IMG/VR virus record: IMGVR_UViG_3300018080_000174 | Coordinates: 1-64,000 of that record | DNA from: a virus | Direction: 5' to 3' (one strand) | DNA length: 64,000 nucleotides | Part shown: piece by piece, positions 1 through 64,000 of the stretch | Layout: every line of letters begins with the position of its first letter | Position numbering within the stretch: the stretch's first letter is position 1 | Program-made: the position numbers and the translations under genes | The notes under the pieces: generated by a model | What the model was told of the DNA's origin: nothing | What the model saw: only the letters and a program-made list of their open reading frames with translations | Databases searched by the model: none

Positions 1-203
1 GCGGCCACAATCGTCGCTGACGACACAGCGGCGTCACCGGGGTCTTTCACCCGCGACATCTCGCGGCGGGCGGCAATCACCGCCGTAACCGGGACGGTTA
101 GCTGGTACAGCGCGCATTCGCGGCCAAAGTGATCCACAAGGCTCGCAAGCTCGTCATCCGAGTAGTCGGTGATGTTCGCCAGTGTTCGCAATGCTTCGAT
201 CAT
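1..203 (-). CDS. Hypothetical protein, 5' part only (cut by window edge)
   Basis: An open frame runs from an ATG at 203 to the left edge without a stop, giving at least 67 residues (starts MIEALRTLANITDYSDDELA). An AGGA motif lies 9 bases before the ATG, and a good sigma-70-like promoter lies about 50 bases upstream, so this is probably a real first gene of a transcript. The visible part is acidic at the N-terminus and predicted helical. No family was recognised. Confidence 0.6.
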   Translation of the reverse strand, partial: MIEALRTLANITDYSDDELASLVDHFGRECALYQLTVPVTAVIAARREMSRVKDPGDAAVSSATIVA

Positions 204-254
204 CAGAAGATTCCTGTTACACCGGTTGAAAGGTCCATTGTCTCCTCTATTACA

Positions 255-282
255 AGTATACACTACGGGGTGAGGAAGTCAA
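255..282 (-). promoter_or_regulatory. Sigma-70-like promoter
   Basis: On the minus strand TTGACT (277-282) and TATACT (255-260) are separated by 16 bases. The -10 region and its flank closely match the promoter at 62839-62866. It lies in the gap between the kinase gene and the partial gene at 1-203 and would transcribe the latter. Confidence 0.75.
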
Positions 283-790
283 GTCTTTTTTCGGAATTTC
301 CACCCCAATCGAAGATGAACCCCTCTTCTGGGCGGATAGGTTCCCAATTCTCGTGCATGAAGTCGATCACCTCGACCAACTCGGGGTAAGTCTCCATCGC
401 CCGGTGTCGGCACTCCTCTGGCAATGTGTGGACTTCCTTGACGTACCGACGCCACGGGACATCCGGGGAGGGGGTGAAGAAATCCCTCTGTTGGCGGGTG
501 CCGCACGTCGAGTCCAGGATCACGGTCTTGTGACCGGCTAGGAACAGGGCACGTACCATCGTGCGGGCGGTCGCCCACACCTCATGCTCAATCGGACCCC
601 ACCACCGTTGTCCGGTCTTCGCAAACCGAATGGCGTCGGGGCAGACGATGGGCACGCCTTGCTTCCGAGCCCACGTAGACTTCCCTGAGCGGGGTAGTCC
701 GTAGGTCATAATCAGGACGTTATCGGCGGCCGTGTGCGGCTCGCAGGAGGTGGTGTCGATCTCACGATTATCGGGTGGAGGGTATTTCAT
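263..790 (-). CDS. P-loop polynucleotide kinase-like protein
   Basis: A 175-residue protein of the AAA_33/T4 Pnkp-type P-loop kinase class. A Walker A motif GLPRSGKST sits at residues 31-39 just after a hydrophobic strand (NVLIMTY), and VILDSTCGT looks like the second strand. These kinases phosphorylate 5'-OH ends of nucleic acids or small substrates. The start at 790 is chosen for AGGAACGA upstream; an ATG at 811 overlapping the previous stop is the alternative. No phosphatase domain is present. An RNA ligase, a phosphoesterase and RlaP in the same leftward block suggest RNA end healing, but the substrate is inferred. Confidence 0.75.
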   Translation of the reverse strand: MKYPPPDNREIDTTSCEPHTAADNVLIMTYGLPRSGKSTWARKQGVPIVCPDAIRFAKTGQRWWGPIEHEVWATARTMVRALFLAGHKTVILDSTCGTRQQRDFFTPSPDVPWRRYVKEVHTLPEECRHRAMETYPELVEVIDFMHENWEPIRPEEGFIFDWGGNSEKRLDFLTP

Positions 791-810
791 TGTTCGTTCC
801 TGGAAGTTCA

Positions 811-975
811 TTAGTCGTGCTCGTAATCGCCGCAGTCGCCGCATTGATACCATGTGCCGATGCACGCGCCGCCAGCTTCGGGTGTATCATCCCACCAGCC
901 AGTCTGCCACATTAGTTTGCCACATGTTGGGCACACTCTATCGGATTCACACCAGTCATCGTCGCCGTCAGGCAT
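811..975 (-). CDS. Small zinc-ribbon protein
   Basis: A 54-residue protein with two knuckles, CPTCG near the N-terminus and CGDCG near the C-terminus, rich in Trp, Asp and Gly. This is the pattern of a small zinc ribbon. Its ATG directly follows the stop of the sulfotransferase-like gene (TGAGATG), which suggests translational coupling. A longer in-frame version starting at 1077 would lie inside the upstream gene and was not used. Function unknown. Confidence 0.6.
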   Translation of the reverse strand: MPDGDDDWCESDRVCPTCGKLMWQTGWWDDTPEAGGACIGTWYQCGDCGDYEHD

Positions 976-976
976 C

Positions 977-1516
977 TCAGAATTTGTAGCCAAGTTCCCT
1001 AATCTCCTCTTCAAAGTAAGAGCCGACCCAGCGGGCAGTAGCCTTCTTGTAAAAGATTTGATAGGGTCGGCCGCCACGGTGCGAGTCGATGACTTCCGGC
1101 AGATCGACCGGCGGCAGCCCGACCTTGACCAGCGCTTGATTCAGGTCGGCCTCAAGCCACTGGTATCGCAGGAAGGTGTTGACATGCGGCGTGCCCGCCC
1201 ACCACAACCTACCGGCCCGCACGAAGTTTGGATTGTTGGCACAGAACCGGGGTAGGAATTCGGCCAACGGCGTCATCGCGTTCGGCGTTCGCTCGATCTT
1301 GAACCACCACGAGATAAGGGCATCCCAGTGGTTGCGCACCGTGGCACACACCGTCCAATCTGGGCCTATCTCAATGTCGAGGTGATCGTCGGGCGTCGTG
1401 TGATGCCCTCCGATGAGCGTGGCCCCCGCCTGATTCAGCAGGGCGTCTCGCACCGCCTTGCTGCCAGTACGCGGGTTGGCAATGAAGGCGAACTTCTTCT
1501 CAGGAATTATGTACAT
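977..1516 (-). CDS. Sulfotransferase-like protein
   Basis: A 179-residue protein. FAFIANPRTGSKAVRDALL (from about residue 9) has the form of the 5'-phosphosulfate-binding loop of PAPS-dependent sulfotransferases, and TVRNHWDALISWWF has the form of the 3'-phosphate-binding loop. Such enzymes move sulfate from PAPS to sugars, lipids or proteins. At 179 residues it is shorter than typical members (about 250-300), so it may be a minimal form. AAGGAG precedes the ATG at 1516; a TTG at 1519 is also possible. The acceptor is unknown; a glycosyltransferase is encoded about 5 kb upstream in the same block. Confidence 0.7.
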   Translation of the reverse strand: MYIIPEKKFAFIANPRTGSKAVRDALLNQAGATLIGGHHTTPDDHLDIEIGPDWTVCATVRNHWDALISWWFKIERTPNAMTPLAEFLPRFCANNPNFVRAGRLWWAGTPHVNTFLRYQWLEADLNQALVKVGLPPVDLPEVIDSHRGGRPYQIFYKKATARWVGSYFEEEIRELGYKF

Positions 1517-1856
1517 CAATATACTCCTTGATCTTTCCTAGTGCGGTACGGGCATCCTTCCAGAGCTTCCGAAGACGTGGGTCTTCGATCTTAGCCGCCG
1601 GGATCAGGTGGTAGATGCAAAAGCCCAAGCCCTCATACGACACATGCTCATACACCTGCGGCACCGTGAGCTTACCCGATGGCAACTCGGCTGGCGGGTC
1701 AATCTCGGGCAGTCCTTTATAGGAGTCCAAGACCCAACCCCCTGGCTCTGGAACCAGGGGGTGGTTACTTTTCGTAGCGAAGGCATGGCCGCACTTGCAA
1801 ACTTTCGTGCGGGTGCCTTGCTTCTTATCACACTTCGGACAGGTTTTCAGTGGCAT
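1500..1856 (-). CDS. Zinc-finger-containing hypothetical protein
   Basis: A 118-residue protein starting MPLKTCPKCDKKQGTRTKVC, a CxxC ... CxCG zinc ribbon within the first 25 residues, followed by a Pro-rich linker and a helical C-terminal domain. The start at 1856 is supported by a GGGGA motif; the longer frame to 1883 lies inside the upstream gene. The 3' end overlaps the sulfotransferase-like gene by 17 bases. The ribbon resembles those in nucleic-acid-binding accessory proteins, but no function can be assigned. Confidence 0.65.
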   Translation of the reverse strand: MPLKTCPKCDKKQGTRTKVCKCGHAFATKSNHPLVPEPGGWVLDSYKGLPEIDPPAELPSGKLTVPQVYEHVSYEGLGFCIYHLIPAAKIEDPRLRKLWKDARTALGKIKEYIDVHNS

Positions 1857-2062
1857 TCTTTTCCCCACTTGATCTGGTGCCACAGGCGGTCGTGATAGTA
1901 GAAGGCGAAGAACTTCACGGCGAAGTCGATGCCTCCGACCGCCGCCCCTAGCCCCAGGCTGCCCGTAGCAGCCCAGACTAGGATTGTGGTCATTACGATT
2001 GACAGTAGCCTCCAGGTGAAAGCCTTCGCAATCGTCCGTTTACGTGTACTAGCGTCCTTCAT
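1847..2062 (-). CDS. DUF2061-like small membrane protein
   Basis: A 71-residue protein that matches the DUF2061 pattern: KAFTWRLLSIVMTT at the start of the first membrane helix, a Gly/Ala-rich second helix (GSLGLGAAVGGIDFAVKF), then the family-typical end YYHDRLWHQIKWG. DUF2061 proteins are two-helix membrane proteins of unknown role found in bacteria and some phages. It overlaps both neighbours by a few bases. Confidence 0.75.
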   Translation of the reverse strand: MKDASTRKRTIAKAFTWRLLSIVMTTILVWAATGSLGLGAAVGGIDFAVKFFAFYYHDRLWHQIKWGKECH

Positions 2063-2273
2063 ATTTACGGCGTTCCTTCAACAGAAGTTTCAAGGCTGGT
2101 TTCAAATCACGCTCAATTACGGAGCGGAGTGGTGTCCATTCCGGGATGATGAAAGTTACCACTGCCTCCGGCACGCCTCTGGCACGCAGTTCCCACCTCA
2201 CGAGTGAGTTCGGCTCAGGCGTCTTTTTCAAGGACGCACCGTAAGCGTTCAAGAGTTGCTGGATAGCTCTCAT
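2049..2273 (-). CDS. Hypothetical protein
   Basis: A 74-residue basic protein with no recognised family. Its start codon overlaps the stop of the phosphoesterase gene (TAATG) behind a GAGGTGGG ribosome site, so translation is probably coupled. It is predicted to be largely helical with a Lys/Arg-rich C-terminus (LLLKERRKYEGR). Confidence 0.6.
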   Translation of the reverse strand: MRAIQQLLNAYGASLKKTPEPNSLVRWELRARGVPEAVVTFIIPEWTPLRSVIERDLKPALKLLLKERRKYEGR

Positions 2274-3586
2274 TATCCCACCTCATCCAACAGGTCAATC
2301 TTGTACCGCTTCGGCCCCTTCCGCTCGCGGGCTTCGTCCTTGAGCTTGATCGGCAGTCGCCAAGTGATGCCGTGCTTCTCGTTGACGCCGTGCAGCAGTT
2401 GCGTCGGCTCCGAATAGGCCGAGAGGGCGTTGTACGCATAGGCGTCAGTCGCCACCCACGGGCCGTTCATCAGCAACTCGCCATCCACTTCGCTCACGTT
2501 GCCGGGGCGGTGGAAGTGCCCGCAGCAGTAGTAGCGGATCGACGGGCCGCCCTGGACACGGCTGAGGGCCATGATTCGCCGCTGACGCCTCTCCAGACCG
2601 TACCACGGGATTCCCATATTCGAGCGAACGTCGTCGCCGTGGAACACACAGAAACCGTGGCCACCGATGTCGAGGTTAATGCTGAACGCATCCGGGATGG
2701 TGAAATGCACGTTATCCAAGTCCCGGCAGTGGAGTTCTGCCGTCTTCGCCACGAGATAATCCCAGTTGTCGTGGGCTCCGTGGTGGTCCTTCTTCTTCGA
2801 GCGGCGGCCGTGGTTGCCGGGCACATACACCACGTTCACAACGTCAAAGTAGGGAGCCAGATCGCGGTACATCAGTGAGTGGAACTGGCCGATGGCAAGG
2901 CTGTTCTTGAACTGGTTCTTGAAGTAAGACCGGTTCGTATGACCGTGAATTTCCCCGCTGGTGTGGTCGCCGTAAGCCAGCACCGTAACCTCCGGGAAGT
3001 AAAACTGCGGGGCGAGAGTCTGCTGTGTCCACTTCAGGATAGTGTCAATCAGCTTCTCCCCACGGCACAAGCTAATGCCAAAGTCATACCGCTCCAAGCC
3101 GCCGCAGGACTCGGGCAGGACGATCTGGTCGTGGTGGCCGTCGCTAATGTGCATTACCAGATGCTCAACAACCGACGCATCCTTCGCCTGTGAAAAAGGG
3201 CGGCGTACCCTGGGCAACGATTTGAAAGGTCGCACCACTTCCTCCAACTCCTCAGCCATCGCCTCAAACAGGCCACGAGTCTTGGCGGCGGCCTTCAACT
3301 GGAGGCGGGCGTGATTCCGCTCCTCCCGCAAGTGGGCGACATCGGCCTCAAGCTCCAGAATCCGTTCGCTGGTCGGGTCGAATTCCGGGACTTTCTTACG
3401 CTGACCCTTGCCCGTCTTAGGCGGCGCTTCGGGGCCGTCAACTTTCTTATGAGCGCGGCCGGTCGCAATGTTTGAGACGAGCGAGCGGCTGATGCCGAAT
3501 TTCTTCGCAATCTCTGGCTGTGTCAGACGGTTCTCGGCCAAGAGGGTTTTGATCTTCTTCACTTTCGCTTTCGTTAGCTTCGGCAT
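2273..3586 (-). CDS. Helix-turn-helix and calcineurin-like phosphoesterase fusion
   Basis: A 437-residue protein. Residues 1-45 hold a helix-turn-helix (TQPEIAKKFGISRSLVSNI), followed by a Lys/Pro-rich linker and a short coiled coil. The rest carries metallophosphoesterase motifs: HISDGHHD, GDHTSGEIHGH, PGNHGRRSKK, HGDDVRS and CGHFH. The order fits a two-metal phosphoesterase or nuclease, although the usual first DxH is DGHH here. The DNA-binding head suggests a nucleic acid substrate, but this is inference. The start at 3586 has an AAGGAGATTAGG site. The unfused phosphoesterase at 9202-9792 is a separate, shorter relative. Confidence 0.8.
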   Translation of the reverse strand: MPKLTKAKVKKIKTLLAENRLTQPEIAKKFGISRSLVSNIATGRAHKKVDGPEAPPKTGKGQRKKVPEFDPTSERILELEADVAHLREERNHARLQLKAAAKTRGLFEAMAEELEEVVRPFKSLPRVRRPFSQAKDASVVEHLVMHISDGHHDQIVLPESCGGLERYDFGISLCRGEKLIDTILKWTQQTLAPQFYFPEVTVLAYGDHTSGEIHGHTNRSYFKNQFKNSLAIGQFHSLMYRDLAPYFDVVNVVYVPGNHGRRSKKKDHHGAHDNWDYLVAKTAELHCRDLDNVHFTIPDAFSINLDIGGHGFCVFHGDDVRSNMGIPWYGLERRQRRIMALSRVQGGPSIRYYCCGHFHRPGNVSEVDGELLMNGPWVATDAYAYNALSAYSEPTQLLHGVNEKHGITWRLPIKLKDEARERKGPKRYKIDLLDEVG

Positions 3587-3587
3587 C

Positions 3588-4079
3588 CTAATCTCCTTGA
3601 GTCTCGTTAGTAAGTCCAAGCGTGGCCAAACTAGCCACATCCCGCACGGCGTCTAATGCCACGGCGGTATTCCCCGGCGTTTCCTGAGCGTCGAAGGCCC
3701 GTCGCAAGCAGCAATCAATTCGCAAAGCCCGATCCAGCGGGCTGCCGGGGAATTGCTGCTCACACCCTCGATCAATGGTAAGAAATACAAGGTCCAAATC
3801 TGAGTCAGCGGCCAGGGTCATACGCTCCAGCGGCGGACCACCACCCGCAGTGACGACTCCGTGTTCCTCCATACACAAAGCGGCTGTTCCCAGCATTCGG
3901 AGTAGGTAACTTTCTATCGCCTCTCGTGATGTCCAATTACAGTTTTGCAGTGCGTTCGCTTGGGCGGAACGCAGCATGAGTAGCCATTGGCTCAGGTCGT
4001 ATCGGTACCACTCCGGTCGAGAGCGTCGATACGCCCGCATCTCGGCTCTGATCTTCTGGTAGAGTTCAGTTCTCAACAC
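3588..4079 (-). CDS. Hypothetical helical protein
   Basis: A 163-residue protein read from a GTG at 4079 that overlaps the end of the exonuclease gene and follows AGAGGA. It has a central helical stretch (LRMLGTAALCMEEHG) reminiscent of phage MazG-like or dNTP diphosphohydrolase helices, but the catalytic ExxE pattern is not clear. The frame extends upstream to 4244, but that part lies inside the exonuclease gene and looks unlike protein. Confidence 0.6.
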   Translation of the reverse strand: MLRTELYQKIRAEMRAYRRSRPEWYRYDLSQWLLMLRSAQANALQNCNWTSREAIESYLLRMLGTAALCMEEHGVVTAGGGPPLERMTLAADSDLDLVFLTIDRGCEQQFPGSPLDRALRIDCCLRRAFDAQETPGNTAVALDAVRDVASLATLGLTNETQGD

Positions 4080-4671
4080 GTTGGAATCCTCTTCTGATAA
4101 GTTCCACCACGACCAGAGCGTCGTGGACTGATGTGTGTTCGTCGCCGGGGATGTCTGCCGGGTCGAAACCCGCACGTCTGCAACACTCGTTCGTGTCGGG
4201 CAGGAATTCGTCGCCGGGCCGCACGTACATACTGCCGGGATCAAGAATCCTGTGGTGCCACTGAATCGGCTCGGTCCCTCTGATCTTTTTCAGGAAGGGT
4301 GCGTCGAAGTGGGCGAAGTTCTTACCCGATGCGACAAACTTCCGTGGATCAATGCCCCATGTCGAAAGCCAACCGGCGAACTTACGCGGGAACTCACACT
4401 CCAACCCGTACCAATCCCGATGGAGCGTGTCCCCACTCGGGGCTTCACTACTGGTATTGCGAGGCTTAGTTGCTAAGTCCTTGAACAAGTCCCGGTGCAT
4501 ACTCAGTGCATAGGGCTCGCCCGTGTAGACCTCACGACGAATGCGATACCGGAAGGTCGGCAGGTCGGCCAAATTGATGCCGGGGTTGCAGACGACTGCC
4601 CCGATCTCCAGCACCTCACAGCGGTCGGGGTTCAGGCCGGTCGTCTCGATGTCAATACTCACGAATCTCAT
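4066..4671 (-). CDS. DnaQ/RNase T-type 3'-5' exonuclease
   Basis: A 201-residue DEDD-superfamily exonuclease. Exo I is FVSIDIETTG (residues 3-12), Exo II is in KNFAHFDAPFL, and Exo III is EHTSVHDALVVVEL with the histidine of the DEDDh class. It should remove nucleotides from 3' ends of DNA or RNA. The start at 4671 overlaps the HNH stop (ATGA); the 13 extra upstream codons are not needed. A second DnaQ-like gene at 22583-23200 is only distantly similar. Confidence 0.88.
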   Translation of the reverse strand: MRFVSIDIETTGLNPDRCEVLEIGAVVCNPGINLADLPTFRYRIRREVYTGEPYALSMHRDLFKDLATKPRNTSSEAPSGDTLHRDWYGLECEFPRKFAGWLSTWGIDPRKFVASGKNFAHFDAPFLKKIRGTEPIQWHHRILDPGSMYVRPGDEFLPDTNECCRRAGFDPADIPGDEHTSVHDALVVVELIRRGFQRVEN

Positions 4672-5141
4672 TGCGTTTGTCTCCAACGTTTTCCAGTTCG
4701 TATTCTCCAAATTTGACTTGGGGTGGTATTAAATTGCTTGGCAAGTTTGCCGCTTCCTTCTGTCGAGGCACGTATGATTGCTACTTGTTCCAGCGTCAAG
4801 CGAGCCCGTGGGTTCTTACCGCCAACTACTCGCCGTTGTCGGCCTTTCTTTTTACAGTCTGCCATGTTATCTGCTTGTGAACCTAACCACAGATGCTCAG
4901 GATTGACACAGGAAGGGTTGTCGCAGGTGTGACACACTTTCAATAGTCCTGGGTCTATTTCGTAATGGAGTTTATACATTACGCGAGCGGCCACATACGA
5001 TTTATCCTGAATCGTTACTGTGCCACGGCCGCAACTATTATGCGCACCCTTCCAAAGCCAACAATCTACACCCTTCTCAACACGGGCGAGAAATCGTTTC
5101 TTAGTCGGCCCATTTAATGATGGGATAGGTAAATGTGCCAT
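4668..5141 (-). CDS. HNH endonuclease with C-terminal helix-turn-helix
   Basis: A 157-residue HNH_3-type nuclease. The core is VCHTCDNPSCVNPEHLWLGS with the two Cys pairs and the conserved NPEHL. The C-terminus (LAKQFNTTPSQIWRIRTGKR) is a helix-turn-helix as in freestanding homing endonucleases. It is wedged between the exonuclease and RNA ligase genes with 1-4 base overlaps (TGATG and ATGA), so if it moved in it was fitted precisely. Confidence 0.88.
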   Translation of the reverse strand: MAHLPIPSLNGPTKKRFLARVEKGVDCWLWKGAHNSCGRGTVTIQDKSYVAARVMYKLHYEIDPGLLKVCHTCDNPSCVNPEHLWLGSQADNMADCKKKGRQRRVVGGKNPRARLTLEQVAIIRASTEGSGKLAKQFNTTPSQIWRIRTGKRWRQTQ

Positions 5142-6211
5142 CACATTGCTTGATAGTAGTCGGGGCTTACGGATTTCAGGATCAGTCGGCCGCCCAGCAC
5201 GTCGCTGTGCCGCTCGACCAGCGGGGTGATTACGACACCCTCGCGGCCTTTGAACTTGCAGTTGATGTCATCGGCATCGGCCATCGTCGTCGGGCCGCTG
5301 GTCAGCCCTTCCAAGAGGGTGGGGTCGAATGGACCTTCGTACAATACCGGCACCGTCTCGATGTCGAACAACTCACAGTAGGATTTCACCTCTGCCCAAT
5401 CCAGGTACTCGCCGTTGACCGAAATGTCAAACACGCGGTAGCCCTTGCCCTTCACCGTGCCGTAGTCCATCTTCTGGACGCCTTGGCCGTAAATCTCACC
5501 GAACACGATGGTATCATACGCTCCATTGATGGAGATAAAATCCAACATCGCTTTCATGTCGTCCGTCAGCGGAGTCCAGTAAACAGAATTCTCACCCTTC
5601 ACCCGGCGATAGTGCGTACCGCACATGAACTCCGGCCCGTTATCTCGGACATAGCCGACTCGCGAGTTCGTACCGTGCAGCTTCTCAGTGATCCGCACCG
5701 GAAGGCGGTTGGGGATTGCGTTGGCGTTTCGATAGTAGTGCTGGATGCTGGTATACTTGTGGAACGCCCCAGGCTGACGCATGGTGTCCCCACCGCCCTT
5801 GAACTGCACAGGCGGTTGGTACTTCACGGCTTGGAACAGATCAGTGGCATCGTCCCCTACCTCAACCTTCCGGTCGCCCAGCATCTCGGCCACGTACTCG
5901 TTGTCGAGCGGCAGGCCAAAGCCGAACGACGCTGCGCTCCGCAAGCGGATTGCACCAATGCGGCACTGCGTCTTGACGAACTCGCCCGGCATGACCGCGT
6001 GTTTGAGGTACGTGTCTACGCCCAACGCCTTCGCCACATCCTCCGGGATGAGCATATCAGGCGGGAAGTACACAACGAGATCGTTCGCCTTTAGATTTCC
6101 CTTCTGAGTGATGAACTGCGTGTTCAGCACCTTGGCGATGTCGAGCTTATCCGCGTTCGGATGGGGCTCCACTCGGGTTACTCGGACGATTTCAACAGGT
6201 GTGTCGCTCAT
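5141..6211 (-). CDS. RNA ligase, Rnl5/DRB0094-type
   Basis: A 356-residue ATP-dependent RNA ligase. Residues 1-130 resemble the N-terminal OB-like domain of the Deinococcus DRB0094 family, starting VEIVRVTRVEPHPNADKLDI. The nucleotidyltransferase domain follows: motif I EKLHG with the adenylated Lys177, motif III FGEIYG near 238-242, motif IV EGVVI near 324-328, motif V LILKSVS with Lys346. This family seals 3'-OH/5'-phosphate RNA nicks. Overlap with the glycosyltransferase (ATGA) and HNH (TGATG) genes places it in the same leftward transcript. Confidence 0.9.
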   Translation of the reverse strand: MSDTPVEIVRVTRVEPHPNADKLDIAKVLNTQFITQKGNLKANDLVVYFPPDMLIPEDVAKALGVDTYLKHAVMPGEFVKTQCRIGAIRLRSAASFGFGLPLDNEYVAEMLGDRKVEVGDDATDLFQAVKYQPPVQFKGGGDTMRQPGAFHKYTSIQHYYRNANAIPNRLPVRITEKLHGTNSRVGYVRDNGPEFMCGTHYRRVKGENSVYWTPLTDDMKAMLDFISINGAYDTIVFGEIYGQGVQKMDYGTVKGKGYRVFDISVNGEYLDWAEVKSYCELFDIETVPVLYEGPFDPTLLEGLTSGPTTMADADDINCKFKGREGVVITPLVERHSDVLGGRLILKSVSPDYYQAM

Positions 6212-8058
6212 AGTTCGCTCGCAAAAATGGGTTTCTTGTTGCCTTTGAGTTGCTCGTGATTGTCGATGATGTACTCCATCGCCTTCTCGAAGTGTGCGGG
6301 CTCCTCCGTGTCGAAGAGAGCCTCTTTCAAATCGACCGCCGCCAGCTTAGCCTTCTGCTTCGCCAAGAAGTCTGGGTCGGTCGCCATCTTAACGCACAAG
6401 TCGATGAATTGTGGGGCCGTAGTCGCAATCAAGTTGTCCAGGCCCACCCGCCGCAGCAACGCACTGGCAGCGAGGTTGTAGAAGCGGTCGCCCTCCAACG
6501 TCACCACCGGCTTGCCCAGGTAGAGGGCCTCTACCACCGTGTTGTAACCGCCGAAGGGATACGAGTTGATTGCGAAGTCGCCGTACTCAGCTTCCTCCAT
6601 GTATTCCATGTACTCCTTGTCCGCGTGCAAGACGCCTGAGTCACCTAGAAGTCGCGACATGTCAGCGACGAACGGCAGGAAGGCGTTGTACCGATGCACT
6701 CCCCGGCTGGCGAAGATCGCGTACTCCAACTCGGGAGCTTGTTTCGTGATCTCGTTCAACACCCGCAGCATCGTGTAATTGTACTTGTCTGGACCCCAGA
6801 CACAGTTGGCGACGACCTTATCCGTCTTCTTCTCCGGGAACTTCGCCTCATACCTTGGCCATGTCGGGACGCAACCCAAGCCGGGCAGGACGATGGGCGT
6901 TTCGGAGTAGTTCTTGTCCAGGTTGGCAAGGTCTTCCGTCTCCTCACCTACGACGAAGTAGTCGATCTCGCCGCCGAAGGTGCTGACGGGGTGGCCATAT
7001 CCAGTGACTTGGATGGGAGCCAGCCGCATGTTGCTGAGCCAAACCGATTCGTCCGTCATCCCGATGTCGGGGAAGAACGCGAGTTGATAATCGTTGTCGC
7101 CTACGGCGTCGAGGTTGAGGTTGTTGATTCCACCATCCTGCCCCTGTAGCTGCGCCCGGTACACGTTGTCGAAGTAATCGGTCGCCAACGCTACTGGCTC
7201 GTGCATCCCGACATGCAGAAGGTCCATGCGGTACCGCTTGCGGAACCGGTCTAGGAAGGGGAAGTAACTCTTGTAGACCGCACTGTGATCGAACCACTTC
7301 GAGGTGACGATCAATATACTGTCCCTGGCGGGCGTGTTTGTGATCTGCAAGTTCACGTCCTGGAGCTTCTTCTTACACCCGGCGTTGATCTGCTCTTTCA
7401 CCGGCCGATCATTCCGCCCTTTTCCGGCGAAGTAGGTGCAGGAGAAGTACGGCACCGACACACGATAGTCGGCTGGCACGTAGGCTGGATTCAGTTTTTC
7501 AAAGTGGTGTCGCAGGTTGGCTTGGTGGTGCGGCTTGACACAGCCAATGGTTGGCAGTGGGAAGGTGAAGTACCACAAAGACGCAAGGTTGGGCTGCAAC
7601 TCGAAGAACTTATCGTAGTCAAGCTCCGTGTGATTTCGGGCCGAGTACAGGAAGAAAATCTTAACGATGTTGTCTTTCTGCGTTAGCACTTGCTTCAAGA
7701 CCGAATCCGTCGTCTCGTAACTGGATAGTGCGACGAGATTCGCAAACAGGTGCGCCCGTGCCACAAACGTCGCTGCGTACTTCAGCGGGATTGTAAAATC
7801 AGGGTCGGAAACTACGGTGAAGATCGCACTCACCAGTTCATTGATCCGATCCCGTGCCGTCTGGTCCAGGCCCCGGAAATTGTTCCGCTGGAAGTACAGC
7901 AGAAGTTCCAAAATGGCTTCGCAAATCGCGGTATGCTGCCCGCGATCCAACAGGCGGTAGAGCTTTCGTCGGAAAGTCTTCGGCAGATCAGTGGGGTTCT
8001 CACTGATCGAAAACGGGGCTCGATTCGGCGTCTTCTTCTTACGCTTTTTCCTTGTCAT
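6208..8058 (-). CDS. GT41 (SPINDLY/O-GlcNAc transferase-like) glycosyltransferase
   Basis: A 616-residue protein. The C-terminal half has the GT-B features of family 41: GYGHPVSTFGGEIDYFVVGE, then YAIFASRGVHRYNAFLPF, then the donor-site block INSYPFGGYNTVVEALYLGK followed by PVVTLEGDRFYNLAASALLRRVGL. The N-terminal part is helical with a lysine-rich head. Family members attach GlcNAc or fucose to Ser/Thr, or sugars to adhesins. The start at 8058 follows AGAGG and overlaps the methyltransferase stop. In a phage it could glycosylate virion or host proteins or modified DNA; the sequence does not say which. Confidence 0.85.
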   Translation of the reverse strand: MTRKKRKKKTPNRAPFSISENPTDLPKTFRRKLYRLLDRGQHTAICEAILELLLYFQRNNFRGLDQTARDRINELVSAIFTVVSDPDFTIPLKYAATFVARAHLFANLVALSSYETTDSVLKQVLTQKDNIVKIFFLYSARNHTELDYDKFFELQPNLASLWYFTFPLPTIGCVKPHHQANLRHHFEKLNPAYVPADYRVSVPYFSCTYFAGKGRNDRPVKEQINAGCKKKLQDVNLQITNTPARDSILIVTSKWFDHSAVYKSYFPFLDRFRKRYRMDLLHVGMHEPVALATDYFDNVYRAQLQGQDGGINNLNLDAVGDNDYQLAFFPDIGMTDESVWLSNMRLAPIQVTGYGHPVSTFGGEIDYFVVGEETEDLANLDKNYSETPIVLPGLGCVPTWPRYEAKFPEKKTDKVVANCVWGPDKYNYTMLRVLNEITKQAPELEYAIFASRGVHRYNAFLPFVADMSRLLGDSGVLHADKEYMEYMEEAEYGDFAINSYPFGGYNTVVEALYLGKPVVTLEGDRFYNLAASALLRRVGLDNLIATTAPQFIDLCVKMATDPDFLAKQKAKLAAVDLKEALFDTEEPAHFEKAMEYIIDNHEQLKGNKKPIFASEL

Positions 8059-9199
8059 AATCATCCTCTGCGTATTCTCTGATTGCGTCTCCGTCCACGA
8101 CCAACACTTCTTTGATCGACGGGTGATCGCGTTTGATTTCAGCGTAGATGTCAGCGGCCCGCCACCGGGTCGTGATGACGATAGTGTCAACGGGGTTGCC
8201 CCACAGGTTGTTAGGTGCTTCGATCAACTGCCCCGTGCCGGGCACATAGCGACCGGCTTTACGATGGTCGGAGTCAATGACTCGACATTCCTTGATGCCA
8301 CAGGCGTTGAGGAAGGCTGCACCCTTGCCGGTACCGCCCCAGAATGCCATTGACTCACGAGTGGATATGACGAACTTCAACATGTCGCGAATTTCCGTGC
8401 AGTCGAACTTCCGAGGAATATCTGCGAAGGCGTGCCGATCTGGCCGACCCGTCCAAACAATGACCTCATCGTTGTAACTCTTGTAGACATCGACCGTGAA
8501 CCAACCGGCTGATTCCAGCATGGTGACGAAACTCGTCAACGTGAAGTTGCTGACGTGCTCGTACAGGAAGTCGCCAAACCTTCCGGCGGCAAGGGCTTTT
8601 TCAATGCACGGGACTTCGGCCAGGAACAGTGGGTGTGACTCGCGGGCATGGTAAGCCAACTCGGCGGCAAACTCGCGTGGTCGTTCCATGTGTTCCATCA
8701 CATGGCGGCAGACAAGCACGTCGGGCTTCATCTTGGCGATGTCCCGCTCGGGGATGAAGTAATCGGCGTATGTCTCCAACCCGTCAGCGACACAGGACTC
8801 GTGTTCAATGCCCGGCTCAAATGCGATGCACCGGTTTAGCAGATCGACCTTTTGGAGATATTTCAGGAACATCCCGTCCCCCGCTCCGATGTCCACGACC
8901 GTCATGTCACTCACAAAATGATCGTTACACAGACGTTGCACAACGCCTTTGATATGGGCGTCCCAACCCAGACCGTTGTTGAACATCAGGTTGGAATCCT
9001 CTTCGTAAGGAATCCGTGCCACGTCAAAATCCACATTGAAAATGTGGCCACACATACGGCAGATATGGAAGTTCAGCGGGTACCGCACGGCCGCTTCCGA
9101 CGCCGATTTACTGTATGGCAGGTTCAACGCAGCAAGGGGCTGCGGTTCAGGTTGATAAAACGGCTCCAGCATGTGCGAGCCACAAGCTATGCAAGTCAT
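8039..9199 (-). CDS. SAM-dependent C-methyltransferase-like protein
   Basis: A 386-residue protein built like NovU/TylCIII sugar C-methyltransferases. It has an N-terminal zinc site (CIACG ... CRMCG, residues 3-51), a SAM-binding motif VVDIGAGDGMFL, a LVCRHVMEHM segment, the EHVSNFTL motif, and a C-terminal Rossmann-like domain with AFWGGTGKGAAFLNACG. Such enzymes methylate nucleotide-linked sugars. Next to the GT41 gene, with which it overlaps, this suggests a sugar-modification pathway, which is inference. GGAG precedes the ATG. Confidence 0.83.
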   Translation of the reverse strand: MTCIACGSHMLEPFYQPEPQPLAALNLPYSKSASEAAVRYPLNFHICRMCGHIFNVDFDVARIPYEEDSNLMFNNGLGWDAHIKGVVQRLCNDHFVSDMTVVDIGAGDGMFLKYLQKVDLLNRCIAFEPGIEHESCVADGLETYADYFIPERDIAKMKPDVLVCRHVMEHMERPREFAAELAYHARESHPLFLAEVPCIEKALAAGRFGDFLYEHVSNFTLTSFVTMLESAGWFTVDVYKSYNDEVIVWTGRPDRHAFADIPRKFDCTEIRDMLKFVISTRESMAFWGGTGKGAAFLNACGIKECRVIDSDHRKAGRYVPGTGQLIEAPNNLWGNPVDTIVITTRWRAADIYAEIKRDHPSIKEVLVVDGDAIREYAEDDYDKEKA

Positions 9200-9201
9200 G
9201 T

Positions 9202-9792
9202 CTACTCCTCAAAAGGCCCCGGTAATCTCTCTGATGTCGTGTCACCACCGAAGCGGTCCAACACTTCGTCCATACTGATCGGTCGCCACTCTCCGGTGAG
9301 TCGGTGGATGTAGTCGATGCCTACGTCCATCGCCCGGCGACCGGGGAACATGGCGTTCAACTCATTCTCATACCCGCCGTGCGAGTGACCATACAGATGG
9401 ATACCACCGTGATGCAGGCCATCCCACGACAATAGTGGGTAGTGGCACAGGTGAATCTTCACCCGATGCTCCCGCCCCGCAATACGAAACTTCCGATACA
9501 GCATATCGTTGAATGTCGAGCAAAAGCTGGCAAGGCTGGCTCGGTCGTGGTTGCCGCGCACAATGTGGAGTTGCCGTACATTCAGCCGGGCGCGGTAGTG
9601 ACCGTACTTCGTCGCACGCCAGCCAAAGTCGCCCAGGAAGTAGAGCGTGTCATCCGGCCCGACCACGGCATTGATCCCGTCGATCAGGGCGGTGTCCATC
9701 GCCTCTACGCTGCCGAACGCCTCATCACGCTTCAACTGGTGCGTGAGGATGCCTTCGTGTCCGAAATGCCAATCTGCTGAAAACCAGATCAC
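9202..9792 (-). CDS. Calcineurin-like metallophosphoesterase
   Basis: A 196-residue protein with a full motif set: SADWHFGHEGI (DxH), YFLGDFG, RGNHDR, LCHYPLL and YGHSHG. This is the short cytosolic phosphoesterase class, found in phages and often next to RNA ligase or Pnkp genes. It sits between RlaP and the methyltransferase with a 4-base overlap to RlaP. A 2',3'-cyclic phosphodiesterase or phosphatase role in RNA end repair is plausible but inferred. Confidence 0.88.
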   Translation of the reverse strand: MIWFSADWHFGHEGILTHQLKRDEAFGSVEAMDTALIDGINAVVGPDDTLYFLGDFGWRATKYGHYRARLNVRQLHIVRGNHDRASLASFCSTFNDMLYRKFRIAGREHRVKIHLCHYPLLSWDGLHHGGIHLYGHSHGGYENELNAMFPGRRAMDVGIDYIHRLTGEWRPISMDEVLDRFGGDTTSERLPGPFEE

Positions 9793-10703
9793 CCTAGCAG
9801 CCTCCGGTTACGGTCAATAATCTCTGCGATCTGTCTGAGGGTGTTGGTCGCGTCTTCTTCGAGCACCACGGCCCCTTCGAGCGACCCGTAGTGTTCCTCC
9901 AGGCACTCAAAGAGCAGTCGCTTGATAGCGACCTCATCAGGACCATACGGCAGGGAAGAATTCGCATAGACTCGCTCCAAGTGCCGCTCTTTGTCGGCGG
10001 CCCAGAGATACACGTCTTCCGCCGACATCTCGCCGCGACGAACCGCTTTAAGCTGTGCCTTATTCCGGCGCAGGTCAAGGTCGCCTTCCTCCAACAGTTG
10101 CTCCACCTCACTCAACAGGCGGATAAGGTGATAAGCAAATTTCGTGTCGTACCCGAACTCGGCAACAATGGCTTCCCGCTTGCTGCCGGGCTCTGGCGTC
10201 TTCGTCTTCATCTTGTGAAGCTGGTTGTAGGCGTACCCCTTGAACCGGTGCCACGCTCCCTTGTGCGGGAAGATATGCCGGGCGTCTCGCACCATGTTCG
10301 CTACCTTCGTGCTGTGCAGCACGCACTCTTGCGGCGTGTACAGCGATGACAGCATGTTGGGGTTGTTCTCCATGCACAGGTGGAAGTAGTGAACGATGTT
10401 GTAGACGTTCAGGTCGTAGGTCCGACCCCGGCCGCCCAGATCGGTTTCCACATGGACGTGGTGCTTCTGGTAGCAGACGAACTTCTGCTTCTGCCGCCCG
10501 AAGCCCTCGATCTGACCCGCAAGGTGCGGGAACACGATGTCCTTGGGCGGGACGCAGAAACCAACCGTGTCGAAGTCCGACATGTCGGTACTCACGCCGT
10601 AGGCCACCGAGCCCATGACGGTTTCGTACATCACGTTCGACACCAGCCACGAAGGCGGCGTGATAAGCTGCATCTTCGTCAGTCTGTCAACCACGCTTGG
10701 CAT
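9789..10703 (-). CDS. RlaP-like nucleotidyltransferase (DNA polymerase beta superfamily)
   Basis: A 304-residue nucleotidyltransferase. The catalytic signature is GSVAYGVSTDMSDFDTVGF, with GS at 31-32 and metal-binding Asp43 and Asp45; a third acid is probably Asp97 in TYDLNVY. A long helical C-terminus follows. The architecture fits PF10127 (RlaP), a family associated with RNA ligases in predicted RNA repair. In this window the ligase, phosphoesterase and kinase are in the same leftward block, which agrees with that. GGAG and a TGATG overlap support the start. Confidence 0.85.
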   Translation of the reverse strand: MPSVVDRLTKMQLITPPSWLVSNVMYETVMGSVAYGVSTDMSDFDTVGFCVPPKDIVFPHLAGQIEGFGRQKQKFVCYQKHHVHVETDLGGRGRTYDLNVYNIVHYFHLCMENNPNMLSSLYTPQECVLHSTKVANMVRDARHIFPHKGAWHRFKGYAYNQLHKMKTKTPEPGSKREAIVAEFGYDTKFAYHLIRLLSEVEQLLEEGDLDLRRNKAQLKAVRRGEMSAEDVYLWAADKERHLERVYANSSLPYGPDEVAIKRLLFECLEEHYGSLEGAVVLEEDATNTLRQIAEIIDRNRRLLG

Positions 10704-10921
10704 CAGTCATCTCCGAGTGAGAACAAGGCATTGAAGTAGGCGAAGACCGCCTCCTCCGCGTCTTGGTTACGTTCGCTGTCCATGAAGGCGGCGACATCAG
10801 CGTGGATTCCGAGAGCGAGAAGTTCATCAAAGCACCCGGTACAGATGTAACCGAACTTGGACGAATACCGTTCGCACATGACGCTTTCGCAACCGCGTCG
10901 GTGGCAGCCCATCACGCCCAT
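10703..10921 (-). CDS. Small Cys-rich protein, probable zinc binder
   Basis: A 72-residue protein starting MGVMGCHRRGCESVMCERYS, with CTGC further on, giving a Cys spacing typical of a small zinc finger. The C-terminal half is helical and acidic. The start at 10921 overlaps the lipoprotein stop (TGATG). Function unknown. Confidence 0.6.
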   Translation of the reverse strand: MGVMGCHRRGCESVMCERYSSKFGYICTGCFDELLALGIHADVAAFMDSERNQDAEEAVFAYFNALFSLGDD

Positions 10922-11217
10922 CAGCACACACCTCTGCCGAAGAACTTCGCCGTGCGGGTCCGCGTATGGTAGCGACCGCAGATTGAATCCGCAGCATCGT
11001 CAATCGACATCAGCTTGAGGGGGCTCAGCTTGAACGGGCTCGCCGGGTTCATTGGGCTCAGCGGGTTCAGCGGGTTCAGGGGATCACTCAGGATGTCGTC
11101 ATCGTCGCGATCCTGCACAGGGGCAGGGGTCGGTTCGTTCTGCTGTGGCCGTTCCGCACAGCCAAGGAACAGGATTGACAACAGGATCAACGCCACCACG
11201 ATAAACAAAGCTCTCAT
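10921..11217 (-). CDS. Putative lipoprotein with NPL/NP repeats
   Basis: A 98-residue protein with a lipoprotein signal: MRALFIVVALILLSILFLGC, lipobox LFLGC with the lipidated Cys at residue 20. An acidic Pro-rich linker follows, then short repeats (NPLNPLSPMNP). The repeats are also visible as imperfect 9-base units in DNA around 11030-11090. It would be anchored to a membrane facing the periplasm. It is far from any lysis gene, so a spanin role is not supported. Confidence 0.65.
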   Translation of the reverse strand: MRALFIVVALILLSILFLGCAERPQQNEPTPAPVQDRDDDDILSDPLNPLNPLSPMNPASPFKLSPLKLMSIDDAADSICGRYHTRTRTAKFFGRGVC

Positions 11218-11218
11218 G

Positions 11219-11584
11219 TCACTCTCCCAGGTTAATTGCTAGTTCGTTTACGCCGAGCAGGTCGCAAAGGTTGTCCATCAACCCTGCCTGCCGCAGCGTG
11301 ACCTCTTCCAAAGCCAGCTTTTGCAGCAAGCCCTCTTCCTCGAAATGGACGCGAGTCCACTCCGACTCGCCGGGCTTCTTAAACGCGATCCGAAAGGCCG
11401 TGCCGTCTTCCAAAGCCTCTGCCAAATCCGCGTTGTGGCGGCTGGCCACGATAGCCTTATCGAGAATCTCAGCAAACGTCTGATTCCGTGCCAAGGCGTC
11501 TCCAAGCAGATTGTCAAAGGCCGCCTTCACCAGTTCCTCAACCGTCAAGGTCTTACCGCCAGCCGTGATAGTAGGTTCACTCAT
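11219..11584 (-). CDS. Hypothetical protein
   Basis: A 121-residue acidic, mostly helical protein with no recognised family. It overlaps the 63-residue gene upstream (ATGA) and abuts the lipoprotein gene. It lies in the transcript expected from the promoter at 11791-11819. Confidence 0.6.
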   Translation of the reverse strand: MSEPTITAGGKTLTVEELVKAAFDNLLGDALARNQTFAEILDKAIVASRHNADLAEALEDGTAFRIAFKKPGESEWTRVHFEEEGLLQKLALEEVTLRQAGLMDNLCDLLGVNELAINLGE

Positions 11585-11772
11585 TCGCTTCTCCGATGTA
11601 CTTCGATTCCATCCAGGGTTTCAGTTATGTAGAGGTTAGGGTCTTTCCGACCCCACGGGCTCCTCCACGCTTCTAAGTGGGCGTCCCTCTCCTCGGGGGT
11701 GAGTTCCGCATGGTCAAGCTGGAAGGTGATAGTGTCTGGCGTCTCGGTAACTGTGAACTCTCGGATCACCAT
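11581..11772 (-). CDS. Hypothetical protein
   Basis: A 63-residue acidic protein (starts MVIREFTVTETPDTITFQLD). The ATG is 19 bases downstream of a near-consensus -10 box and preceded by GAGGGTGAGAA, so it is the first gene of a transcript. No family recognised. Confidence 0.65.
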   Translation of the reverse strand: MVIREFTVTETPDTITFQLDHAELTPEERDAHLEAWRSPWGRKDPNLYITETLDGIEVHRRSE

Positions 11773-11790
11773 TTCTCACCCTCTATCTTA

Positions 11791-11819
11791 ATCATACCAC
11801 ACAAATCAGGTGATGTCAA
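11791..11819 (-). promoter_or_regulatory. Strong sigma-70-like promoter
   Basis: On the minus strand a perfect TTGACA (11814-11819) and TATGAT (11791-11796) are separated by 17 bases. The -35 overlaps nothing essential except that it adjoins the 3' end of the 47-residue gene. It would start transcription close to 11784, about 12 bases before the 63-residue gene. Confidence 0.85.
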
Positions 11820-11949
11820 GAAAATCTTGCGTTTTGTTGTAAATTGACATGAGAATTCCCGGATCGACCCCGGCGTCCAGGGCATTCTCCAGCAAATTCT
11901 GTGCCAAACGGCCGATCAGTTTCAGTTCATCTTCGGTGAAATCAGGCAT
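11806..11949 (-). CDS. Hypothetical small protein
   Basis: A 47-residue gene with ATG at 11949 overlapping the previous stop (TAATG) and TGA at 11806. The protein (starts MPDFTEDELKLIGRLAQNLL) is acidic and amphipathic-helical. The coupled start and normal codon use support it. The promoter at 11791-11819 overlaps its last codons. Confidence 0.6.
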   Translation of the reverse strand: MPDFTEDELKLIGRLAQNLLENALDAGVDPGILMSIYNKTQDFLDIT

Positions 11950-12185
11950 TATTCAGGCTCCACTTGTTCCATGAGGGCTCGGCAAACAGGGACAATGATC
12001 TTTGCTTCAACGTCCATCTCGGTCGTGCAGTCATACTCGACCGCCGCGATGACTTCGCCGTCTTCGCCGTCCACTTTGATAGTGCAGCGTGTCTTGCAAG
12101 GGTCGTCGGGATGCGGGGCCAAGCTGATCCGCCCGTTGTGGCGGGCCAGGAAGTTCATACACTGGTACAAAGTTCCACAACTCAT
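11949..12185 (-). CDS. Hypothetical protein
   Basis: A 78-residue acidic protein (starts MSCGTLYQCMNFLARHNGRI) of mixed strand and helix character with no recognised family. GGAGTGAAGAA precedes the ATG, which overlaps the endonuclease VII-like stop (ATGA). Confidence 0.6.
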   Translation of the reverse strand: MSCGTLYQCMNFLARHNGRISLAPHPDDPCKTRCTIKVDGEDGEVIAAVEYDCTTEMDVEAKIIVPVCRALMEQVEPE

Positions 12186-12691
12186 TTCTTCACTCCTTCT
12201 GTTAGGTAACGAATTGCCTTTTTCAGTATGTTTGGACTGTCTTTTGCGTGACCAAGCAAAGAATTGCAGCTACGACACAGTAAACCGCGTACCTCACCAG
12301 TTGTGTGGCAATGGTCCACATGAGGTGTACTTACAAAGAAGTCGCCGCAAATTGCACACTGGTCGTCTTGTTCATTTCGTAGCTGTTGATAGTCCTCAGG
12401 TGAAAGCCCGTAGTTTCTAATTACAGCTTGGAGATTTGAACAGACTTTGCACCAAGTATGTAAGCCTGATGTACTTAACCGATTTCTATGAAATTCAATG
12501 GCGGGTTTAGTCTGTTTGCAGCGGGAGCATTTGTGTGTCGCCACACTAACAGGGAAATTAGTGGCCTTACGGTAGGCTCTGCAACAGGTTTTACAGTAAC
12601 CATTGATCCCGTCCTTCGCTGCGCGGTTTCTCCAAAACTCTTCGATGGGCTTTGTCTCCCGACACTTTGAACACCTCTTAGTCTTCGGCAT
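12182..12691 (-). CDS. Endonuclease VII-like HNH nuclease
   Basis: A 169-residue protein. The N-terminus has two CxxC-type knuckle repeats (CSKCRETKPIEEFWRN, CSRCKQTKPAIEFHRN). The C-terminal half is the PF02945 recombination endonuclease VII core: CAICGDFF, HVDHCHTTGEVRGLLCRSCN and LLGHAKDSP. T4 gp49 of this class cuts branched DNA such as Holliday junctions; many phage relatives are uncharacterised HNH enzymes. It is translationally linked to the SNF2 helicase gene, which fits recombination or replication-fork processing. Confidence 0.88.
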   Translation of the reverse strand: MPKTKRCSKCRETKPIEEFWRNRAAKDGINGYCKTCCRAYRKATNFPVSVATHKCSRCKQTKPAIEFHRNRLSTSGLHTWCKVCSNLQAVIRNYGLSPEDYQQLRNEQDDQCAICGDFFVSTPHVDHCHTTGEVRGLLCRSCNSLLGHAKDSPNILKKAIRYLTEGVKK

Positions 12692-14618
12692 CTTCGACCC
12701 CCAGCGTCGAGGTGACATCACCCATCGTCATCAGTTCCAGGCGGCGATTGTCTTTCAGAATATCACGAACCCGCTCGTCTGTCGGGAGGTGGATCAGGTC
12801 TACGATGGTCGCGCCCAAGTTCTCATCTGTCCCCATGCGGTGAATCCGATCTTCCGCCTGAACTCGCGATTCGGGATTGAAGTCGTTACTGTAGAAGACC
12901 GCCATGCGGCTCTCAGTCAGAGTCAGACCCATCCCGCCCGACATCGGGTGGGCAGCGAACACGACCCGTTGGTTATTGTGTACGTCGGCCCAGTACGCCA
13001 GCGGATCAGCCTGGTGCAGCGGTTTGCCATTCATGTCGTACACTTTCCAGCCACGACCGTCAACCCGCACGACCGCCCACTTCTGTTTCTGACAGAGCTT
13101 GACCACCCGGTCCAAAGACCCGGTGAAACCAGCGAACACCACCAGCCGACCCTGATCCTCATTCTCATCCAGCAGTTCGACCAGTGCCTTGTCTTTCGGG
13201 CAGGGGACTTCACGTACTGTTCGGACCTTGTGCGGAACTTCCGCCGTGCCGTCACAGGTTGGGCAATCGACCAACTGTTTCTCCAGCGTGTCCACGTACT
13301 CTTGATCCAGCATGTCTATCATCTCGAACGTGCGATCTGGATCGAGCGGGTCGCACCAAATCTGCGTCTTGCCGGGCGTGTCGCTCGCGGCACAAACGGG
13401 GCAGGGATCGGTGCCGTCGATTTCCTCGCGGTATTGGAAGCCGTCGCTAAGTTCGCGTAAGGACGTGAGGCCGGTGATCGCATTCGGGGCGATCTTGACA
13501 AGAGCCTTCGCTACGCGATTAGTTGTGGGCGAAGGCTCACAGCGTACCGTGCGATACTGCTTCTCAGGAAGGTCGAGGCAGTCTTTCTTATGAAGTACAA
13601 GTACGAGCCCTTCCAGACGCTCATGCAGATACGAGACTTCATTCTCGCTGGCTTCCCACTTGTGGTAGTCGTCGGCAAACAAGTCTGGGTTGTGCTGCTC
13701 CTCATCCGGGTACCCGCCACAGACGGCGCACTTAGCTTCGTCGTCCAACCATGTTACCCGCTGCCAGTGCTTACCTTGCGAAGTCTCCTTCTGCACGAAG
13801 ACGCCGAGCCGCCATTCAAACGACTTCATATCGCCTTCCTTTAGGAAGCCGGGTGCGGCGATCTCACACTGACTCCACCAATCGACGGGCGACTTGGGCG
13901 ACGGCGTGCCAGACATCTCAATCACAAAACCGTCGTTGCCGTAAGCCTCTCGGATTCCATCGGCAAGAGCTTGGGCCGCTTCCGACCGCTTCGCCCGGTG
14001 ATTCTTCAAACGGCTGGACTCGTCAAAGATGACACCGTGCGGCGGCATCTCGCCGGGCACCCAGTTCTTCATCTTCGTTCGGAGGGCCTCATACGTCATC
14101 AACTTCAAGTCGATGCCGGTCAGACCCCACTTCTGAAATTCCCTCTCGACCGCTTTCAGACCGGACTTGGGGCCAACCCACCACCAGTCCGTCTGGCCCG
14201 ACTTCTCCATGATCTCAATAGCGGACAGTGTTTTACCGGTACCCATCTCGGCCGCGAGGATGCAATACTGATAGGTAAGCCCGAAGTCCGACATCAGCCT
14301 TTGATGCTGACGGAGTGGGCGTTCATACTCGTGCTCCACGAGAGGCTTTTCCCACCGGGCGTAAGGATTCCTACCCTGCATAAAGTCAAGCTGGAACCGA
14401 TTCCGTGTGCAATCTTTGACAGACCAGATTTTGCGTGGGTTGTTATCGTCGTACCCATGCCACCGAGAACCCGCCATCGACTTAATATCGTCCTTCAAGG
14501 CGAACGGGCTCTTGAGGAATTCGATGCGCCCTTTCACCGTTTGAATGGTGGTGGGCACCTTCTTCAAATTTCCAGCCCGCGTCTCAGTGATGAGGTAAAT
14601 CGTTTCTGGCTCTGCCAT
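12678..14618 (-). CDS. SNF2-type SF2 DNA helicase/translocase with zinc knuckles
   Basis: A 646-residue protein. The Walker A block is LAAEMGTGKT (121-130), motif II is IFDESSRLKN (DESS in place of DEAH), and motifs V-VI are GGMGLTLTESRMAVFYS and QAEDRIHRMG. Between the two RecA lobes are three Cys pairs (CAVCG, CPVCA, CPTCDG), an uncommon zinc-knuckle insertion. SNF2-family phage proteins use ATP to move on DNA during replication, recombination or defence evasion. The start is coupled to the upstream small gene (TGATG). Confidence 0.88.
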   Translation of the reverse strand: MAEPETIYLITETRAGNLKKVPTTIQTVKGRIEFLKSPFALKDDIKSMAGSRWHGYDDNNPRKIWSVKDCTRNRFQLDFMQGRNPYARWEKPLVEHEYERPLRQHQRLMSDFGLTYQYCILAAEMGTGKTLSAIEIMEKSGQTDWWWVGPKSGLKAVEREFQKWGLTGIDLKLMTYEALRTKMKNWVPGEMPPHGVIFDESSRLKNHRAKRSEAAQALADGIREAYGNDGFVIEMSGTPSPKSPVDWWSQCEIAAPGFLKEGDMKSFEWRLGVFVQKETSQGKHWQRVTWLDDEAKCAVCGGYPDEEQHNPDLFADDYHKWEASENEVSYLHERLEGLVLVLHKKDCLDLPEKQYRTVRCEPSPTTNRVAKALVKIAPNAITGLTSLRELSDGFQYREEIDGTDPCPVCAASDTPGKTQIWCDPLDPDRTFEMIDMLDQEYVDTLEKQLVDCPTCDGTAEVPHKVRTVREVPCPKDKALVELLDENEDQGRLVVFAGFTGSLDRVVKLCQKQKWAVVRVDGRGWKVYDMNGKPLHQADPLAYWADVHNNQRVVFAAHPMSGGMGLTLTESRMAVFYSNDFNPESRVQAEDRIHRMGTDENLGATIVDLIHLPTDERVRDILKDNRRLELMTMGDVTSTLGVEDAED

Positions 14619-14806
14619 CAGAAGTCTACTTTCAATCGGTTTGTGATTCCTGTAATGTCGTCAACAAGACGATACCGCAAGTCTCGAAGTCGTGGTCGGC
14701 CTTGGACGAAGTTCTTGGCCTTCTTGGCTTTCGTGAATTCTCTTGGCACCCCTTTGGCTGAGGCGATGACGGTCGGCACGTTATCCGGGAAAACAAGCAA
14801 GTACAT
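14618..14806 (-). CDS. Hypothetical basic protein
   Basis: A 62-residue basic protein (starts MYLLVFPDNVPTVIASAKGV). It is coupled to the helicase gene by a TGATG overlap and has AAGG upstream. Size and charge would suit a nucleic-acid-associated accessory protein, but no family is recognised. Confidence 0.55.
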   Translation of the reverse strand: MYLLVFPDNVPTVIASAKGVPREFTKAKKAKNFVQGRPRLRDLRYRLVDDITGITNRLKVDF

Positions 14807-14809
14807 ATC

Positions 14810-15334
14810 TCAACCTTCCAGAAGCAGGAAGGTGCTATCAGGCTGATCGGCCATGCGAACTCCGTCAAACATCCCGCGCAGGCCCTCTTCAAGTAGCAGT
14901 CGGTACATCGAGTTGTAGGCTTGCCTGACCGTCAAGGCAGTGTTAGTCTGACAAGCTAGTGTGATCGCCCGCTGCCACTGAGCCAGGGTGCCGCACAGGA
15001 TCGCTGCCTGAACTCCGCGTTGGAGGGATTCAGTCACTACGCTTTCAATCCCCCGCGCAGCTTCTAAGATGTCAACCATGTCTCGCTCGTCGGACGCGAT
15101 TAGGAAGCCCACCTGGAAAAGACCTAAGTATGGGCGAGCGAACCGCACTGTTGCAGGGGCTCGTTCATCTTTGAACGCCGCGATGCACGCCAACTGATGA
15201 GCAAGCTCTTGTAGCGGGATGGAAGACGCATCAGCCTCTTTCGCCAAACCGTAGCCCAGCAGTTGCCGGGCCAGCGGTAGGAGGACGTTGAGGTCTACCT
15301 TGGGTTTCATCACTAAAGCTACGCCAGGAGTCAT
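14810..15334 (-). CDS. Hypothetical helical protein
   Basis: A 174-residue Ala/Leu-rich, predicted all-helical protein with no recognised motif. Overlaps the 135-residue gene upstream (ATGA) and ends three bases before the next start. Confidence 0.65.
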   Translation of the reverse strand: MTPGVALVMKPKVDLNVLLPLARQLLGYGLAKEADASSIPLQELAHQLACIAAFKDERAPATVRFARPYLGLFQVGFLIASDERDMVDILEAARGIESVVTESLQRGVQAAILCGTLAQWQRAITLACQTNTALTVRQAYNSMYRLLLEEGLRGMFDGVRMADQPDSTFLLLEG

Positions 15335-15738
15335 TCAGCGGCCTCATCTTCGTCAAGGTCGTCCGCAAGATTGCCAATCCACAGTGCGTCAAAATTCTGC
15401 ATCGCTTCCTCTGGGAACTCGCCGTAGGCTTCGACGCCAGACTGTCCGAGAGCGCTGTCGGGGAGGTACTCCCTGTATGCTTCACCAGCGACACCATACG
15501 AGCAGACCCATCGCATCCCATCATGGTAGACGACTACCGGATACATTCTGCTCGGCCGGAATTGCTGCATTACCAGCCGCTTCTCATATTCAGCGGCGTC
15601 GGCCCTCGCACGGGCTTCCATGATCTGGAGTGTTTGCAGTGCTTGCTCCGTGGTCAAACTTTCAAGCAAGCCCATTGGCTGGGTCGCACCTTCAACTCGT
15701 TTGATCGGATCAGGGACGTAAGATTCAGACGTGTCCAT
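15331..15738 (-). CDS. Hypothetical protein
   Basis: A 135-residue acidic protein. It has a helical N-terminal half (LTTEQALQTLQIMEARARAD), an aromatic-rich middle (YPVVVYHDGMRWVCSYGVAG) and a strongly acidic C-terminus. It abuts the membrane protein gene upstream. Function unknown. Confidence 0.65.
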   Translation of the reverse strand: MDTSESYVPDPIKRVEGATQPMGLLESLTTEQALQTLQIMEARARADAAEYEKRLVMQQFRPSRMYPVVVYHDGMRWVCSYGVAGEAYREYLPDSALGQSGVEAYGEFPEEAMQNFDALWIGNLADDLDEDEAAE

Positions 15739-15935
15739 CAGTCTTCCTCCTCAAATTTATCTACTGGTCTCGTGAATCCAGCCCATTCGGCTGCAAACCC
15801 AAGACCGATGAGAAAAGAAAGTGCCGCGCCAATACAGAACAGGACGCTGGCACTGTCATTTATACCGAGCATGGCCCCGTACACGCAGCCCAGGCCCATT
15901 GCATAGGTGCTCAGGATACAGAAAAGTTTCTTCAT
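15738..15935 (-). CDS. Small two-helix membrane protein
   Basis: A 65-residue protein with two hydrophobic segments (LFCILSTYAMGLGCVYGAML and VLFCIGAALSFLIGLGFAA) and an acidic tail KFEEED. TAGGAGAAATACG precedes the ATG. No family recognised. It lies directly downstream of the tRNA. Confidence 0.65.
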   Translation of the reverse strand: MKKLFCILSTYAMGLGCVYGAMLGINDSASVLFCIGAALSFLIGLGFAAEWAGFTRPVDKFEEED

Positions 15936-15957
15936 CGTATTTCTCCTAAAGGGTTAG

Positions 15958-16030
15958 CAGCGCGACGGGGAATTGAACCCCGGTGACGGGCCTGAAAAAC
16001 CCGCGTCCTAGTCCACTAGACGACCGAGCC
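15958..16030 (-). tRNA. tRNA-Glu (anticodon UUC)
   Basis: A 73-base cloverleaf on the minus strand. Acceptor arms are GGCTCGG and TCGCGCT with one U-C mismatch, the D-arm is GTCTAGTGGACTAGGAC, the anticodon stem is CGGGT/GCCCG with loop TTTTCAG (anticodon TTC), and the T-arm is CGGGG-TTCAATT-CCCCG. Discriminator base G suits bacterial tRNA-Glu. CCA is not encoded. The acceptor mismatch could mean partial decay or a phage-specific variant. It sits alone between two small membrane protein genes. Confidence 0.85.
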
Positions 16031-16035
16031 ATATA

Positions 16036-16218
16036 CTACTCCTTGCTCAATCTGTCGGCTTCTTCTTGCAAGTCTTCAACACGCTCAATCAGAAAGTCAA
16101 TCTCCTCTTGCAAGTCTTTGACTCGGTTCCTCTCCTCTGTGATCGTGTTTGCCGCCAACAATGCGAAAACGCTGAAGGACAGGACGATGGCAATGACAGC
16201 GCCGTAAAAGGTCTTCAT
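16036..16218 (-). CDS. Membrane-anchored coiled-coil protein
   Basis: A 60-residue protein with one N-terminal membrane helix (AVIAIVLSFSVFALLAANTI) followed by a heptad coiled coil (EEIDFLIERVEDLQEEADRL). GGAGG is well spaced from the ATG. It resembles small phage spanin-like or holin-associated proteins in shape only; the location in the early block does not support a lysis role. Confidence 0.65.
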   Translation of the reverse strand: MKTFYGAVIAIVLSFSVFALLAANTITEERNRVKDLQEEIDFLIERVEDLQEEADRLSKE

Positions 16219-16228
16219 CTGAAACCTC

Positions 16229-16271
16229 CAAAGAAAGAAAGTGGGAGGCGGGTCGCCATCGCCCGCCTCCC
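16229..16271 (-). terminator. Rho-independent terminator
   Basis: A 10-bp perfect stem (GGGAGGCGGG at 16243-16252 with CCCGCCTCCC at 16262-16271, 9-base loop) is followed on the minus strand by a T-rich stretch (ACTTTCTTTCTTT). It sits just after the 241-residue early gene and would limit read-through into the genes below. Confidence 0.8.
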
Positions 16272-16284
16272 CGAGACTACAAGA

Positions 16285-17010
16285 TTAGCGGGCACGGCGC
16301 TTCGTCGCCTTGGCCTCTTCCTCAGTCACGTTCTGCACGCCGTTGTCCTTAACAGCGACAAACTTCTCCATCTCTTCCCGAATCGCTTCGAGTTCCGGGA
16401 GATTGGTGAAGGGTTCAGAACACTTGCTCACCACCGGCACATGCCAGCCCCAAGAGCCGCTCTTAGCATAGCGGGCTTTCAAGGTGCAGGGCAGAGGTCC
16501 GTGCGGCTCCGTTCCAGTCCGTTCAGCCTTTTCCTTGCTGACCGGAAGGAACTTAATCAAGTTGCCAGACTCGGCTCGGGCCGACTTGCTGCTCATAAAG
16601 AACTCAAGGAACTGGCCCGTCGCACGCTCAATGACAAGGAAGGAAGGCCCCCAGACGCAGCCACTATCAGATGTGGCCGACCGAGCCTTGATGTCTTTGA
16701 AGGCGTCACTGTCCATATCATAGACAGCAACAACGGCATCCCGATCCGACATGTCCAAAGCCTTGGGCCGGACACACAGGGGGATGATGTCGATCTCAGG
16801 TCCGAGATCGTCAATCTCTTCGCCGCCGGTCAGAGGAATGCCGTAATGGCCCGGCTTGATCTTGCCGGTGTCAACGTACTTTCCCTTCGTGACCAACTGG
16901 ATACGCTGTAGAAAGTCAGAACCTTTGGACAACTCTTGAAGCTGGCCGTCCGTTACGAGTTCTGTACTAGGAAGAGATTCAAGGTTCAGGGGTACCAAAT
17001 CGTTACTCAT
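16285..17010 (-). CDS. Conserved-type early protein of unknown function
   Basis: A 241-residue protein with a Leu/Ser-rich head, a central beta-rich domain and a charged helical tail ending ATKRRAR. It overlaps the ParB-like gene (ATGA) and is followed by a strong terminator, so it belongs to the short first transcript. High predicted expression and position would suit a replication accessory or single-strand-binding-like protein, but no OB-fold signature could be confirmed. Confidence 0.65.
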   Translation of the reverse strand: MSNDLVPLNLESLPSTELVTDGQLQELSKGSDFLQRIQLVTKGKYVDTGKIKPGHYGIPLTGGEEIDDLGPEIDIIPLCVRPKALDMSDRDAVVAVYDMDSDAFKDIKARSATSDSGCVWGPSFLVIERATGQFLEFFMSSKSARAESGNLIKFLPVSKEKAERTGTEPHGPLPCTLKARYAKSGSWGWHVPVVSKCSEPFTNLPELEAIREEMEKFVAVKDNGVQNVTEEEAKATKRRAR

Positions 17011-17957
17011 TCGTCTTCTCCAAGATTAGGGTGTAGGGTTTCTTGATTTTGCTTTCTCAGTTTTTGCAATGCGCGGCGCTCTTTCCGTCTCCTCTCTGCT
17101 GCGCGGGTTTCAATTTTGTGTCGATCTTCGATCATCCGTTGTTGATCGACTAAACCATCAGGGTCCATGTGCAGCAGCCATGCCATACATGCGTTCCAAC
17201 CATCCATAGCGGTTTCCGCCTCAGTCTTCAACAATGTAGGACCGGCGGCGGTCGGCTCCTTAAATTCTGCACGAATCTCCGACATCTTACGGAGATACGG
17301 GACAGGTTTCGGCTGATTGACTCGGTGACTGTCGATGTACTCATTCCGTGAATCCTCCCGAATCTGTTTCAGTAATGCTGTTACGTATCCAGTGAACTCT
17401 ATACATCCCCACGTCTTAGCCAGTTCAGTCACTTGATCTTGATAGCTAAACGGTAACTTAGCTAGGCAGGCGGCGGCTGTTACGGATAATTCGCCCCGGC
17501 TGACCATCTTCTTATGCACGGGCCGCAATTTGTTCATCCGAAGTATGTCCGCTATCCATGAAGGACTTTTGTGGACAAGCCGACTCAGTTGGGTGAGGGT
17601 CATGCCGGGATTAAGGTGCAAAATCTGTGCCAACCGCTCTGCAAATTGTACCGGCGTGGTGTCTGGTCGAATCCCATTTGTTTCAAGCTGCACAACGAGA
17701 ACATCGTCGTCGGATACCTCTCTAATAGTGCAGGCGATGGTGGCCAGACCCAACTGCTTGCAGCAGGTGTATCGCCAGTTACCTTCTATGACTTCATACT
17801 CGCCATTGGCCAGCGGTCGAACAAGGATGGGTTGAAACAATCCTCGATCCCGAATTGAATCCAGCATCTCCGCGTACTCTACACTGTCTGTCCGCACGGG
17901 ACGGAGTAGGTATTTGGGCGACCGGATCAGATCAATATCAATGTGTGCCAAGTTCAT
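17007..17957 (-). CDS. ParB/Srx-fold DNA-binding protein
   Basis: A 316-residue protein. Residues 1-85 match the ParB N-domain (YAEMLDSIRDRGLFQPILVR, then EVIEGNWRYTCCKQLG; the usual GERR box reads GNWR). A helix-turn-helix follows (MTLTQLSRLVHKSPSWIADI) with a second helical DNA-binding part, then a basic C-terminus. The start at 17957 has GGGAGAGGGA and lies 21 bases from the mapped promoter; the longer frame to 18128 would run through the promoter. As the first leftward gene at a repeat-rich control region, it may bind the repeats as a regulator or replication initiator partner. Confidence 0.8.
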   Translation of the reverse strand: MNLAHIDIDLIRSPKYLLRPVRTDSVEYAEMLDSIRDRGLFQPILVRPLANGEYEVIEGNWRYTCCKQLGLATIACTIREVSDDDVLVVQLETNGIRPDTTPVQFAERLAQILHLNPGMTLTQLSRLVHKSPSWIADILRMNKLRPVHKKMVSRGELSVTAAACLAKLPFSYQDQVTELAKTWGCIEFTGYVTALLKQIREDSRNEYIDSHRVNQPKPVPYLRKMSEIRAEFKEPTAAGPTLLKTEAETAMDGWNACMAWLLHMDPDGLVDQQRMIEDRHKIETRAAERRRKERRALQKLRKQNQETLHPNLGEDE

Positions 17958-17977
17958 GTTGAAGTCCCTCTCCCTCT

Positions 17978-18016
17978 CTACTTCTATATTACGCCAAAAT
18001 CGAAATCTCGGCAATG
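17978..18016 (-). promoter_or_regulatory. 39 bp promoter, copy 1 (leftward)
   Basis: Minus-strand TTGCCG (18009-18014), 17-base spacer, TAATAT (17986-17991). All 39 bases are identical to the copies at 18472-18510 and 61228-61266, and the similarity to copy 2 continues upstream into an A/T-rich block. Transcription should begin near 17980 and read the ParB-like gene. Confidence 0.88.
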
Positions 18017-18056
18017 AAATCTGGAAATTTTCCAAAGTTTCCTCAGAAGAGGGGTA

Positions 18057-18076
18057 TCTACCTCTGTGCAGGTAGA
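18057..18076. repeat. Inverted repeat (hairpin)
   Basis: TCTACCT and AGGTAGA flank a 6-base loop, a perfect 7-bp stem. It lies 41 bases from leftward promoter copy 1, on the upstream side, so it could be an operator or origin hairpin rather than a terminator. Confidence 0.6.
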
Positions 18077-18155
18077 CATAAACTACCTTATAGAGGGGGC
18101 AGACTGTTGACGAGTTTTCGTTCATCAACTCAACTTCTGTACACTACAGGAGCGG

Positions 18156-18182
18156 GCAAACCCTTTGTATAAAGGGGTTTGC
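18156..18182. repeat. Inverted repeat (hairpin)
   Basis: GCAAACCC and GGGTTTGC pair with one bulged G and continue with TTT/AAA around a GTAT loop. No T-run follows on either strand, so a structural or protein-binding role is likelier than termination. Confidence 0.6.
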
Positions 18183-18274
18183 GGAAATCTGTGATGAAAC
18201 GCTGTGATGACGACCAGATATTCTCCTTGGGATTTTTGCATGAAGTTTTTTCTCTGGGGATTTTTCTGAAGTCG

Positions 18275-18296
18275 TTTATCACAACTTTATCACAAC
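18275..18296 (+). repeat. Two perfect tandem 11-base repeats
   Basis: The 11-mer TTTATCACAAC occurs twice head to tail (18275-18285, 18286-18296). It is close to, but not the same as, a DnaA box (TTATCCACA). Helical-turn spacing points to a cooperatively bound protein. Confidence 0.75.
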
Positions 18297-18346
18297 CGAG
18301 CGATGAAATGTTCAATAGTAAGTGAGTTATTGCAAAAAGCACTCTT

Positions 18347-18367
18347 ACACACCCCTCAAAGGTGTGT
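18347..18367. repeat. Inverted repeat (hairpin)
   Basis: ACACACC and GGTGTGT form a perfect 7-bp stem with a 7-base loop, directly before the GTGTTGAT repeats. Confidence 0.6.
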
Positions 18368-18413
18368 TGATAAGGTGTTGATGAAGTGTTGATGAACGCC
18401 TGAAAGTGTTGAT
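18364..18413 (+). repeat. Four GTGTTGAT iteron-like direct repeats
   Basis: GTGTTGAT occurs at 18364, 18375, 18386 and 18406, with steps of 11, 11 and 20 bases. The first three are embedded in 11-base units (GTGTTGATAAG type). They lie 60-110 bases upstream of promoter copy 2. Such phased repeats are typical of initiator or repressor binding sites. Confidence 0.75.
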
Positions 18414-18471
18414 TAACGGTAGTACAATCGAATACCTCCTCAGAGGTATACATGAAAAAATTTCCAGATTC

Positions 18472-18510
18472 CATTGCCGAGATTTCGATTTTGGCGTAAT
18501 ATAGAAGTAG
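18472..18510 (+). promoter_or_regulatory. 39 bp promoter, copy 2 (rightward)
   Basis: TTGCCG (18474-18479), 17-base spacer, TAATAT (18497-18502), identical over 39 bases to copies 1 and 3. It is preceded by an AAAAAA-containing block. Transcription should begin near 18509 and read the secreted protein and primase-helicase genes. Confidence 0.88.
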
Positions 18511-18551
18511 AAGGGCAGAGCGTTACCTTACCATCTGATTCGGAGGCACCT

Positions 18552-18947
18552 ATGAGACTGCTGGGAAAAGTTCTACTTGCCTTGACACTATTAGTGGGCT
18601 CAGCAACGGCTGGGGAGATAGTGGTTAAGGTTGAGGCCGATGTAACGGCCATCGACACGCAGAGAAGCGGTGTCTACACCGCTGGCGATTGGACCTACTC
18701 GTATATACGGACACCGTACAAAGGGCGCAGAGAAGGGCGCTGGGGCGTCCTTACCTATAAGGGGAAGGCTCTTGGCTACAGTGCTAAGTTGAATGACTGG
18801 CACACGACGCCTTGGGGACCATTATATTGGTGGGGCGTTAATCCCTTCCCGGTAAGCGGTCGTCACCTCTTCATGCCTGAGCCAAATGAAGGGCTCCCTA
18901 TGGGCAAACGATTGAATCCTGAGACGGACGTATATAATAAGGAATAA
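18552..18947 (+). CDS. Secreted protein with signal peptide
   Basis: A 131-residue protein starting MRLLGKVLLALTLLVGSATA, a clear Sec signal with a likely cleavage after ATA. The mature part is Tyr/Trp/Gly-rich. The ATG at 18552 has GGAGG seven bases before it; the longer frame from 18474 begins inside the promoter and is rejected. It is the first gene of the rightward replication operon, where an exported protein is unexpected; a superinfection or envelope role is possible. No family recognised. Confidence 0.75.
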   Translation: MRLLGKVLLALTLLVGSATAGEIVVKVEADVTAIDTQRSGVYTAGDWTYSYIRTPYKGRREGRWGVLTYKGKALGYSAKLNDWHTTPWGPLYWWGVNPFPVSGRHLFMPEPNEGLPMGKRLNPETDVYNKE

Positions 18948-18948
18948 C

Positions 18949-21696
18949 ATGGCGACGATCCTAGAAGCGTTTGACACCTATTACCGCAACGAAATTCTCC
19001 CGCTCCATAACAACCCAGAGTTTTTCAACCGCTGGTTGGACAACTTGGCCGACCTGGAGACGCAGTTGCTCGTCTCGCCAGAAGGCGGCTACCCGGAGGA
19101 GGGTAAGAAGAACGTATGGACTGACGGGTCGGAGACATGGTACAACATCCGTTGGCCAAAGAACGCGATGAACGAGCCTTACTGGAAGGACCGCGAGTTG
19201 AACTTCCTTCTGGAAAAGCACTGGCTCGCTGTGGGCACGACATGGTGGAACTGGCAAGCACGGGAGTCCGTGGGTTGCGGCTTTGACTTTGACGACATTT
19301 CTTCGCACGCTGCTGGGGTCGGGGTTTCCGATCTACAGCTTGAGGAGATTCGGCAACGTGCGTGTGATTTGGACTACGTGGAAGTCTTGCGGTCAACAGG
19401 TGGGAAGGGCTTGCACCTCTACATCTGGTTTGATGAGGCGAACAGGCCGCTCACAGAGAATCACACTGAGCACGCCGCTATCGCCCGCTCCATGCTTGGT
19501 AAGCTGAGTACGGATGCGGAGTTTGATTTTGGTAGTCACCTTGACGTGTGCGGCGGAAACATGTGGGTCGCCGGGCAGAAAATGTTCGGCACACAGGGAT
19601 TCGAGTGCCTTAAAAAGGCGGCCCGCCTTCTTACTGCGGACGACATCCCACCCAACTGGAGGGATCATCTTGCAGTAGTCAGAGGGAAGACCGCGAAGGT
19701 ACGGGTTGTCGGGGTCAACGACAGCGGCCAGGAGATTGACGATCAAGACCCGTTGGCCGAATTGACGACGGCACACCCGAAGGTACCACTGGACAAGGAC
19801 CACAAGGCTATCATTTCCGACTTGGAGATGACTGGGTACTCGTGCGTTTGGATTCCCGACCACTCGCTACTGCAAACCCACACCTGCGCTTTGAAACAGG
19901 TCTACGAACAGCGGCAAGAGGCTGGGGAACCACTGCTTGGGTTCTTCGACACAATCTCTCCCGGTACCGATCAAGGTAAGCCCAACTGTTTCTGTATCCC
20001 GAAACGCAACGGCTCCTTCATGGTATTCCGCTTTGGACAAGGGTCCGTCGAACACGATCTGTGGTCGCAAGACCGCCAGGGGTGGACGTGGTGCCACTAT
20101 AACAAACAACCTGTATTGGCTGAGGCAGCGACCGCGCTGGGCGGGGCCGAGTTGGAGAACAACAAGGGCTACCGTTTCACCGACGTTGAAAATGCCAAAG
20201 CCGTCCTGGACGCCTTGGGCTCCAAGCTAATTCTACCGCCGAGTAACAGCTATGCGGAGCGGAGCACAACGCTGCGCAAGAACAAGGACGGGCGGTTGGT
20301 CGTGGAGCTTGAGAGACGTGACAGTGACTCCGGCTTTGAAGGGTGGGACGGTCAGAAGAAGAACAAGTGGATTAAAGTGTTCAACATCATGGTGGACGCT
20401 TCCTGCGAAGAGGATGACTACACCCGCTACGACACGTTGATCCGTTCATGTAGGACTCCATCTAATGCCGACTCTGGCTGGCGAATCTGTGTACGTGGTG
20501 GTGACTGGATCAAACACCCGCGAGAGAATGTGACCAGCGTGCTGAATCTAGCCGCCCCTCCCGACATCCCGCCGCAGAAGATCATGGGGCAGGCTGTCCT
20601 TAATCAGTGGTTGATGGTCTGCAAGCCGTTCCATGAGGAGTACCCTGGCGGTCGGCAATGGAATCTCGGGGCTCCGCAATTGGTGTATGACCCCGCCCGC
20701 TTGGACGACGAAGAGGAGCCTTACCACCCGCACTGGGACAGGGTTCTCGACCACTGTGGCGAGGATTTGGACCCGGTTGTCAAAGAGACTGCGTGGTGCA
20801 AGAACTGGGGAATTTTCAGCGGTCGTGACTATCTGACTGCGTGGATTTCCTCGCTCATCCAAGAGCCGTTTGAACCGCTCCCGTACCTGTTCATGTACGG
20901 GCCGCAAGAGTCGGGTAAGTCCATCTTCCACGAAGCCATCAGCCTGTTGATGACGGCTGGCGTGGTTGGGGCCGACCGTGCGTTGACCAGTTCCAGCGAC
21001 TTCAACGGTGAGCTTGCCAATGCCGTGCTGGGCGTGATTGACGAAGTGAATATCGCAGCCGCCGGGCCATCCGTCTACAATAAGATCAAGGAATGGACGA
21101 CCGCCCAGTATCTCAGCATCCGGCCGATGTACCAGCAGACCTACCAGCAGCGGAACTGTCTGCACTTTGTCCAGACGGCCAACTATCGCGATAACTGCCC
21201 GATCTTCCCTGGCGACACGCGGATCACCGCCATGTACGTCGCCCCGCTGATCGAGGAGATTCCTAAGCCCATCCTGATCCGAGCGTTGGAGGAAGAGGCA
21301 CCTCACTTCTTGGCTACGGCCCTTAGCCTCTCACTTCCGGCCTCTAACTCGCGTCTGCGACTGCCTGTTTTGAACACGGCTGGCAAGGACATGGCGGCTG
21401 AGTCTAACAAGAATCCGTTGGAGGAGTTCATCGCGGAGCATTGCTATCCGGTCATTGGTGAGAAGGTGATGTTCAAGAGCTTCTATGAGAGCTTTGTCGA
21501 GACGCTGTCGCCGTTCGAGAAGGCCAGTTGGACTAAGCGGAAAATCCGGCAGAACATCCCGGATGAGTTTCCAATCGGCATCGCGTCTGGCGGGCAACTT
21601 CACATTGGAAACATGAGCTTCACCGACCGGGAGCCGGAGCCGAACGCCCGGCCATTCAAAGTCAAAGGTCGTCTTCTGAGCGTTGAGGAAGACTGA
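18949..21696 (+). CDS. AEP primase (PrimPol-like) fused to SF3/D5-type helicase
   Basis: A 915-residue replication protein. The N-terminal archaeo-eukaryotic primase domain shows GFDFDD (111-116, catalytic acids), STGGKGLHLY (149-158, the SxH-type motif) and HLDVCGG near Asp199. The C-terminal superfamily 3 helicase has Walker A FMYGPQESGKS (about 647-657) and Walker B VLGVIDEVN (about 692-700). Such proteins make primers and unwind DNA at phage and plasmid origins. AAGGA precedes the ATG one base after the previous stop. The iteron region 0.5 kb upstream is its probable site of action. Confidence 0.87.
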   Translation: MATILEAFDTYYRNEILPLHNNPEFFNRWLDNLADLETQLLVSPEGGYPEEGKKNVWTDGSETWYNIRWPKNAMNEPYWKDRELNFLLEKHWLAVGTTWWNWQARESVGCGFDFDDISSHAAGVGVSDLQLEEIRQRACDLDYVEVLRSTGGKGLHLYIWFDEANRPLTENHTEHAAIARSMLGKLSTDAEFDFGSHLDVCGGNMWVAGQKMFGTQGFECLKKAARLLTADDIPPNWRDHLAVVRGKTAKVRVVGVNDSGQEIDDQDPLAELTTAHPKVPLDKDHKAIISDLEMTGYSCVWIPDHSLLQTHTCALKQVYEQRQEAGEPLLGFFDTISPGTDQGKPNCFCIPKRNGSFMVFRFGQGSVEHDLWSQDRQGWTWCHYNKQPVLAEAATALGGAELENNKGYRFTDVENAKAVLDALGSKLILPPSNSYAERSTTLRKNKDGRLVVELERRDSDSGFEGWDGQKKNKWIKVFNIMVDASCEEDDYTRYDTLIRSCRTPSNADSGWRICVRGGDWIKHPRENVTSVLNLAAPPDIPPQKIMGQAVLNQWLMVCKPFHEEYPGGRQWNLGAPQLVYDPARLDDEEEPYHPHWDRVLDHCGEDLDPVVKETAWCKNWGIFSGRDYLTAWISSLIQEPFEPLPYLFMYGPQESGKSIFHEAISLLMTAGVVGADRALTSSSDFNGELANAVLGVIDEVNIAAAGPSVYNKIKEWTTAQYLSIRPMYQQTYQQRNCLHFVQTANYRDNCPIFPGDTRITAMYVAPLIEEIPKPILIRALEEEAPHFLATALSLSLPASNSRLRLPVLNTAGKDMAAESNKNPLEEFIAEHCYPVIGEKVMFKSFYESFVETLSPFEKASWTKRKIRQNIPDEFPIGIASGGQLHIGNMSFTDREPEPNARPFKVKGRLLSVEED

Positions 21697-21697
21697 C

Positions 21698-21874
21698 ATG
21701 TACAAGATCACCATCTCTCGAAGCGTTGAACGTGAGGGCTCGGTAGTTTTGGCAACACAAGTCGCCGTCTTGTACAAACCGGAGATTCCAGATGACATAG
21801 ATGACATCGTTGACGACTACGACGGTGATTTCTATGAGATTGAGTACCCCGATGAAGGAGATTACGATGAGTGA
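21698..21874 (+). CDS. Small acidic protein
   Basis: A 58-residue very acidic protein whose last 30 residues are mostly Asp, Glu and Tyr. AGGAAG precedes the ATG, which follows the helicase stop by one base. DNA-mimic-like charge is noticeable, but no function is established. Confidence 0.65.
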   Translation: MYKITISRSVEREGSVVLATQVAVLYKPEIPDDIDDIVDDYDGDFYEIEYPDEGDYDE

Positions 21875-22334
21875 GAAGTTGGAGTTTGCAGTAGGTGATG
21901 TCAACAGTAAGGAACGTGGCACCGGCGCACGGGCGAACACAGGGAAGATTTCCTTCTCTCTGGTGCCTATTCATTTGCTGGCGGGAGCGGCTCGCGTATT
22001 CATGGGCGGCCTGCTGAAATACTCAGCCTTCAACTGGGCTCGCGGCATGGCGTGGTCCGTGTGTTATGACAGCTACATGCGTCACTGGATCAAGTGGTGG
22101 TGGATGGGCGAAGATTTTGATACGGAGTCGGGCGAGCATCATCTTGACCACTGTATTGCCAATCTACTCTTCCTGCGACACTACGTTGATTCCTACCCAG
22201 AGGGGGACGACCGCCCGTGCCAGGATTTGACTGAGTTCCGTCAATCGTTTGACCACTTTGTCAAGACATTCGACCGCGATGAATACTTGCAACGTAACCC
22301 CGAAATTGCTGAGAAGGTGAAGAACGATGGCTAA
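21867..22334 (+). CDS. DUF5664-like protein (dATP/dGTP diphosphohydrolase N-terminal family)
   Basis: A 155-residue protein that matches PF18909: NTGKISFSLVPIHLLAGAAR, then KYSAFNWARGMAW, then SYMRHWIKWWWMGEDFDTES, then EHHLDHCIANLLFLRHYVD. The Glu and Asp in GED..TESGEHHLDH are the family's metal-site pattern. Relatives include phage MazZ-type dNTP diphosphohydrolases, which change the nucleotide pool. It overlaps the acidic gene by 8 bases and has GAAGGAG upstream. Confidence 0.82.
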   Translation: MSEKLEFAVGDVNSKERGTGARANTGKISFSLVPIHLLAGAARVFMGGLLKYSAFNWARGMAWSVCYDSYMRHWIKWWWMGEDFDTESGEHHLDHCIANLLFLRHYVDSYPEGDDRPCQDLTEFRQSFDHFVKTFDRDEYLQRNPEIAEKVKNDG

Positions 22335-22596
22335 CAAAGAGACAGTACGACGTTTCATTGCAGCGGCCGTGTGCGATTTCGTGGGCCATCTGGACAGCTT
22401 AGATAGCCCCATTATCGTGGGCGGCTCATACCCGAAGGACCGGCTTATCGAGCAATTACAACGCTGGTGCGAGTCACGAAACTTCAACGTGGCCGACGCC
22501 GACGCTGTGGGCTGGACGGTAGCCTGCCAAACGGGGTCATTAAAGACGCCCGGCCCTATGCCTGCAAAAGAAGGAGAGACTGATGCCAGCACCTAA
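22327..22596 (+). CDS. Hypothetical protein
   Basis: An 89-residue protein (starts MANKETVRRFIAAAVCDFVG), helical N-terminal half and a Pro/Gly-rich end. It overlaps both neighbours by 8 and 14 bases in the rightward operon. No family recognised. Confidence 0.6.
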   Translation: MANKETVRRFIAAAVCDFVGHLDSLDSPIIVGGSYPKDRLIEQLQRWCESRNFNVADADAVGWTVACQTGSLKTPGPMPAKEGETDAST

Positions 22597-23200
22597 TAGC
22601 CTAATCAACATGGATGGTCACATGCTAGTGGCTGTCGATGTGGAGACAACGGGGAGAGTCTCGGGATACCACGAGATGATTCAGATTGCAGTCGTCCCGC
22701 TTACCAGCGACATCAAGCCCGTGCCAGACATCAACCCCTTCTATATGGAAATCGCCCCGGAATACCCGGAGCGTTGTGAATCAAATGCGGCGACTGTGCA
22801 TGGGTTGGACATTGCGGATTTGATGCACTCCGCACCGGATGCTTGGAAGATTGCGGACCTGTTTGATGAATGGTTTGAAAATCTCAACCTGCCGTTTAAT
22901 CGGCGTCTGATCCCGCTGGCTCATAACTGGGCTTTTGAGCGGGGCTTTCTCGTACACTGGTTGGGGATTGAATCGTTCAATCAGTTCTTCCACTTCCACC
23001 CGCGAGACACCATGCTGTTCGCTCTGAGTATCAATGACGCTGCGACCTATCGCGGGTTGAAGACTCCTTTCCCGTATGTGGGCCTCGCAGCGATGTGCAA
23101 ACGCTTTGGTATTGATCGCGGGAAGGCACACGATGCTTTGTGCGATGCCCTCGCAACAGCCAAGCTGTACAAAACGATGCTCGACACTTTCGCCCGGTGA
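22583..23200 (+). CDS. DnaQ-like 3'-5' exonuclease
   Basis: A 205-residue DEDDh exonuclease: Exo I VAVDVETTGRVSGYHE (about 16-31), Exo II PLAHNWAFERGFLVHW, Exo III KAHDALCDALATAKL. AAGGAGAGACTG precedes the ATG. As the last gene of the primase-helicase operon it may proofread or trim DNA ends. The neighbouring gene on the opposite strand ends three bases away, so the two operons converge here. Confidence 0.88.
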   Translation: MPAPNSLINMDGHMLVAVDVETTGRVSGYHEMIQIAVVPLTSDIKPVPDINPFYMEIAPEYPERCESNAATVHGLDIADLMHSAPDAWKIADLFDEWFENLNLPFNRRLIPLAHNWAFERGFLVHWLGIESFNQFFHFHPRDTMLFALSINDAATYRGLKTPFPYVGLAAMCKRFGIDRGKAHDALCDALATAKLYKTMLDTFAR

Positions 23201-23212
23201 TTTCAACGGGCG
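23191..23212 (+). terminator. Possible hairpin at the convergent operon ends
   Basis: CGCCCG and CGGGCG form a 6-bp stem across the exonuclease stop codon with a 10-base loop. There is no following T-run, so it would be a weak terminator at best. Confidence 0.3.
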
Positions 23213-23349
23213 TGCCCCTGGGCTTTGCGGTCCTTTCGCTTCCCCGCCCGTGGCATCTTTGATATTGTGGTGCGGCAGCTACCACTGACGACTACATTTC
23301 TGGTACGGCGGTTTCCCCGCCGTCCACCCTTCCCTGCGCAACATCCCAT
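23203..23349 (-). CDS. Small basic Cys-containing protein
   Basis: A 48-residue gene with ATG at 23349 and an excellent AGGAG site seven bases upstream. The protein starts MGCCAGKGGRRGNRRTRNVV and has about 16 Arg/Lys. It is the last gene of the long leftward late block and stops next to the end of the rightward operon. Charge suggests nucleic acid or virion binding. No family recognised. Confidence 0.6.
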   Translation of the reverse strand: MGCCAGKGGRRGNRRTRNVVVSGSCRTTISKMPRAGKRKDRKAQGHAR

Positions 23350-23431
23350 TGTCTCTCTCCTATTTGAATAGGCCGGTGTACGACTATCGCGGCGGTTGAG
23401 TAGGCACCCGCTTGCCGACAACGACGGCCTT

Positions 23432-24172
23432 CTACCAAAAATCTCTCGGACAGTGCTCGGTCGCCATGCGAGCTTTGTTAAGCAGGGCTTTGCCAACTGG
23501 CGTGACCTTACACCCGCAACCCTTGCAGCGTTTGGCTGGCTTATCGTACCAGTCGCATCGCAGGCAGTAGTTTGCGTGAATCTTCCGCACCTCATCGTCC
23601 GTGCGAGTGGGACGCCCGGCCCCAATCCATTTCTTCACAGCGGACCAGTAGTTCTTCGCTTGAACCGCCAGGGCTGGCGTCTCTGGAATCTCCGGCTTTA
23701 GCGTGCCGCCTAATTCGGCCACTTCACCGTTGCATTGCTCACACCCGGCCGGATCAACTTTCTTGTTGGAGGCTAGGCAGAAGGCCCGCACTTGCAGCGA
23801 CCCATCTGGCTTCAAGTCATCATTAAAGGCCCGGTAGGGGCAGGGAAACCACACCGAGTCGAACGCCCAAGGATTATCCACCTGCCGGGTGTAGCCTTCA
23901 GGGCACTCCGGCGGATCAGCCTCGACGGGCTCGTATGTAATCACCGCATCAGGGCCGTATGTCGGTTGCTTATAGACTGGGGCAGGCGGCGGCTTGGGAC
24001 TGCACTTGGCGACACCGACAACGACTTGACGGAGCACACATGTCTCGCACGTCGATTCATCTACCGCTTGCTTGTAGGTGTCGGCCGCACCGTGGGCACA
24101 GCGGAATAGCTCGTGCTTTGTCCCGTCTATTTCTGTCCGCACTACGGCCCGTCGTTTCTGACACTGTAACAT
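23432..24172 (-). CDS. Cys-rich protein with C-terminal zinc motif
   Basis: A 246-residue protein with more than a dozen Cys in pairs (CETCVLRQ, CEQCNG, CLRCDWYD, CKGCGCKV). The last 50 residues have the pattern CxxC ... CxxCGC ... EHCPRDFW, which recurs in the next gene upstream. The start at 24172 is coupled to that gene's stop (TAATG). Location at the end of the tail module suggests a tail-tip or assembly role; no function is established. Confidence 0.7.
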   Translation of the reverse strand: MLQCQKRRAVVRTEIDGTKHELFRCAHGAADTYKQAVDESTCETCVLRQVVVGVAKCSPKPPPAPVYKQPTYGPDAVITYEPVEADPPECPEGYTRQVDNPWAFDSVWFPCPYRAFNDDLKPDGSLQVRAFCLASNKKVDPAGCEQCNGEVAELGGTLKPEIPETPALAVQAKNYWSAVKKWIGAGRPTRTDDEVRKIHANYCLRCDWYDKPAKRCKGCGCKVTPVGKALLNKARMATEHCPRDFW

Positions 24173-24552
24173 TACCATAGCTCCAGGGGACAGTGATGGT
24201 TGGCGTACTTGACGTAATCGTCAACAGGTATCCGCACCCCGCAGTGACACCCGTGACAAATCTTGTCTTCGGAGTGGCAGTGTTTACACTTGAAGCAGTA
24301 TGTCTCCAAGATTCGCAACTGTGCTGCCAGAGTACGCTGCTCAAGAATGTTACCGCCCCGCATCTCCTGCATGTGGGCATGGAGATGCTGCGCCTCCCGA
24401 TCAAGCTCCTCTCGCAGACGGCACTCTTTGCAGATCATTTCGCTGACAATGCTGTGGCATCGGGTGGCCTTGATATTTCTACAGGCCGACACCGATACCC
24501 CACTGTTGTTGTCAACCATCATTTCCTGATGCTTGCAGATTAAACTACTCAT
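24172..24552 (-). CDS. Coiled-coil protein with the same C-terminal zinc motif
   Basis: A 126-residue protein: an N-terminal Cys-containing part, a coiled coil (LREELDREAQHLHAHMQEMR) and a C-terminal block CFKCKHCHSEDKICHGCHCG ... HHCPLELW. This block parallels the end of the downstream neighbour (CLRCDWYD ... CKGCGC ... EHCPRDFW), so the two probably share an ancestral zinc domain. Confidence 0.68.
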   Translation of the reverse strand: MSSLICKHQEMMVDNNSGVSVSACRNIKATRCHSIVSEMICKECRLREELDREAQHLHAHMQEMRGGNILEQRTLAAQLRILETYCFKCKHCHSEDKICHGCHCGVRIPVDDYVKYANHHCPLELW

Positions 24553-24564
24553 TCTCTCTCTCCC

Positions 24565-27555
24565 TTAAACATCCTTCGGCTCATATTCCACATAGGGAAC
24601 ATCTGGAGTCCCTGGAGGGGACTCGCAAGTCTCATCGGGATTCTCTGGGTCCGCGATGGCTTTGGGGCTGCTGACCATGTACGGCGCGGTTTGGCCGCAA
24701 TAATAGCCGCAACCATCCATCAAACCTTGAATCTCAGCTTTCATCTGGGACTCAAACAACGTGGCCGCATACATCTCGCTGAAGGAGTGACACTTTTGCG
24801 TCAGTCCACTGATACAGGGACCACCACCCTCATCACACCAACAAGGACCGCCCGCACACCCGCCGAGAATCTTACCTGATGTCACGGAGGAGGGGGTCGT
24901 GTAAGTGACAGTCACGTCGTATACACAACCTGAACCAGTCTGCGGGCCGCCGCAGCCATCTCGCTCAGGCTTGGTGTCTTCTTCTGCCTCGCGCTCATCG
25001 TCTTGATCTGGCCAGTTTACCGTGAAACCACCCCGCTTCAAAAGATCGCGATGATTTCTCTGGGCAAGCTCCAAGGCTCTAAACTCAGGTGCTTCGAGAC
25101 GTACATCTATCGACCCCTCTTCAAAGCCAGAAATCTCGCAATCGACGGAGGGGAGGGAGTCGTCTAGATCGGAGGGGTAACGGTCGCCAGTGGACTGCTC
25201 CACGAAATTCTCATCGGCTGAGGCGTCCCCGCCGGACAGGATGTGTGCCAGCGGCGGCGTGATATTGAAATCATAACCGGGGTTCGCCCACTGCTGCTCT
25301 CCGTCTACCGGCCAGATAGTATTGGCAGGTTGGTTTGCGGGCCAAGCCAGTGGGAATGGAGTCGTCGTACCAGCCCTAACCGGGGTCCAGGCTTGAAAGT
25401 GGACCGTGTTATTTTCGTTGTTGAACTGGGCTTCCGTAACGATGCACTTCACTGGACTGGCTGAGAATTGGGGCAAGTCCAAAGTAATGCAATCGAAAAG
25501 GTCAATGTCCAGATGTTTGATGGACGTGTCAAACTCAACATACTTCCACGTATGCGAATCTCGAATCAACCAGAATGTAGCCGACTTCAAGATCGTACCA
25601 TACGTGTTCTGCGTGTAGTAATCATACGTCTCCTCATGCACCCCGTACTTCGGAATGTTGTACTTCAGCATGATGGTCTGTTCAACTTCGTTACCCTTCT
25701 CCACTGGCACCTCACTCGCCTGCCAGTTGACCACCGACTTGGTAATCAAATCCTCAGAAGGGGTGAGCGAGACACGGAAGGTCTGGGTTAAGATGTCACT
25801 CCCGGTGATAGTCCGAACTGACGAAGGCTCCTCGGACAGATACTTGATGAACATCACGCCATTGCGGATATACACCGCGCAGCGAGTTTGGTAAGCGATG
25901 TCTTGAATCAGGGCCAACACATTCTTCCGCGTCTTTAGAGCGAAGTTGGTCGGGTAGTTCGTCATACTGGTGTGGACAGAAGTAAACGACGTGGAATCAA
26001 TCGTGAGGCTTGTATATTTCTCAACAAGCCACTGGATGATGTCCACCGGATTTGGGCCGATGTCAGATGTAAACGACACGTAGAGTTCATCACTCCAAGT
26101 CTCGTCCCGCTGACTCAGTTTTCGGTCCATCCCGATTTCGATCACAGTGTAGCCATCGTAGTTTGTCTCATAGATGGTGTAATAGTCGGACGGAACCTCA
26201 AGCAAAAGCTCCCGCCCACCCGGCTGCGTCTTATAGGCAGCGACGTTATTGACGACCCCTGGCAGAAGACTGACGATGTGCAGTATCTCCCCTTCATCCT
26301 CAAGGAAGACCTCAGTTCCCGGCGGAATCCAAAAGAAGCTAGACTCCGGCATTGCGTCAAAAGCAGCCTGCGCCTCATGCGGCCCTCCAACCATGCCCGG
26401 CCGCCTCTCGGTCGTACCGCCCTCAATACAAGCCCCCAGATTTGGACTCCTCGGATCAGGTGTGTACACTGATCCCGCATCCGAACGTGTCCAGTGGTCA
26501 CGTCCCTCTAATTGATCGCGAACATCATCTTCTGTAGTGAACCAGTTGACGGTGATAAGCCCACGGTGACGTTCTTCAATGTTTCGACAAGGGATTAGGG
26601 TGATGTCATCAATTTCAGGGTGCAGCCTCTCAACAACGCTGAAAGTATTACCACTGAAGCTACCTGTGAATTTCGCGCCGTTGATATTCAACGTAATTCG
26701 CTGACCCTGCGGGAAGTTCACCCCACCGTCAATTACAAGCTGACTGTGTTCGTAAGAGAGTTGCTGCTTCAGCAGATTCTCCAGTTGGCAGACGATTTCC
26801 CAACGCTCGTCGGCGCAGTCATAGTCTGGCGCAAAGACTGGCACCACCGATGCCTCGGGGCCAGGGGCGGCGACGATGCTGTGAATTCTAAGCTCATTGC
26901 CCGTGTAGATTGCCGGGCATTGCAATTCGCGAGCTTGGCAGATTCGGTTCCAAAGCGTGAAGTCGTGGATACCAGTGCCAGTGGTTGTGTATCCTCGCTG
27001 AGGGGATCGCACTTGCACCGTCTCCATGTTGCAGACCTCACCAAACACGAGCGGCCATTCTTTTCCCAATGCTTCGGCAGGGATGTTGAGAAAGTCGCCC
27101 TCTTCCATTGAGAAGCCAACTTCAGCATCTTCCTGGCGGGTGAGCACGTCGAAGCTGAGCGTTCTGTCACCCTCATTCCAAATCACGGGGCTGCTCACCT
27201 CACCTCGGAACAATAAGAACCGGTGGTCGGGCGTTAAACCTTGAAAGCCTTGATAGACCCAGACGGGACGCTTGTGAACGTCATTCGCGTCCAGCAGCGT
27301 TTTCAAATGGCCGTCCGTATCATCCAGCGTGATGTTGATAGATTGTGAGTCGCCCGACCCGTCAACCTGCATCGCCATATCGAAATCCCCCACCTGGAGG
27401 ATCGTGGGATATGGATAATCTGCGCCAGAGATGCGTTGATCGGAGTACGCCACCATCGGCCCGTCATCGACCCATTGAACTTCGACAATGAGGATGGGTT
27501 CGGTCCCGTGACTCGTTTGCAGATAAGATAGAACGTCAGCAGGTACGTCTCGCAT
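24565..27555 (-). CDS. Putative tail-tip/hub protein
   Basis: A 996-residue protein downstream of the tape measure and two tail proteins, in the usual place of the siphovirus tail hub. It begins with a beta-rich domain (YPYPTILQVGDFDMAMQVDG) of the kind that describes geometric tail-tip modules, includes segments like ALGKEWPLVFGEV, and ends in a Cys-rich C-terminus (CGGPQTGSGC, GGCAGGPCWCDEGGGPC). GAGGAGAGAGAC precedes the ATG. Role is inferred from order and size. Confidence 0.7.
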   Translation of the reverse strand: MRDVPADVLSYLQTSHGTEPILIVEVQWVDDGPMVAYSDQRISGADYPYPTILQVGDFDMAMQVDGSGDSQSINITLDDTDGHLKTLLDANDVHKRPVWVYQGFQGLTPDHRFLLFRGEVSSPVIWNEGDRTLSFDVLTRQEDAEVGFSMEEGDFLNIPAEALGKEWPLVFGEVCNMETVQVRSPQRGYTTTGTGIHDFTLWNRICQARELQCPAIYTGNELRIHSIVAAPGPEASVVPVFAPDYDCADERWEIVCQLENLLKQQLSYEHSQLVIDGGVNFPQGQRITLNINGAKFTGSFSGNTFSVVERLHPEIDDITLIPCRNIEERHRGLITVNWFTTEDDVRDQLEGRDHWTRSDAGSVYTPDPRSPNLGACIEGGTTERRPGMVGGPHEAQAAFDAMPESSFFWIPPGTEVFLEDEGEILHIVSLLPGVVNNVAAYKTQPGGRELLLEVPSDYYTIYETNYDGYTVIEIGMDRKLSQRDETWSDELYVSFTSDIGPNPVDIIQWLVEKYTSLTIDSTSFTSVHTSMTNYPTNFALKTRKNVLALIQDIAYQTRCAVYIRNGVMFIKYLSEEPSSVRTITGSDILTQTFRVSLTPSEDLITKSVVNWQASEVPVEKGNEVEQTIMLKYNIPKYGVHEETYDYYTQNTYGTILKSATFWLIRDSHTWKYVEFDTSIKHLDIDLFDCITLDLPQFSASPVKCIVTEAQFNNENNTVHFQAWTPVRAGTTTPFPLAWPANQPANTIWPVDGEQQWANPGYDFNITPPLAHILSGGDASADENFVEQSTGDRYPSDLDDSLPSVDCEISGFEEGSIDVRLEAPEFRALELAQRNHRDLLKRGGFTVNWPDQDDEREAEEDTKPERDGCGGPQTGSGCVYDVTVTYTTPSSVTSGKILGGCAGGPCWCDEGGGPCISGLTQKCHSFSEMYAATLFESQMKAEIQGLMDGCGYYCGQTAPYMVSSPKAIADPENPDETCESPPGTPDVPYVEYEPKDV

Positions 27556-27938
27556 TAGTCTCTCTCCTCGAATTCCAGGGTGATGTCCATAGTTTCCCCG
27601 CCGGGGAAGCCTACGGCTCGACCACTGCCTGCCATTTCAAATGGGTTGTTCATTAGATAGCCGACCCATACGTCATCATTGTGGTCGGTAATCTGCAATG
27701 GCATTCGTTGGTAGACTTTGAGAAAAGCCCGAAGTTCCAGGGCCTTATTTCTAGCCAGCCGAAAGTCCCATTGAAATCTCTTTCGCCCATCGCGTCCGTG
27801 GACGTAGGTGTACTGGGCACCGTTCATTGCTCGCAACACTTGCATCGTTGAGGTGAGTGCGACAGAGTCGCTCCAGTTGGGCGACGGCATCTCGACCGTT
27901 ATTTGCAACGACGGGTAAGGGGCTCTGATATAAAACAT
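27555..27938 (-). CDS. Tail protein related to the C-terminus of the adjacent 454-residue protein
   Basis: A 127-residue protein (starts MFYIRAPYPSLQITVEMPSP). The segment FLKVYQRMPLQITDHNDDVW ... GETMDITLEFEE parallels FLKNYLGKEVGLIDWEGRQW ... RSWTIGLEFEG in the next gene, so both carry the same beta-rich domain. The start at 27938 has GGGAGAGCGAA. A distal tail or tail-tip adaptor role is inferred. Confidence 0.68.
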   Translation of the reverse strand: MFYIRAPYPSLQITVEMPSPNWSDSVALTSTMQVLRAMNGAQYTYVHGRDGRKRFQWDFRLARNKALELRAFLKVYQRMPLQITDHNDDVWVGYLMNNPFEMAGSGRAVGFPGGETMDITLEFEERD

Positions 27939-27957
27939 TTCGCTCTCCCAAGGAACG

Positions 27958-29322
27958 TCAAGCCAACACTGCCACAACCGAACTCGTCAGATTGAGAGTC
28001 GATCCAGACGGCATCTCCTCTAGCAACACGCCTTCAAATTCAAGGCCGATGGTCCAACTGCGGCCACATGCCCCGCCACTATCTTGCACCGCACTCTCCG
28101 TGGGCGTAGTGATGATTCCAACCCACTGCCGTCCTTCCCAGTCGATTAACCCAACCTCTTTCCCAAGATAGTTCTTGAGGAAGTCTTGGAGATCGTCCAC
28201 TTCTGTCTTCTTCAAGCCGGAGAAACTCAGGACGAGCGTATTCACCTGCGGCCATGTGGGGTCGGCAAATACGATGAGCTTACCACCGCGAGTCTCCCGA
28301 TTGATTCGAGTGAATCCCAACCTCTCACGATTATCCAGGTTTGGAGCCCGCAGTTCCACCGTGTCAGTCGGTGCGCCAATTCCTGGGTAGAGAAATTGAA
28401 AGCGTTCACCCGCAGGTAAGCCTTGTACGAAGGGTTCTTCCGAGTCTGGAGGCGTAGGGTTGCCCGACGCCGTACTCTCACCAATATAAGGTGTATAGGA
28501 TTTCTTGCCACACGGGTCTACCACATGGTAGGTCAAAGAATGACCAATATCCAAATCCTGGGTGATCGACCGCGACCAATCGGCTGCCAGCACCACATTC
28601 TGTTGGAAATCAATCGCTCCCACCTCCAAGCCACGGGTCTTTCCGTAGTTGGTTGACTGTGCGAGGTTGAGCGTCGAAGTTGGCGTCTCACTTCGGTACG
28701 CTTCTTGTGTGAACGTGATGTTCGAGGTCACTGATTCCTCAAAAGGTCGCCCCGCCCAGTGTTGGAATAGAATCTCGTGCGAAGCCGACAAGTTCTTCTC
28801 GGAATTAGGATACGCAGCGTCACTGTTGAGATTCATTACTGAAGTGACGAACAGGTAGTGCGGGGCAACTACCCCCACTGTCTGTGTCAGGTTCATCTGC
28901 GAATCGGTGACTTGCAGAAGTCCGCTAGTGACTACCTCTTGTGTGAAGTTAAGCGTACTGGAGAGTACCGCACTTTCGCCAATTCCTAAAACTTCCAATC
29001 CTTGGCTTGCCAACGACATGTTGGATGAAAGGCTAAGCTCTTGTGTACGACTCAATACTTGGGTGAAGTTGATGGTACTACTTAACGACTCTGTCAGATT
29101 GAGCTTACCCGTAGCATTGTGCGTCAAAGCCATATTTGACGTAGCATAAACCGGTTGCTCGTTGACATGCCCATCTTGCGTCAGAGCCATGTTTGAAGTG
29201 AGTGACTCCTCAAACACGCTGGCCGTCTCAGCAAGCACCTCCACGTACTGACGAGCAAGCCGCGCCTCGCCACCACCGGTGCCTAATACTTCGCCATATT
29301 GCCTTGTAACTCGAAGTGTCAT
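27958..29322 (-). CDS. Repeat-containing tail protein
   Basis: A 454-residue protein. Residues 40-240 contain about ten degenerate repeats built on SxxLNxTQ/SNMALTQ (for example SNMALTQ, STINFTQ, SNMSLAS, STLNFTQE, SNITFTQE, STLNLAQS), spaced roughly 20-35 residues. The C-terminal 150 residues match the domain in the 127-residue neighbour. Regular short beta motifs suggest a fibrous or stacked tail-tip element. Confidence 0.7.
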   Translation of the reverse strand: MTLRVTRQYGEVLGTGGGEARLARQYVEVLAETASVFEESLTSNMALTQDGHVNEQPVYATSNMALTHNATGKLNLTESLSSTINFTQVLSRTQELSLSSNMSLASQGLEVLGIGESAVLSSTLNFTQEVVTSGLLQVTDSQMNLTQTVGVVAPHYLFVTSVMNLNSDAAYPNSEKNLSASHEILFQHWAGRPFEESVTSNITFTQEAYRSETPTSTLNLAQSTNYGKTRGLEVGAIDFQQNVVLAADWSRSITQDLDIGHSLTYHVVDPCGKKSYTPYIGESTASGNPTPPDSEEPFVQGLPAGERFQFLYPGIGAPTDTVELRAPNLDNRERLGFTRINRETRGGKLIVFADPTWPQVNTLVLSFSGLKKTEVDDLQDFLKNYLGKEVGLIDWEGRQWVGIITTPTESAVQDSGGACGRSWTIGLEFEGVLLEEMPSGSTLNLTSSVVAVLA

Positions 29323-30386
29323 TAGCCTACCTTCACACCAGCTTGGAGATTGTTGACATCAGAAGTCGTCCACGCATTCGTTGTCACTGGGTTTTCTTCC
29401 AACAACCGACTCAAGGCCACCCAATCATCGGTGGCCACAACCTGCCCCGAGTCTGCATCTTCGGTGGTGCTATGTTTTACGACGGTTTCAATGGTCCAGT
29501 TATTAGGCTCAGTCGTGATGAATTCGGAAACCACGTTTACCGCAATGGGGTCAGCAATGTTTACAACAGGCAGACTCTCATACTCATAGAGGTCAGTGTT
29601 GTTAGTAGTTGTGTCCTCCACATACTCTGCCGAATTCTGCTCATCTTCATCTACCAGAGTATAGTGAGTGTTCCCAGTGCTCGTCGTCCAATCCGAAGAA
29701 TCGCCATCGGCGTTTGGACTCAGTGTGACGACGCGGATATTAGGCCCGATAAAATCGTTGTTCTCGCTACCCGTGCCGTCACAGATGTAGAGATCATCAA
29801 TTTGGGCCGAATAGTCATCGCCAGTGCTAACAACACCATTGAATCGAACTACGCTGTGGTAGTTATCCGTGCCATACTTTGTGTCAACGCTTGTGGCCGA
29901 AAGCACGTCCACCCCGTCAATCCGCATCTCATACGTTCCTGCGGAATCATGGCAGTAGACTTTGAGTTCAAAGTAGTGCCATGCATTCTCGGTGACAATC
30001 GAGTTCGCAGTCGAACCCAGCAGCGTCGGACCCCGATACAGATGGATGGCCTCATTAGCATCAATAGTCGCCCAGATGCCACCTGTCGTGTCATTTTGAG
30101 CGTTGGTCGCTGACCGCATTTGAATAAATTCACCCGTCCCATGAGAGGACGGAATTTTCAAGGCGAAGCCAACAATTAACGTACTGTCCGTCGTCAAGTG
30201 AGGCGTTTGAATCCAAGCGTTTGCGTCCCAGGCCACGGTGATAGCATAATCGCCCCATCGCCCAGTCTTGACAAAGGCACGATTTTGCCGCTGCTGCCAA
30301 CGAGTCCGCATGATACCCAGAGGCGCAGCTTGCGACCCTGTGGTCGTTCCGTACTTATCAAACCCATCCATAAAGAGCAAGGCCAT
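29322..30386 (-). CDS. Concanavalin A/LamG-like tail protein, paralogue A
   Basis: A 354-residue protein (MALLFMDGFDKYG at the start) with the beta-sandwich pattern WHYFELKVYCHDSAGTYEMR then IDGVDVLS, typical of LamG/concanavalin A-like lectin domains. A C-terminal domain contains DSSDWTTSTGNTHYTLVDE. The next gene upstream is a clear paralogue. Carbohydrate binding at the host surface is likely but inferred. GGAGG lies before the coupled start (TAATG). Confidence 0.78.
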   Translation of the reverse strand: MALLFMDGFDKYGTTTGSQAAPLGIMRTRWQQRQNRAFVKTGRWGDYAITVAWDANAWIQTPHLTTDSTLIVGFALKIPSSHGTGEFIQMRSATNAQNDTTGGIWATIDANEAIHLYRGPTLLGSTANSIVTENAWHYFELKVYCHDSAGTYEMRIDGVDVLSATSVDTKYGTDNYHSVVRFNGVVSTGDDYSAQIDDLYICDGTGSENNDFIGPNIRVVTLSPNADGDSSDWTTSTGNTHYTLVDEDEQNSAEYVEDTTTNNTDLYEYESLPVVNIADPIAVNVVSEFITTEPNNWTIETVVKHSTTEDADSGQVVATDDWVALSRLLEENPVTTNAWTTSDVNNLQAGVKVG

Positions 30387-31420
30387 TATCCAACCTCCAC
30401 GCCCATCTCGACACTATTAACCCCACTCTGCGTCCAAGAGTTAGATGTGTCTGGGTCTACTGTCATCAGTCTATCGGTTACGAGATACGATGTGCTGCTG
30501 ATGGTGCCTGCATTGGCAGTGTACTCTGTGCCGCCAGATTTGACAACAGTTGTCAAATCGTAGGTATTCGCGTCCGTCACCCGCACGTCAGTAAGGAGAC
30601 AGAGGGCGTCGATACTATCAATGGTCGTCAGAGCTTCGTAAGTCCACCTATCTTGGTTGGTGCTGACGGTATCTTCAACGTAGTTCGTATCGTCGTCCGG
30701 TGCGTCGAGATCATCGACCAGTGTGTAGTGCGTATTACCACTGCTGGTCGTCCAATCAACTGTGGCCGTATCGCCATCGGGCTTGAGAGCAACGATCCGC
30801 CGCTGCGTGATGAAGTCATTGTAGTCAGACCCGCTACCATCCATGACGATGAAATCGTCAAATCTTGGTGTCTTGATAGTGGAGATCGTAAGACCCTCCA
30901 GCATGACTTGATCGTAGTAGGCCAGATTCTCTTGGGTATCCACACCGCTGCCAGAGCAAACCGTGTTGCCATCGACCTTTAGCTCATACGAGCCGGTGGT
31001 ATTGTCGCACACGACTTTGAATTCAATCCAGTGCCACCGCTTGAAGTTGATGACGCTGAGATTCGACCTCTCCAGCACGGTCGCGCCGCGAGTCACGATT
31101 ATCTCGCCCGCATTCGAGCAGGATAGCTTCATACCTTCCGTCCCGCTACTTATCAGCGTGCAGAAGTACCCAACCCCCACCTCATTGCCTGGCCACTTCA
31201 AAGCGAAACAAACAATCAAGGTATCATCCGTGGTCAAAGACGGGGTTGTGAAATCGCAATTGAAATACTCCGGCTGAATTGCCCAGCCCGAACCCCAACG
31301 ACCATCGTCCTTAACCTCATGGAGGTTATTGACGGAGTAGCGTCGTCCGAGAATCGACTGCACCCGTTCATTGTTGGTATCGCCGTAGGCTTCAAAGCCA
31401 TCCATCCACAGTAGAGCCAT
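30386..31420 (-). CDS. Concanavalin A/LamG-like tail protein, paralogue B
   Basis: A 344-residue protein (MALLWMDGFEAYG) paralogous to the previous entry along its whole length: WHWIEFKVVCDNTTGSYELK, VDGNTVCSGSGVDT, and VDWTTSSGNTHYTLVDD. The start at 31420 with AAGGTG matches the paralogue's start; the 19 extra upstream codons overlap a terminator and are not used. Confidence 0.78.
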   Translation of the reverse strand: MALLWMDGFEAYGDTNNERVQSILGRRYSVNNLHEVKDDGRWGSGWAIQPEYFNCDFTTPSLTTDDTLIVCFALKWPGNEVGVGYFCTLISSGTEGMKLSCSNAGEIIVTRGATVLERSNLSVINFKRWHWIEFKVVCDNTTGSYELKVDGNTVCSGSGVDTQENLAYYDQVMLEGLTISTIKTPRFDDFIVMDGSGSDYNDFITQRRIVALKPDGDTATVDWTTSSGNTHYTLVDDLDAPDDDTNYVEDTVSTNQDRWTYEALTTIDSIDALCLLTDVRVTDANTYDLTTVVKSGGTEYTANAGTISSTSYLVTDRLMTVDPDTSNSWTQSGVNSVEMGVEVG

Positions 31421-31436
31421 CGTAGCACCTTGTCTT

Positions 31437-31475
31437 AAAAAGAGCCCTGGCGCGAGAAATCCCGCGCCAAGGCTC
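31437..31475 (-). terminator. Rho-independent terminator
   Basis: On the minus strand a long stem (GAGCC and GGCTC outside, TGGCGCG and CGCGCCA inside, one mismatch between) is followed by CTTTTTAAG. It lies between the 162-residue tail protein and LamG paralogue B and would reduce expression of the tail-tip genes relative to the tail body. Confidence 0.82.
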
Positions 31476-31489
31476 ACCGAGGGAGAGAC

Positions 31490-31978
31490 TCAACCACTGA
31501 CCGTGTAGGTAATCTTCAACACGTCGGACGTGGCAACCGTAATGGACGAACTGAAGAGAGCAGTTGCCCAAAGTTTGCCAGACGAGCCACTGGTAACGTC
31601 ACAGACAAGGATGCCGCGAACCGCCCCGCCAGCCGTCATGGTGAAGTCCACCGTAGAACTATTCGTCACGGAGCGACTCGAAGCCGCACCAACTGTCCAC
31701 GTTTGCCGCGTACCGGAGTAACTGGCAAACTCAGACCAACCCGAGTGCGAAGCCAGCGTATCCGAGTCGGCCACGCCGGTATACCCCGAGTTGTCGATCA
31801 GGCCGATATACCAAGTAGCACTTTGAGTGCCACTGTTGAACATATCGTCCAAAATCTTGTTCAAACCTTCGTCGGTGATCCCGTTGGGAACTCGGTACAG
31901 ACCGATCAGCTTACCGTCTTTGTTCCGGTGCTCAACGAAAAACTTGCCACGAAGTGGAAGCATTTGACTTGCATTCAT
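31490..31978 (-). CDS. Phage structural (tail) protein
   Basis: A 162-residue protein with a pattern common to a phage structural family: PNGITDEGLNKILDDMF, then TWYIGLIDNSGYTGVADSD, then ASHSGWSEFASYSG followed by TRQTW. The remainder is beta-rich with Ser/Thr. Such proteins are found in tail or capsid-decorating positions. It is followed by a strong terminator, so it is likely abundant. Confidence 0.75.
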   Translation of the reverse strand: MNASQMLPLRGKFFVEHRNKDGKLIGLYRVPNGITDEGLNKILDDMFNSGTQSATWYIGLIDNSGYTGVADSDTLASHSGWSEFASYSGTRQTWTVGAASSRSVTNSSTVDFTMTAGGAVRGILVCDVTSGSSGKLWATALFSSSITVATSDVLKITYTVSG

Positions 31979-31998
31979 CTCACATCTCCAATTCTTAC

Positions 31999-34900
31999 TT
32001 AGTAAAGTTTCACTGTCTTCCGGCGAAGCTCACGTCGCAGGCCGGAGGCAATCTCTCTTACGGTTTGGCTCGGAGCTTCCCCACTCTGAACCGTTACATT
32101 CACATCACCAATGTTGGTAACACTTCCACCCTGCTCTCGATAGACCGGGGCTTGTCCCGCATTGATTGCCTGTAGCTGCGGGAAAAAGTTTCTTGCTGAC
32201 TTGGCGTTCACCACAAACTCACCCGGCGTCAGCATAGCCGGAACAGTATCAGTCCCACGTCCACCATCAGCGAAGAACCGACCGCCAGTGGATGCACGCA
32301 CGCTGCCGCCGGAGCACTGCTTTGCAGCCGCCGCACAGGCTTGAGCGGCCTTGACCGCCGCCGCAGCCGCAGCTTTCATCGACGCCGCCATTGAGTTGCC
32401 CGCACCTGCCGCAGCATTGATGCTGCCCGCTAGGCTTCTCGTAGACTGGTCAATGGACTGGACGGCCGTTGCCGATTGATTCAATGCCTGTGTCAACGCA
32501 TTTGCGGTCGAAGTTGAGGCCGTCAATTGCTCAGTAACGCCGGGCATCGCCCCACTCACTAAGCTAACAGCCTGCTCCACCGCCGCAAAGGCATCGCGAA
32601 TTTGCAGAACTGATTCGGTCGGCACGCTCAACGTCTCAGTGAGACGATTTGCGGTGGTAACAACTTGTGCAAACTGCGTATTAACGCCTAGCAATTCTGT
32701 TTGAAGTTGTTGAGCCGCCGCCACTTGAGCGTTCAATTCTTCGATTGAGACAGCGGTAGGTTCTTCAGGGGCTCCGGCAAAACCGGCCGCGCCCGCCTCA
32801 CCAGCTTCACCCCGAGCACCGGCGGGTTGCACCTCACTAGCTGCCTTCAAATTGTCAGCAAGCTCGCCAGCCTTCCTGCTCTGGGCATCGAGAGCCACTG
32901 TCCCAGCTTTCGCATTCTCCGTAATTTTATCTTGGGACTCAGCCATCCCTGCGGCAATATCGGCACCCTCCTGGAGATTTGTGCCCAGAAGTTCAGCAGC
33001 AGTTACCGCATCTCGCGACCTGTTAGCAATGGCGTCCAAACTTTTTTGGGCAGCTTCATAAGTGCCCGGCTCAATGTCCGAGATACTTTCTCGGAGACTG
33101 GCCACCTCTCGCATTTTTGAAGCCATCTCTGTCAACTGGTCAATACCAATCCGCATCTGCTGGATGGTATTACCACTGAGCAAGCCCTGCTCCTCCATCT
33201 CCTTGGCACTGTCAATCAACCGTTTGAAAGCATCCTGCTGTTCTTTCGTCACATTGACTCCCCGTTTAGCTCCATCCTCAAGTGAGTCACCAAGTTTCAA
33301 CGCTTCTTGCCGCCACTTCTCTAATTCAGGGACAGCTTCCGCAACACGCTTTTTGTAGTCTTCGACAGATTCATCAGGTAGCGGAGAAGTTCCGACAAGT
33401 TTCTTCATCCTGTCCAATTGACTAAGCAGCGTCGTGATGTCCATGTGAGAGCGGAAAGTTTCGGCCCGATCAACCGCCACCTCCATTGCATCGTCCATCT
33501 TCGCTTCAGCCGTCTCGACGCGATTTACAATGTCCTGTAAAATCTTCAACATCTGCGCCGATTGCTGACCGGGGTCTTTCAGCAAATCTAACTCACCGTA
33601 CTTTGCCAAGAACTGGTCAATGATTCCTTCATTAACAATCTGAATCCTCGCGGGGACAACATATTCCTCCCCAGTTAGCTCGGCCTTAAACTCAGCGACC
33701 GCACGCCCATAGTCAAAGCGAGCTTCATCAAAAGCCTTGCCAACACCGACCTTGAGTTCTTCTAGACCCTCGGGGAGGCCCAATTTCTCGAACATTTGGA
33801 AGTCGAAGGCTTCTTGGAGAGTCTTCGCAAGTTCGGGAGTCAGTTCAGCGATACGCTCAGCATCGGCCTTCATCTGCTCGGTGGTCTTGGCCGCACCCTC
33901 AGCCGTTGTCACGGACGCCAGTTCTCGCATCCTCTCTAGCAACGCCTCAGTAGCTACACCAGCCTCCTCCAATCTTTGGAGGTCTTTCTGATGCTGGGTA
34001 TCCCTAAGTTTCTCACGCTCCGTCTGGAACTGCTTCTCCCCAGCAATACGTTGCTTCAAGATATTTTCAAGAGCCTTCTCACCTTGCTCCATCGCGCGGA
34101 GATTGCCCATCGACTTTGCATGAGCAATCTGCTCCTCCGCAAGAGTCTCAGCGATCTCTGAACGCTTTCGAGCTTCGGCAATAGCTTCTTCGTTAGCACC
34201 GGCTTCGGCAAAGGCTTGTCGAGCTTTGGCCGCAGCATCTTGTGCTCTTTGTAATTCCGCAATGAGTGTCTTTCGAGCACCGAGACGCCGCTTCTCCCGC
34301 TTCCACGCAAGATCAGCCAGCTTTTCTTGGGCAGTGGTGACAACATCATTCGACTTCTTGATCGCGTCGTCCGCCTCTTCAACAGCCTTCCTGATCTGAT
34401 TAACGGCCTCTGCTCGCTTCTTCATTATACGAGCAAGGGAGCTTTCGAGGACTTTACCAATCGTCTCACTCGACCGTACAAAGGCTTCCGAATCCTTTCT
34501 ATATTCCTTCGACATCTCAGTGAAGAACTTCCCAGCGTTTCGAGTTTGCTCCTCGAACTCTTTTTGACGTGCTTCAATTCGGGCTTGACTCTCGCGCTCC
34601 TGCGTAGCAGTCATCGCCTTTTGATAGTTGTTAATTCGAGCGGCACTTCTTTCAGCTTCATTCGCCCACTCCGCAATTGCTTCACCAACTTTCACAGCCG
34701 CCCAAGCAGCCGCCGCCAAAGCCAAGATGGGTAGCATTGCGCTTAGAGCCGCAGTCAAACCAGCCATAGACACAGCCGCCCCAGCAGCCTGTGCTGAGAG
34801 TGCAATGAGGCCAACACCGGCAACCGCCGCTGCGGCACCGATTGCACGAGTATCTTTGACTAGAAGCTGAAGACCTTTAGCGAGGGGTGTGGTAATCTCC

Positions 34901-36291
34901 GCAAGGATTTCCCCAACCTTCAACATCTCCGTACCGAGATTATTCCAAGCCTCAACAGCTTGTCGGCCAGTCGATTCACGAATCTTATCTAGAGCGTCAC
35001 CAGTCTCGCCGGACACGTTATTCATCGCGTCGAGAGCTTCTGTCAACGCATCTGCCTCACCGGTAGTCAAGTTTAACGCACCGACGATGGCTCGCACACG
35101 GCCAAGCAAATTAGCAAACTCCGTGTCATTACCGGCCGACGCATCTTTCATTTTGAGCAGCACGCCACGCAGGCCGCCAAATCGCTCAATAGCTTCAGGA
35201 CCGGTTTGCACGCCCCACTCATCATAGAGTGCTTGCAGAGCCTTAGTAGGCCGCAAGAGTTTCTGAGAGACTTGCGTCAATTGAGTAATGGCGGTATGTG
35301 CCGGAACACCCTTCTGAGTAAGGGCGGCCAGGGCTGCCGCCATTTCCTCATACCGAATTCCCAATGCCGCAGTCAAGGGAGACACCCGACCGAGCACGTC
35401 GCCAAACTCGCCCATTCGCAAACGACCTAACTCAATCGTTTTGAACAGTACATCAGAAACCCGCCGCGCCTCAGACGCTTCGAGCCCGTAACTATTCATA
35501 ACCGAGGATAGAGCATTGACCGCTTCACGCAGTTCTGAGTTTGTTGCAATCGCAAGTTCACCAGCCTGTTGAGTGAACCGCAGAGCATCCCCGGCTTCGA
35601 CAACTTGGTTCGACAAGGTTTGGTACACGCCCTCCGCTACGACTTCACCAGTCTCGCCAAGAGCGAGGGTAACTTGCCGCACCCCTTCCTGCATTTGATC
35701 CAAACCGCCCAAAGCCCCACCCGAGATGGTGAAGGCTTCAGCGACGGCGACTGAGAATTGGATAGCTTCTTCGCGAGCATCTCTAAATGCCCCGATGATA
35801 GTATTCACCGCTCGGACAATTACCTGGGCCTGAACGACTCGTGCAACAGTCTTCCAAGACAGAGAGATTTCGCGGCCCGCGTTGGACCCAGATCGCCCCG
35901 CCCGATCCAGTGCGTCACTAGCTTGTCCAGCACCTTGAGTCATTTGCTGCGAAGCATTTTGAGTCGCACGCCCTGCTTCGGCCGCCGAACGCCCCGCATT
36001 CTCTAAAGATCGGTTAGCTTGGTCAAACGACTGTGAAACGGCTTGCGCAGCCTGACTTGCGCCGCCAGCCAAGGCAACATTTTGGATAGCGGTCGAGGCA
36101 GAATTCGCCGCATTTGCCAATTCCCGAAAAGTCTTGATAGCAGGCGTAGCCGCAGACGGAAATTTACGCAGAGCCCCAGACACGCTTTGCAGGGATTGCT
36201 TGAAGTTATTCAACTCCCCGCGCAAACGTTCCAGTTCTTGAATCGCCTTTGAGGCATCGAAGCCTAGTTTCTGCGTAATGTCTTCAGGCAT
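31999..36291 (-). CDS. Tail tape measure protein
   Basis: A 1430-residue protein, the longest in the window. It has long coiled coils, a TP901-1-like core (GRVSPLTAALGIRYEEMAAA followed by LAALTQKGVPAHTA), hydrophobic segments near residues 490-545 (ALSAQAAGAAVSMAGLTAAL), and the usual C-terminal signature GTDTVPAMLTPGEFVVNA. It sets tail length and is ejected during DNA entry; at about 0.15 nm per residue it predicts a tail near 210 nm. It directly follows the tail chaperone genes, as expected. Confidence 0.93.
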   Translation of the reverse strand: MPEDITQKLGFDASKAIQELERLRGELNNFKQSLQSVSGALRKFPSAATPAIKTFRELANAANSASTAIQNVALAGGASQAAQAVSQSFDQANRSLENAGRSAAEAGRATQNASQQMTQGAGQASDALDRAGRSGSNAGREISLSWKTVARVVQAQVIVRAVNTIIGAFRDAREEAIQFSVAVAEAFTISGGALGGLDQMQEGVRQVTLALGETGEVVAEGVYQTLSNQVVEAGDALRFTQQAGELAIATNSELREAVNALSSVMNSYGLEASEARRVSDVLFKTIELGRLRMGEFGDVLGRVSPLTAALGIRYEEMAAALAALTQKGVPAHTAITQLTQVSQKLLRPTKALQALYDEWGVQTGPEAIERFGGLRGVLLKMKDASAGNDTEFANLLGRVRAIVGALNLTTGEADALTEALDAMNNVSGETGDALDKIRESTGRQAVEAWNNLGTEMLKVGEILAEITTPLAKGLQLLVKDTRAIGAAAAVAGVGLIALSAQAAGAAVSMAGLTAALSAMLPILALAAAAWAAVKVGEAIAEWANEAERSAARINNYQKAMTATQERESQARIEARQKEFEEQTRNAGKFFTEMSKEYRKDSEAFVRSSETIGKVLESSLARIMKKRAEAVNQIRKAVEEADDAIKKSNDVVTTAQEKLADLAWKREKRRLGARKTLIAELQRAQDAAAKARQAFAEAGANEEAIAEARKRSEIAETLAEEQIAHAKSMGNLRAMEQGEKALENILKQRIAGEKQFQTEREKLRDTQHQKDLQRLEEAGVATEALLERMRELASVTTAEGAAKTTEQMKADAERIAELTPELAKTLQEAFDFQMFEKLGLPEGLEELKVGVGKAFDEARFDYGRAVAEFKAELTGEEYVVPARIQIVNEGIIDQFLAKYGELDLLKDPGQQSAQMLKILQDIVNRVETAEAKMDDAMEVAVDRAETFRSHMDITTLLSQLDRMKKLVGTSPLPDESVEDYKKRVAEAVPELEKWRQEALKLGDSLEDGAKRGVNVTKEQQDAFKRLIDSAKEMEEQGLLSGNTIQQMRIGIDQLTEMASKMREVASLRESISDIEPGTYEAAQKSLDAIANRSRDAVTAAELLGTNLQEGADIAAGMAESQDKITENAKAGTVALDAQSRKAGELADNLKAASEVQPAGARGEAGEAGAAGFAGAPEEPTAVSIEELNAQVAAAQQLQTELLGVNTQFAQVVTTANRLTETLSVPTESVLQIRDAFAAVEQAVSLVSGAMPGVTEQLTASTSTANALTQALNQSATAVQSIDQSTRSLAGSINAAAGAGNSMAASMKAAAAAAVKAAQACAAAAKQCSGGSVRASTGGRFFADGGRGTDTVPAMLTPGEFVVNAKSARNFFPQLQAINAGQAPVYREQGGSVTNIGDVNVTVQSGEAPSQTVREIASGLRRELRRKTVKLY

Positions 36292-36800
36292 TAGACCTTA
36301 CCTTTCTTCAGGAACTTGAACGGATTAGGGAGTTCTGAAAAGCGTGCAAAATCCTCAAACGCTTTCAGCCCTTTTTCTTGAAAATGGTAGGGAGTTGGAT
36401 GACGAAGTCCAGACCGTGAGAAAACGCCGCCTTGTCCAAAGACGGCCTTGTTGTATTCATTGTAGGCCAGATAGCGAAGATTACTGTGGTATTTGAAATG
36501 CCAGCGGCTACCACTTGGGTCAAGTTCAAGACCGCTCTGACTCCCGGCAGCAAGCCCGAGAGATTCGCGGTCTTTCATACTTTTCAGAGGGCCGTAAGGG
36601 ACAGACGTGCCTAGTTCCCGTGCGAGCTTTTGGAAAGTGGCTCTGGATGCTTTAGACCATGTTGGGATCACAGTCATCACAGTTGCCTCCAGCCATTCCC
36701 GGCCAGCTTGCTTCAACCACTCCTCCATGTAAGAATTAAGCTCAGCCTTATAGGCGGCCAAATCTAACGTCATGGTGTGGAACTGGGCTTTGAATTTCAT
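36291..36800 (-). CDS. Hypothetical tail-module protein
   Basis: A 169-residue basic protein (starts MKFKAQFHTMTLDLAAYKAE) between the frameshifted chaperone and the tape measure. Its ATG overlaps the stop of the -1 frame chaperone extension (ATGA), so its translation probably depends on ribosomes that shifted frame. It has aromatic-rich segments such as WHFKYHSNLRYLAYNEYN. No family recognised. Confidence 0.7.
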   Translation of the reverse strand: MKFKAQFHTMTLDLAAYKAELNSYMEEWLKQAGREWLEATVMTVIPTWSKASRATFQKLARELGTSVPYGPLKSMKDRESLGLAAGSQSGLELDPSGSRWHFKYHSNLRYLAYNEYNKAVFGQGGVFSRSGLRHPTPYHFQEKGLKAFEDFARFSELPNPFKFLKKGKV

Positions 36801-37051
36801 CTACGTCGCATCCTTTTACGGCCTCGACCCATCGACGGCGTGGCGGAAGACTTCCCTACTCCCGCCAGCGCCTTAGCCTCTTCGTGCTCATCATGTTGAC
36901 GTGTCTGGTCATACGCAAGCAGCCGTGCCTGCGCTTGAACACTACAGTTATCCCACTCAGTCTTTACTCCTGGGGGTCGGACTCCGAATCGCTCGCAGGC
37001 TCGCCAGACTGCGTATTCTCCGGTTCGGTTTCCAGGCCAGAGGATTCTTTT
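36797..37051 (-). CDS. Tail assembly chaperone -1 frame extension (gpT-like)
   Basis: No start codon is present, but the -1 frame is open for 83 codons from about 37048 to TGA at 36797. The peptide reads like protein (EYAVWRACERFGVRPPGVKT, EWDNCSVQAQ, LLAYDQTR, basic end GRGRKRMRRR) and resembles the T part of lambda-like G-T chaperones. Slippage is most likely on AAA in GCA-CAA-AAA-GAA at 37048-37055, where lysyl-tRNA can re-pair one base back. The fusion would be about 237 residues. Evidence: frame position, start overlap with the next gene, and placement before the tape measure. Confidence 0.8.
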   Translation of the reverse strand, partial: KRILWPGNRTGEYAVWRACERFGVRPPGVKTEWDNCSVQAQARLLAYDQTRQHDEHEEAKALAGVGKSSATPSMGRGRKRMRRR

Positions 37052-37509
37052 TGTGCCTCCGCCATCCCAAGTAGAAAAACCTCGCGGGCTTCCTTCAACT
37101 TGGCTTCATCCAGGGAGTTGGCCCGCATTACACACACGGAGATGCGATCCACTTCAACCTTCGACAGACCCGCTGCCTTCAGTTCCTCTTCCCAGAGCTT
37201 CCACGTCTTCGGGTTGTTGATGTCCACCTTCTCCCATTCGATGTCACTCGGCTCCAGCGATCTGACGACCATGTACGCAAAACGCTGCTCACCAAACTTC
37301 TGCAAACGCTGGCGAAAGGTTTCGTCGTTCAGTGTGGGAACCCAGCCATCTTTTGTCAGCTTTCCCGGCGGCTTGGGCTCGGGAACGAGTGCTTCAAATT
37401 CAGACATGTCACACACAGCCCGAGCACGGATTACGATGTCGTCGCCCAGTCTGGGCAGCACAAGAATTTCTTCGTTGGGGCCTTCGACTTTTACACCACC
37501 AATACGCAT
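36964..37509 (-). CDS. Tail assembly chaperone (gpG-like)
   Basis: A 181-residue protein placed between the tail tube and tape measure. It has a beta-rich start (MRIGGVKVEGPNEEILVLPR) and a helical, acidic end that is low complexity after residue 155, exactly where the -1 frame begins to look like protein. GAGGGAG lies upstream of the ATG. The unshifted product would bind the tape measure during tail assembly. Confidence 0.82.
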   Translation of the reverse strand: MRIGGVKVEGPNEEILVLPRLGDDIVIRARAVCDMSEFEALVPEPKPPGKLTKDGWVPTLNDETFRQRLQKFGEQRFAYMVVRSLEPSDIEWEKVDINNPKTWKLWEEELKAAGLSKVEVDRISVCVMRANSLDEAKLKEAREVFLLGMAEAQKESSGLETEPENTQSGEPASDSESDPQE

Positions 37510-37531
37510 GATTCATTCTCCCTCTACTAAA

Positions 37532-37573
37532 GTTGAAAAGAATCAGTAGGGCGGGACGTTCCCGCCCCACTGA
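37532..37573 (-). terminator. Rho-independent terminator after the tail tube gene
   Basis: The stem pairs TCAGT/ACTGA outside and GGGCGGGA/TCCCGCCC inside with one mismatch and a 3-base loop (37543-37573). On the minus strand it is followed by TTCTTTTCAACTTT. It would reduce transcription from the abundant tail tube gene into the chaperone. Confidence 0.85.
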
Positions 37574-37583
37574 TGTCAGTTGC

Positions 37584-38333
37584 TTAACATTCGGAATGGT
37601 TACTCCGAACAGCGGTCGCCTCACTGACGTTACAACGGCCAGAAACAGCAATCGTGGCTTCGCCAAGATCGTATTCCAAGCTCTCAAATCGGAAGTCAGG
37701 GAAGGTGATCTCTTCATCTTCGTCCGTTCCACACGGCACACAATGCCGGACGACCATGTCAACCGCATACGGTTCACACAAGTCGCTGGAACTAGACACC
37801 CACTCATCTGCACCACCGCTGCCTTTCACGGCATCGACCGGCGTTACAGCCTCACCGGTACCCGTGGTGACATGCTCGTACACAAACTCCAGAGAGACTT
37901 CAAGCGGTTGCTCGTCGCCTTCTTTCACCGTGTCGAGATCGCCCCGATCCAGAAGGTACTCATACTCCTTGGCTTCCGTCCAAGTCAAGTTACCTTCACC
38001 GATGGTCACTTCGAGTTCCTGTGCCTGAAACGTAATCACGTCACTGACAGTAGGCGTATTCGTACCCCACGCAGGGGTGAACTCGATATTCGTCGTCGGA
38101 CCATTAGCCGTAGGCGTCCTGGCCGTGACCGTGTAGATCGTGGTGTTGCCAGCGGTGTTGACCGTAAATCGCGCTCCAACCGGCACCAGTTGAGTGTCGG
38201 TGGTATTCAAATTCACGGTATTGACATCCGCGTCGGTGTCAGTTGCACCGGGCGTGGCTTCTTCAATCGTAGCGGTGCCACTAAGGCCGTCCTTAATGAG
38301 GATAGTGGCATCCCTTAGTTCGATGCGGGCCAT
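37584..38333 (-). CDS. Major tail tube protein
   Basis: A 249-residue beta-rich, acidic protein with a strong AAGGAGG site. Domain pattern: N-terminal strand MARIELRDATILIKDG, a TVTART-type beta domain, a central LEVTIGEGNLTWTEAKEYEY block and a C-terminal EEITFPDFRFESLEYDLGEA. This fits phage tail tube proteins in size, position and strand content. Its own terminator downstream supports high expression. Confidence 0.8.
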   Translation of the reverse strand: MARIELRDATILIKDGLSGTATIEEATPGATDTDADVNTVNLNTTDTQLVPVGARFTVNTAGNTTIYTVTARTPTANGPTTNIEFTPAWGTNTPTVSDVITFQAQELEVTIGEGNLTWTEAKEYEYLLDRGDLDTVKEGDEQPLEVSLEFVYEHVTTGTGEAVTPVDAVKGSGGADEWVSSSSDLCEPYAVDMVVRHCVPCGTDEDEEITFPDFRFESLEYDLGEATIAVSGRCNVSEATAVRSNHSEC

Positions 38334-38394
38334 CTTTAGCCTCCTTCGTTGTTAAGTTAATGGGGAACACACCCCCGTCAAGTGCCTCAATGGT

Positions 38395-38877
38395 CTAAAG
38401 TCTGAGGTACATTTCAAAACGTCCGTCCACCGCAGCCTGCCTAAGCCTGTCTTCCTTGCTAATCTGGCCGAAGTGTATCAATCGCGCTGGTTCGCTGAAC
38501 CCAGTCCTCTGGGTCAAGCAACCAACTAAGGAATCATCGTCGTTTCCCCCGGTGCCCAGCCGGTAAATTGGAATGGGCTCCATCATGGCGGCGAGGAATT
38601 CCCCGCCCCATTGGGCTATGTCGTAGGCGTTTTCAGTTGACATCTGCATATAATCCATGAGGAGAATATTGATGTCAATGTTAACGCGCCAATAGCCACG
38701 GCTTAGTTCGCGGACGAACGGGCCGTTTACACGTACTTCGACGTGCTCTACGTTCATCGTGTCGGAATCGCGCTCATCAACCCCTTCCACGAAGTAGGTA
38801 AGACTCAAACTGTCTGCCACAGTTTTGAAGTAGACAGCAACAGATGACATTACCCAGCGGGCTAGATTAGTATCCAT
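38395..38877 (-). CDS. Tail terminator/head-tail joining protein candidate
   Basis: A 160-residue protein between head connectors and the tail tube, the standard place for the tail terminator. It is alpha/beta (VEHVEVRVNGPFVRELSRGY then WRVNIDINILLMD), as in gpU-like proteins. It ends one base into the next gene upstream. Identity is by order and size only. Confidence 0.6.
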   Translation of the reverse strand: MDTNLARWVMSSVAVYFKTVADSLSLTYFVEGVDERDSDTMNVEHVEVRVNGPFVRELSRGYWRVNIDINILLMDYMQMSTENAYDIAQWGGEFLAAMMEPIPIYRLGTGGNDDDSLVGCLTQRTGFSEPARLIHFGQISKEDRLRQAAVDGRFEMYLRL

Positions 38878-39380
38878 TATGACTGTCCTACTGTATGGTC
38901 AACACTTAATGAGTTCTCGACCATCACATGAAAAATCTGCTCTGGTCGCACGCCTTTCACTTCCTTACCTGCAACCACCCATGCTGTATGTTGCTCGAAC
39001 TCAGTGATGCTTTTGATGTCGTATCGACGGCCGTCATAAACCAACCAGTCGTCGTTGACGATCTCGTAAGCATCGGGTAAGTCGCGGGTATCCAAAATGA
39101 ACAACCTTGTTCCAGCATCGTAAGTCCCTCCATAGACAAACGCTTTGTTAGCCGAGATTTGAGAAATCGTTTGCACAACCTCGCGCTGAATCTTAACAGG
39201 TAGGACGATACATCGCGGCACGCAAGTCATCGTGCGGTCATAAGTCTTCGCACCTGTTTCGTAATCAGTAGCCGTAGAGTTGAGTTTGTACACATCTACC
39301 CGGCCGCCGTACTGCCTTTTCAAGCTGTACAGTGTTTTACGGATGAAACGGTTCATGCCTCTATTTACGCCACTAAGCAT
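38877..39380 (-). CDS. Head-tail connector candidate
   Basis: A 167-residue protein with a helical basic start (MNRFIRKTLYSLKRQYGGRV) and a beta-rich middle (RLFILDTRDL, EIVNDDWLVYDGRRYDIKSI), as in HK97 gp10 or stopper-type proteins. The start at 39380 has AAGGAG six bases away. Placement between the capsid and tail genes supports a joining role. Confidence 0.6.
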   Translation of the reverse strand: MLSGVNRGMNRFIRKTLYSLKRQYGGRVDVYKLNSTATDYETGAKTYDRTMTCVPRCIVLPVKIQREVVQTISQISANKAFVYGGTYDAGTRLFILDTRDLPDAYEIVNDDWLVYDGRRYDIKSITEFEQHTAWVVAGKEVKGVRPEQIFHVMVENSLSVDHTVGQS

Positions 39381-39684
39381 CTCTGACTCCTTCGGGAGCG
39401 TCACTTGCCTCGATATAAGGGCACCGATTGCAAAGTCGCTCCATCACATGAGCAACCCAATTCAAGCACTCTGCATTCTGAGCCAAAGCCGTGGTCGAAC
39501 GCTCTACCAAGTTGACCAAGGTATCTCGTTGGTAGTCTTCAAGTTTTTCTACTCGGGTGGAAAGCGCGTCTTCCCGTTTCCAATCGCGCCAGATGAAAAA
39601 TAGTACGATGCCGACGAGCGGCCCAAAGTTGGACAATAACTCGGTAAGCATTTCCGATCCTGTCGCTGCGAAAAGTGATTCCAT
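39373..39684 (-). CDS. Small membrane/coiled-coil protein (holin-like)
   Basis: A 103-residue protein with one N-terminal hydrophobic segment (NFGPLVGIVLFFIWRDWK), a coiled coil (LSTRVEKLEDYQRDTLVNLV) and a short Cys-containing end. The layout resembles BhlA-type bacteriocin/holin proteins. It is encoded inside the head-tail region right after the capsid terminator, so either a lysis or a virion-internal role is possible. The start at 39684 has GGGGAAGCG. Confidence 0.6.
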   Translation of the reverse strand: MESLFAATGSEMLTELLSNFGPLVGIVLFFIWRDWKREDALSTRVEKLEDYQRDTLVNLVERSTTALAQNAECLNWVAHVMERLCNRCPYIEASDAPEGVRDA

Positions 39685-39699
39685 GCTACGCTTCCCCTT

Positions 39700-39740
39700 A
39701 AACAAAAGAAACCGGGCGGGCGGGTTTCCACCCGCCCGGC
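39700..39740 (-). terminator. Rho-independent terminator after the major capsid gene
   Basis: On the minus strand a CGGGCGGGT/ACCCGCCCG stem with a short loop is followed by TTTCTTTTGTTT. It lies just below the major capsid stop, giving capsid protein higher expression than the genes that follow. Confidence 0.85.
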
Positions 39741-39751
39741 GTGATTAAGGT

Positions 39752-41170
39752 TTAGCCGAGCATGATGCAGCCCAGGTTCTCGTCCAGCTTCGCCACTCCG
39801 CAGAGCAGGTCAGCGGTGACAACCGTACCTTGCTGACTGATGTCGTACTGCATCGACACACGCATGGTCACGTCGTTGTACGCGCCAACGGCCGAGCGGA
39901 CACCCAGAGCGGTGTTCGGCAGAGCCAGCGGACGAGAAACGAGCGCGAGGGCGTTGCGATGGAATCCGAAGTTGAATGAACCAGCGGGGCCGGGGTAGGC
40001 AACCGCGTTGTCCGCCAAGCTGGCTTCCAGCGGGCGATCGAGCCACGCCAAGTGGCGGGTCGCATCGTCGGGGTCCACAGCAATCGCGATGATCGTGTAG
40101 ACGTGCCGATTGACGCCAGTACCGAACGCGAGCAACTGACCCACCTGCGGCGGGGCGGTCATCACGGCGTCACCGGAGTCCAGGCCGATACCCTTCGAGT
40201 AACCAGCCGAGTACGCGCCGTCCACGTCGCACTTCTTGTATGCGTACACGATGTCCGTGTCCGCAATGGCGGCCGTCAGACCGTCCTGAAGAACGATCTG
40301 CGAGGTGTTGGTGCCGTCGTCGGTGGCCGAAGCGACTTCGTGCGGCTTTCCTTCACCCTCGAACCAGACATACTCGCCGTCCTGGACCTGATAGCCCAGA
40401 ATGGTCACGGCAATCGTGGTCTCGCCCAGAGGCTCACCACCGTTGATGACGCCAGCGGCTTCATCAGTGTTGGCAATCGTGACGCTGGGGATGTTCTGGT
40501 CCATGTAGGTATCGAAACCAAACACGCGACCCAGGCTGGCCTCACGGAGGGCCGTCCCGTCATCACCCTTCTTCTCCGCACTGATGAAGAGTTCCGTTTC
40601 CAGAAGCTCAGTCTCAGAGGCGGGGGAGAGAACCATGTTACGACCAGCGGCGTAGGCCCGGTTCTCGTTCATCTTCTCACGAGCGGCCAACAGCGTGGAC
40701 TTCGCGTTGGTCGAAGAGAGTTCCAGCAACGAACCAACGTTGTTGCTGAGGAACTCGTGGACCTGACCACACAGAATGCGGTCTACCGAACTGGCGATTT
40801 CCTGCGCGGCAGGCGTCAGGTACAGTTCAACCAAGTCCTGGAAGGACTTACTGGCCTCACCGTCCTTGATCGTGAAGGTCACGTAGACGTGCTGATCCAG
40901 AGGAACCTGCACGTTCGTCGCGACGGCGTCCTGATTGACGACGCTATCAGCGTCGGTCTTCCGCTTGGCCGTGAACGAACTGGGCCGGCGGGTATTCACA
41001 ACGTCACCAAACTGGGCGACTTCCTGGCTGAAATCCCGGTGGACGAGTCGAGCCATGACCATGTTCTCTTCGAGAATGGCCAGACCTTCTTGAGCCCACA
41101 GTTCCGGGATCAGTGCATCGTTGTCGTTGGCGTAGCACGCCATGACGGGGTGGCTATGAAGCAAATTCAT
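39752..41170 (-). CDS. Major capsid protein (P22 coat-like)
   Basis: A 472-residue protein between scaffold and connector genes. Features fit HK97-fold P22-type coats: an N-arm (IPELWAQEGLAILEENMVMA), QFGDVVNTRRP, a FTIKDGEASKSFQDLVELYL segment, a long spine helix (NAKSTLLAAREKMNENRAYA) and a C-terminal domain with SMQYDISQQGTVVTADLLCG. An extra domain near residues 235-330 (HEVASATDDGTNTSQIVLQD) is an insertion. AGGAGATGTACG precedes the ATG. Confidence 0.88.
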   Translation of the reverse strand: MNLLHSHPVMACYANDNDALIPELWAQEGLAILEENMVMARLVHRDFSQEVAQFGDVVNTRRPSSFTAKRKTDADSVVNQDAVATNVQVPLDQHVYVTFTIKDGEASKSFQDLVELYLTPAAQEIASSVDRILCGQVHEFLSNNVGSLLELSSTNAKSTLLAAREKMNENRAYAAGRNMVLSPASETELLETELFISAEKKGDDGTALREASLGRVFGFDTYMDQNIPSVTIANTDEAAGVINGGEPLGETTIAVTILGYQVQDGEYVWFEGEGKPHEVASATDDGTNTSQIVLQDGLTAAIADTDIVYAYKKCDVDGAYSAGYSKGIGLDSGDAVMTAPPQVGQLLAFGTGVNRHVYTIIAIAVDPDDATRHLAWLDRPLEASLADNAVAYPGPAGSFNFGFHRNALALVSRPLALPNTALGVRSAVGAYNDVTMRVSMQYDISQQGTVVTADLLCGVAKLDENLGCIMLG

Positions 41171-41268
41171 CGTACATCTCCTAAGTGAGTGTTTCGCCCT
41201 CTAGCAGGGCATGACAAATGTTCTCGCTACACTACGTTGCGTAGCGGGGACAAACATGGCCCCTTTCT

Positions 41269-42195
41269 TTAAGCGGGACGCCGCTTTAGGCCCAAGGCTT
41301 CCGGGTTTTCCTTGCGAATCTTACGATACTGCTCCGGGGAGAGTTTCGTAGGATCAATACGGCCTTCACCCGACTTAACGCCGCCGGTTGCGGAACCCGA
41401 TCCAACACCGCTAACAACGTTTGAGCGGAAGAGGTTGCCGTAATACTGGGGCAACTCCTTCATACGCTGCACGGCCTCTTCAGGGGTTCTGAGGGTTGTT
41501 ACTTGGTCCCCGGTCGTTTCATCAATATCGGGGAAGTCAATCACAGGTGAGAACTGCCCAAGCGGATTGCCGCTGTCGTCAGTCTGTTCCTGCATTCTGG
41601 TCATCGGGCGCAACAGGCCCATGATTTGTGTGGGGTTAAACGCATCCTGTGCAATGGCAGCATCTTGGAGCGACCGATCAACCACCGAACTCTTATACAG
41701 GGTTTCCCACTGCTCGGCCGTTGTCTTGAGGTCTTCCACTTCCTGCGTGAAGCGTTCACGCTCTTGCTTACGCTCGTACTCAGCCTGCTGCTCCTTCGTT
41801 CGAGACATTTTCTGCAAGTCTTGAAGCTCAGCTTCCAACCGACCGCGCTCCTCTTTTTGCAGGTTCGTGTCGTTCAGCATCTTCTTGTAGCTGTCTTCAA
41901 GTTTCTTGATCTTCTCCTGATGCTTGCGACGATCTTCGGCCAAGAAGCTATTCACGTCAGCCTGTGAAAACGTCTTCTCGTTGTTCTTTCGGACTTCCTC
42001 GGCGGCCAAGCGAGCTTGCTCAGCTTTTGCGGCAGCTTCATCAGCGGCGACTTTCGCGGCGGCTTCAGCAGCGGCGACGGCATCACCAGTACCACCGGCT
42101 CCAGCGTCATCACCACCCGCACCAGCATCATCACCTTCGTAGCAGGCCAGCGTCGGCATCGAACAGATCAAGTTGTACAGTTTGTCATACGACAT
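41269..42195 (-). CDS. Capsid scaffolding protein
   Basis: A 308-residue protein with a Gly/Ala/Asp-rich start (DDAGAGGDDAGAGGTGDA), a long charged coiled coil (HQEKIKKLEDSYKKMLNDTN on to about residue 190) and a basic C-terminal tail (YRKIRKENPEALGLKRRP) that would bind the coat. Position directly upstream of the capsid gene is diagnostic. The Gly/Ala repeat is also repetitive in DNA. Confidence 0.85.
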   Translation of the reverse strand: MSYDKLYNLICSMPTLACYEGDDAGAGGDDAGAGGTGDAVAAAEAAAKVAADEAAAKAEQARLAAEEVRKNNEKTFSQADVNSFLAEDRRKHQEKIKKLEDSYKKMLNDTNLQKEERGRLEAELQDLQKMSRTKEQQAEYERKQERERFTQEVEDLKTTAEQWETLYKSSVVDRSLQDAAIAQDAFNPTQIMGLLRPMTRMQEQTDDSGNPLGQFSPVIDFPDIDETTGDQVTTLRTPEEAVQRMKELPQYYGNLFRSNVVSGVGSGSATGGVKSGEGRIDPTKLSPEQYRKIRKENPEALGLKRRPA

Positions 42196-42215
42196 CGTAA
42201 CTCTCCTAACGTGTG

Positions 42216-42740
42216 TTAGTCTACCCTACTAAATTTGACAGAACCGCTGTCACGCAGGAATGGGCGTAGGTATCTCCATGCTGCGGCGCTTGGAACCCCG
42301 TTATTCAGATGTTCAATCTGAGAATGGTTCCGGTTATACGTCGTTCTGACAGATGCGATTCCCTGACTGACCACAGCCAGATTTTCAAGTTCGAGATCGG
42401 GGTCTACCCCGTCTAAAAGGTTGTAAGAAATTTCCCAGCACGCGATTTTGATTTCTTCCGGTACATCGACATCTTCGTCTCGCGGGAACTGCAAATCCTG
42501 TGACCAGTCCGCGTCCCTGAGTTCTTCATCGGTGACATCCAACTCATTACCATCGGCGTCATACATTATGTCGTAGACCGCCGCCTTTTGGCCTTTGAAG
42601 TTGAGAGCGTCGATGATTTTGGTCGCCCAGATTAACGCCTTCTCCCGTTCGTCAGTCGTGGCATTAGTCCACGCCTCTTCATGGAGTCTGTGCGAGAAGT
42701 AGGTGTTAGCCTCAGCAAGTGTTCCGTAGTATGTGTACAT
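42216..42740 (-). CDS. Head-tail adaptor, DnaT-like family
   Basis: A 174-residue protein. The start YYGTLAEANTYFSHRLHEEA then KALIWATKIIDALNFKGQKA follows the DnaT-like/connector family (PF20557) found in phage head modules. The C-terminus is helical. The start at 42740 has GGAGTTTAAGC. Sits between portal and scaffold, supporting a connector role. Confidence 0.68.
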   Translation of the reverse strand: MYTYYGTLAEANTYFSHRLHEEAWTNATTDEREKALIWATKIIDALNFKGQKAAVYDIMYDADGNELDVTDEELRDADWSQDLQFPRDEDVDVPEEIKIACWEISYNLLDGVDPDLELENLAVVSQGIASVRTTYNRNHSQIEHLNNGVPSAAAWRYLRPFLRDSGSVKFSRVD

Positions 42741-42742
42741 GC

Positions 42743-43072
42743 TTAAACTCCAATCCAAGCTAAATCTTGATCGGCCGACGTGCTGATGAAGTATAGGTCG
42801 TCAGCACTTTCAACATTGATGACGATTGAGGCTCCTGGCCCAAGTGGAAATCCACCGGTTGTGGGATCACTGTCCGCTGTGACATTCGAGCCGCCTACCC
42901 AAATTGTCGCGGTATTCGGAACTGGGTCCGTGCCACCAGGGGCTCGAATAATGAGGCCCGTCGTCAAATTACCCTTGACCTCAGTGATTTGGACACGGGT
43001 AAGCCCGACCACTAAGTGGCCATTATACACTCGATCCGGAACGGTTGTTTTCGATACTTTGACTGGCAACAT
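42743..43072 (-). CDS. Small beta-rich structural protein
   Basis: A 109-residue protein, almost entirely beta strands and Gly/Thr-rich loops (VVGLTRVQITEVKGN, TATIWVGGSNVTADSDPTTG). The pattern is that of a phage capsid decoration or head-fibre domain. It is encoded directly after the portal, with AGGGG upstream. Confidence 0.62.
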   Translation of the reverse strand: MLPVKVSKTTVPDRVYNGHLVVGLTRVQITEVKGNLTTGLIIRAPGGTDPVPNTATIWVGGSNVTADSDPTTGGFPLGPGASIVINVESADDLYFISTSADQDLAWIGV

Positions 43073-43090
43073 GTTAAATCCCCTGGAGGT

Positions 43091-44902
43091 TTATTCCGCC
43101 TTCTTAGCACGACCTTCGCCGCGAACCGGCTTCGCTGCCGAATCATTGAGCGTCGTGTCCGTGGCCGCTTTACGTTCTTCACTCCCCTCCCTCGCAGGTT
43201 CGTCCGACAAATCTTCCACACCTCTTGCGGCCGGATTCTCCGCATCAGATACCGATGTCTGTGCTTCAAGAATACGGGTTGCTCGCTCCAAATGATCTTC
43301 ACGGGCCTGTAGATACTCATCCTCATTGAAGCCCAAGGCCATCGAAGCAACTTGCTCGCCGCACAGACCAGCCTCTTGGGATCGGATGATGACATCTGGA
43401 TCACTTGTGGTGTAATCAGCCTCATCAATTTCATCGAAGATCGAGTCAATCTTCTCTGTATTGATTCGTCCCGACAGTAGAGCCGTTACGATGTTCTTGG
43501 CCAATTCCTTTTTCACCGTGTTGCCGGGAACGGTGAACATCATCTCACGCAGTTTCGTCGCCTCATCAATGCGGTCCCTGTCCGTTTTCAAACTGTAGCG
43601 ATCTGGATATTTGATCGTAGCGATCTTACGATGTTCAAGTCGTCGTTCCTCATACGCAGCCCAGTGCTCTGCTACTTTTCGCTCGCTGCTCTCAAGAACC
43701 AGTCCGATATACGACAGACCCGCTTCCAGCCCTTGATCGCTCATTTTCAGAGCTTCGGCGGACGTGGCTCGCTTACCGATCTTGTTTGTCACCGCAAGAT
43801 TAACGAGCTTCCTGATGTCGTCCTCCAGCTTCTCTTGGAGCTTCAATGAGGCTTCCAGCGGCTCAGGGGACGGATGGATAAAGCCCGGTCGTTCCGCTTT
43901 CAGATCATACGTTCGACCGTGGGTAGTACCTGTCAAAATCTCACGCCCAGAGGCTCGCTGACCGCCAGCCATCGCCGTCCCATCGGGATTAGCTGCGTGC
44001 TTCAAATGGTCGCCCACCGCTCGTCGGTCCACCTGCTCAGTGTAGAACGGGAAGTTTGCTTTCAGGGCGTAGGCAACATCGCTGGAAGTCAGGTTCAGCA
44101 AAGCCGCCTGATGATTCGATACGTCTTTCAAGAGACTGTCACCAATGTCCAGCAAGACGAAGGGGATACGAGTCAATGCGAGCACGATGGGCTCACCCAA
44201 CCAGGGATCACCATCTGGCGTGATCGGATTTGAGTCAGCGTCATAAAACTGCACATTCACGAAACCTGTTTCTTTGTCGATCCAAATCAGACGGTAGCGT
44301 TCAAACTCACCGCCCGGCAGCTTCAGATCGTACATGTCGTGTTGCGTGAAGTCAACGCCCTTGTCCCGGAGAAGAACCGCTTGGAACTCACCCGGCTCCT
44401 CTGGCTTCGAGAGCGACCACGCCAAAATGTCTTCAACTTGATACATGTAGAGATACGGGCGGGCCGTCCCAACGTCGGCCAGCGTTGGCCCTTCCAACTC
44501 GGGCATATCTACATAAACTCCTACCTTACCCATGACTAGCAACTCGGTAAGGCAGTCAATACCCAGGAAGCCATTCATGGAACTTCCTCGCAAGTCCACG
44601 CCACCCTTCTCTCCCGCAACTGCCGACATGTAAGCAGTTGAACCATCGCGTCGGGTAATATCTCGCATCCTTTGGAAGATGGAATTTCGCACGTCGTTTA
44701 CAGCAGCCTTGGCATACGTCGGGATCGGCGTAATGGCCTTGCGATCATTAAAGTCCGATGTCGATTCCCGCTCAGTAAATTTTGTCAAATACTGATCGGT
44801 GTAATGCTCCCCGCCGTCGTACACTTCACGCCACTTTGCCCAATAAGGCGTGTCGTGAAAGTATCGCGGATGCCGTGTATCAATTACCGAAAATTTAGCC
44901 AT
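43091..44902 (-). CDS. Portal protein
   Basis: A 603-residue protein next to the terminase gene. It has a helical start (YWAKWREVYDGGEHYTDQYL), a YAKAAVNDVRNSIFQRMRDI segment, VGVYVDMP in the wing, a long stem/crown helix region, and an acidic C-terminal tail. Size, order and the YVDMP-type motif fit phage portals, perhaps the DUF4055 branch. It forms the DNA-entry dodecamer. Confidence 0.82.
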   Translation of the reverse strand: MAKFSVIDTRHPRYFHDTPYWAKWREVYDGGEHYTDQYLTKFTERESTSDFNDRKAITPIPTYAKAAVNDVRNSIFQRMRDITRRDGSTAYMSAVAGEKGGVDLRGSSMNGFLGIDCLTELLVMGKVGVYVDMPELEGPTLADVGTARPYLYMYQVEDILAWSLSKPEEPGEFQAVLLRDKGVDFTQHDMYDLKLPGGEFERYRLIWIDKETGFVNVQFYDADSNPITPDGDPWLGEPIVLALTRIPFVLLDIGDSLLKDVSNHQAALLNLTSSDVAYALKANFPFYTEQVDRRAVGDHLKHAANPDGTAMAGGQRASGREILTGTTHGRTYDLKAERPGFIHPSPEPLEASLKLQEKLEDDIRKLVNLAVTNKIGKRATSAEALKMSDQGLEAGLSYIGLVLESSERKVAEHWAAYEERRLEHRKIATIKYPDRYSLKTDRDRIDEATKLREMMFTVPGNTVKKELAKNIVTALLSGRINTEKIDSIFDEIDEADYTTSDPDVIIRSQEAGLCGEQVASMALGFNEDEYLQAREDHLERATRILEAQTSVSDAENPAARGVEDLSDEPAREGSEERKAATDTTLNDSAAKPVRGEGRAKKAE

Positions 44903-44914
44903 TGCGAATCTCCA

Positions 44915-46582
44915 TCACAAGAAAACTCCGATGTCCTTGTTGGTTACAATCCCGGCTGCAAGTGGTAGACCCATTTCAGCGTAGGTCAAGGCATGTACGA
45001 AGTGGTCAGTGCCAGTGTTTATGTAAACGGCCCTTGGGTTATTCAATTCGTCCTTCTCGAAAGTTCGGACTACGTTTTTCATGTGGTCTTTGAATTCAAA
45101 GCTAGTGTCAGCCGGGATTTGAATTCGTCCGCTATGAAATCGACCTAAGGCAGCATCCATCCAGTTCGTGCGGTCAACGGTGGCAATTGGTGCGCCGCCA
45201 TCTTCTTCGCTAATTTGCATTTCCTTACCCGTGACTCCCCGCCGATAGCGGCAGAGGTAAACGTACCCAGGAAACCGACGTGCGAATCGTCGGGCGTCGT
45301 TGATCTGCGGATCGGCGTCTATGACGCAGGCTAGGACTTGCCACTCTCGCATCAATTTATCAAGATGCTCAAAGTCGTCTCCAGGAACCTTCCCCTCCCA
45401 CAACAGCTTTCCAAAGGCTGCGGCATTCAAGTCGTGGCTATACTGGTCAAAGAAATACTCCATCACGACAATGTTGTTGGCTTTACCTTGGTCAATCCCC
45501 ATGCAAATGCAACGCTCACCGCCAACTTGTGGCCGGGCATCATTTTTTGTGTATCCGGCAACCGCATGTTCGAGTTCCGTGTCTGTTACCAAGCCACCTG
45601 CCGGGATGTAAGGTTGACCTAGTTTGGAGTTGTGGAACTCCACCATCGCCGCTTCGTCACCCAGGCCACGAAAATGCGCCGTGACGATTTCCCCTGGCGA
45701 CACTGTAAAGCTGTACAATTGGTTGATAAGGAAACTGCGAAAATCCTCATCGCACTTTACTGTGGACTCCCAATGACAATTCTCCAGATTCAACCACTCA
45801 GCTTTTGTCGCATGGTCCAACTTGTGCCCACACTCTTTGCATTTCAGGTAGGACTCTTTGCACCTTGGGTCTGCCACGGTTTCCCCGATGATCTCGACGC
45901 AATCCGGCCAAACCAATTCAGTCATACGCCCGCAGTGTGGGCACTTGAATATGTAGTGCTCTTGCGACCCCTGTTCGTACAGTTTATGTACGCCGAATTT
46001 AGGGATTGTCGGGGTCGAAATGGCCCACACGGATTTCTCGATATGACCCGACAACCGTTCGAGAGCGAGCCAGATTTGCTTCTGGTCCATCTCGTTCACT
46101 TCATCAAGGATCAACGTCGAAACTGGGATTGATTTCAGGTTGGCGTCTCCTCGCGATCCTCTGATATAGAGATTAACGCCACCAGCCTGCTTCAACCCAA
46201 CAGTGTTCGTGTCTGTGAAAAGGCTCTCCAAGTAGGGGCTATTCAGTAACGCGGTATTGAACCGAGCCTTTGCGAAGTCGCTGGCATTGTTCAACGTGGG
46301 GAGGACATACAGCACATCCTTTCGCAATACGTCCACAACATAAAATGCTTGGTTGATGGCGACTTCCGTGACGCCCATTTGGGCAGCTTTCATTGCAACA
46401 TTGTAAGCCGCCTGTGAATCTTGGATGTCTTTGCACCACGGGTACATTTTGTATCCATACGGGCCTGCAAATTCCCCGCCCATAATGCGCCGATTCATGG
46501 CCCATCGAGATGCTGAGGTCATTGTTCGGCTTTTCATGCCGCTTGCAAGGGCCTCACAAAATGCGTCCTGCAAAGCACCCAT
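44915..46582 (-). CDS. Terminase large subunit (GpA type)
   Basis: A 555-residue packaging motor. The deviant Walker A KAAQMGVTE (65-73) parallels lambda KSARVGYSK with its lysine at the first position. Walker B is STLILDEVNEMD (Asp160, Glu161). A zinc site CPHCG ... CKECG lies near 217-254, typical of GpA proteins. The nuclease domain carries MGIDQGKANN, VIDADPQ and DHFVHALTY. It translocates and cuts DNA into capsids. The start is weakly supported (GAGTAAG), overlapping no other strong site. Confidence 0.92.
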   Translation of the reverse strand: MGALQDAFCEALASGMKSRTMTSASRWAMNRRIMGGEFAGPYGYKMYPWCKDIQDSQAAYNVAMKAAQMGVTEVAINQAFYVVDVLRKDVLYVLPTLNNASDFAKARFNTALLNSPYLESLFTDTNTVGLKQAGGVNLYIRGSRGDANLKSIPVSTLILDEVNEMDQKQIWLALERLSGHIEKSVWAISTPTIPKFGVHKLYEQGSQEHYIFKCPHCGRMTELVWPDCVEIIGETVADPRCKESYLKCKECGHKLDHATKAEWLNLENCHWESTVKCDEDFRSFLINQLYSFTVSPGEIVTAHFRGLGDEAAMVEFHNSKLGQPYIPAGGLVTDTELEHAVAGYTKNDARPQVGGERCICMGIDQGKANNIVVMEYFFDQYSHDLNAAAFGKLLWEGKVPGDDFEHLDKLMREWQVLACVIDADPQINDARRFARRFPGYVYLCRYRRGVTGKEMQISEEDGGAPIATVDRTNWMDAALGRFHSGRIQIPADTSFEFKDHMKNVVRTFEKDELNNPRAVYINTGTDHFVHALTYAEMGLPLAAGIVTNKDIGVFL

Positions 46583-46586
46583 TTAC

Positions 46587-46997
46587 TTACTCGTCTTTGG
46601 AGTCTTTGTCCACAGCCACTTCCGCCTTCATCTTCAGCTTGCTCCCCGGCTCGGGCTTCGGCTCGGGCTTCGGCTCGGGCTTCGCCTTGGGCTTCGCCTT
46701 GGGCTTCGGCTCGGGCTTCGGCTCGGGCTTCGGCTCGGGCTTCGGCGCGGGCTTCATGGCGGCCTTCAAGGCTTCCTCGCTATACTCCATCCACTCGCCG
46801 TCGATCAGTAGTTGCTTCACCATCACTTCTCGGCTGGCACTGAGAATTTTCACGGTGAGAGCGGCCACATCTTCGTCGGCCATTGGAATTTCAATCTCCG
46901 GAGCCGCAGCACCTCGGACGTTTAGCTGACTTCCGTCCTTCAGATGGACATGAATCAGGTAGCTGGGAAAATGTCGTGCAGGGTTACGAAATTTCAT
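46587..46997 (-). CDS. Protein with Pro-Lys repeat tail
   Basis: A 136-residue protein. The first 80 residues are a small alpha/beta domain; the rest is a run of PKPE/PKAK repeats (about nine four-residue units, DNA period 12 bases at about 46638-46750), then a lysine-rich end. AAGGAG precedes the ATG. The extended charged tail resembles TonB-like or linker segments, but no membrane segment is present. The repeat number probably varies. Confidence 0.7.
   Translation of the reverse strand: MKFRNPARHFPSYLIHVHLKDGSQLNVRGAAAPEIEIPMADEDVAALTVKILSASREVMVKQLLIDGEWMEYSEEALKAAMKPAPKPEPKPEPKPEPKPKAKPKAKPEPKPEPKPEPGSKLKMKAEVAVDKDSKDE
46638..46750. repeat. 12-base tandem repeats (PKPE/PKAK codons)
   Basis: Imperfect units of the GGCTTCGGCTCG type repeat about nine times, interrupted by two GGCTTCGCCTTG units. 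They encode the Pro-Lys tail of the overlapping gene. Confidence 0.85.
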
Positions 46998-46998
46998 C

Positions 46999-47304
46999 TT
47001 ACTCTCCTTCTGGTTTCCGCTCGGACGGGTTAGGCTCCAGGATCAACAACGGGAGCAGTTTCATCAGAATGGCCTGAATTTGCGGCCAGTGCTTTACGAA
47101 CCAGTCCCAAATCGCACTCCAGTCGATCCGGCCGGTCTTAACTTTCCAAGGCGCGCCGAGTTGACGTTCAACTTCAGCTTCCCACTTCGCGACCGTCTCC
47201 GGGTCTTTGCAGGCTTCTTTGACCTTGGTGTACTCTTCTCGGGTGATTAGGCCGCGCCGCTTCTGACGCCGGGCCACTCTCTGTGCTTTTCGTGCGAAGT
47301 TCAT
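46999..47304 (-). CDS. Hypothetical protein with C-terminal hydrophobic segment
   Basis: A 101-residue protein: a basic helical start (MNFARKAQRVARRQKRRGLI), a middle helix, and a hydrophobic stretch (WPQIQAILMKLLPLLIL) near the C-terminus. AGGAGTGAAGA precedes the ATG. It overlaps the DUF1360-like gene by 4 bases. Possibly membrane associated. Confidence 0.6.
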   Translation of the reverse strand: MNFARKAQRVARRQKRRGLITREEYTKVKEACKDPETVAKWEAEVERQLGAPWKVKTGRIDWSAIWDWFVKHWPQIQAILMKLLPLLILEPNPSERKPEGE

Positions 47305-47612
47305 TCTTCACTCCTGTCTAAGGCATCTAGTGCCAAAAAGAAATGTGTTATCCCCAGGGATGCGAGGCTGGCAAGAGTCACCATCGCCAAGCCCGTAATA
47401 ATCATCTCTCCCAGCGTGCCTCTGAACCACGCTATTACGCTGACCGCTGCCAACCAGTGACTCAAACAATAGGGGCAGTGAATCAACTCCTCAAACCATA
47501 CTCCGAGTCTTGTGACCAAGTTCCGCAGCCAATACATCGCGTTCGACTTGGAAATCGTCATGGACGCGGCTGCGACCGCCAAGGATGTCAGAATGATGTT
47601 ATCAAGTGACAT
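47301..47612 (-). CDS. DUF1360-like membrane protein
   Basis: A 103-residue protein with three hydrophobic segments and the family motif IHCPYCLSHWLAA after WLRNLVTRLGVWFEELI. DUF1360 proteins are small bacterial or phage membrane proteins of unknown role. Grouped with the membrane thioredoxin and the Tat protease. Confidence 0.75.
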   Translation of the reverse strand: MSLDNIILTSLAVAAASMTISKSNAMYWLRNLVTRLGVWFEELIHCPYCLSHWLAAVSVIAWFRGTLGEMIITGLAMVTLASLASLGITHFFLALDALDRSEE

Positions 47613-48180
47613 AGCGGCTCTCGGAGGGGTTGGAATTCTTCTTCAAGTCCTTCTTGATCGTCTCGGCGCTGGTCACGCCGACATGTCTCGCTACAACTGC
47701 ACCGTCGCGGAAGATCAAAGTCGTCGGTAATCTATCAATGCCCAACTCCTTTGCAACTTCTCGATTTTCATCGTAGTCCATGATGTAGACGTTGTATCCC
47801 TCAGCTTTGAGCTTCTTTACAATGGGGTACATTTTCTTACAAGCAGGGCACCAATCTGCCGCCCATAGGACTAAGCAGTTGGACTTAGTTATCACCGCTT
47901 CTCCGACCTCCGTCTCCGCAGTCTCGGTATTCGCGTGGGCTTCTCCTGTGGGGAGGTATTCAGGTCGCCAGCCGAACTGTCGTTCAGCTTCGGGTGTCCT
48001 TTGTGGTCCAGGTAGTCGTTGGCTATATCCGTTGCCTCGGTAATTTTCTCGCTCCAAAGAATCTTGGACCCCTTGGATATCGCGAGGCCGGTCGAACGAA
48101 CTAGACGTACTACCCGTCGCCATATAGAGAGCAAAGCAAACATAGCACACTCCCAGGATTTGTAGTAACTGTTGTTTCAT
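47602..48180 (-). CDS. Membrane-anchored thioredoxin-like protein
   Basis: A 192-residue protein. An N-terminal hydrophobic segment (LLQILGVCYVCFALYM) would anchor it, followed by a linker and a thioredoxin fold from residue 92. The active site is ADWCPACKK (Cys111, Cys114), with the cis-proline region DRLPTTLIFRDG. The domain would face the periplasm and reduce or rearrange disulfides. It is four bases downstream of the exported papain-like protease, whose catalytic cysteine it could keep reduced; that pairing is inference. Confidence 0.85.
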   Translation of the reverse strand: MKQQLLQILGVCYVCFALYMATGSTSSSFDRPRDIQGVQDSLERENYRGNGYSQRLPGPQRTPEAERQFGWRPEYLPTGEAHANTETAETEVGEAVITKSNCLVLWAADWCPACKKMYPIVKKLKAEGYNVYIMDYDENREVAKELGIDRLPTTLIFRDGAVVARHVGVTSAETIKKDLKKNSNPSESRYVT

Positions 48181-48184
48181 CGCA

Positions 48185-49216
48185 TCACCAGATAATGTAA
48201 TCGGGGATGTCTACGCGAGGGTATCCAACGTACCCACTGATCGCAAGACTATCTCCCTGTTTCATCGCGGCGTCAATTGTTGCCGCATCACACCAGAAAC
48301 TCCCATCCGGTTGTTCATGCCGCTTTGGCCCGCTGACCCAAACATCGCCGCCCCAACTGTTTTGGACCAATGCCCCTGGCCGTCTGTATTCATCATCAAC
48401 GCCGAGGATTACCATCGCATGGTACCACGGTCGTCGCCCACGTCGCAGGAATCCATCCCGATCTCGCTTGGTATTGAAGCCCACGTTGCTGCACATGATA
48501 ACGGGATAACCGTTAGCCACTGCATCGCGGCACTCTTCCCACGACCGCACGAATGCACAAGTTCGCACCGGATGGAGTCGGCACAGCGGCTCCAACGCAT
48601 CGGGCACACCCATGTTGCCGCGACCGAGTTTCCGAGCCTTCAAACCATCGTAGGTCGTGTAGTCAAACTTACCGTCAAGGTACTTCTGTCGGAGGAGCAC
48701 GCCCCACTTACGGATAAACTCAGCCGCCCAAACACCGAGAGAGCCGTCGCCGCTGACTCGGCCGCCACCGACCTCGACTCGCGAACCGGCGTAGATGATC
48801 TCCGTGGCGGATTTAGTTACCCATCGTTCGGACTTGTTGTGCATCAAGATACGGACGGCGGTAAGGACATCCACCCCCAAACCGTAAGCGTGGCTAACGC
48901 AATCTCCAATGGTCTGGTAATGGGGAACCAGAGGTCGTCCCGTGACTTGCTCAAAGAGCTTGTACAGGAGGACTTTCTTACCTTTGCCCGTACCCTTGAT
49001 CTTCTGTGACTGCTGACTTAGGAAGGGGTAGCGATGCGCCTTGACAAATTGCCGCCGGGCTTCCGTATCGTTGACCCAGCCTGCGTAAAGCGGATTCTCA
49101 GTATCCGCATGAAGGTCCAGAGGTGCTCCCGCCGCATAGGCCAGTTCTGGGAATCCGCCTGCCATCAGGCCACCAGCCGTGCCTGCCAATAGCTTCAAAG
49201 CGTCACGTCGATTCAT
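48185..49216 (-). CDS. Tat-exported papain-like cysteine peptidase
   Basis: A 343-residue protein with a twin-arginine signal MNRRDALKLLAGTAGGLMAG and a likely cleavage after AYA. The mature part has a papain C1-type order of catalytic residues: Gln101 and Cys106 in YQTIGDCVSHAYG, His266 in WYHAMVILGV, Asn286 in ALVQNSWGGD (NSWG is a family hallmark). AGGAGG precedes the ATG. Papain-like proteases are very rare in phages. It may cut host envelope proteins, perhaps for release; no endolysin is visible in the window. It could also mature a virion protein. Confidence 0.82.
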   Translation of the reverse strand: MNRRDALKLLAGTAGGLMAGGFPELAYAAGAPLDLHADTENPLYAGWVNDTEARRQFVKAHRYPFLSQQSQKIKGTGKGKKVLLYKLFEQVTGRPLVPHYQTIGDCVSHAYGLGVDVLTAVRILMHNKSERWVTKSATEIIYAGSRVEVGGGRVSGDGSLGVWAAEFIRKWGVLLRQKYLDGKFDYTTYDGLKARKLGRGNMGVPDALEPLCRLHPVRTCAFVRSWEECRDAVANGYPVIMCSNVGFNTKRDRDGFLRRGRRPWYHAMVILGVDDEYRRPGALVQNSWGGDVWVSGPKRHEQPDGSFWCDAATIDAAMKQGDSLAISGYVGYPRVDIPDYIIW

Positions 49217-49232
49217 CGCCGCCTCCTGCTTG

Positions 49233-50066
49233 TTAGTTATTGATGCTCAGTGTTTCAAAAAGATCAGCATAGGCCCTCAACCCCGCCGCCACCTCACGCC
49301 ACATTTCCGCGTGCTGTTCTGGCGAGACCAGCGTACCCGCATTGGCCTGTTTCTTGAATTCATTTTGGAGGCTGAGCAGAAAGGGTTTCCACTCCTCCAC
49401 CGAATCTTCAAGAGCCTGACGATTGGCTTCGCCCGTGGCTTTGATAATCTCATCGGGAGTTGTGTGAACACCGGCAGCAATCGTGGCAGCCACGCCTTCA
49501 AAGCTCTCGGCCAACCGCACAACCTCATCTCTCGGCCGCAGCGTCAAAGAGCACCAATACGGAATCCACTCCACCACGCCCGCTTCCGAATCGGGGCGGG
49601 GTACCTTGGGATAATCACTGGGATCGGGGCCGGGCTTACCGACAATCACGGTATGCGTCTTTACATCGACCGTTCCTTCGTAAGCACAGGCAACGATGAA
49701 CATATATTCGCCTTCCTCACGAGCACTGAACACGGCCCGCCGACCCTCGCTGTAAACCTCGAAGTCCACCGACTCGGGCACGAGAATCCATTTGAACGAA
49801 TTTGCCTTACTGGCCGACACGTCAAACCGTACCAACTCCCCAACTTTAGCCGTCTCCGGTGCGTGGATGACAATCTTGGCCCCGTCTACCTGCGGGTCAC
49901 AGCCGTCATCGTCGGTGTACACCACTTCCTGAGCAACGGTCGTCTGATTGGACATAATCCTCACCGCATCAGGCGTCACCTTGAATGATACGGCTGCGAT
50001 AACGCCCGTCGCTGCCAGCACCGCAGTAATCAGCATCGCATTGATAAACGTTCTGAACCTAGCCAT
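49233..50066 (-). CDS. Membrane-anchored PKD-like domain protein
   Basis: A 277-residue protein with one N-terminal membrane segment (FINAMLITAVLAATGVIAAV), a PKD/Ig-like beta domain (VIHAPETAKVGELVRFDVSA, VFSAREEGEYMFIVAC), and a helical C-terminal domain. This domain style is common in Planctomycetota proteins. It directly precedes the Tat protease gene; both would act outside the cytoplasm. Confidence 0.72.
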   Translation of the reverse strand: MARFRTFINAMLITAVLAATGVIAAVSFKVTPDAVRIMSNQTTVAQEVVYTDDDGCDPQVDGAKIVIHAPETAKVGELVRFDVSASKANSFKWILVPESVDFEVYSEGRRAVFSAREEGEYMFIVACAYEGTVDVKTHTVIVGKPGPDPSDYPKVPRPDSEAGVVEWIPYWCSLTLRPRDEVVRLAESFEGVAATIAAGVHTTPDEIIKATGEANRQALEDSVEEWKPFLLSLQNEFKKQANAGTLVSPEQHAEMWREVAAGLRAYADLFETLSINN

Positions 50067-50078
50067 GTTTCTCCCTCA

Positions 50079-50285
50079 TCAGTTGATTTTTGCCGATTGA
50101 TCGTTTCCGTGCCATCTCAGTTGGTAGTCCACCCAACAATCCTCGCACAAGTCAGTATTAGCGAAGAAGATGGTCTTTCCGCAATAGCAGAGATGTGTGG
50201 ACCCGTCTGCTACCGGTTGGCCTCTCCTAACTTTCTCGGCCCGTCTCTGTTCACGTCTGCGCTTTTGCCGCAAATGTCGCCGCAT
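50079..50285 (-). CDS. Small zinc-binding basic protein
   Basis: A 68-residue protein with a very basic start (MRRHLRQKRRREQRRAEKVR) and a CYCGK ... LCEDCW pair pattern, a probable zinc knuckle. GAGGCGAAAC precedes the ATG. Function unknown; such proteins often bind nucleic acid. Confidence 0.62.
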   Translation of the reverse strand: MRRHLRQKRRREQRRAEKVRRGQPVADGSTHLCYCGKTIFFANTDLCEDCWVDYQLRWHGNDQSAKIN

Positions 50286-50297
50286 ATAGTTTCGCCT

Positions 50298-51443
50298 CTA
50301 AGTTCCATTGAAGTGTCGTGATAGGCATCTGTCTTCAGGGATGTCATCAACGCCCATTCCAATTTTCAAGATGTAGTCGGCATCGTGTGGCACGCAGTAA
50401 ATTGCTCCATTCGGGGCCAACACACCTCCCCACCATTTGTTTCCGCCTGATCCCAAGCCTGCGCCGAAACGAATGGCGGTGTCGTTACTGGGGTCAATCC
50501 TCAAAATGTCGTCGCTATCGTAGGGTATGCCGTAGATGCACCCATCGGCCCCGAGTACGCCACCATGCCATTTACCCGTTCCTGAAAGACTTCCAAAGGT
50601 AGTAATGGTGTCATCGCGTGGATCAATCTTCAGCACTGACGTAGCGGAGTTGGGGATGGCGTAGATGCAACCGTTTCCAGCCATAACGGCTCCGTGGTAT
50701 TTTGAACCGCCACTTATGTTTCCAAATGTCGATGTGGAGTCATCACTTGGGTCAATCTTCAAAACGGTAAGATCATTGAAGGGAATTCCGTAAATATATC
50801 CGTTTGACGCACAGACGGCTGAAAACCATTTATCGCCGTCTGATGCGTAGGTTGAACCAACCTTCCCGTGGCTGTCATCACTTGGGTCGATTTTAAGAAC
50901 CTGCGTCTCTCGGAAAGGTACTGCATACACTTTTCCGTTACAACCCAAAACTGATGGACCCCACTTGTATCTACCGGCGTAGGTTCCAAAAGTGTTCTCG
51001 GTATCCGTGTCTGTGTCGAACTTCCAGATGGCCGTCGCCCCATTATACGGTGCGGCATAAATACAGTTGTTAGTGGCAAGAGCACCTCCAACCCATTTAG
51101 CCTCGGCCGAATACGTCGTATTAACGCTGCTGGAGGAATCATTGCTGGGGTCAACTTTAGTGAGCCATTCCGGATCAAACGGAGTGCCGTAAATCTTCCC
51201 GTTTGGGGCCAAGACACACCCGGCCGACTGGTCATTCGCCGTGTGAGTTCCAAACGTCTTCGACGGCCCGGCCCCCATCTGACCACGCCCGAAACCAGCA
51301 CGGGCTGCGATAGCTCGCCTAATTTGCGTCTCGGCGGCGGCGTTAGTTTCCCACGCCGGGAAATCACCCTTGTATACCAAGTCGTCATCAGCGATAGCTT
51401 CAAGCTCGCCGCTATTGACTGTTAATGGTTTTCTATAGCTCAT
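50298..51443 (-). CDS. Beta-propeller fibre/receptor-binding protein, paralogue 1
   Basis: A 381-residue protein made of about seven repeats of 45-48 residues with the core NGxIYGIPYxxTxVLKIDPSD followed by DSTSTFG. This is a propeller blade pattern (NHL/SMP-30/Virginiamycin B lyase-like). It shares its N-terminal segment (KPLTVNSGELEAIADDDLV) and C-terminal LSRHFN with two tandem paralogues. Likely a tail or capsid surface protein that binds a host molecule. Confidence 0.75.
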   Translation of the reverse strand: MSYRKPLTVNSGELEAIADDDLVYKGDFPAWETNAAAETQIRRAIAARAGFGRGQMGAGPSKTFGTHTANDQSAGCVLAPNGKIYGTPFDPEWLTKVDPSNDSSSSVNTTYSAEAKWVGGALATNNCIYAAPYNGATAIWKFDTDTDTENTFGTYAGRYKWGPSVLGCNGKVYAVPFRETQVLKIDPSDDSHGKVGSTYASDGDKWFSAVCASNGYIYGIPFNDLTVLKIDPSDDSTSTFGNISGGSKYHGAVMAGNGCIYAIPNSATSVLKIDPRDDTITTFGSLSGTGKWHGGVLGADGCIYGIPYDSDDILRIDPSNDTAIRFGAGLGSGGNKWWGGVLAPNGAIYCVPHDADYILKIGMGVDDIPEDRCLSRHFNGT

Positions 51444-51449
51444 GGTGAC

Positions 51450-52580
51450 TCACAGCTTGTTAAAGAAACGTGACAGGCAACTATCAAGTTGCACGTCTTC
51501 GAGGGGTTGTCCGATTTTCAAAAGGTGGTCGCTATCATGTGGGCACCCGTAAATGCAGCCATTAGATGCGGCCGCGCCTCCGATCCATTTGTCCCCGTCC
51601 CCAAAATTTCCAAAGGTGGATATGTCATCTGTCTTCGGGTCAATCACTAGGACGGGAGATGCGTCGAATGGAATACCATAAATGAGCCCATCTGCGCCGA
51701 GAACACCGCCGCACCATTTTTCAGTGAGGCCAATGTTTCCGAGCAACTCGGTGGTATCATCACGGGTGTCAATCTTCAAAACGGCAGTGCTGTTATATGG
51801 CATACAATAAATGCAATCGTTGGGGGCAAGCACGCCGCCCCACCACTTTGCCGTCGAGGTAGTGAGACTGCCGAATGTGGAGGTTGAGTCATCACTGGGA
51901 TCAATTTTCAGGACAGTTTCGCTGGTCCCCGGAACTCCGTAAATGAACCCATTAGGGGCCAGTACGCCACCTTGCCATTTAGCCGTGCCTATAAAATTGC
52001 CGAACGTCGAAGGCGTGTCGGTACTTGTGTCAATTTTCAGGATCGAAGTGCTGGTCCACGGCATTCCGTAGATGTTACCTGTCGCCGCCATGACGCCGCC
52101 GAGCCATTTGGTCGAGCCCGAAAGGCTACCGAACGTGGTCGTGGAATCATCACTGGGGTCCAACCTTAAAATCGTCGTCGAATCCAGAGGGATGCCGTAA
52201 ATGATACCGTTTGACCCGAGGACACCGCCGCTCCACTTAACTGATCCGGCTAATGTGCCAAAGGTCGAAGTAGAATGATCGGAGGGGTCTACCTTTAGGA
52301 TGTTCGTTTCAGTGTGCGGGATTCCGTATAGGTAGCCGTTAGGAGCTACGACGAAACCATTCCACTTATCCGTGTTCGTGGACAGGGTGCCCAGTTCGTC
52401 TGCACGTCGCGTCCATTGAGCACGGCCCGCGTCGGCACGGATGCTATGAGCGTTCCTAGTCTGGGTCCACTGAAGGCTGTTCGTCTCCCATGCGGGAAAA
52501 TCACCCCAATCCACAATGTCTCCACTTTGGAGCATTTGCAAACCGCCATCGGCAATCGTGAGGGGTGTTACAACTGTCAT
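51450..52580 (-). CDS. Beta-propeller fibre/receptor-binding protein, paralogue 2
   Basis: A 376-residue protein with seven clear blades such as GGVLAPNGFIYGVPGTSETV then LKIDPSDDSTSTFGSL. It has the same ends as paralogue 1 (MTVVTPLTIADGGLQMLQSG, CLSRFFN). The start has no strong Shine-Dalgarno motif. Blade sequences differ mostly in the exposed loops, as expected for a diversifying binding protein. Confidence 0.75.
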   Translation of the reverse strand: MTVVTPLTIADGGLQMLQSGDIVDWGDFPAWETNSLQWTQTRNAHSIRADAGRAQWTRRADELGTLSTNTDKWNGFVVAPNGYLYGIPHTETNILKVDPSDHSTSTFGTLAGSVKWSGGVLGSNGIIYGIPLDSTTILRLDPSDDSTTTFGSLSGSTKWLGGVMAATGNIYGMPWTSTSILKIDTSTDTPSTFGNFIGTAKWQGGVLAPNGFIYGVPGTSETVLKIDPSDDSTSTFGSLTTSTAKWWGGVLAPNDCIYCMPYNSTAVLKIDTRDDTTELLGNIGLTEKWCGGVLGADGLIYGIPFDASPVLVIDPKTDDISTFGNFGDGDKWIGGAAASNGCIYGCPHDSDHLLKIGQPLEDVQLDSCLSRFFNKL

Positions 52581-52584
52581 GGTG

Positions 52585-52794
52585 CTACCGGTTCATAAGT
52601 TTGCACGTTTGAGGCCGTAGCTGCACGTCGAATTGATCCCGCCACGGTTTGAAATCCGGTTTATTTAGGTCGTCCAAAACTACACAAGGACCAATCCCCT
52701 CAAGATCACAAATGATGAGGAGAGTGTTGGTCTGCATCTCATTGAATGCCTCAACCATTGCTTGTTCTTCGGCAGTTATCTGATATACCTGCAT
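52585..52794 (-). CDS. Hypothetical protein between propeller paralogues
   Basis: A 69-residue protein (starts MQVYQITAEEQAMVEAFNEM) with a helical start and a beta C-terminal half. GAGGCGGGCC precedes the ATG at 52794. It lies between propeller paralogues 2 and 3, interrupting the tandem set. No family recognised. Confidence 0.6.
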   Translation of the reverse strand: MQVYQITAEEQAMVEAFNEMQTNTLLIICDLEGIGPCVVLDDLNKPDFKPWRDQFDVQLRPQTCKLMNR

Positions 52795-52804
52795 GGCCCG
52801 CCTC

Positions 52805-53938
52805 TTATAGTGATTTGTTGAAATGACGAGATAGCACGTAGTCTTCCTGCACATCGTCAATTGCCTGACCAACCTTCATAAAGGTTGTCACGCCGAGCGG
52901 GATGGCGTACACGCAGCCGTTATGTCCGAGGATGGAGCCCATTGCCTTACCGCCCGTCGTGCCTACGTCGCCAAATTCAGTATACTCGTCCGTCTGAGGG
53001 TTGATCTCCAAGATCGTGTCTTCATTGCGGGGCATACAGTAGATTCGTCCGTTAGGTGCGAGAACGGCTCCGGCGTATTTAGCCGAACCGCTGAAAGTGC
53101 CGAACTCACTTACGGTATCATTCACGGTGTCGATCTTGACAATCGTGGTACCGCCATACGGCGGGGAGTAAATACAACCGTTGGGTGCGAGCACGCCGCC
53201 GACGTGGGTGCCGCCCGTGATGGTACCAAACGTGGAGGTCGAATCGTCACTTGGATCAATCTTGAGGATATTCGTATTGATGTAGGGCACGCAATAAATG
53301 CTGCCATCCACCCCCAGACATGCGCCGCCATACTTACCGCCGCCGCCCGCAATGGTGCCGAATGTGGAGGTTGAGTCATCACTGGGATCGAGCTTGAATA
53401 CGTTGGCCGCGCTATACGGGGTGAAGTAAATGTAGCCATTGTATGCCTGAACACCACCCATGTAAGCATTTGTTCCGCCCGCCGTTCCAAACGTCGAGGC
53501 TGTGTCGGTGCTGGGCACGATCTTCAAAACTGAGGTGCTGTTATGCGGAGCCCCGTAAATGTTTCCGGTATAGGCTAGTACACCGCCAGCCCATTTCCCA
53601 GCCGTTGCTCCCAAACTTCCAAATGTGCTCGTTGTGTCGTCACTGGGGTCAAGTTTCAGGACGGTTGCACTTGTGTATGGAATGCCGTAGACATATCCGT
53701 TCGAGGCCGCAACCGCACCATACCATTTCGCGTCCCCAACTAAGTTGCCAAGTTGCTGAACTCGCCGGGTCCATTGAGTTCGGTGGTGGGAAGCCCACCC
53801 TGCGAACGCTTCCCGAACCTGCGTCCACGCCTCAGTATTCGTCTCCCAATCAGGGAACACTCCCGGACTGAGAAAGTCACCGGGCGCGAGAGCTTCTCGC
53901 TTACCACTCGCCAATACTAAGGGTTTTCTAAGGCTCAT
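52805..53938 (-). CDS. Beta-propeller fibre/receptor-binding protein, paralogue 3
   Basis: A 377-residue protein with the same blade repeats (GYVYGIPYTSATVLKLDPSD, then DTTSTFGSLG) and ends (MSLRKPLVLASGKREALAPG, LSRHFN). It overlaps the next structural gene upstream by 4 bases, so it is co-translated. Confidence 0.75.
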   Translation of the reverse strand: MSLRKPLVLASGKREALAPGDFLSPGVFPDWETNTEAWTQVREAFAGWASHHRTQWTRRVQQLGNLVGDAKWYGAVAASNGYVYGIPYTSATVLKLDPSDDTTSTFGSLGATAGKWAGGVLAYTGNIYGAPHNSTSVLKIVPSTDTASTFGTAGGTNAYMGGVQAYNGYIYFTPYSAANVFKLDPSDDSTSTFGTIAGGGGKYGGACLGVDGSIYCVPYINTNILKIDPSDDSTSTFGTITGGTHVGGVLAPNGCIYSPPYGGTTIVKIDTVNDTVSEFGTFSGSAKYAGAVLAPNGRIYCMPRNEDTILEINPQTDEYTEFGDVGTTGGKAMGSILGHNGCVYAIPLGVTTFMKVGQAIDDVQEDYVLSRHFNKSL

Positions 53939-54597
53939 AGCAGGATCGGAGCTTCAATTCGGATGTTCATTACCGTGGTACTCATGGCCTGTCCCACACG
54001 CACGACATATTGACCGGCTGTGGAAGGTGCTGTGCTAGTGAACTTACCTGCCGTGCTTGGATCGAGATAGTACATAGCTCCGGCCGTCAGTCCGCCAGTG
54101 CCGCCAGTGACGGCGTCCCATTGTCCAGTTGTGGCTTCGAGGAACCCGTCCGCTTGCACATCACCCGCCGTCGCCGTATTGATAGTCGTATCGGCCACCA
54201 GCCCTAGCAATTCAGTCGTTGCCGCAGCATTCGCTTGGGCCTTGTCCATGTTGCCGTTCGACTTGACATAGACGGCGTTGCCGATTACCAACGAACCGGC
54301 ATTGTCATTCGTTAGTTCAATCACACTGCCGCCACCACCGCCACCGCCAGCCGCCCACTCAAGCCCCGTACCAGCCGCATTGACGGTGAGGACATCAGCA
54401 GGATTCCCATAGGCGTGAATGACCGATAAGTCAGTCACGTAGGGCTGGAGCGTTGCTTCCATGCCGCGAATCTCGGCCCGCATCCGGTTTCCCATCTCGA
54501 TGTCGGGACTCTTCTCAATGCTAGTTTCCTCTGTCGTGGATGTAGTACCATCCCAGATAGAGGTCGGGAATTTAGGATCGGGCGTTGCTTGTGGCAT
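53935..54597 (-). CDS. Structural protein with Gly-rich hinge
   Basis: A 220-residue protein. The N-terminus (PKFPTSIWDGTTSTTEE) resembles the start of the next gene upstream, a helix follows, then seven consecutive Gly residues, then a beta-rich domain (VIGNAVYVKSNGNMDKAQAN, AGAMYYLDPSTAGKFT) common in phage fibre and DUF2190-like proteins. GGGGTGAACG precedes the ATG. Confidence 0.68.
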   Translation of the reverse strand: MPQATPDPKFPTSIWDGTTSTTEETSIEKSPDIEMGNRMRAEIRGMEATLQPYVTDLSVIHAYGNPADVLTVNAAGTGLEWAAGGGGGGGSVIELTNDNAGSLVIGNAVYVKSNGNMDKAQANAAATTELLGLVADTTINTATAGDVQADGFLEATTGQWDAVTGGTGGLTAGAMYYLDPSTAGKFTSTAPSTAGQYVVRVGQAMSTTVMNIRIEAPILL

Positions 54598-54607
54598 CGT
54601 TCACCCC

Positions 54608-55141
54608 TTAAATATCGGTGTCTGTGAGAGCGTCGTGTAGCTCCTCAATTTGCTTTTGAAGTGCTTCGACTCTCGCCTTGGTTTCCTTGGAATGAGATGC
54701 CAACTGGTTTCGCACTTGGTTGCGGATAACCTCAAACTGTTGGGCAACCTCTTCTTCGAGCTTCTTGTACAGGTCTTCCACGGTGCGGGTGCGGAGCAAC
54801 AATCGCTTGACGCCGCGCTTAACCTTGCTGTGGCTTTCCAGTAGTGTGTCCAATCGTTCGCGGATTCCACGAACGGCTCCCTCAAGTTGCCACGGCGGCG
54901 AGACTCGCTCCAGCGTGGCCTGCATCTTCTCAACCTTGGCCGTTGCGTCTTTGATCTCCTCATTGATATTGGGCATTTTATCAATGTTGTCGGCCAGATT
55001 CAAAACGTACCTTTGGATAGCCTCCAGTTCATGGAGCATGAGACGCCAATCATTGTGCGTCGGTGGTTTGACGACGGCAAGGTCGGGGCGAGCATCTGTG
55101 ATGCCGTTCCAAATACCGTTTGGAAATAGTGATGCGCTCAT
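54608..55141 (-). CDS. Coiled-coil structural protein
   Basis: A 177-residue protein. Residues 1-40 (LFPNGIWNGITDARPDLAVV) resemble the neighbouring structural protein's N-terminus; the rest is a long coiled coil (IKDATAKVEKMQATLERVSP to the end). A trimeric fibre shaft or connector is likely. GGGAG precedes the ATG. Confidence 0.68.
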   Translation of the reverse strand: MSASLFPNGIWNGITDARPDLAVVKPPTHNDWRLMLHELEAIQRYVLNLADNIDKMPNINEEIKDATAKVEKMQATLERVSPPWQLEGAVRGIRERLDTLLESHSKVKRGVKRLLLRTRTVEDLYKKLEEEVAQQFEVIRNQVRNQLASHSKETKARVEALQKQIEELHDALTDTDI

Positions 55142-55158
55142 TTGTCTCTCCCAAGATG

Positions 55159-55187
55159 GGGGCGGGGTCGCTTAGCGTCCCCGCCCC
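55159..55187. terminator. GC-rich hairpin, possible terminator
   Basis: GGGGCGGGG and CCCCGCCCC form a perfect 9-bp stem with an 11-base loop in the gap between two genes. No T-run follows, so it may slow transcription rather than end it. Confidence 0.5.
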
Positions 55188-55200
55188 GTGTGCCCACTGC

Positions 55201-55386
55201 TTACTTGATCGGCTTAGTCGTGATAAACCGAAGGATGACGTTTACACCGCCCTGCACGGCGATGAGCAACGCCAGCAAACTCTCATTGTCCTTGATGAGG
55301 TCGTCACCGACCAGATAACCGACAACACCTGCGCACAACGTCAGCAGGTTGACAATCACCGTCTTACTCTGAAACCACTTCTTCAT
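55201..55386 (-). CDS. Putative holin-like membrane protein
   Basis: A 61-residue protein with two hydrophobic segments (TVIVNLLTLCAGVVGYLVG and SLLALLIAVQGGVNVILRF), short basic ends and the family-like end FITTKPI. This pattern occurs in many phage small membrane proteins placed near lysis genes. AGGGAGAAGAACG precedes the ATG. It is the best holin candidate in the window. Confidence 0.6.
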   Translation of the reverse strand: MKKWFQSKTVIVNLLTLCAGVVGYLVGDDLIKDNESLLALLIAVQGGVNVILRFITTKPIK

Positions 55387-55402
55387 CGTTCTTCTCCCTT
55401 TG

Positions 55403-57049
55403 TTAACTCGGTCGAACCGAAAGTGTTAAGTTGGCGATTTCGATGGCCTTATTCGAGGTAGTTGTTACACGCCAAATAAGCCCTTCCGATACGTCGCCCA
55501 AAATCTCCTCACTCAAACCAACTCGCTTCCAGGCAAAGTTTTGTCCTAGAACGAATTGATACTCCGTGTTGTAATCAGTCTGCATGTCTGCCCGTGCCGC
55601 TTGAGGTGTCGGGGGCGCTCCCGAATTAAAGGTCCAACCAACTGTCTGATGTCGGAGCAGTTCAAAATTCGGCGCTGAATCATTTGCACCGGCGGTGCCA
55701 GTTACTTCGAGTCCCGTGAGCCGAAACTTACTATTTTGATTGTCCCAATACTTGCACAGGCCATCGTTGATTTCAACGCCCGTGCCGCTTTGAAGACTGA
55801 TCGTTACCTGTCCGATCCACTTCTTGTCCGTTTCAAAATAGTCATTGAGCACCCCGCCACTGGTATCGAGGTCTTCAAAGTCTAAAGCCGTCCGAACACC
55901 CTCATCCGTCATCGAAGTACCAGATACCCGCACAACCATGTCCGTCGAAGACGCACCGAGCACGATAAAGGCATGAGCACCGTAAGCCGCATTCGCACTT
56001 CCGAGCGTGGTACCGCCTCCCGTTGGTGTGTAACTCGTACCGCCGAAGATGTAGTAACCGCCCACGTAGTACGTTCCTGACGACCCTGCCGGAGACACGA
56101 ATGCCCAACTGGTATCGAAAGATTTGAAGTTGGTCGCCACTTCCTCCCAAACGGAACCGGCGGATTCATACTGCATTATCAGGTGGTCATGCTCCCCGAT
56201 GATTAAAGCACTGCCGGAGTGCAAATGTAGCCCGTCGCCATCATGGAGCGCAACCGTATTCGTGTCACTACTTCCGTGAAGGAACATGAGTTGACCATCG
56301 GTACCGGCCGCGATTTGAGGATTTGCAGTGACAACTACCGGCCCGCCACTACCTTGAATCCGCATCGTGGCGTTAGTTGGCGTGATGCCGCCTACCGCCG
56401 TGATGTTAGTGATCGCAGAGGGGTTGAGCGTGAACTTCTTGTCCACGCGCAAGTCCTCATTGATTTCAAGGTCTTCAATCACCATCGTCTGGGCCACGTC
56501 CGTTGGCCCAATAACGACAAGGATTCGCCCCGTCGTGGCCGATTGCTCGATCACGTTCCCGATCTTGATCGGGAAGCTGGGAGCGGTGGGCACGGTGTCC
56601 GTCCACTCACCCGCAACCAAGTCTGACAGGTAGAGGTCCGTTCCAGGGGAATAGGCACTCGTGTTAAGCCCGCCGACCGATCCAAAGATCGTGACGAATC
56701 CAACCTCATTAACACCGATGTCGTGGGTCGCCATCGCGATGACCGTCGTCGTACTCGGATCGTCCGACTTTGCGAGGTCCAGCGTTGGATACGACCCCGT
56801 ACCTCCAGAGAGATACACCAACGCTCCATTATCAATCTGTGAGGCAGTGTTGTTGCTGGCGCGGATATAAATCTCCTGCCCCAACTGCAACGTTACGTCT
56901 GCCTCATTGTTGTAGACCGCCAATGTCTTGAACGTGTCGTCGTAAAAGATACGACCCTCGTTGTGGGGCGGGTATGGAAGCCCCGGCGTCAAGTCGATAT
57001 ACGACTGCGCTCCCAACCCCTGCGGAGGTATATAGTCAAGACTTTCCAT
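55403..57049 (-). CDS. Tail fibre-like structural protein
   Basis: A 548-residue beta-rich protein. N-terminal PPHNEGRIFYDDTFKTLAVY is typical of phage fibre bases, followed by DUF2190-like segments (ALVYLSGGTGSYPTLDLAKS) and a C-terminal beta sandwich. AAGGGACGATC precedes the ATG. Likely part of the adsorption apparatus. Confidence 0.72.
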   Translation of the reverse strand: MESLDYIPPQGLGAQSYIDLTPGLPYPPHNEGRIFYDDTFKTLAVYNNEADVTLQLGQEIYIRASNNTASQIDNGALVYLSGGTGSYPTLDLAKSDDPSTTTVIAMATHDIGVNEVGFVTIFGSVGGLNTSAYSPGTDLYLSDLVAGEWTDTVPTAPSFPIKIGNVIEQSATTGRILVVIGPTDVAQTMVIEDLEINEDLRVDKKFTLNPSAITNITAVGGITPTNATMRIQGSGGPVVVTANPQIAAGTDGQLMFLHGSSDTNTVALHDGDGLHLHSGSALIIGEHDHLIMQYESAGSVWEEVATNFKSFDTSWAFVSPAGSSGTYYVGGYYIFGGTSYTPTGGGTTLGSANAAYGAHAFIVLGASSTDMVVRVSGTSMTDEGVRTALDFEDLDTSGGVLNDYFETDKKWIGQVTISLQSGTGVEINDGLCKYWDNQNSKFRLTGLEVTGTAGANDSAPNFELLRHQTVGWTFNSGAPPTPQAARADMQTDYNTEYQFVLGQNFAWKRVGLSEEILGDVSEGLIWRVTTTSNKAIEIANLTLSVRPS

Positions 57050-57058
57050 GATCGTCCC

Positions 57059-57784
57059 TTACTCTACGTGGAACAGCGATTCCAACTGAGTACGCAAGGC
57101 TTCGTTGTCATCGTCGATGGCCGCCTGCCACGCGAGAATCTTACGCAAGGAGGCACTGGGCCAGTGCGCTGTGCTCTGCTCGCGATTTGTGGCCAAGGCT
57201 GCGGGTGAAAGCAGTGAACCTTGAGCCGGTGGGGCGGTAATCAGGCCGTGTGCCCACATGACTGCCCAAGCATACCGCTTGGCTTGCCCATGCGTCGTCG
57301 TGCTCGCACCGTTGACCGTGCCACCACCGCTGAGGTCAACATCCGTAACCACCGTCTGACCCATGTTCTTTCCGGCAACCGAGTTGCCATCGAACGTGAG
57401 GGTGGCTGCATTGGCCGTGAGGTCGCCCGTAAGGGCAACAGTGATGTCACCGTTGGTCCAGCCCGCGTAGCCGTCCGCCGTCATCTTCGTGTCGATTGCA
57501 CTTTCAATAGTCGCCTGATTGGCACTGTAAAGAATGTTGGCCGTCGTGTGACTGACGCCAAGCTCATCCACAATCGTAATCGTGAAGTTGCCGCCACTGA
57601 CCGTGGCCACGAACTTGTTGATGACCTGCACTTCGTCCTTCTCGTCAAAAGCGGCGGGCACTGTCTGGTCGAGACGTGCTTCGTGCCTCTTCAATTCGTT
57701 ATACGTCACTCGCTGCGGGCCGTCCTGCGGCTCGGTCTTGTCGATGATAGTCGAGTGAGCGATGAAATCTGCGTAAAGACCCAT
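57059..57784 (-). CDS. Structural protein with beta-domain insert
   Basis: A 241-residue protein. The helical N- and C-terminal parts (YNELKRHEARLDQTVPAAFD; HGLITAPPAQGSLLSPAALA) flank a central beta domain (GNFTITIVDELGVSHTTANI, GDLTANAATLTFDGNSVAG) that looks inserted. AGGAGAAACACAC precedes the ATG. Role within the virion unknown. Confidence 0.65.
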   Translation of the reverse strand: MGLYADFIAHSTIIDKTEPQDGPQRVTYNELKRHEARLDQTVPAAFDEKDEVQVINKFVATVSGGNFTITIVDELGVSHTTANILYSANQATIESAIDTKMTADGYAGWTNGDITVALTGDLTANAATLTFDGNSVAGKNMGQTVVTDVDLSGGGTVNGASTTTHGQAKRYAWAVMWAHGLITAPPAQGSLLSPAALATNREQSTAHWPSASLRKILAWQAAIDDDNEALRTQLESLFHVE

Positions 57785-57847
57785 GTGTGTTTCTCCTGTT
57801 TACTAAGTTGTACCCGTTACAGTTTTCCCCACCCTCGGACACAACAC

Positions 57848-58081
57848 TTATTCGACACTTGTTACGTCAATCTCAGTCAGTGCGGCGTCGGCAAGTCGGT
57901 TCGCTTCAGCCTGCTCCCAACGTCGAACTTGTCTCACGAGCCATTCGCGAATCAGTCGTTTCGCAAACTGCTTACGTGTCTCACCTTCTTCAGCATTGAT
58001 GTCATACTGATGGAGGCCACAAAAGGCGTCAACGAGACGAGTTCCGTGGGAATCTGATAAGTTGTGATTAAGCGTCTGCAT
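57848..58081 (-). CDS. Hypothetical helical protein
   Basis: A 77-residue helical protein (KRLIREWLVRQVRRWEQAEA). AAGGGAGAGATC precedes the ATG. It lies between two structural proteins in the late block. No family recognised. Confidence 0.62.
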   Translation of the reverse strand: MQTLNHNLSDSHGTRLVDAFCGLHQYDINAEEGETRKQFAKRLIREWLVRQVRRWEQAEANRLADAALTEIDVTSVE

Positions 58082-58091
58082 GATCTCTCCC

Positions 58092-60644
58092 TTATTTCGT
58101 TACCCAGCTTCCGTTCTCACGGAAGTAGAATGCGTTTAAGTCGGTGTCGTAAACGATCATCCCGTCAACAGCCGTCAAGGCACCCCGTTGGGTTGTCGTC
58201 ATTCGCGGCACGATAAACCCACCCGTCGTCGTGCTAACTTCAAGCTCTCCTTCGACTTTCACGTCATCGCCAAAGCGACAAGGACCGTCATTCGTGTAGA
58301 TGGCGTAATTGAGCGTACCCCCATCTGTCACTGAGTTTACATAAACGCCGTAGACGTTCGTTGCGGTGCCCGTCGAGGTGTCATCCGTGGTGACGAGCAC
58401 GCCGTACATGTTGGTGACGTTACCCGACGAACCTGCGATTACTGTGTCAGCCGCCACGCCACAAAGCGACGTGCATGTTCCAGTGCCATTGTGCTTGGCG
58501 TATCCGCGAATGCCATAAATCGTCGCAGACAGGTTTCCATTGTAGGTTGAATCGGTTTCCGCGAGGAAGTTGAGTCCGTACAGGGCGTTTGACATCGCCC
58601 CACTACCTGCTGACCCATATCGTAAAATCGCCCGTGACGCCACCGGGGATGAGGCGGTAATATCGGTATCAAATAGGATGTCATGCTGATAAGCTGACCC
58701 ACCCGCTGCACCGCCAATGGCTACCGGACCATCAATCTCAACATCGTCTCCAAAATGACACGTTCCTAAGTTCGTGTAGATGGAGTAGCTTAGTGTGTCT
58801 CCAAAGTCCATGTCGTTGACATACAGACCATAGAGATTTGTGATTACGCTGTTTCCTGTGCTTTGATTCAGGGCGTAGGCTTGCAAGCACTTGGCAGTGG
58901 TTATGCTTCCCGCCCCGTCTCGAAGTATGACTTGTCCAACGGCTCCCGTTGCCCCGCCGGAGATGGTGCCACCACGATGATTGATGGTAGCATTGAACCC
59001 ATACATAATGGAACTGAAGGTTCCGTCGTATGAACTGTGCGTGCCGGCGTCAACGTAATCGGCATAAATCGGCTGAGCCATGTTACCCGACCCGCCCGAG
59101 CCGTACTGCATGAGCGTTCGGATGCCATATACTGACGCGGAGTTGCCATCATAGTTGAACACGTTGTTGATCGGAATTCGATCACTTCCCGATTCGTTGC
59201 CGATCCCAATCCAATTAGGTGTTTGGATACCGCCACCGACTACCAACTCACCCGAGCCAACGAAGTCGGGGTCGATAATCATGTCACTGCCGTCGTAGTA
59301 GATCAACCCATCGTTGCCGGTGCCAACCACGAGCTTGTTGTTATCATCTACCTTGATGTTTCCGCCGACGTGCAACAACTGATTCGGGATAAGTACATTG
59401 ATCCCGACGTTGTCCTTGAAGTAGCTAAAGCCTCCATTCGAGTAGATGCTATAGTTTAACGTCGCACCGTCTGCGACATCCTCAAGGTACAGGCCGTACA
59501 TGTTTGTCACTACGCCAGCACTGGCATGGGCGTCTATGTAAATGTGACAGCCGTAAAAATTCGTGATCGCTCCACAGGAGTCATCGGCGTAGACCCGAAA
59601 GCCCGCACCGTACATGTTAGTGCATGTGCCGGACCCTTTATGGATGCTGACGTTTCGGAACCCTTGCAACGCACTTATATCGCCATCGTAGGCGGCGGTA
59701 GTTTGTGCGTTTAAGTAACCCCCGTAAATGGTTTTGGTGGTGTTGCCGCTCCCGGCCTCGCCATAGAACACCGTGCTATAGATGCCGATCGCGCTGGTAG
59801 CTGTCTCAACCGTTTCGTAGGATACGTCAATCGCGCCGTTGGCCGCCGCGCCAATATCACCGATGCCGAGCTTGCCTGCGGGGATTCGCACCTCTCCGCT
59901 GCCAACAAGCTGCGGGTTGATGTACATGTGAGAGCCATCGTACCAAATGCCTGCGTCGTCGGACGCACCCAGGAGAAGCTCTCGGTTGTCGCCGGGCAGT
60001 GCGATGTCTCCGTTGTCTCGGATCGACAGGGCTTCGATACTGCTGGTCGAATTTTCCGGGATCGTGCGGAAGGCTAACTCGCGACCGTGGTTCGAGGTCG
60101 TGTGTGCTCCCACCGCCAACATCCGAATCGCATCATCGTGAGCCGTCCAAGTTGGCCACGCCGCCGTGTCTTGCATACCTTGGCAGGAGATGCGTCCTAA
60201 GTCGTCGCCGTCGTTAATCCCTACTGGGGTGCCGCTGGTGCCTCGCGACTTCCGCAACATAAACAGGGGGCCGTACTGATGTGCTCCGTACCGATCTGCC
60301 TGAATGGCAAGTGCGCCTGTCTCCGACTCCGCGACGATGTTGTTAGTTGTTTCAAGGATTCCGTTTACCACCAGTGAGCCGCTGCCCACCAGTGCCGGGT
60401 CGATATTCAAATCAGAGCCATCGTACCAGATGCCACTGTCGTCCAGGTCTCCGAGGTAAAGTACGTCGCCGTCACCAAACCTGATTGCTCCGGGTGAGAG
60501 GGTGTCTACTTCGACAATCTCCCCCTTGAACCGCCGTGCATGAACGGTGTCGGAGAACCAGCCGTCATCCCAGCGCACAGTCTCGTTGCCGATATTGGCA
60601 AACGGGTGCTCCGGGATTAGAGTATCGAATTCAGTCGCCGCCAT
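58092..60644 (-). CDS. Long tail fibre with internal repeats
   Basis: An 850-residue protein with two repeat types. Type 1 (DSGIWYDGSDLNIDPALVGS and two variants) spaces the N-terminal half. Type 2 (NMYGLYLEDVADGATLNYSI, NLYGLYVNDMDFGDTLSYSI, NVYGVYVNSVTDGGTLNYAI) marks a repeated beta domain. It ends TAVDGMIVYDTDLNAFYFRE followed by NGSWVTK, a standard fibre end. This is a probable side or tail fibre. Start by AAGGTAAGTAA. Confidence 0.78.
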   Translation of the reverse strand: MAATEFDTLIPEHPFANIGNETVRWDDGWFSDTVHARRFKGEIVEVDTLSPGAIRFGDGDVLYLGDLDDSGIWYDGSDLNIDPALVGSGSLVVNGILETTNNIVAESETGALAIQADRYGAHQYGPLFMLRKSRGTSGTPVGINDGDDLGRISCQGMQDTAAWPTWTAHDDAIRMLAVGAHTTSNHGRELAFRTIPENSTSSIEALSIRDNGDIALPGDNRELLLGASDDAGIWYDGSHMYINPQLVGSGEVRIPAGKLGIGDIGAAANGAIDVSYETVETATSAIGIYSTVFYGEAGSGNTTKTIYGGYLNAQTTAAYDGDISALQGFRNVSIHKGSGTCTNMYGAGFRVYADDSCGAITNFYGCHIYIDAHASAGVVTNMYGLYLEDVADGATLNYSIYSNGGFSYFKDNVGINVLIPNQLLHVGGNIKVDDNNKLVVGTGNDGLIYYDGSDMIIDPDFVGSGELVVGGGIQTPNWIGIGNESGSDRIPINNVFNYDGNSASVYGIRTLMQYGSGGSGNMAQPIYADYVDAGTHSSYDGTFSSIMYGFNATINHRGGTISGGATGAVGQVILRDGAGSITTAKCLQAYALNQSTGNSVITNLYGLYVNDMDFGDTLSYSIYTNLGTCHFGDDVEIDGPVAIGGAAGGSAYQHDILFDTDITASSPVASRAILRYGSAGSGAMSNALYGLNFLAETDSTYNGNLSATIYGIRGYAKHNGTGTCTSLCGVAADTVIAGSSGNVTNMYGVLVTTDDTSTGTATNVYGVYVNSVTDGGTLNYAIYTNDGPCRFGDDVKVEGELEVSTTTGGFIVPRMTTTQRGALTAVDGMIVYDTDLNAFYFRENGSWVTK

Positions 60645-61184
60645 TTACTTACCTTCGTCTGGGTCATAAGCGGCAATTTTGGCGACCATCCGTTCGCTGA
60701 TCCGGTCAACGATTGTCTCGTATCCGTCAAGTCCCTCCAACTCATCCATGACGATCTCAACAATGACCTTGGCGAGATCAAGGAGCGATGCCTTGGAGAG
60801 CAGATTCCCCAGGCTGGTTTCCAGTCGGTGGCAACTCGACACGAGCTTTTCGAGCGTGACGAAAAGGGAGTTGACTTGCCCGACTGCGGAAATCACGTCG
60901 GCGTTGCTTTCCACCATATTCAAACGCCGCTCAACCAGTGAGCGGCAAAGTGCGATTTCCTCGCGGAGCGATTTGAGTTCCTCTACTTGACTATGACGCC
61001 CAGCAGATTCCGCGATGTCGATATTCGTGAGTTGGTAGGCTTTCAAGGACTGCTTGTTCTCGAAATCCCGATCCCGCAAGTGGTACGGGCAAAACTCCTG
61101 CCCTTCGGCCGCTTGATAGGCGCACTGACCCTTCTGGGTGAGGGCTTGGCATCGTCGGGGGTCGTTGGCGTCGATAGAACTCAT
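60645..61184 (-). CDS. First late gene, zinc-knuckle and coiled-coil protein (terminase small subunit candidate)
   Basis: A 179-residue protein. The N-terminus has Cys/His pattern RCQALTQKGQCAYQAAEGQ then EFCPYHL, a probable zinc site; the rest is helical (EELKSLREEIALCRSLVERR). It is the first gene after the late 39 bp promoter copy. No small terminase was found elsewhere, so that role is a candidate by position, but the gene is 14 kb from the large subunit. Confidence 0.6.
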   Translation of the reverse strand: MSSIDANDPRRCQALTQKGQCAYQAAEGQEFCPYHLRDRDFENKQSLKAYQLTNIDIAESAGRHSQVEELKSLREEIALCRSLVERRLNMVESNADVISAVGQVNSLFVTLEKLVSSCHRLETSLGNLLSKASLLDLAKVIVEIVMDELEGLDGYETIVDRISERMVAKIAAYDPDEGK

Positions 61185-61227
61185 AGAAGTACCTCAGATA
61201 AGAGACTAGGGGGAGAACCCTCCCCCT

Positions 61228-61266
61228 CTACTTCTATATTACGCCAAAATCGAAATCTCGGCAATG
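61228..61266 (-). promoter_or_regulatory. 39 bp promoter, copy 3 (late leftward)
   Basis: Minus-strand TTGCCG (61259-61264), 17-base spacer, TAATAT (61236-61241), identical over 39 bases to the two copies at 18 kb. The start site should be near 61229, with GAGG then the ATG of the first late gene at 61184. It is preceded by an A/T-rich upstream block (TAAAATTGGCATTTTT). Confidence 0.88.
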
Positions 61267-61360
61267 AAAAATGCCAATTTTAGCGATTTTTCCGAAAAAA
61301 GTTGTTGTCGGGGTCCAGTTCGACGCGGCGAATTTGACCCTACCCCCTCCTCCGAGGGGT

Positions 61361-61409
61361 AAAAAGCCGGGGCGAGCCACGCATCCGGTGATAAACGGAC
61401 GGCTCGCCC
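61361..61409 (-). terminator. Rho-independent terminator
   Basis: GGGCGAGCC (61370-61378) pairs perfectly with GGCTCGCCC (61401-61409) over a 22-base loop, followed on the minus strand by CCGGCTTTTT. It separates the small-gene block above from the late block below, which has its own promoter. Confidence 0.75.
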
Positions 61410-61424
61410 TGGTGGCCGAGTGGT

Positions 61425-61565
61425 CTAATACCACTGGTTGAAGTACCAATCAAGAAGGTACTTGACAATTATCACCACTGCGATGGCGATTACCGCCGCT
61501 GTGGCGGCTCCGAGCATCGCTTTTCCGAAAGTTGCTTCTGAACAGGCGATCATCATTTCGTTCAT
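61425..61565 (-). CDS. Small membrane protein
   Basis: A 46-residue gene with ATG at 61565 behind GGAGAGGTCGA, overlapping the 123-residue gene by 4 bases. The product starts MNEMMIACSEATFGKAMLGA; residues 20-38 (AATAAVIAIAVVIIVKYLL) form a membrane helix, and the end is DWYFNQWY. Function unknown; a holin-like or envelope-acting role is possible. Confidence 0.68.
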   Translation of the reverse strand: MNEMMIACSEATFGKAMLGAATAAVIAIAVVIIVKYLLDWYFNQWY

Positions 61566-61933
61566 TCGACCTCTCCAATCAGTTTTCTGATCTTGTCGGC
61601 CCCGTGCGTTTTCACAAGGCGGCGAATAGCGAGTTCCTCATCTGACTTGCGGCGGACCTTCTGCTTCTCACGTCGCTCGGCCAGGATTTGCTCCCAGGTC
61701 GGCTTGTCGATCAGCTTCATGTTAAGCAGATCGGTCGCTGTCAGCGCTTCTGTTTCAAGCCGCCCTTCCGCCCAACCAGTGTAGACGACGATCTTGGCGT
61801 ACTTGAACCCCGCGACAATGATGAACGAATATTCATCATAGTATGTGTTGGTGACAGTCTTGCCAGCCAGTTTCACGGGATTGAGTCGCGTGTAAGGTGC
61901 GAGCACCTTTTCTTCTGTAGGTGTCATCAGCAT
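61562..61933 (-). CDS. Hypothetical protein
   Basis: A 123-residue protein with a beta N-terminal half (YYDEYSFIIVAGFKYAKIVV) and a basic helical C-terminus (TWEQILAERREKQKVRRKSD). The start at 61933 follows GAGGGAGAA; an ATG at 61927 that overlaps the upstream stop (TGATG) is an alternative. No family recognised. Confidence 0.62.
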   Translation of the reverse strand: MLMTPTEEKVLAPYTRLNPVKLAGKTVTNTYYDEYSFIIVAGFKYAKIVVYTGWAEGRLETEALTATDLLNMKLIDKPTWEQILAERREKQKVRRKSDEELAIRRLVKTHGADKIRKLIGEVE

Positions 61934-62121
61934 TTCTCCCTCAACCAGCCGAGAAGCCAGAATGGCCCCCAGGCCGGCGATGTTAAAACGATTAAGGCCA
62001 CGGTTACGCCCGCGACCGCCAATTCCGCCCCGCTTCGTGTGTGGTCACAGATATTATCCCAAGCATCGCTCACAAGTTGTTCGAGCGTCACTGTCGGCGG
62101 GCTCTCTCCTAAACTACTCAT
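61927..62121 (-). CDS. Single-helix membrane protein
   Basis: A 64-residue protein with one hydrophobic segment (AELAVAGVTVALIVLTSPAW) and a short basic, Cys-terminated end. Coupled to the upstream gene by TAATG. Function unknown. Confidence 0.62.
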   Translation of the reverse strand: MSSLGESPPTVTLEQLVSDAWDNICDHTRSGAELAVAGVTVALIVLTSPAWGPFWLLGWLREKC

Positions 62122-62477
62122 TAACCGTCTCCAAGTTCCCAGGTTTTAGTGATCGTGTAGCCGGGGCCGATTACGTGGGCCATCATGCTGTGCTTCCACA
62201 CAATCTCGAACCCGTCCGAGCGGAACAGGTGCCAGAGGTCCAGAAGGTCGTCCGCACTCATCCCTCGACTGATGAAGGTGAGGTGCAGTCTCTTCGGCAC
62301 CTTCGCCACGCCGTTGTCTTCAATGGTGCAGCAGGTCAGAGGAGCCCCGATCCGAACGTCCACGCGGTCGAGCGTCTTCCCATAATATAGAGTGTCGAGC
62401 ACGCGGGCGAGTTGCCCGAGGTTTACACAGATCGTCGTCTCATGCTCTCTCGGCAGGTTCATCCAGTCAACTAGCAT
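62121..62477 (-). CDS. Hypothetical protein
   Basis: A 118-residue protein of mixed alpha/beta character with a TICVNLGQLARVLDTLYYGK helix and a LHLTFISRGMSADDLLDLW segment. GGAGCCAGACG precedes the ATG and it overlaps the upstream stop. No family recognised. Confidence 0.62.
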   Translation of the reverse strand: MLVDWMNLPREHETTICVNLGQLARVLDTLYYGKTLDRVDVRIGAPLTCCTIEDNGVAKVPKRLHLTFISRGMSADDLLDLWHLFRSDGFEIVWKHSMMAHVIGPGYTITKTWELGDG

Positions 62478-62820
62478 CGTCTGGCTCCAGGGTCACTGTG
62501 GGTTCAGAGTTGATCCAAGGCTTTGCACGCTTGGCATGGCGTTTTGTGGCTTCGAGGTACCACTTAGCGGTGTGCCCTCGACCGCCGTGCGAGGATACCA
62601 TTTCGTTGCCGAACTCGCCCTGCGCTTTTCGGCACTCGCCTTCGTATAAGGCGGTGTTCATATTCTTTAGTAGGCCGTGCGTCACCATCTCTGTGAAGAA
62701 GCCGTTGCGGCCGTCACGGTAGTCTTGAAACGCATACTGTAGAAACTCGGCCAACTCATCGGGGTCGATGGGCTCCGGGGCGGTCAGCTTGTACGTCAGT
62801 GTCAGTTTGTAGTCAGTCAT
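62467..62820 (-). CDS. Hypothetical protein
   Basis: A 117-residue protein starting MTDYKLTLTYKLTAPEPIDP, a beta strand then helices, with a basic C-terminal third. AGGAGG sits six bases from the ATG and directly at the start of the transcript from the promoter above, so the leader is about 12 bases. Confidence 0.65.
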   Translation of the reverse strand: MTDYKLTLTYKLTAPEPIDPDELAEFLQYAFQDYRDGRNGFFTEMVTHGLLKNMNTALYEGECRKAQGEFGNEMVSSHGGRGHTAKWYLEATKRHAKRAKPWINSEPTVTLEPDDAS

Positions 62821-62838
62821 GTACTTCCTCCTATTACA

Positions 62839-62866
62839 AGTATACACCACTGGGCGCGAAAGTCAA
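62839..62866 (-). promoter_or_regulatory. Sigma-70-like promoter
   Basis: Minus-strand TTGACT (62861-62866), 16-base spacer, TATACT (62839-62844). The flank TATACTTGTAATAG is the same as at 248-260 and the TTGACTTTCGCGC start matches the promoter at 63544-63571, so the three form a family. Confidence 0.8.
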
Positions 62867-63537
62867 ATGGAATTTGGTCCGCGTGCCCAGAGTGAAGGGG
62901 TTCCGGCAGCTACTTCCGGTATCCAGCCATACCTCTTTATCCGGCTCCTCAACGTTTCAAAGTTGGTCGCACAGCGGGGGTCTTCGCACAATTCCTTTAA
63001 CGTGTCAAATTTCTCGCCCCAGCACATGATCGACCGGTCTGGTATAGGTGTTTTGACCGCTTCCTCAATGTCCCAGCCTTTGGCAATGCGGCGAAAAAGC
63101 ACTCCATTTTTGACTACGCATCTTGGGTCTTTACTGACGTGTTTTAATGACGGGAACCATTCGCCCCAGACTTTGACCGCTGTGCCACTTTCGATACCGC
63201 GTTCAAGAGTGTAGACGCCTGGGCGATTTCTCCCCGCCTGGACATTGCACAAGGGGCCGACTCGGGGGCCGCCTACAAGCAGAATGAGATCAGTTTCAAT
63301 CGCATAGGCGAGTTCTTCGGGAAGCCCGTCTTGAAGGATGAGGATTTCAGGCTCCCGCCCCTCCTGCAACATTTTGTTCAGCTTGCGGTAGAAATAACTC
63401 TTCTGATTTCGCTTCTTGCGACGGACTCTTTCCTTCAGGTGATCTACATACCGGCTCCCACTCCCCTTCCCGATGTAGAAGGGTGTATCTCCGTCCAGGT
63501 AGGCGTAGATGTAATGGTCGCGCGGTTCTTCTCCCAT
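62863..63537 (-). CDS. GIY-YIG endonuclease with repeat DNA-binding tail
   Basis: A 224-residue protein. Residues 8-95 form the GIY-YIG nuclease (HYIYAYLDGDTPFYIGKGSG with GIY replaced by IYAYL and YIGKG intact; Arg and Glu follow in YFYRKLNKML and LAYAIETDLI). The C-terminal half has two NUMOD-like repeats (GEWFPSLKHVSKDPRC and GEKFDTLKELCEDPRC). This layout is typical of freestanding Seg-like homing endonucleases. Its ATG lies six bases below the -10 box, so the message is nearly leaderless. Confidence 0.85.
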   Translation of the reverse strand: MGEEPRDHYIYAYLDGDTPFYIGKGSGSRYVDHLKERVRRKKRNQKSYFYRKLNKMLQEGREPEILILQDGLPEELAYAIETDLILLVGGPRVGPLCNVQAGRNRPGVYTLERGIESGTAVKVWGEWFPSLKHVSKDPRCVVKNGVLFRRIAKGWDIEEAVKTPIPDRSIMCWGEKFDTLKELCEDPRCATNFETLRSRIKRYGWIPEVAAGTPSLWARGPNSI

Positions 63538-63543
63538 ACTATA

Positions 63544-63571
63544 AGTATATCATAACCTGCGCGAAAGTCAA
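63544..63571 (-). promoter_or_regulatory. Sigma-70-like promoter
   Basis: Minus-strand TTGACT (63566-63571), 16-base spacer, TATACT (63544-63549). The expected start site falls at or just before the GIY-YIG ATG at 63537. Confidence 0.78.
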
Positions 63572-63617
63572 GAAGAAAATACCTGCAACCCGCAGGTTTC
63601 CCTCGGAATCGACCCGC

Positions 63618-63785
63618 ATGACCCCGAGGACCGGCCTGCTCTGCATCTTTGTAGGTGGCGTCTTGCGGGTTATAGCTGCCCTCGGGGTTTTGACGCGTCA
63701 GGACATCTCAGAACCCCCAGCAGCAGAATGGATAGGGCTAGGGGATGCCACCAATGGGGGGTGGGGTCACTCGACCGAAATTTGA
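63618..63785 (+). CDS. Possible small membrane protein
   Basis: A 55-residue frame from ATG 63618 with a hydrophobic stretch (LLCIFVGGVLRVIAALGVL). The ribosome site is weak (CGGAAT) and its end overlaps the next candidate gene by about 30 bases. Listed because this gap has no better leftward frame. Confidence 0.35.
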   Translation: MTPRTGLLCIFVGGVLRVIAALGVLTRQDISEPPAAEWIGLGDATNGGWGHSTEI

Positions 63786-64000
63786 CCCCCGCACCACCGG
63801 CACGACCCGCAACACTCATACAACTGTCACCACCGATACCATCATCACAACCGGACTTCCTCCCGATGCCTGCCCCCGCACAATCGGCACGACCCCGACA
63901 ATCGTTACCACCCGCAACACTCTCACCACTGTCATCATTGATATATCAGTCTGGAACGAATGTATCAACTGTATCGACTACACTGATTATGTGATGCCTG
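63754..64000 (+). CDS. Thr-rich protein, 5' part only (leaves window)
   Basis: An open frame from ATG 63754 (or 63745) to the window end, at least 82 codons with no stop. The product is extremely Thr-rich with a two-fold internal repeat (TTGTTRNTHTTVTT, later IGTTPTIVTTRNTLTTV) then WNECINCIDYTDYVM. AGGGG lies about 9 bases upstream. A rightward gene here would be divergent from the GIY-YIG gene. Without its end the family cannot be told. Confidence 0.5.
   Translation, partial: MGGGVTRPKFDPRTTGTTRNTHTTVTTDTIITTGLPPDACPRTIGTTPTIVTTRNTLTTVIIDISVWNECINCIDYTDYVMP

Follow-up and report, generated by a model that had tools for sequence, protein, structure and literature searches.

We find that a phage late operon in the window (the 64,000-nucleotide stretch of DNA analysed here, part of a 67,411-base virus record in IMG/VR) encodes a predicted papain-like cysteine protease, probably destined for export by the host cell, which belongs to a cassette of conserved order. 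The chances seem to us about even that this cassette is a phage release (lysis) module in which the protease takes the endolysin's place.

A protease gene in a phage late operon

The gene for the protease, P0001, was placed at 48185-49216 by the initial annotation. These coordinates are correct and the gene lies on the minus strand, the plus strand of the interval having internal stops. It is preceded by a ribosome site, AGGAGG, and has a dN/dS of about 0.06, calculated against the two relatives with unsaturated dS only; on this basis the ORF is a genuine gene. It belongs to a packed run of minus-strand late genes (49233-50066, 48185-49216, 47602-48180, 47301-47612, 46999-47304, 46587-46997 and the terminase at 44915-46582) that are 1-17 bases apart or overlap slightly. 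Beyond the terminase lie portal, scaffold, P22-type coat and tape measure genes, as expected of the phage late operon proposed initially. A promoter and terminator scan of 44900-58000 gave fewer sites than shuffled sequence and was uninformative. The features of the protease gene are as follows.

48185-49216, minus strand: papain-like (C1-type) cysteine protease P0001, 343 amino acids (ORF, predicted fold, active-site residues)
49127-49216, minus strand: Tat-type signal peptide, residues 1-30, NRRDALKLLAG plus hydrophobic stretch (consensus, profile scores, relatives)
48899-48916, minus strand: active-site motif QTIGDC, from Gln101 (oxyanion hole) to catalytic Cys106 (alignment)
48419-48421, minus strand: catalytic His266 (alignment)
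48350-48361, minus strand: Asn286-Ser-Trp-Gly, NSWG (alignment)
48188-48205, minus strand: PDYIIW tag at the C-terminus, residues 338-343 (surrounding stretch predicted to be disordered)

Elsewhere, the window carries genes for an RNA ligase (PF09414, 5141-6211) and for RlaP, a member of the RNA-repair polymerase-beta family (PF10127, 9789-10703), with a phosphoesterase-like gene between them (9202-9792), possibly an RNA repair set. A glycosyltransferase family 41-like gene beside a methyltransferase (6208-9199) is also retained by two related contigs out of three. At 50298-53938, DUF6923 repeats occur in three tandem paralogues, each about 377 amino acids long, of which relative G003 has fewer copies. 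The sole tRNA found is a tRNA-Glu (anticodon ttc; 15957-16030, minus strand). Another related phage contig, G005 (the contig of locus L009), encodes a Ro60-like protein with Pfam TROVE and Ro60 vWA domains.

The protease has a predicted papain-like fold and a conserved active site

Gln101, Cys106, His266 and Asn286 (NSWG) occur in the order claimed by the initial annotation. Neither the catalytic Cys nor the catalytic His varies across 78 full-length relatives (78/78 each); Gln101 is kept in 76/78 and Asn286 in 74/78. We built an AF2 model with 16 relatives (pLDDT 74, pTM 0.76) and compared it with known structures. Foldseek returned 196 chains at E <= 0.001, the best being Xylellain (3ois, E 5.2e-9), with which VIA-align gave Z 19.9 over 243 residues. 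A profile of the 16 relatives produced 12 weak matches in the PDB (E 0.07-0.5), all to cathepsin-, papain- or silicatein-type proteins or to Cwp84.

Direct profile and sequence searches returned little. A phmmer search of PDB sequences with P0001 gave chance matches only, PHROGs gave no match to the protease, and in Pfam nothing exceeded the cut-off, the sole peptidase family listed (C39_2) scoring below it. Since the PF00112 profile had no match in the window's own record, we name P0001 C1-type by fold and active site and not as a PF00112 member. By these two features it is a papain-like, C1-type protease of predicted activity.

A Tat-type N-terminus and varied predicted export routes

The N-terminus of the protease (MNRRDALKLLAG...) agrees with the Tat consensus and scores below cut-off with both Pfam TAT_signal (PF10518; 12.2 bits, cut-off 22.7) and TIGR01409 (16.4 bits, cut-off 16.7). 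The RR pair and hydrophobic stretch are kept in 44 full-length members, among them forms closer to the consensus such as MFTRRDFLK and MLSRRELLK. This bears out, as a Tat-type N-terminus, the twin-arginine signal noted at first. On sequence grounds the host cell probably exports the protease, and the earlier idea of an exported papain-like enzyme is supported as predicted export. Full-length relatives form three groups, Tat-type (44), Sec/TM-anchored (about 14) and no signal (about 20), the non-Tat classes being set by a simple hydrophobicity rule that makes individual assignments approximate. By analogy, the spread of export routes among these subfamilies appears to be the same as among endolysins.

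The protease belongs to a conserved cassette

The genes that accompany the protease in the window are listed below.

55201-55386, minus strand: holin-like protein, 61 amino acids (phrog_4712 holin, E 2e-5, 38/50 positions)
50079-50285, minus strand: c20, small Cys-containing basic protein just upstream of the partner
49233-50066, minus strand: anchored partner, 277 amino acids, with N-terminal TM helix, PKD-like domain and C-terminal four-helix bundle
47602-48180, minus strand: thioredoxin (WCPAC) with N-terminal signal/TM helix and linker
47301-47612, minus strand: DUF1360 small membrane protein (25.1 bits, cut-off 21)
46999-47304, minus strand: small protein c8 with C-terminal hydrophobic helix
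44915-46582, minus strand: terminase large subunit (TerL), downstream limit of the conserved block (profile match, neighbourhood models)

Tat-type loci share a fixed order of holin-like gene, partner, protease, thioredoxin, c8 and TerL. Counted with gene-cluster models at Tat-type loci with long enough flank only, the partner adjoins the protease in 43/44 testable loci and a holin-like homologue lies upstream of the partner in 25/31; downstream of the protease are the thioredoxin (47/50), c8 within 3.5 kb (45/47) and TerL within 6.5 kb (37/37). The PKD-like domain of the partner matches PDB 2y72 (E 8.5e-5). Judged by eye, the partner is replaced in chromosomal relatives by a short protein that looks exported or lipoprotein-like, and the Tat, Sec/TM and no-signal subfamilies all keep an exported or lipoprotein-like partner upstream. 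The gene with the PHROG holin match, absent from the initial annotation, would favour a release role. Its homologues match holin families weakly or not at all, and membrane genes beside no-signal proteases gave no holin-family match.

The place of the cassette beside the terminase would also suit a packaging or virion role, which counts against a lysis module. A protease that processes capsid or tail proteins, or that is carried in the particle for entry, could explain both the constant proximity of TerL in Tat-type loci and the existence of a signal-less subfamily. We hold such a function to be improbable: both the Tat signal and the TM anchor of the partner suggest a location outside the cytoplasm, the site of capsid assembly; an exported thioredoxin partner fits poorly; and the coat is P22-like. 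P22-type coat proteins are not known to require a maturation protease.

A C-terminal tag is shared by unrelated cassette proteins

Tat-type proteases and their thioredoxins, which have unrelated folds, end in a common tag, [DN]-Y-x-[IL]-[WFY], that is almost absent from other ORFs. We examined the 480 complete ORFs of the window and of the 21 loci collected first: 32 have the ending [YH]-x-[ILVM]-[WYF], and every one encodes either the protease or the thioredoxin or else a small TM protein lying between the two. A larger set contained 69 tagged ORFs out of 3,406, about two of which fell outside these three families and their neighbours. The tag is found in 40/44 Tat-type proteases and 1/34 others (Fisher p 2e-16, a test that ignores sequence relatedness). 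It also occurs in 31/53 thioredoxins from Tat-type or incomplete-protease loci, others having looser endings such as PDYDL; that of the window's thioredoxin is degenerate (..SRYVT). The TM protein between protease and thioredoxin carries a terminal tag in few loci and an internal P-[DN]-Y-[DN]-[ILV] in others.

Two other explanations of the tag were rejected. In an outer-membrane beta-signal, aromatic and hydrophobic positions alternate; the tag has no such alternation and the tagged proteins are not barrels. Nor is it a fixed C-terminal strand of the protease fold, given that residues 331-343 have pLDDT <50 in the AF2 model and are predicted to be disordered, and that the unrelated thioredoxin is tagged too. 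The simplest reading is that the tag is a candidate docking motif for a common partner, to which its presence on unrelated proteins points. One relative (L019:5135-6067) lacks a Tat signal, has the tag and carries Thr at the catalytic Asn position (CTSWG); it may be altered or inactive.

Inteins interrupt the protease at both catalytic motifs

Eight relative loci encode proteases with inteins.

L014:3051-5219: intein-bearing protease gene, GDC site
L015:8549-10717: intein-bearing protease gene, GDC site
L017:6913-10098: intein-bearing protease gene, GDC and NSWG sites
L018:7286-8785: intein-bearing protease gene, GDC site
L055:8001-10037: intein-bearing protease gene, NSWG site
L080:437-1909: intein-bearing protease gene, GDC site
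L083:6567-9740: intein-bearing protease gene, GDC and NSWG sites
L092:6639-8717: intein-bearing protease gene, GDC site

In seven loci an intein splits the GDC motif after its Asp, so that the first residue past the intein is the catalytic Cys itself; in three it directly follows NSWG. Pfam intein and LAGLIDADG models support inteins in the three loci scanned, and the short inteins of L018 and L080 have no obvious endonuclease part. The apparent long form at L128 proved to be an over-extended start codon and not an intein. Homing elements prefer the most conserved sites, and inteins at the active site are therefore independent evidence that it matters. The protease active site is thus under strong constraint. 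An intein-bearing protease cannot act before splicing and, if Tat exports the protease folded, splicing should precede transport. Inteins directly before the catalytic Cys of an apparently exported protein raise the question of whether splicing must finish before Tat transport.

Homing-endonuclease-like genes (GIY-YIG type by eye) also lie between protease and thioredoxin at L013:4243-4905 and L076:1020-1715, which indicates that the cassette is targeted by homing elements between genes too.

No recognised endolysin in the contigs scanned

The initial annotation had recognised no endolysin, and wider searches agree. Amidase_2, CHAP, SLT, NLPC_P60, Phage_lysozyme, M15_4 and M23 each matched 0/12 family contigs (1.11 Mb) while positive controls matched; these contigs are linear and possibly incomplete, and a novel muralytic family would escape a profile search. 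In two related contigs, with 80 and 83 ORFs, Pfam scans listed 25 of 27 and 25 of 33 families, none of them a peptidoglycan hydrolase, and scans of the window and of one chromosomal prophage showed no peptidoglycan-hydrolase family. Because it has no recognisable peptidoglycan-hydrolase domain, we assign the protease to none of the known endolysin families, although it may function as an endolysin does.

A papain-like endolysin might instead cut the stem or cross-link peptides of peptidoglycan and not proteins. The papain-fold CHAP and NlpC/P60 enzymes do so (PMC10318531), Planctomycetes have peptidoglycan (PMC4432640), and the evidence from the cassette applies to such an enzyme as it does to a lysis module. 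We nevertheless think a murein endopeptidase quite unlikely, as CHAP and NlpC/P60 had no match in family contigs, the Pfam scan recognised no wall-binding domain in P0001, and the closest structural matches are C1 proteases that cut proteins, although a substrate cannot be deduced from the fold.

Relatives in uncultured viruses and Planctomycetota prophages

The initial annotation called an exported cysteine protease very unusual in a phage. This holds for isolates: tblastn of 50,697 phage records gave no match to P0001, nor to three members of other protease branches. It does not hold for uncultured viruses, in which the family has at least 195 encoding loci in IMG/VR (the best 80 were kept for analysis) and where C1 enzymes are annotated in uncultured Caudovirales and giant viruses. 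Distant relatives were found in 11/392 Planctomycetota genomes sampled, several in contigs of 5-8 Mb, and one chromosomal locus is flanked by terminase, portal and tail-tube genes. These relatives appear to be prophages integrated in Planctomycetota chromosomes. In a second phylum 1/390 genomes matched, through one small MAG contig, L020 (10.8 kb), and Anaerolinea was accordingly set aside as a host. No Tat-type members were found in chromosomes, all chromosomal relatives being Sec/TM or no-signal, so the host of the window's Tat-type branch is assigned by family relation only.

A host with little or unusual peptidoglycan had been suggested. The relatives lie in Planctomycetota, but Planctomycetes have a lysozyme-sensitive peptidoglycan wall (PMC4432640), which makes an argument from an unusual wall weak and means that the missing muralytic enzyme needs explaining.

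An exported protease could also act on a living host, trimming receptors or surface proteins in envelope remodelling or superinfection exclusion and not serving as a lysis enzyme. Predicted export, a membrane-anchored partner and retention of the cassette in chromosomal prophages are consistent with this, and thioredoxin and DUF1360 are atypical lysis genes. We regard it as unlikely in view of the holin-like gene within the block, the lack of another candidate endolysin in the contigs scanned, and the no-signal subfamily, which could not get to the surface of a living cell.

A candidate release module

Several observations argue for a release (lysis) module with the protease in the position of the endolysin. 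The cassette has a conserved order and includes the window gene with the PHROG holin match; the Tat, Sec/TM and no-signal subfamilies keep the upstream partner, much as endolysins vary in export route; peptidoglycan hydrolases are absent from the contigs scanned; and the active site is constrained, with inteins at both catalytic motifs. There is also a precedent in PeiW and PeiP of phages psiM100 and psiM1/psiM2, pseudomurein endoisopeptidases that are phage cysteine peptidases lysing the cell wall (PMC4592898). Against this, the putative holin is called from one PHROG match.

In such a module, the protease would fold in the cytoplasm, where an intein, if present, would also splice, and Tat would translocate the enzyme, already folded, over the inner membrane. 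At the envelope, protease and thioredoxin would be held together by the TM-anchored PKD/helical partner and by the C-terminal tag, and the thioredoxin may keep the catalytic Cys reduced or unlock it. Together with the holin-like protein, the protease would then cut either a protein layer of the envelope or the peptide component of the wall, opening the cell. Signal-less relatives would need a membrane hole, like classical endolysins. We advance only tentatively the fuller proposal of a new lysis type in phages related to Planctomycetota prophages, in which a holin-like protein, a Tat-exported protease replacing the peptidoglycan hydrolase, and a thioredoxin are joined at the envelope by tag and PKD anchor. 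If true, it would mean that phages can use an exported protease, and not a muralytic endolysin, to open bacteria, with redox control by a phage thioredoxin. It would also offer a testable handle on phage exit from Planctomycetota, on which the literature searched holds little, and a candidate lytic enzyme for this group.

Comparison with known systems

In the literature searched, we found no description of a Tat-type protease in a holin-like/anchor/thioredoxin cassette with tag and active-site inteins, and nothing direct on how planctomycete phages lyse their hosts or on papain-like phage proteases that contain inteins. Holin/endolysin cassettes resemble the present one in having a holin-like gene, an envelope-directed enzyme, varying export routes and a membrane-anchored partner. 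They differ from it in that here the enzyme is C1-type with a Tat-type signal, a thioredoxin is part of the core and there is no recognisable peptidoglycan hydrolase. Phage P1 Lyz is a signal-bearing endolysin with thiol-controlled activation. PeiW and PeiP, compared with the window protease through the literature only, have a Cys/His/Asp triad and an archaeal pseudomurein substrate.

The bacterial C1 enzymes Xylellain (3ois) and Lpg2622 (6a0n) are like the window protease in its predicted fold over about 240 residues and in Gln/Cys/His/Asn order, with 16-18% identity and with no PF00112 match on the phage side. Unlike this bacterial branch, the window protease is phage-encoded and has a Tat-type signal, a C-terminal tag and fixed partners; compared with papain, the Gln-to-Cys spacing is one shorter in most phage family members. 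Cwp84 (4ci7), a surface-layer cysteine protease, is an exported C1 enzyme acting on a protein layer (fold match Z 15.7), but it is a host protein with other domain make-up and no phage link. In BFVD, Peptidase_C1 proteins from uncultured Caudovirales and from giant viruses fall into the same fold class, at 12-20% identity to the window protease. A papain-like fold in phages is thus already known; what is new is its combination with predicted Tat-type export, the cassette, the tag and the active-site inteins.
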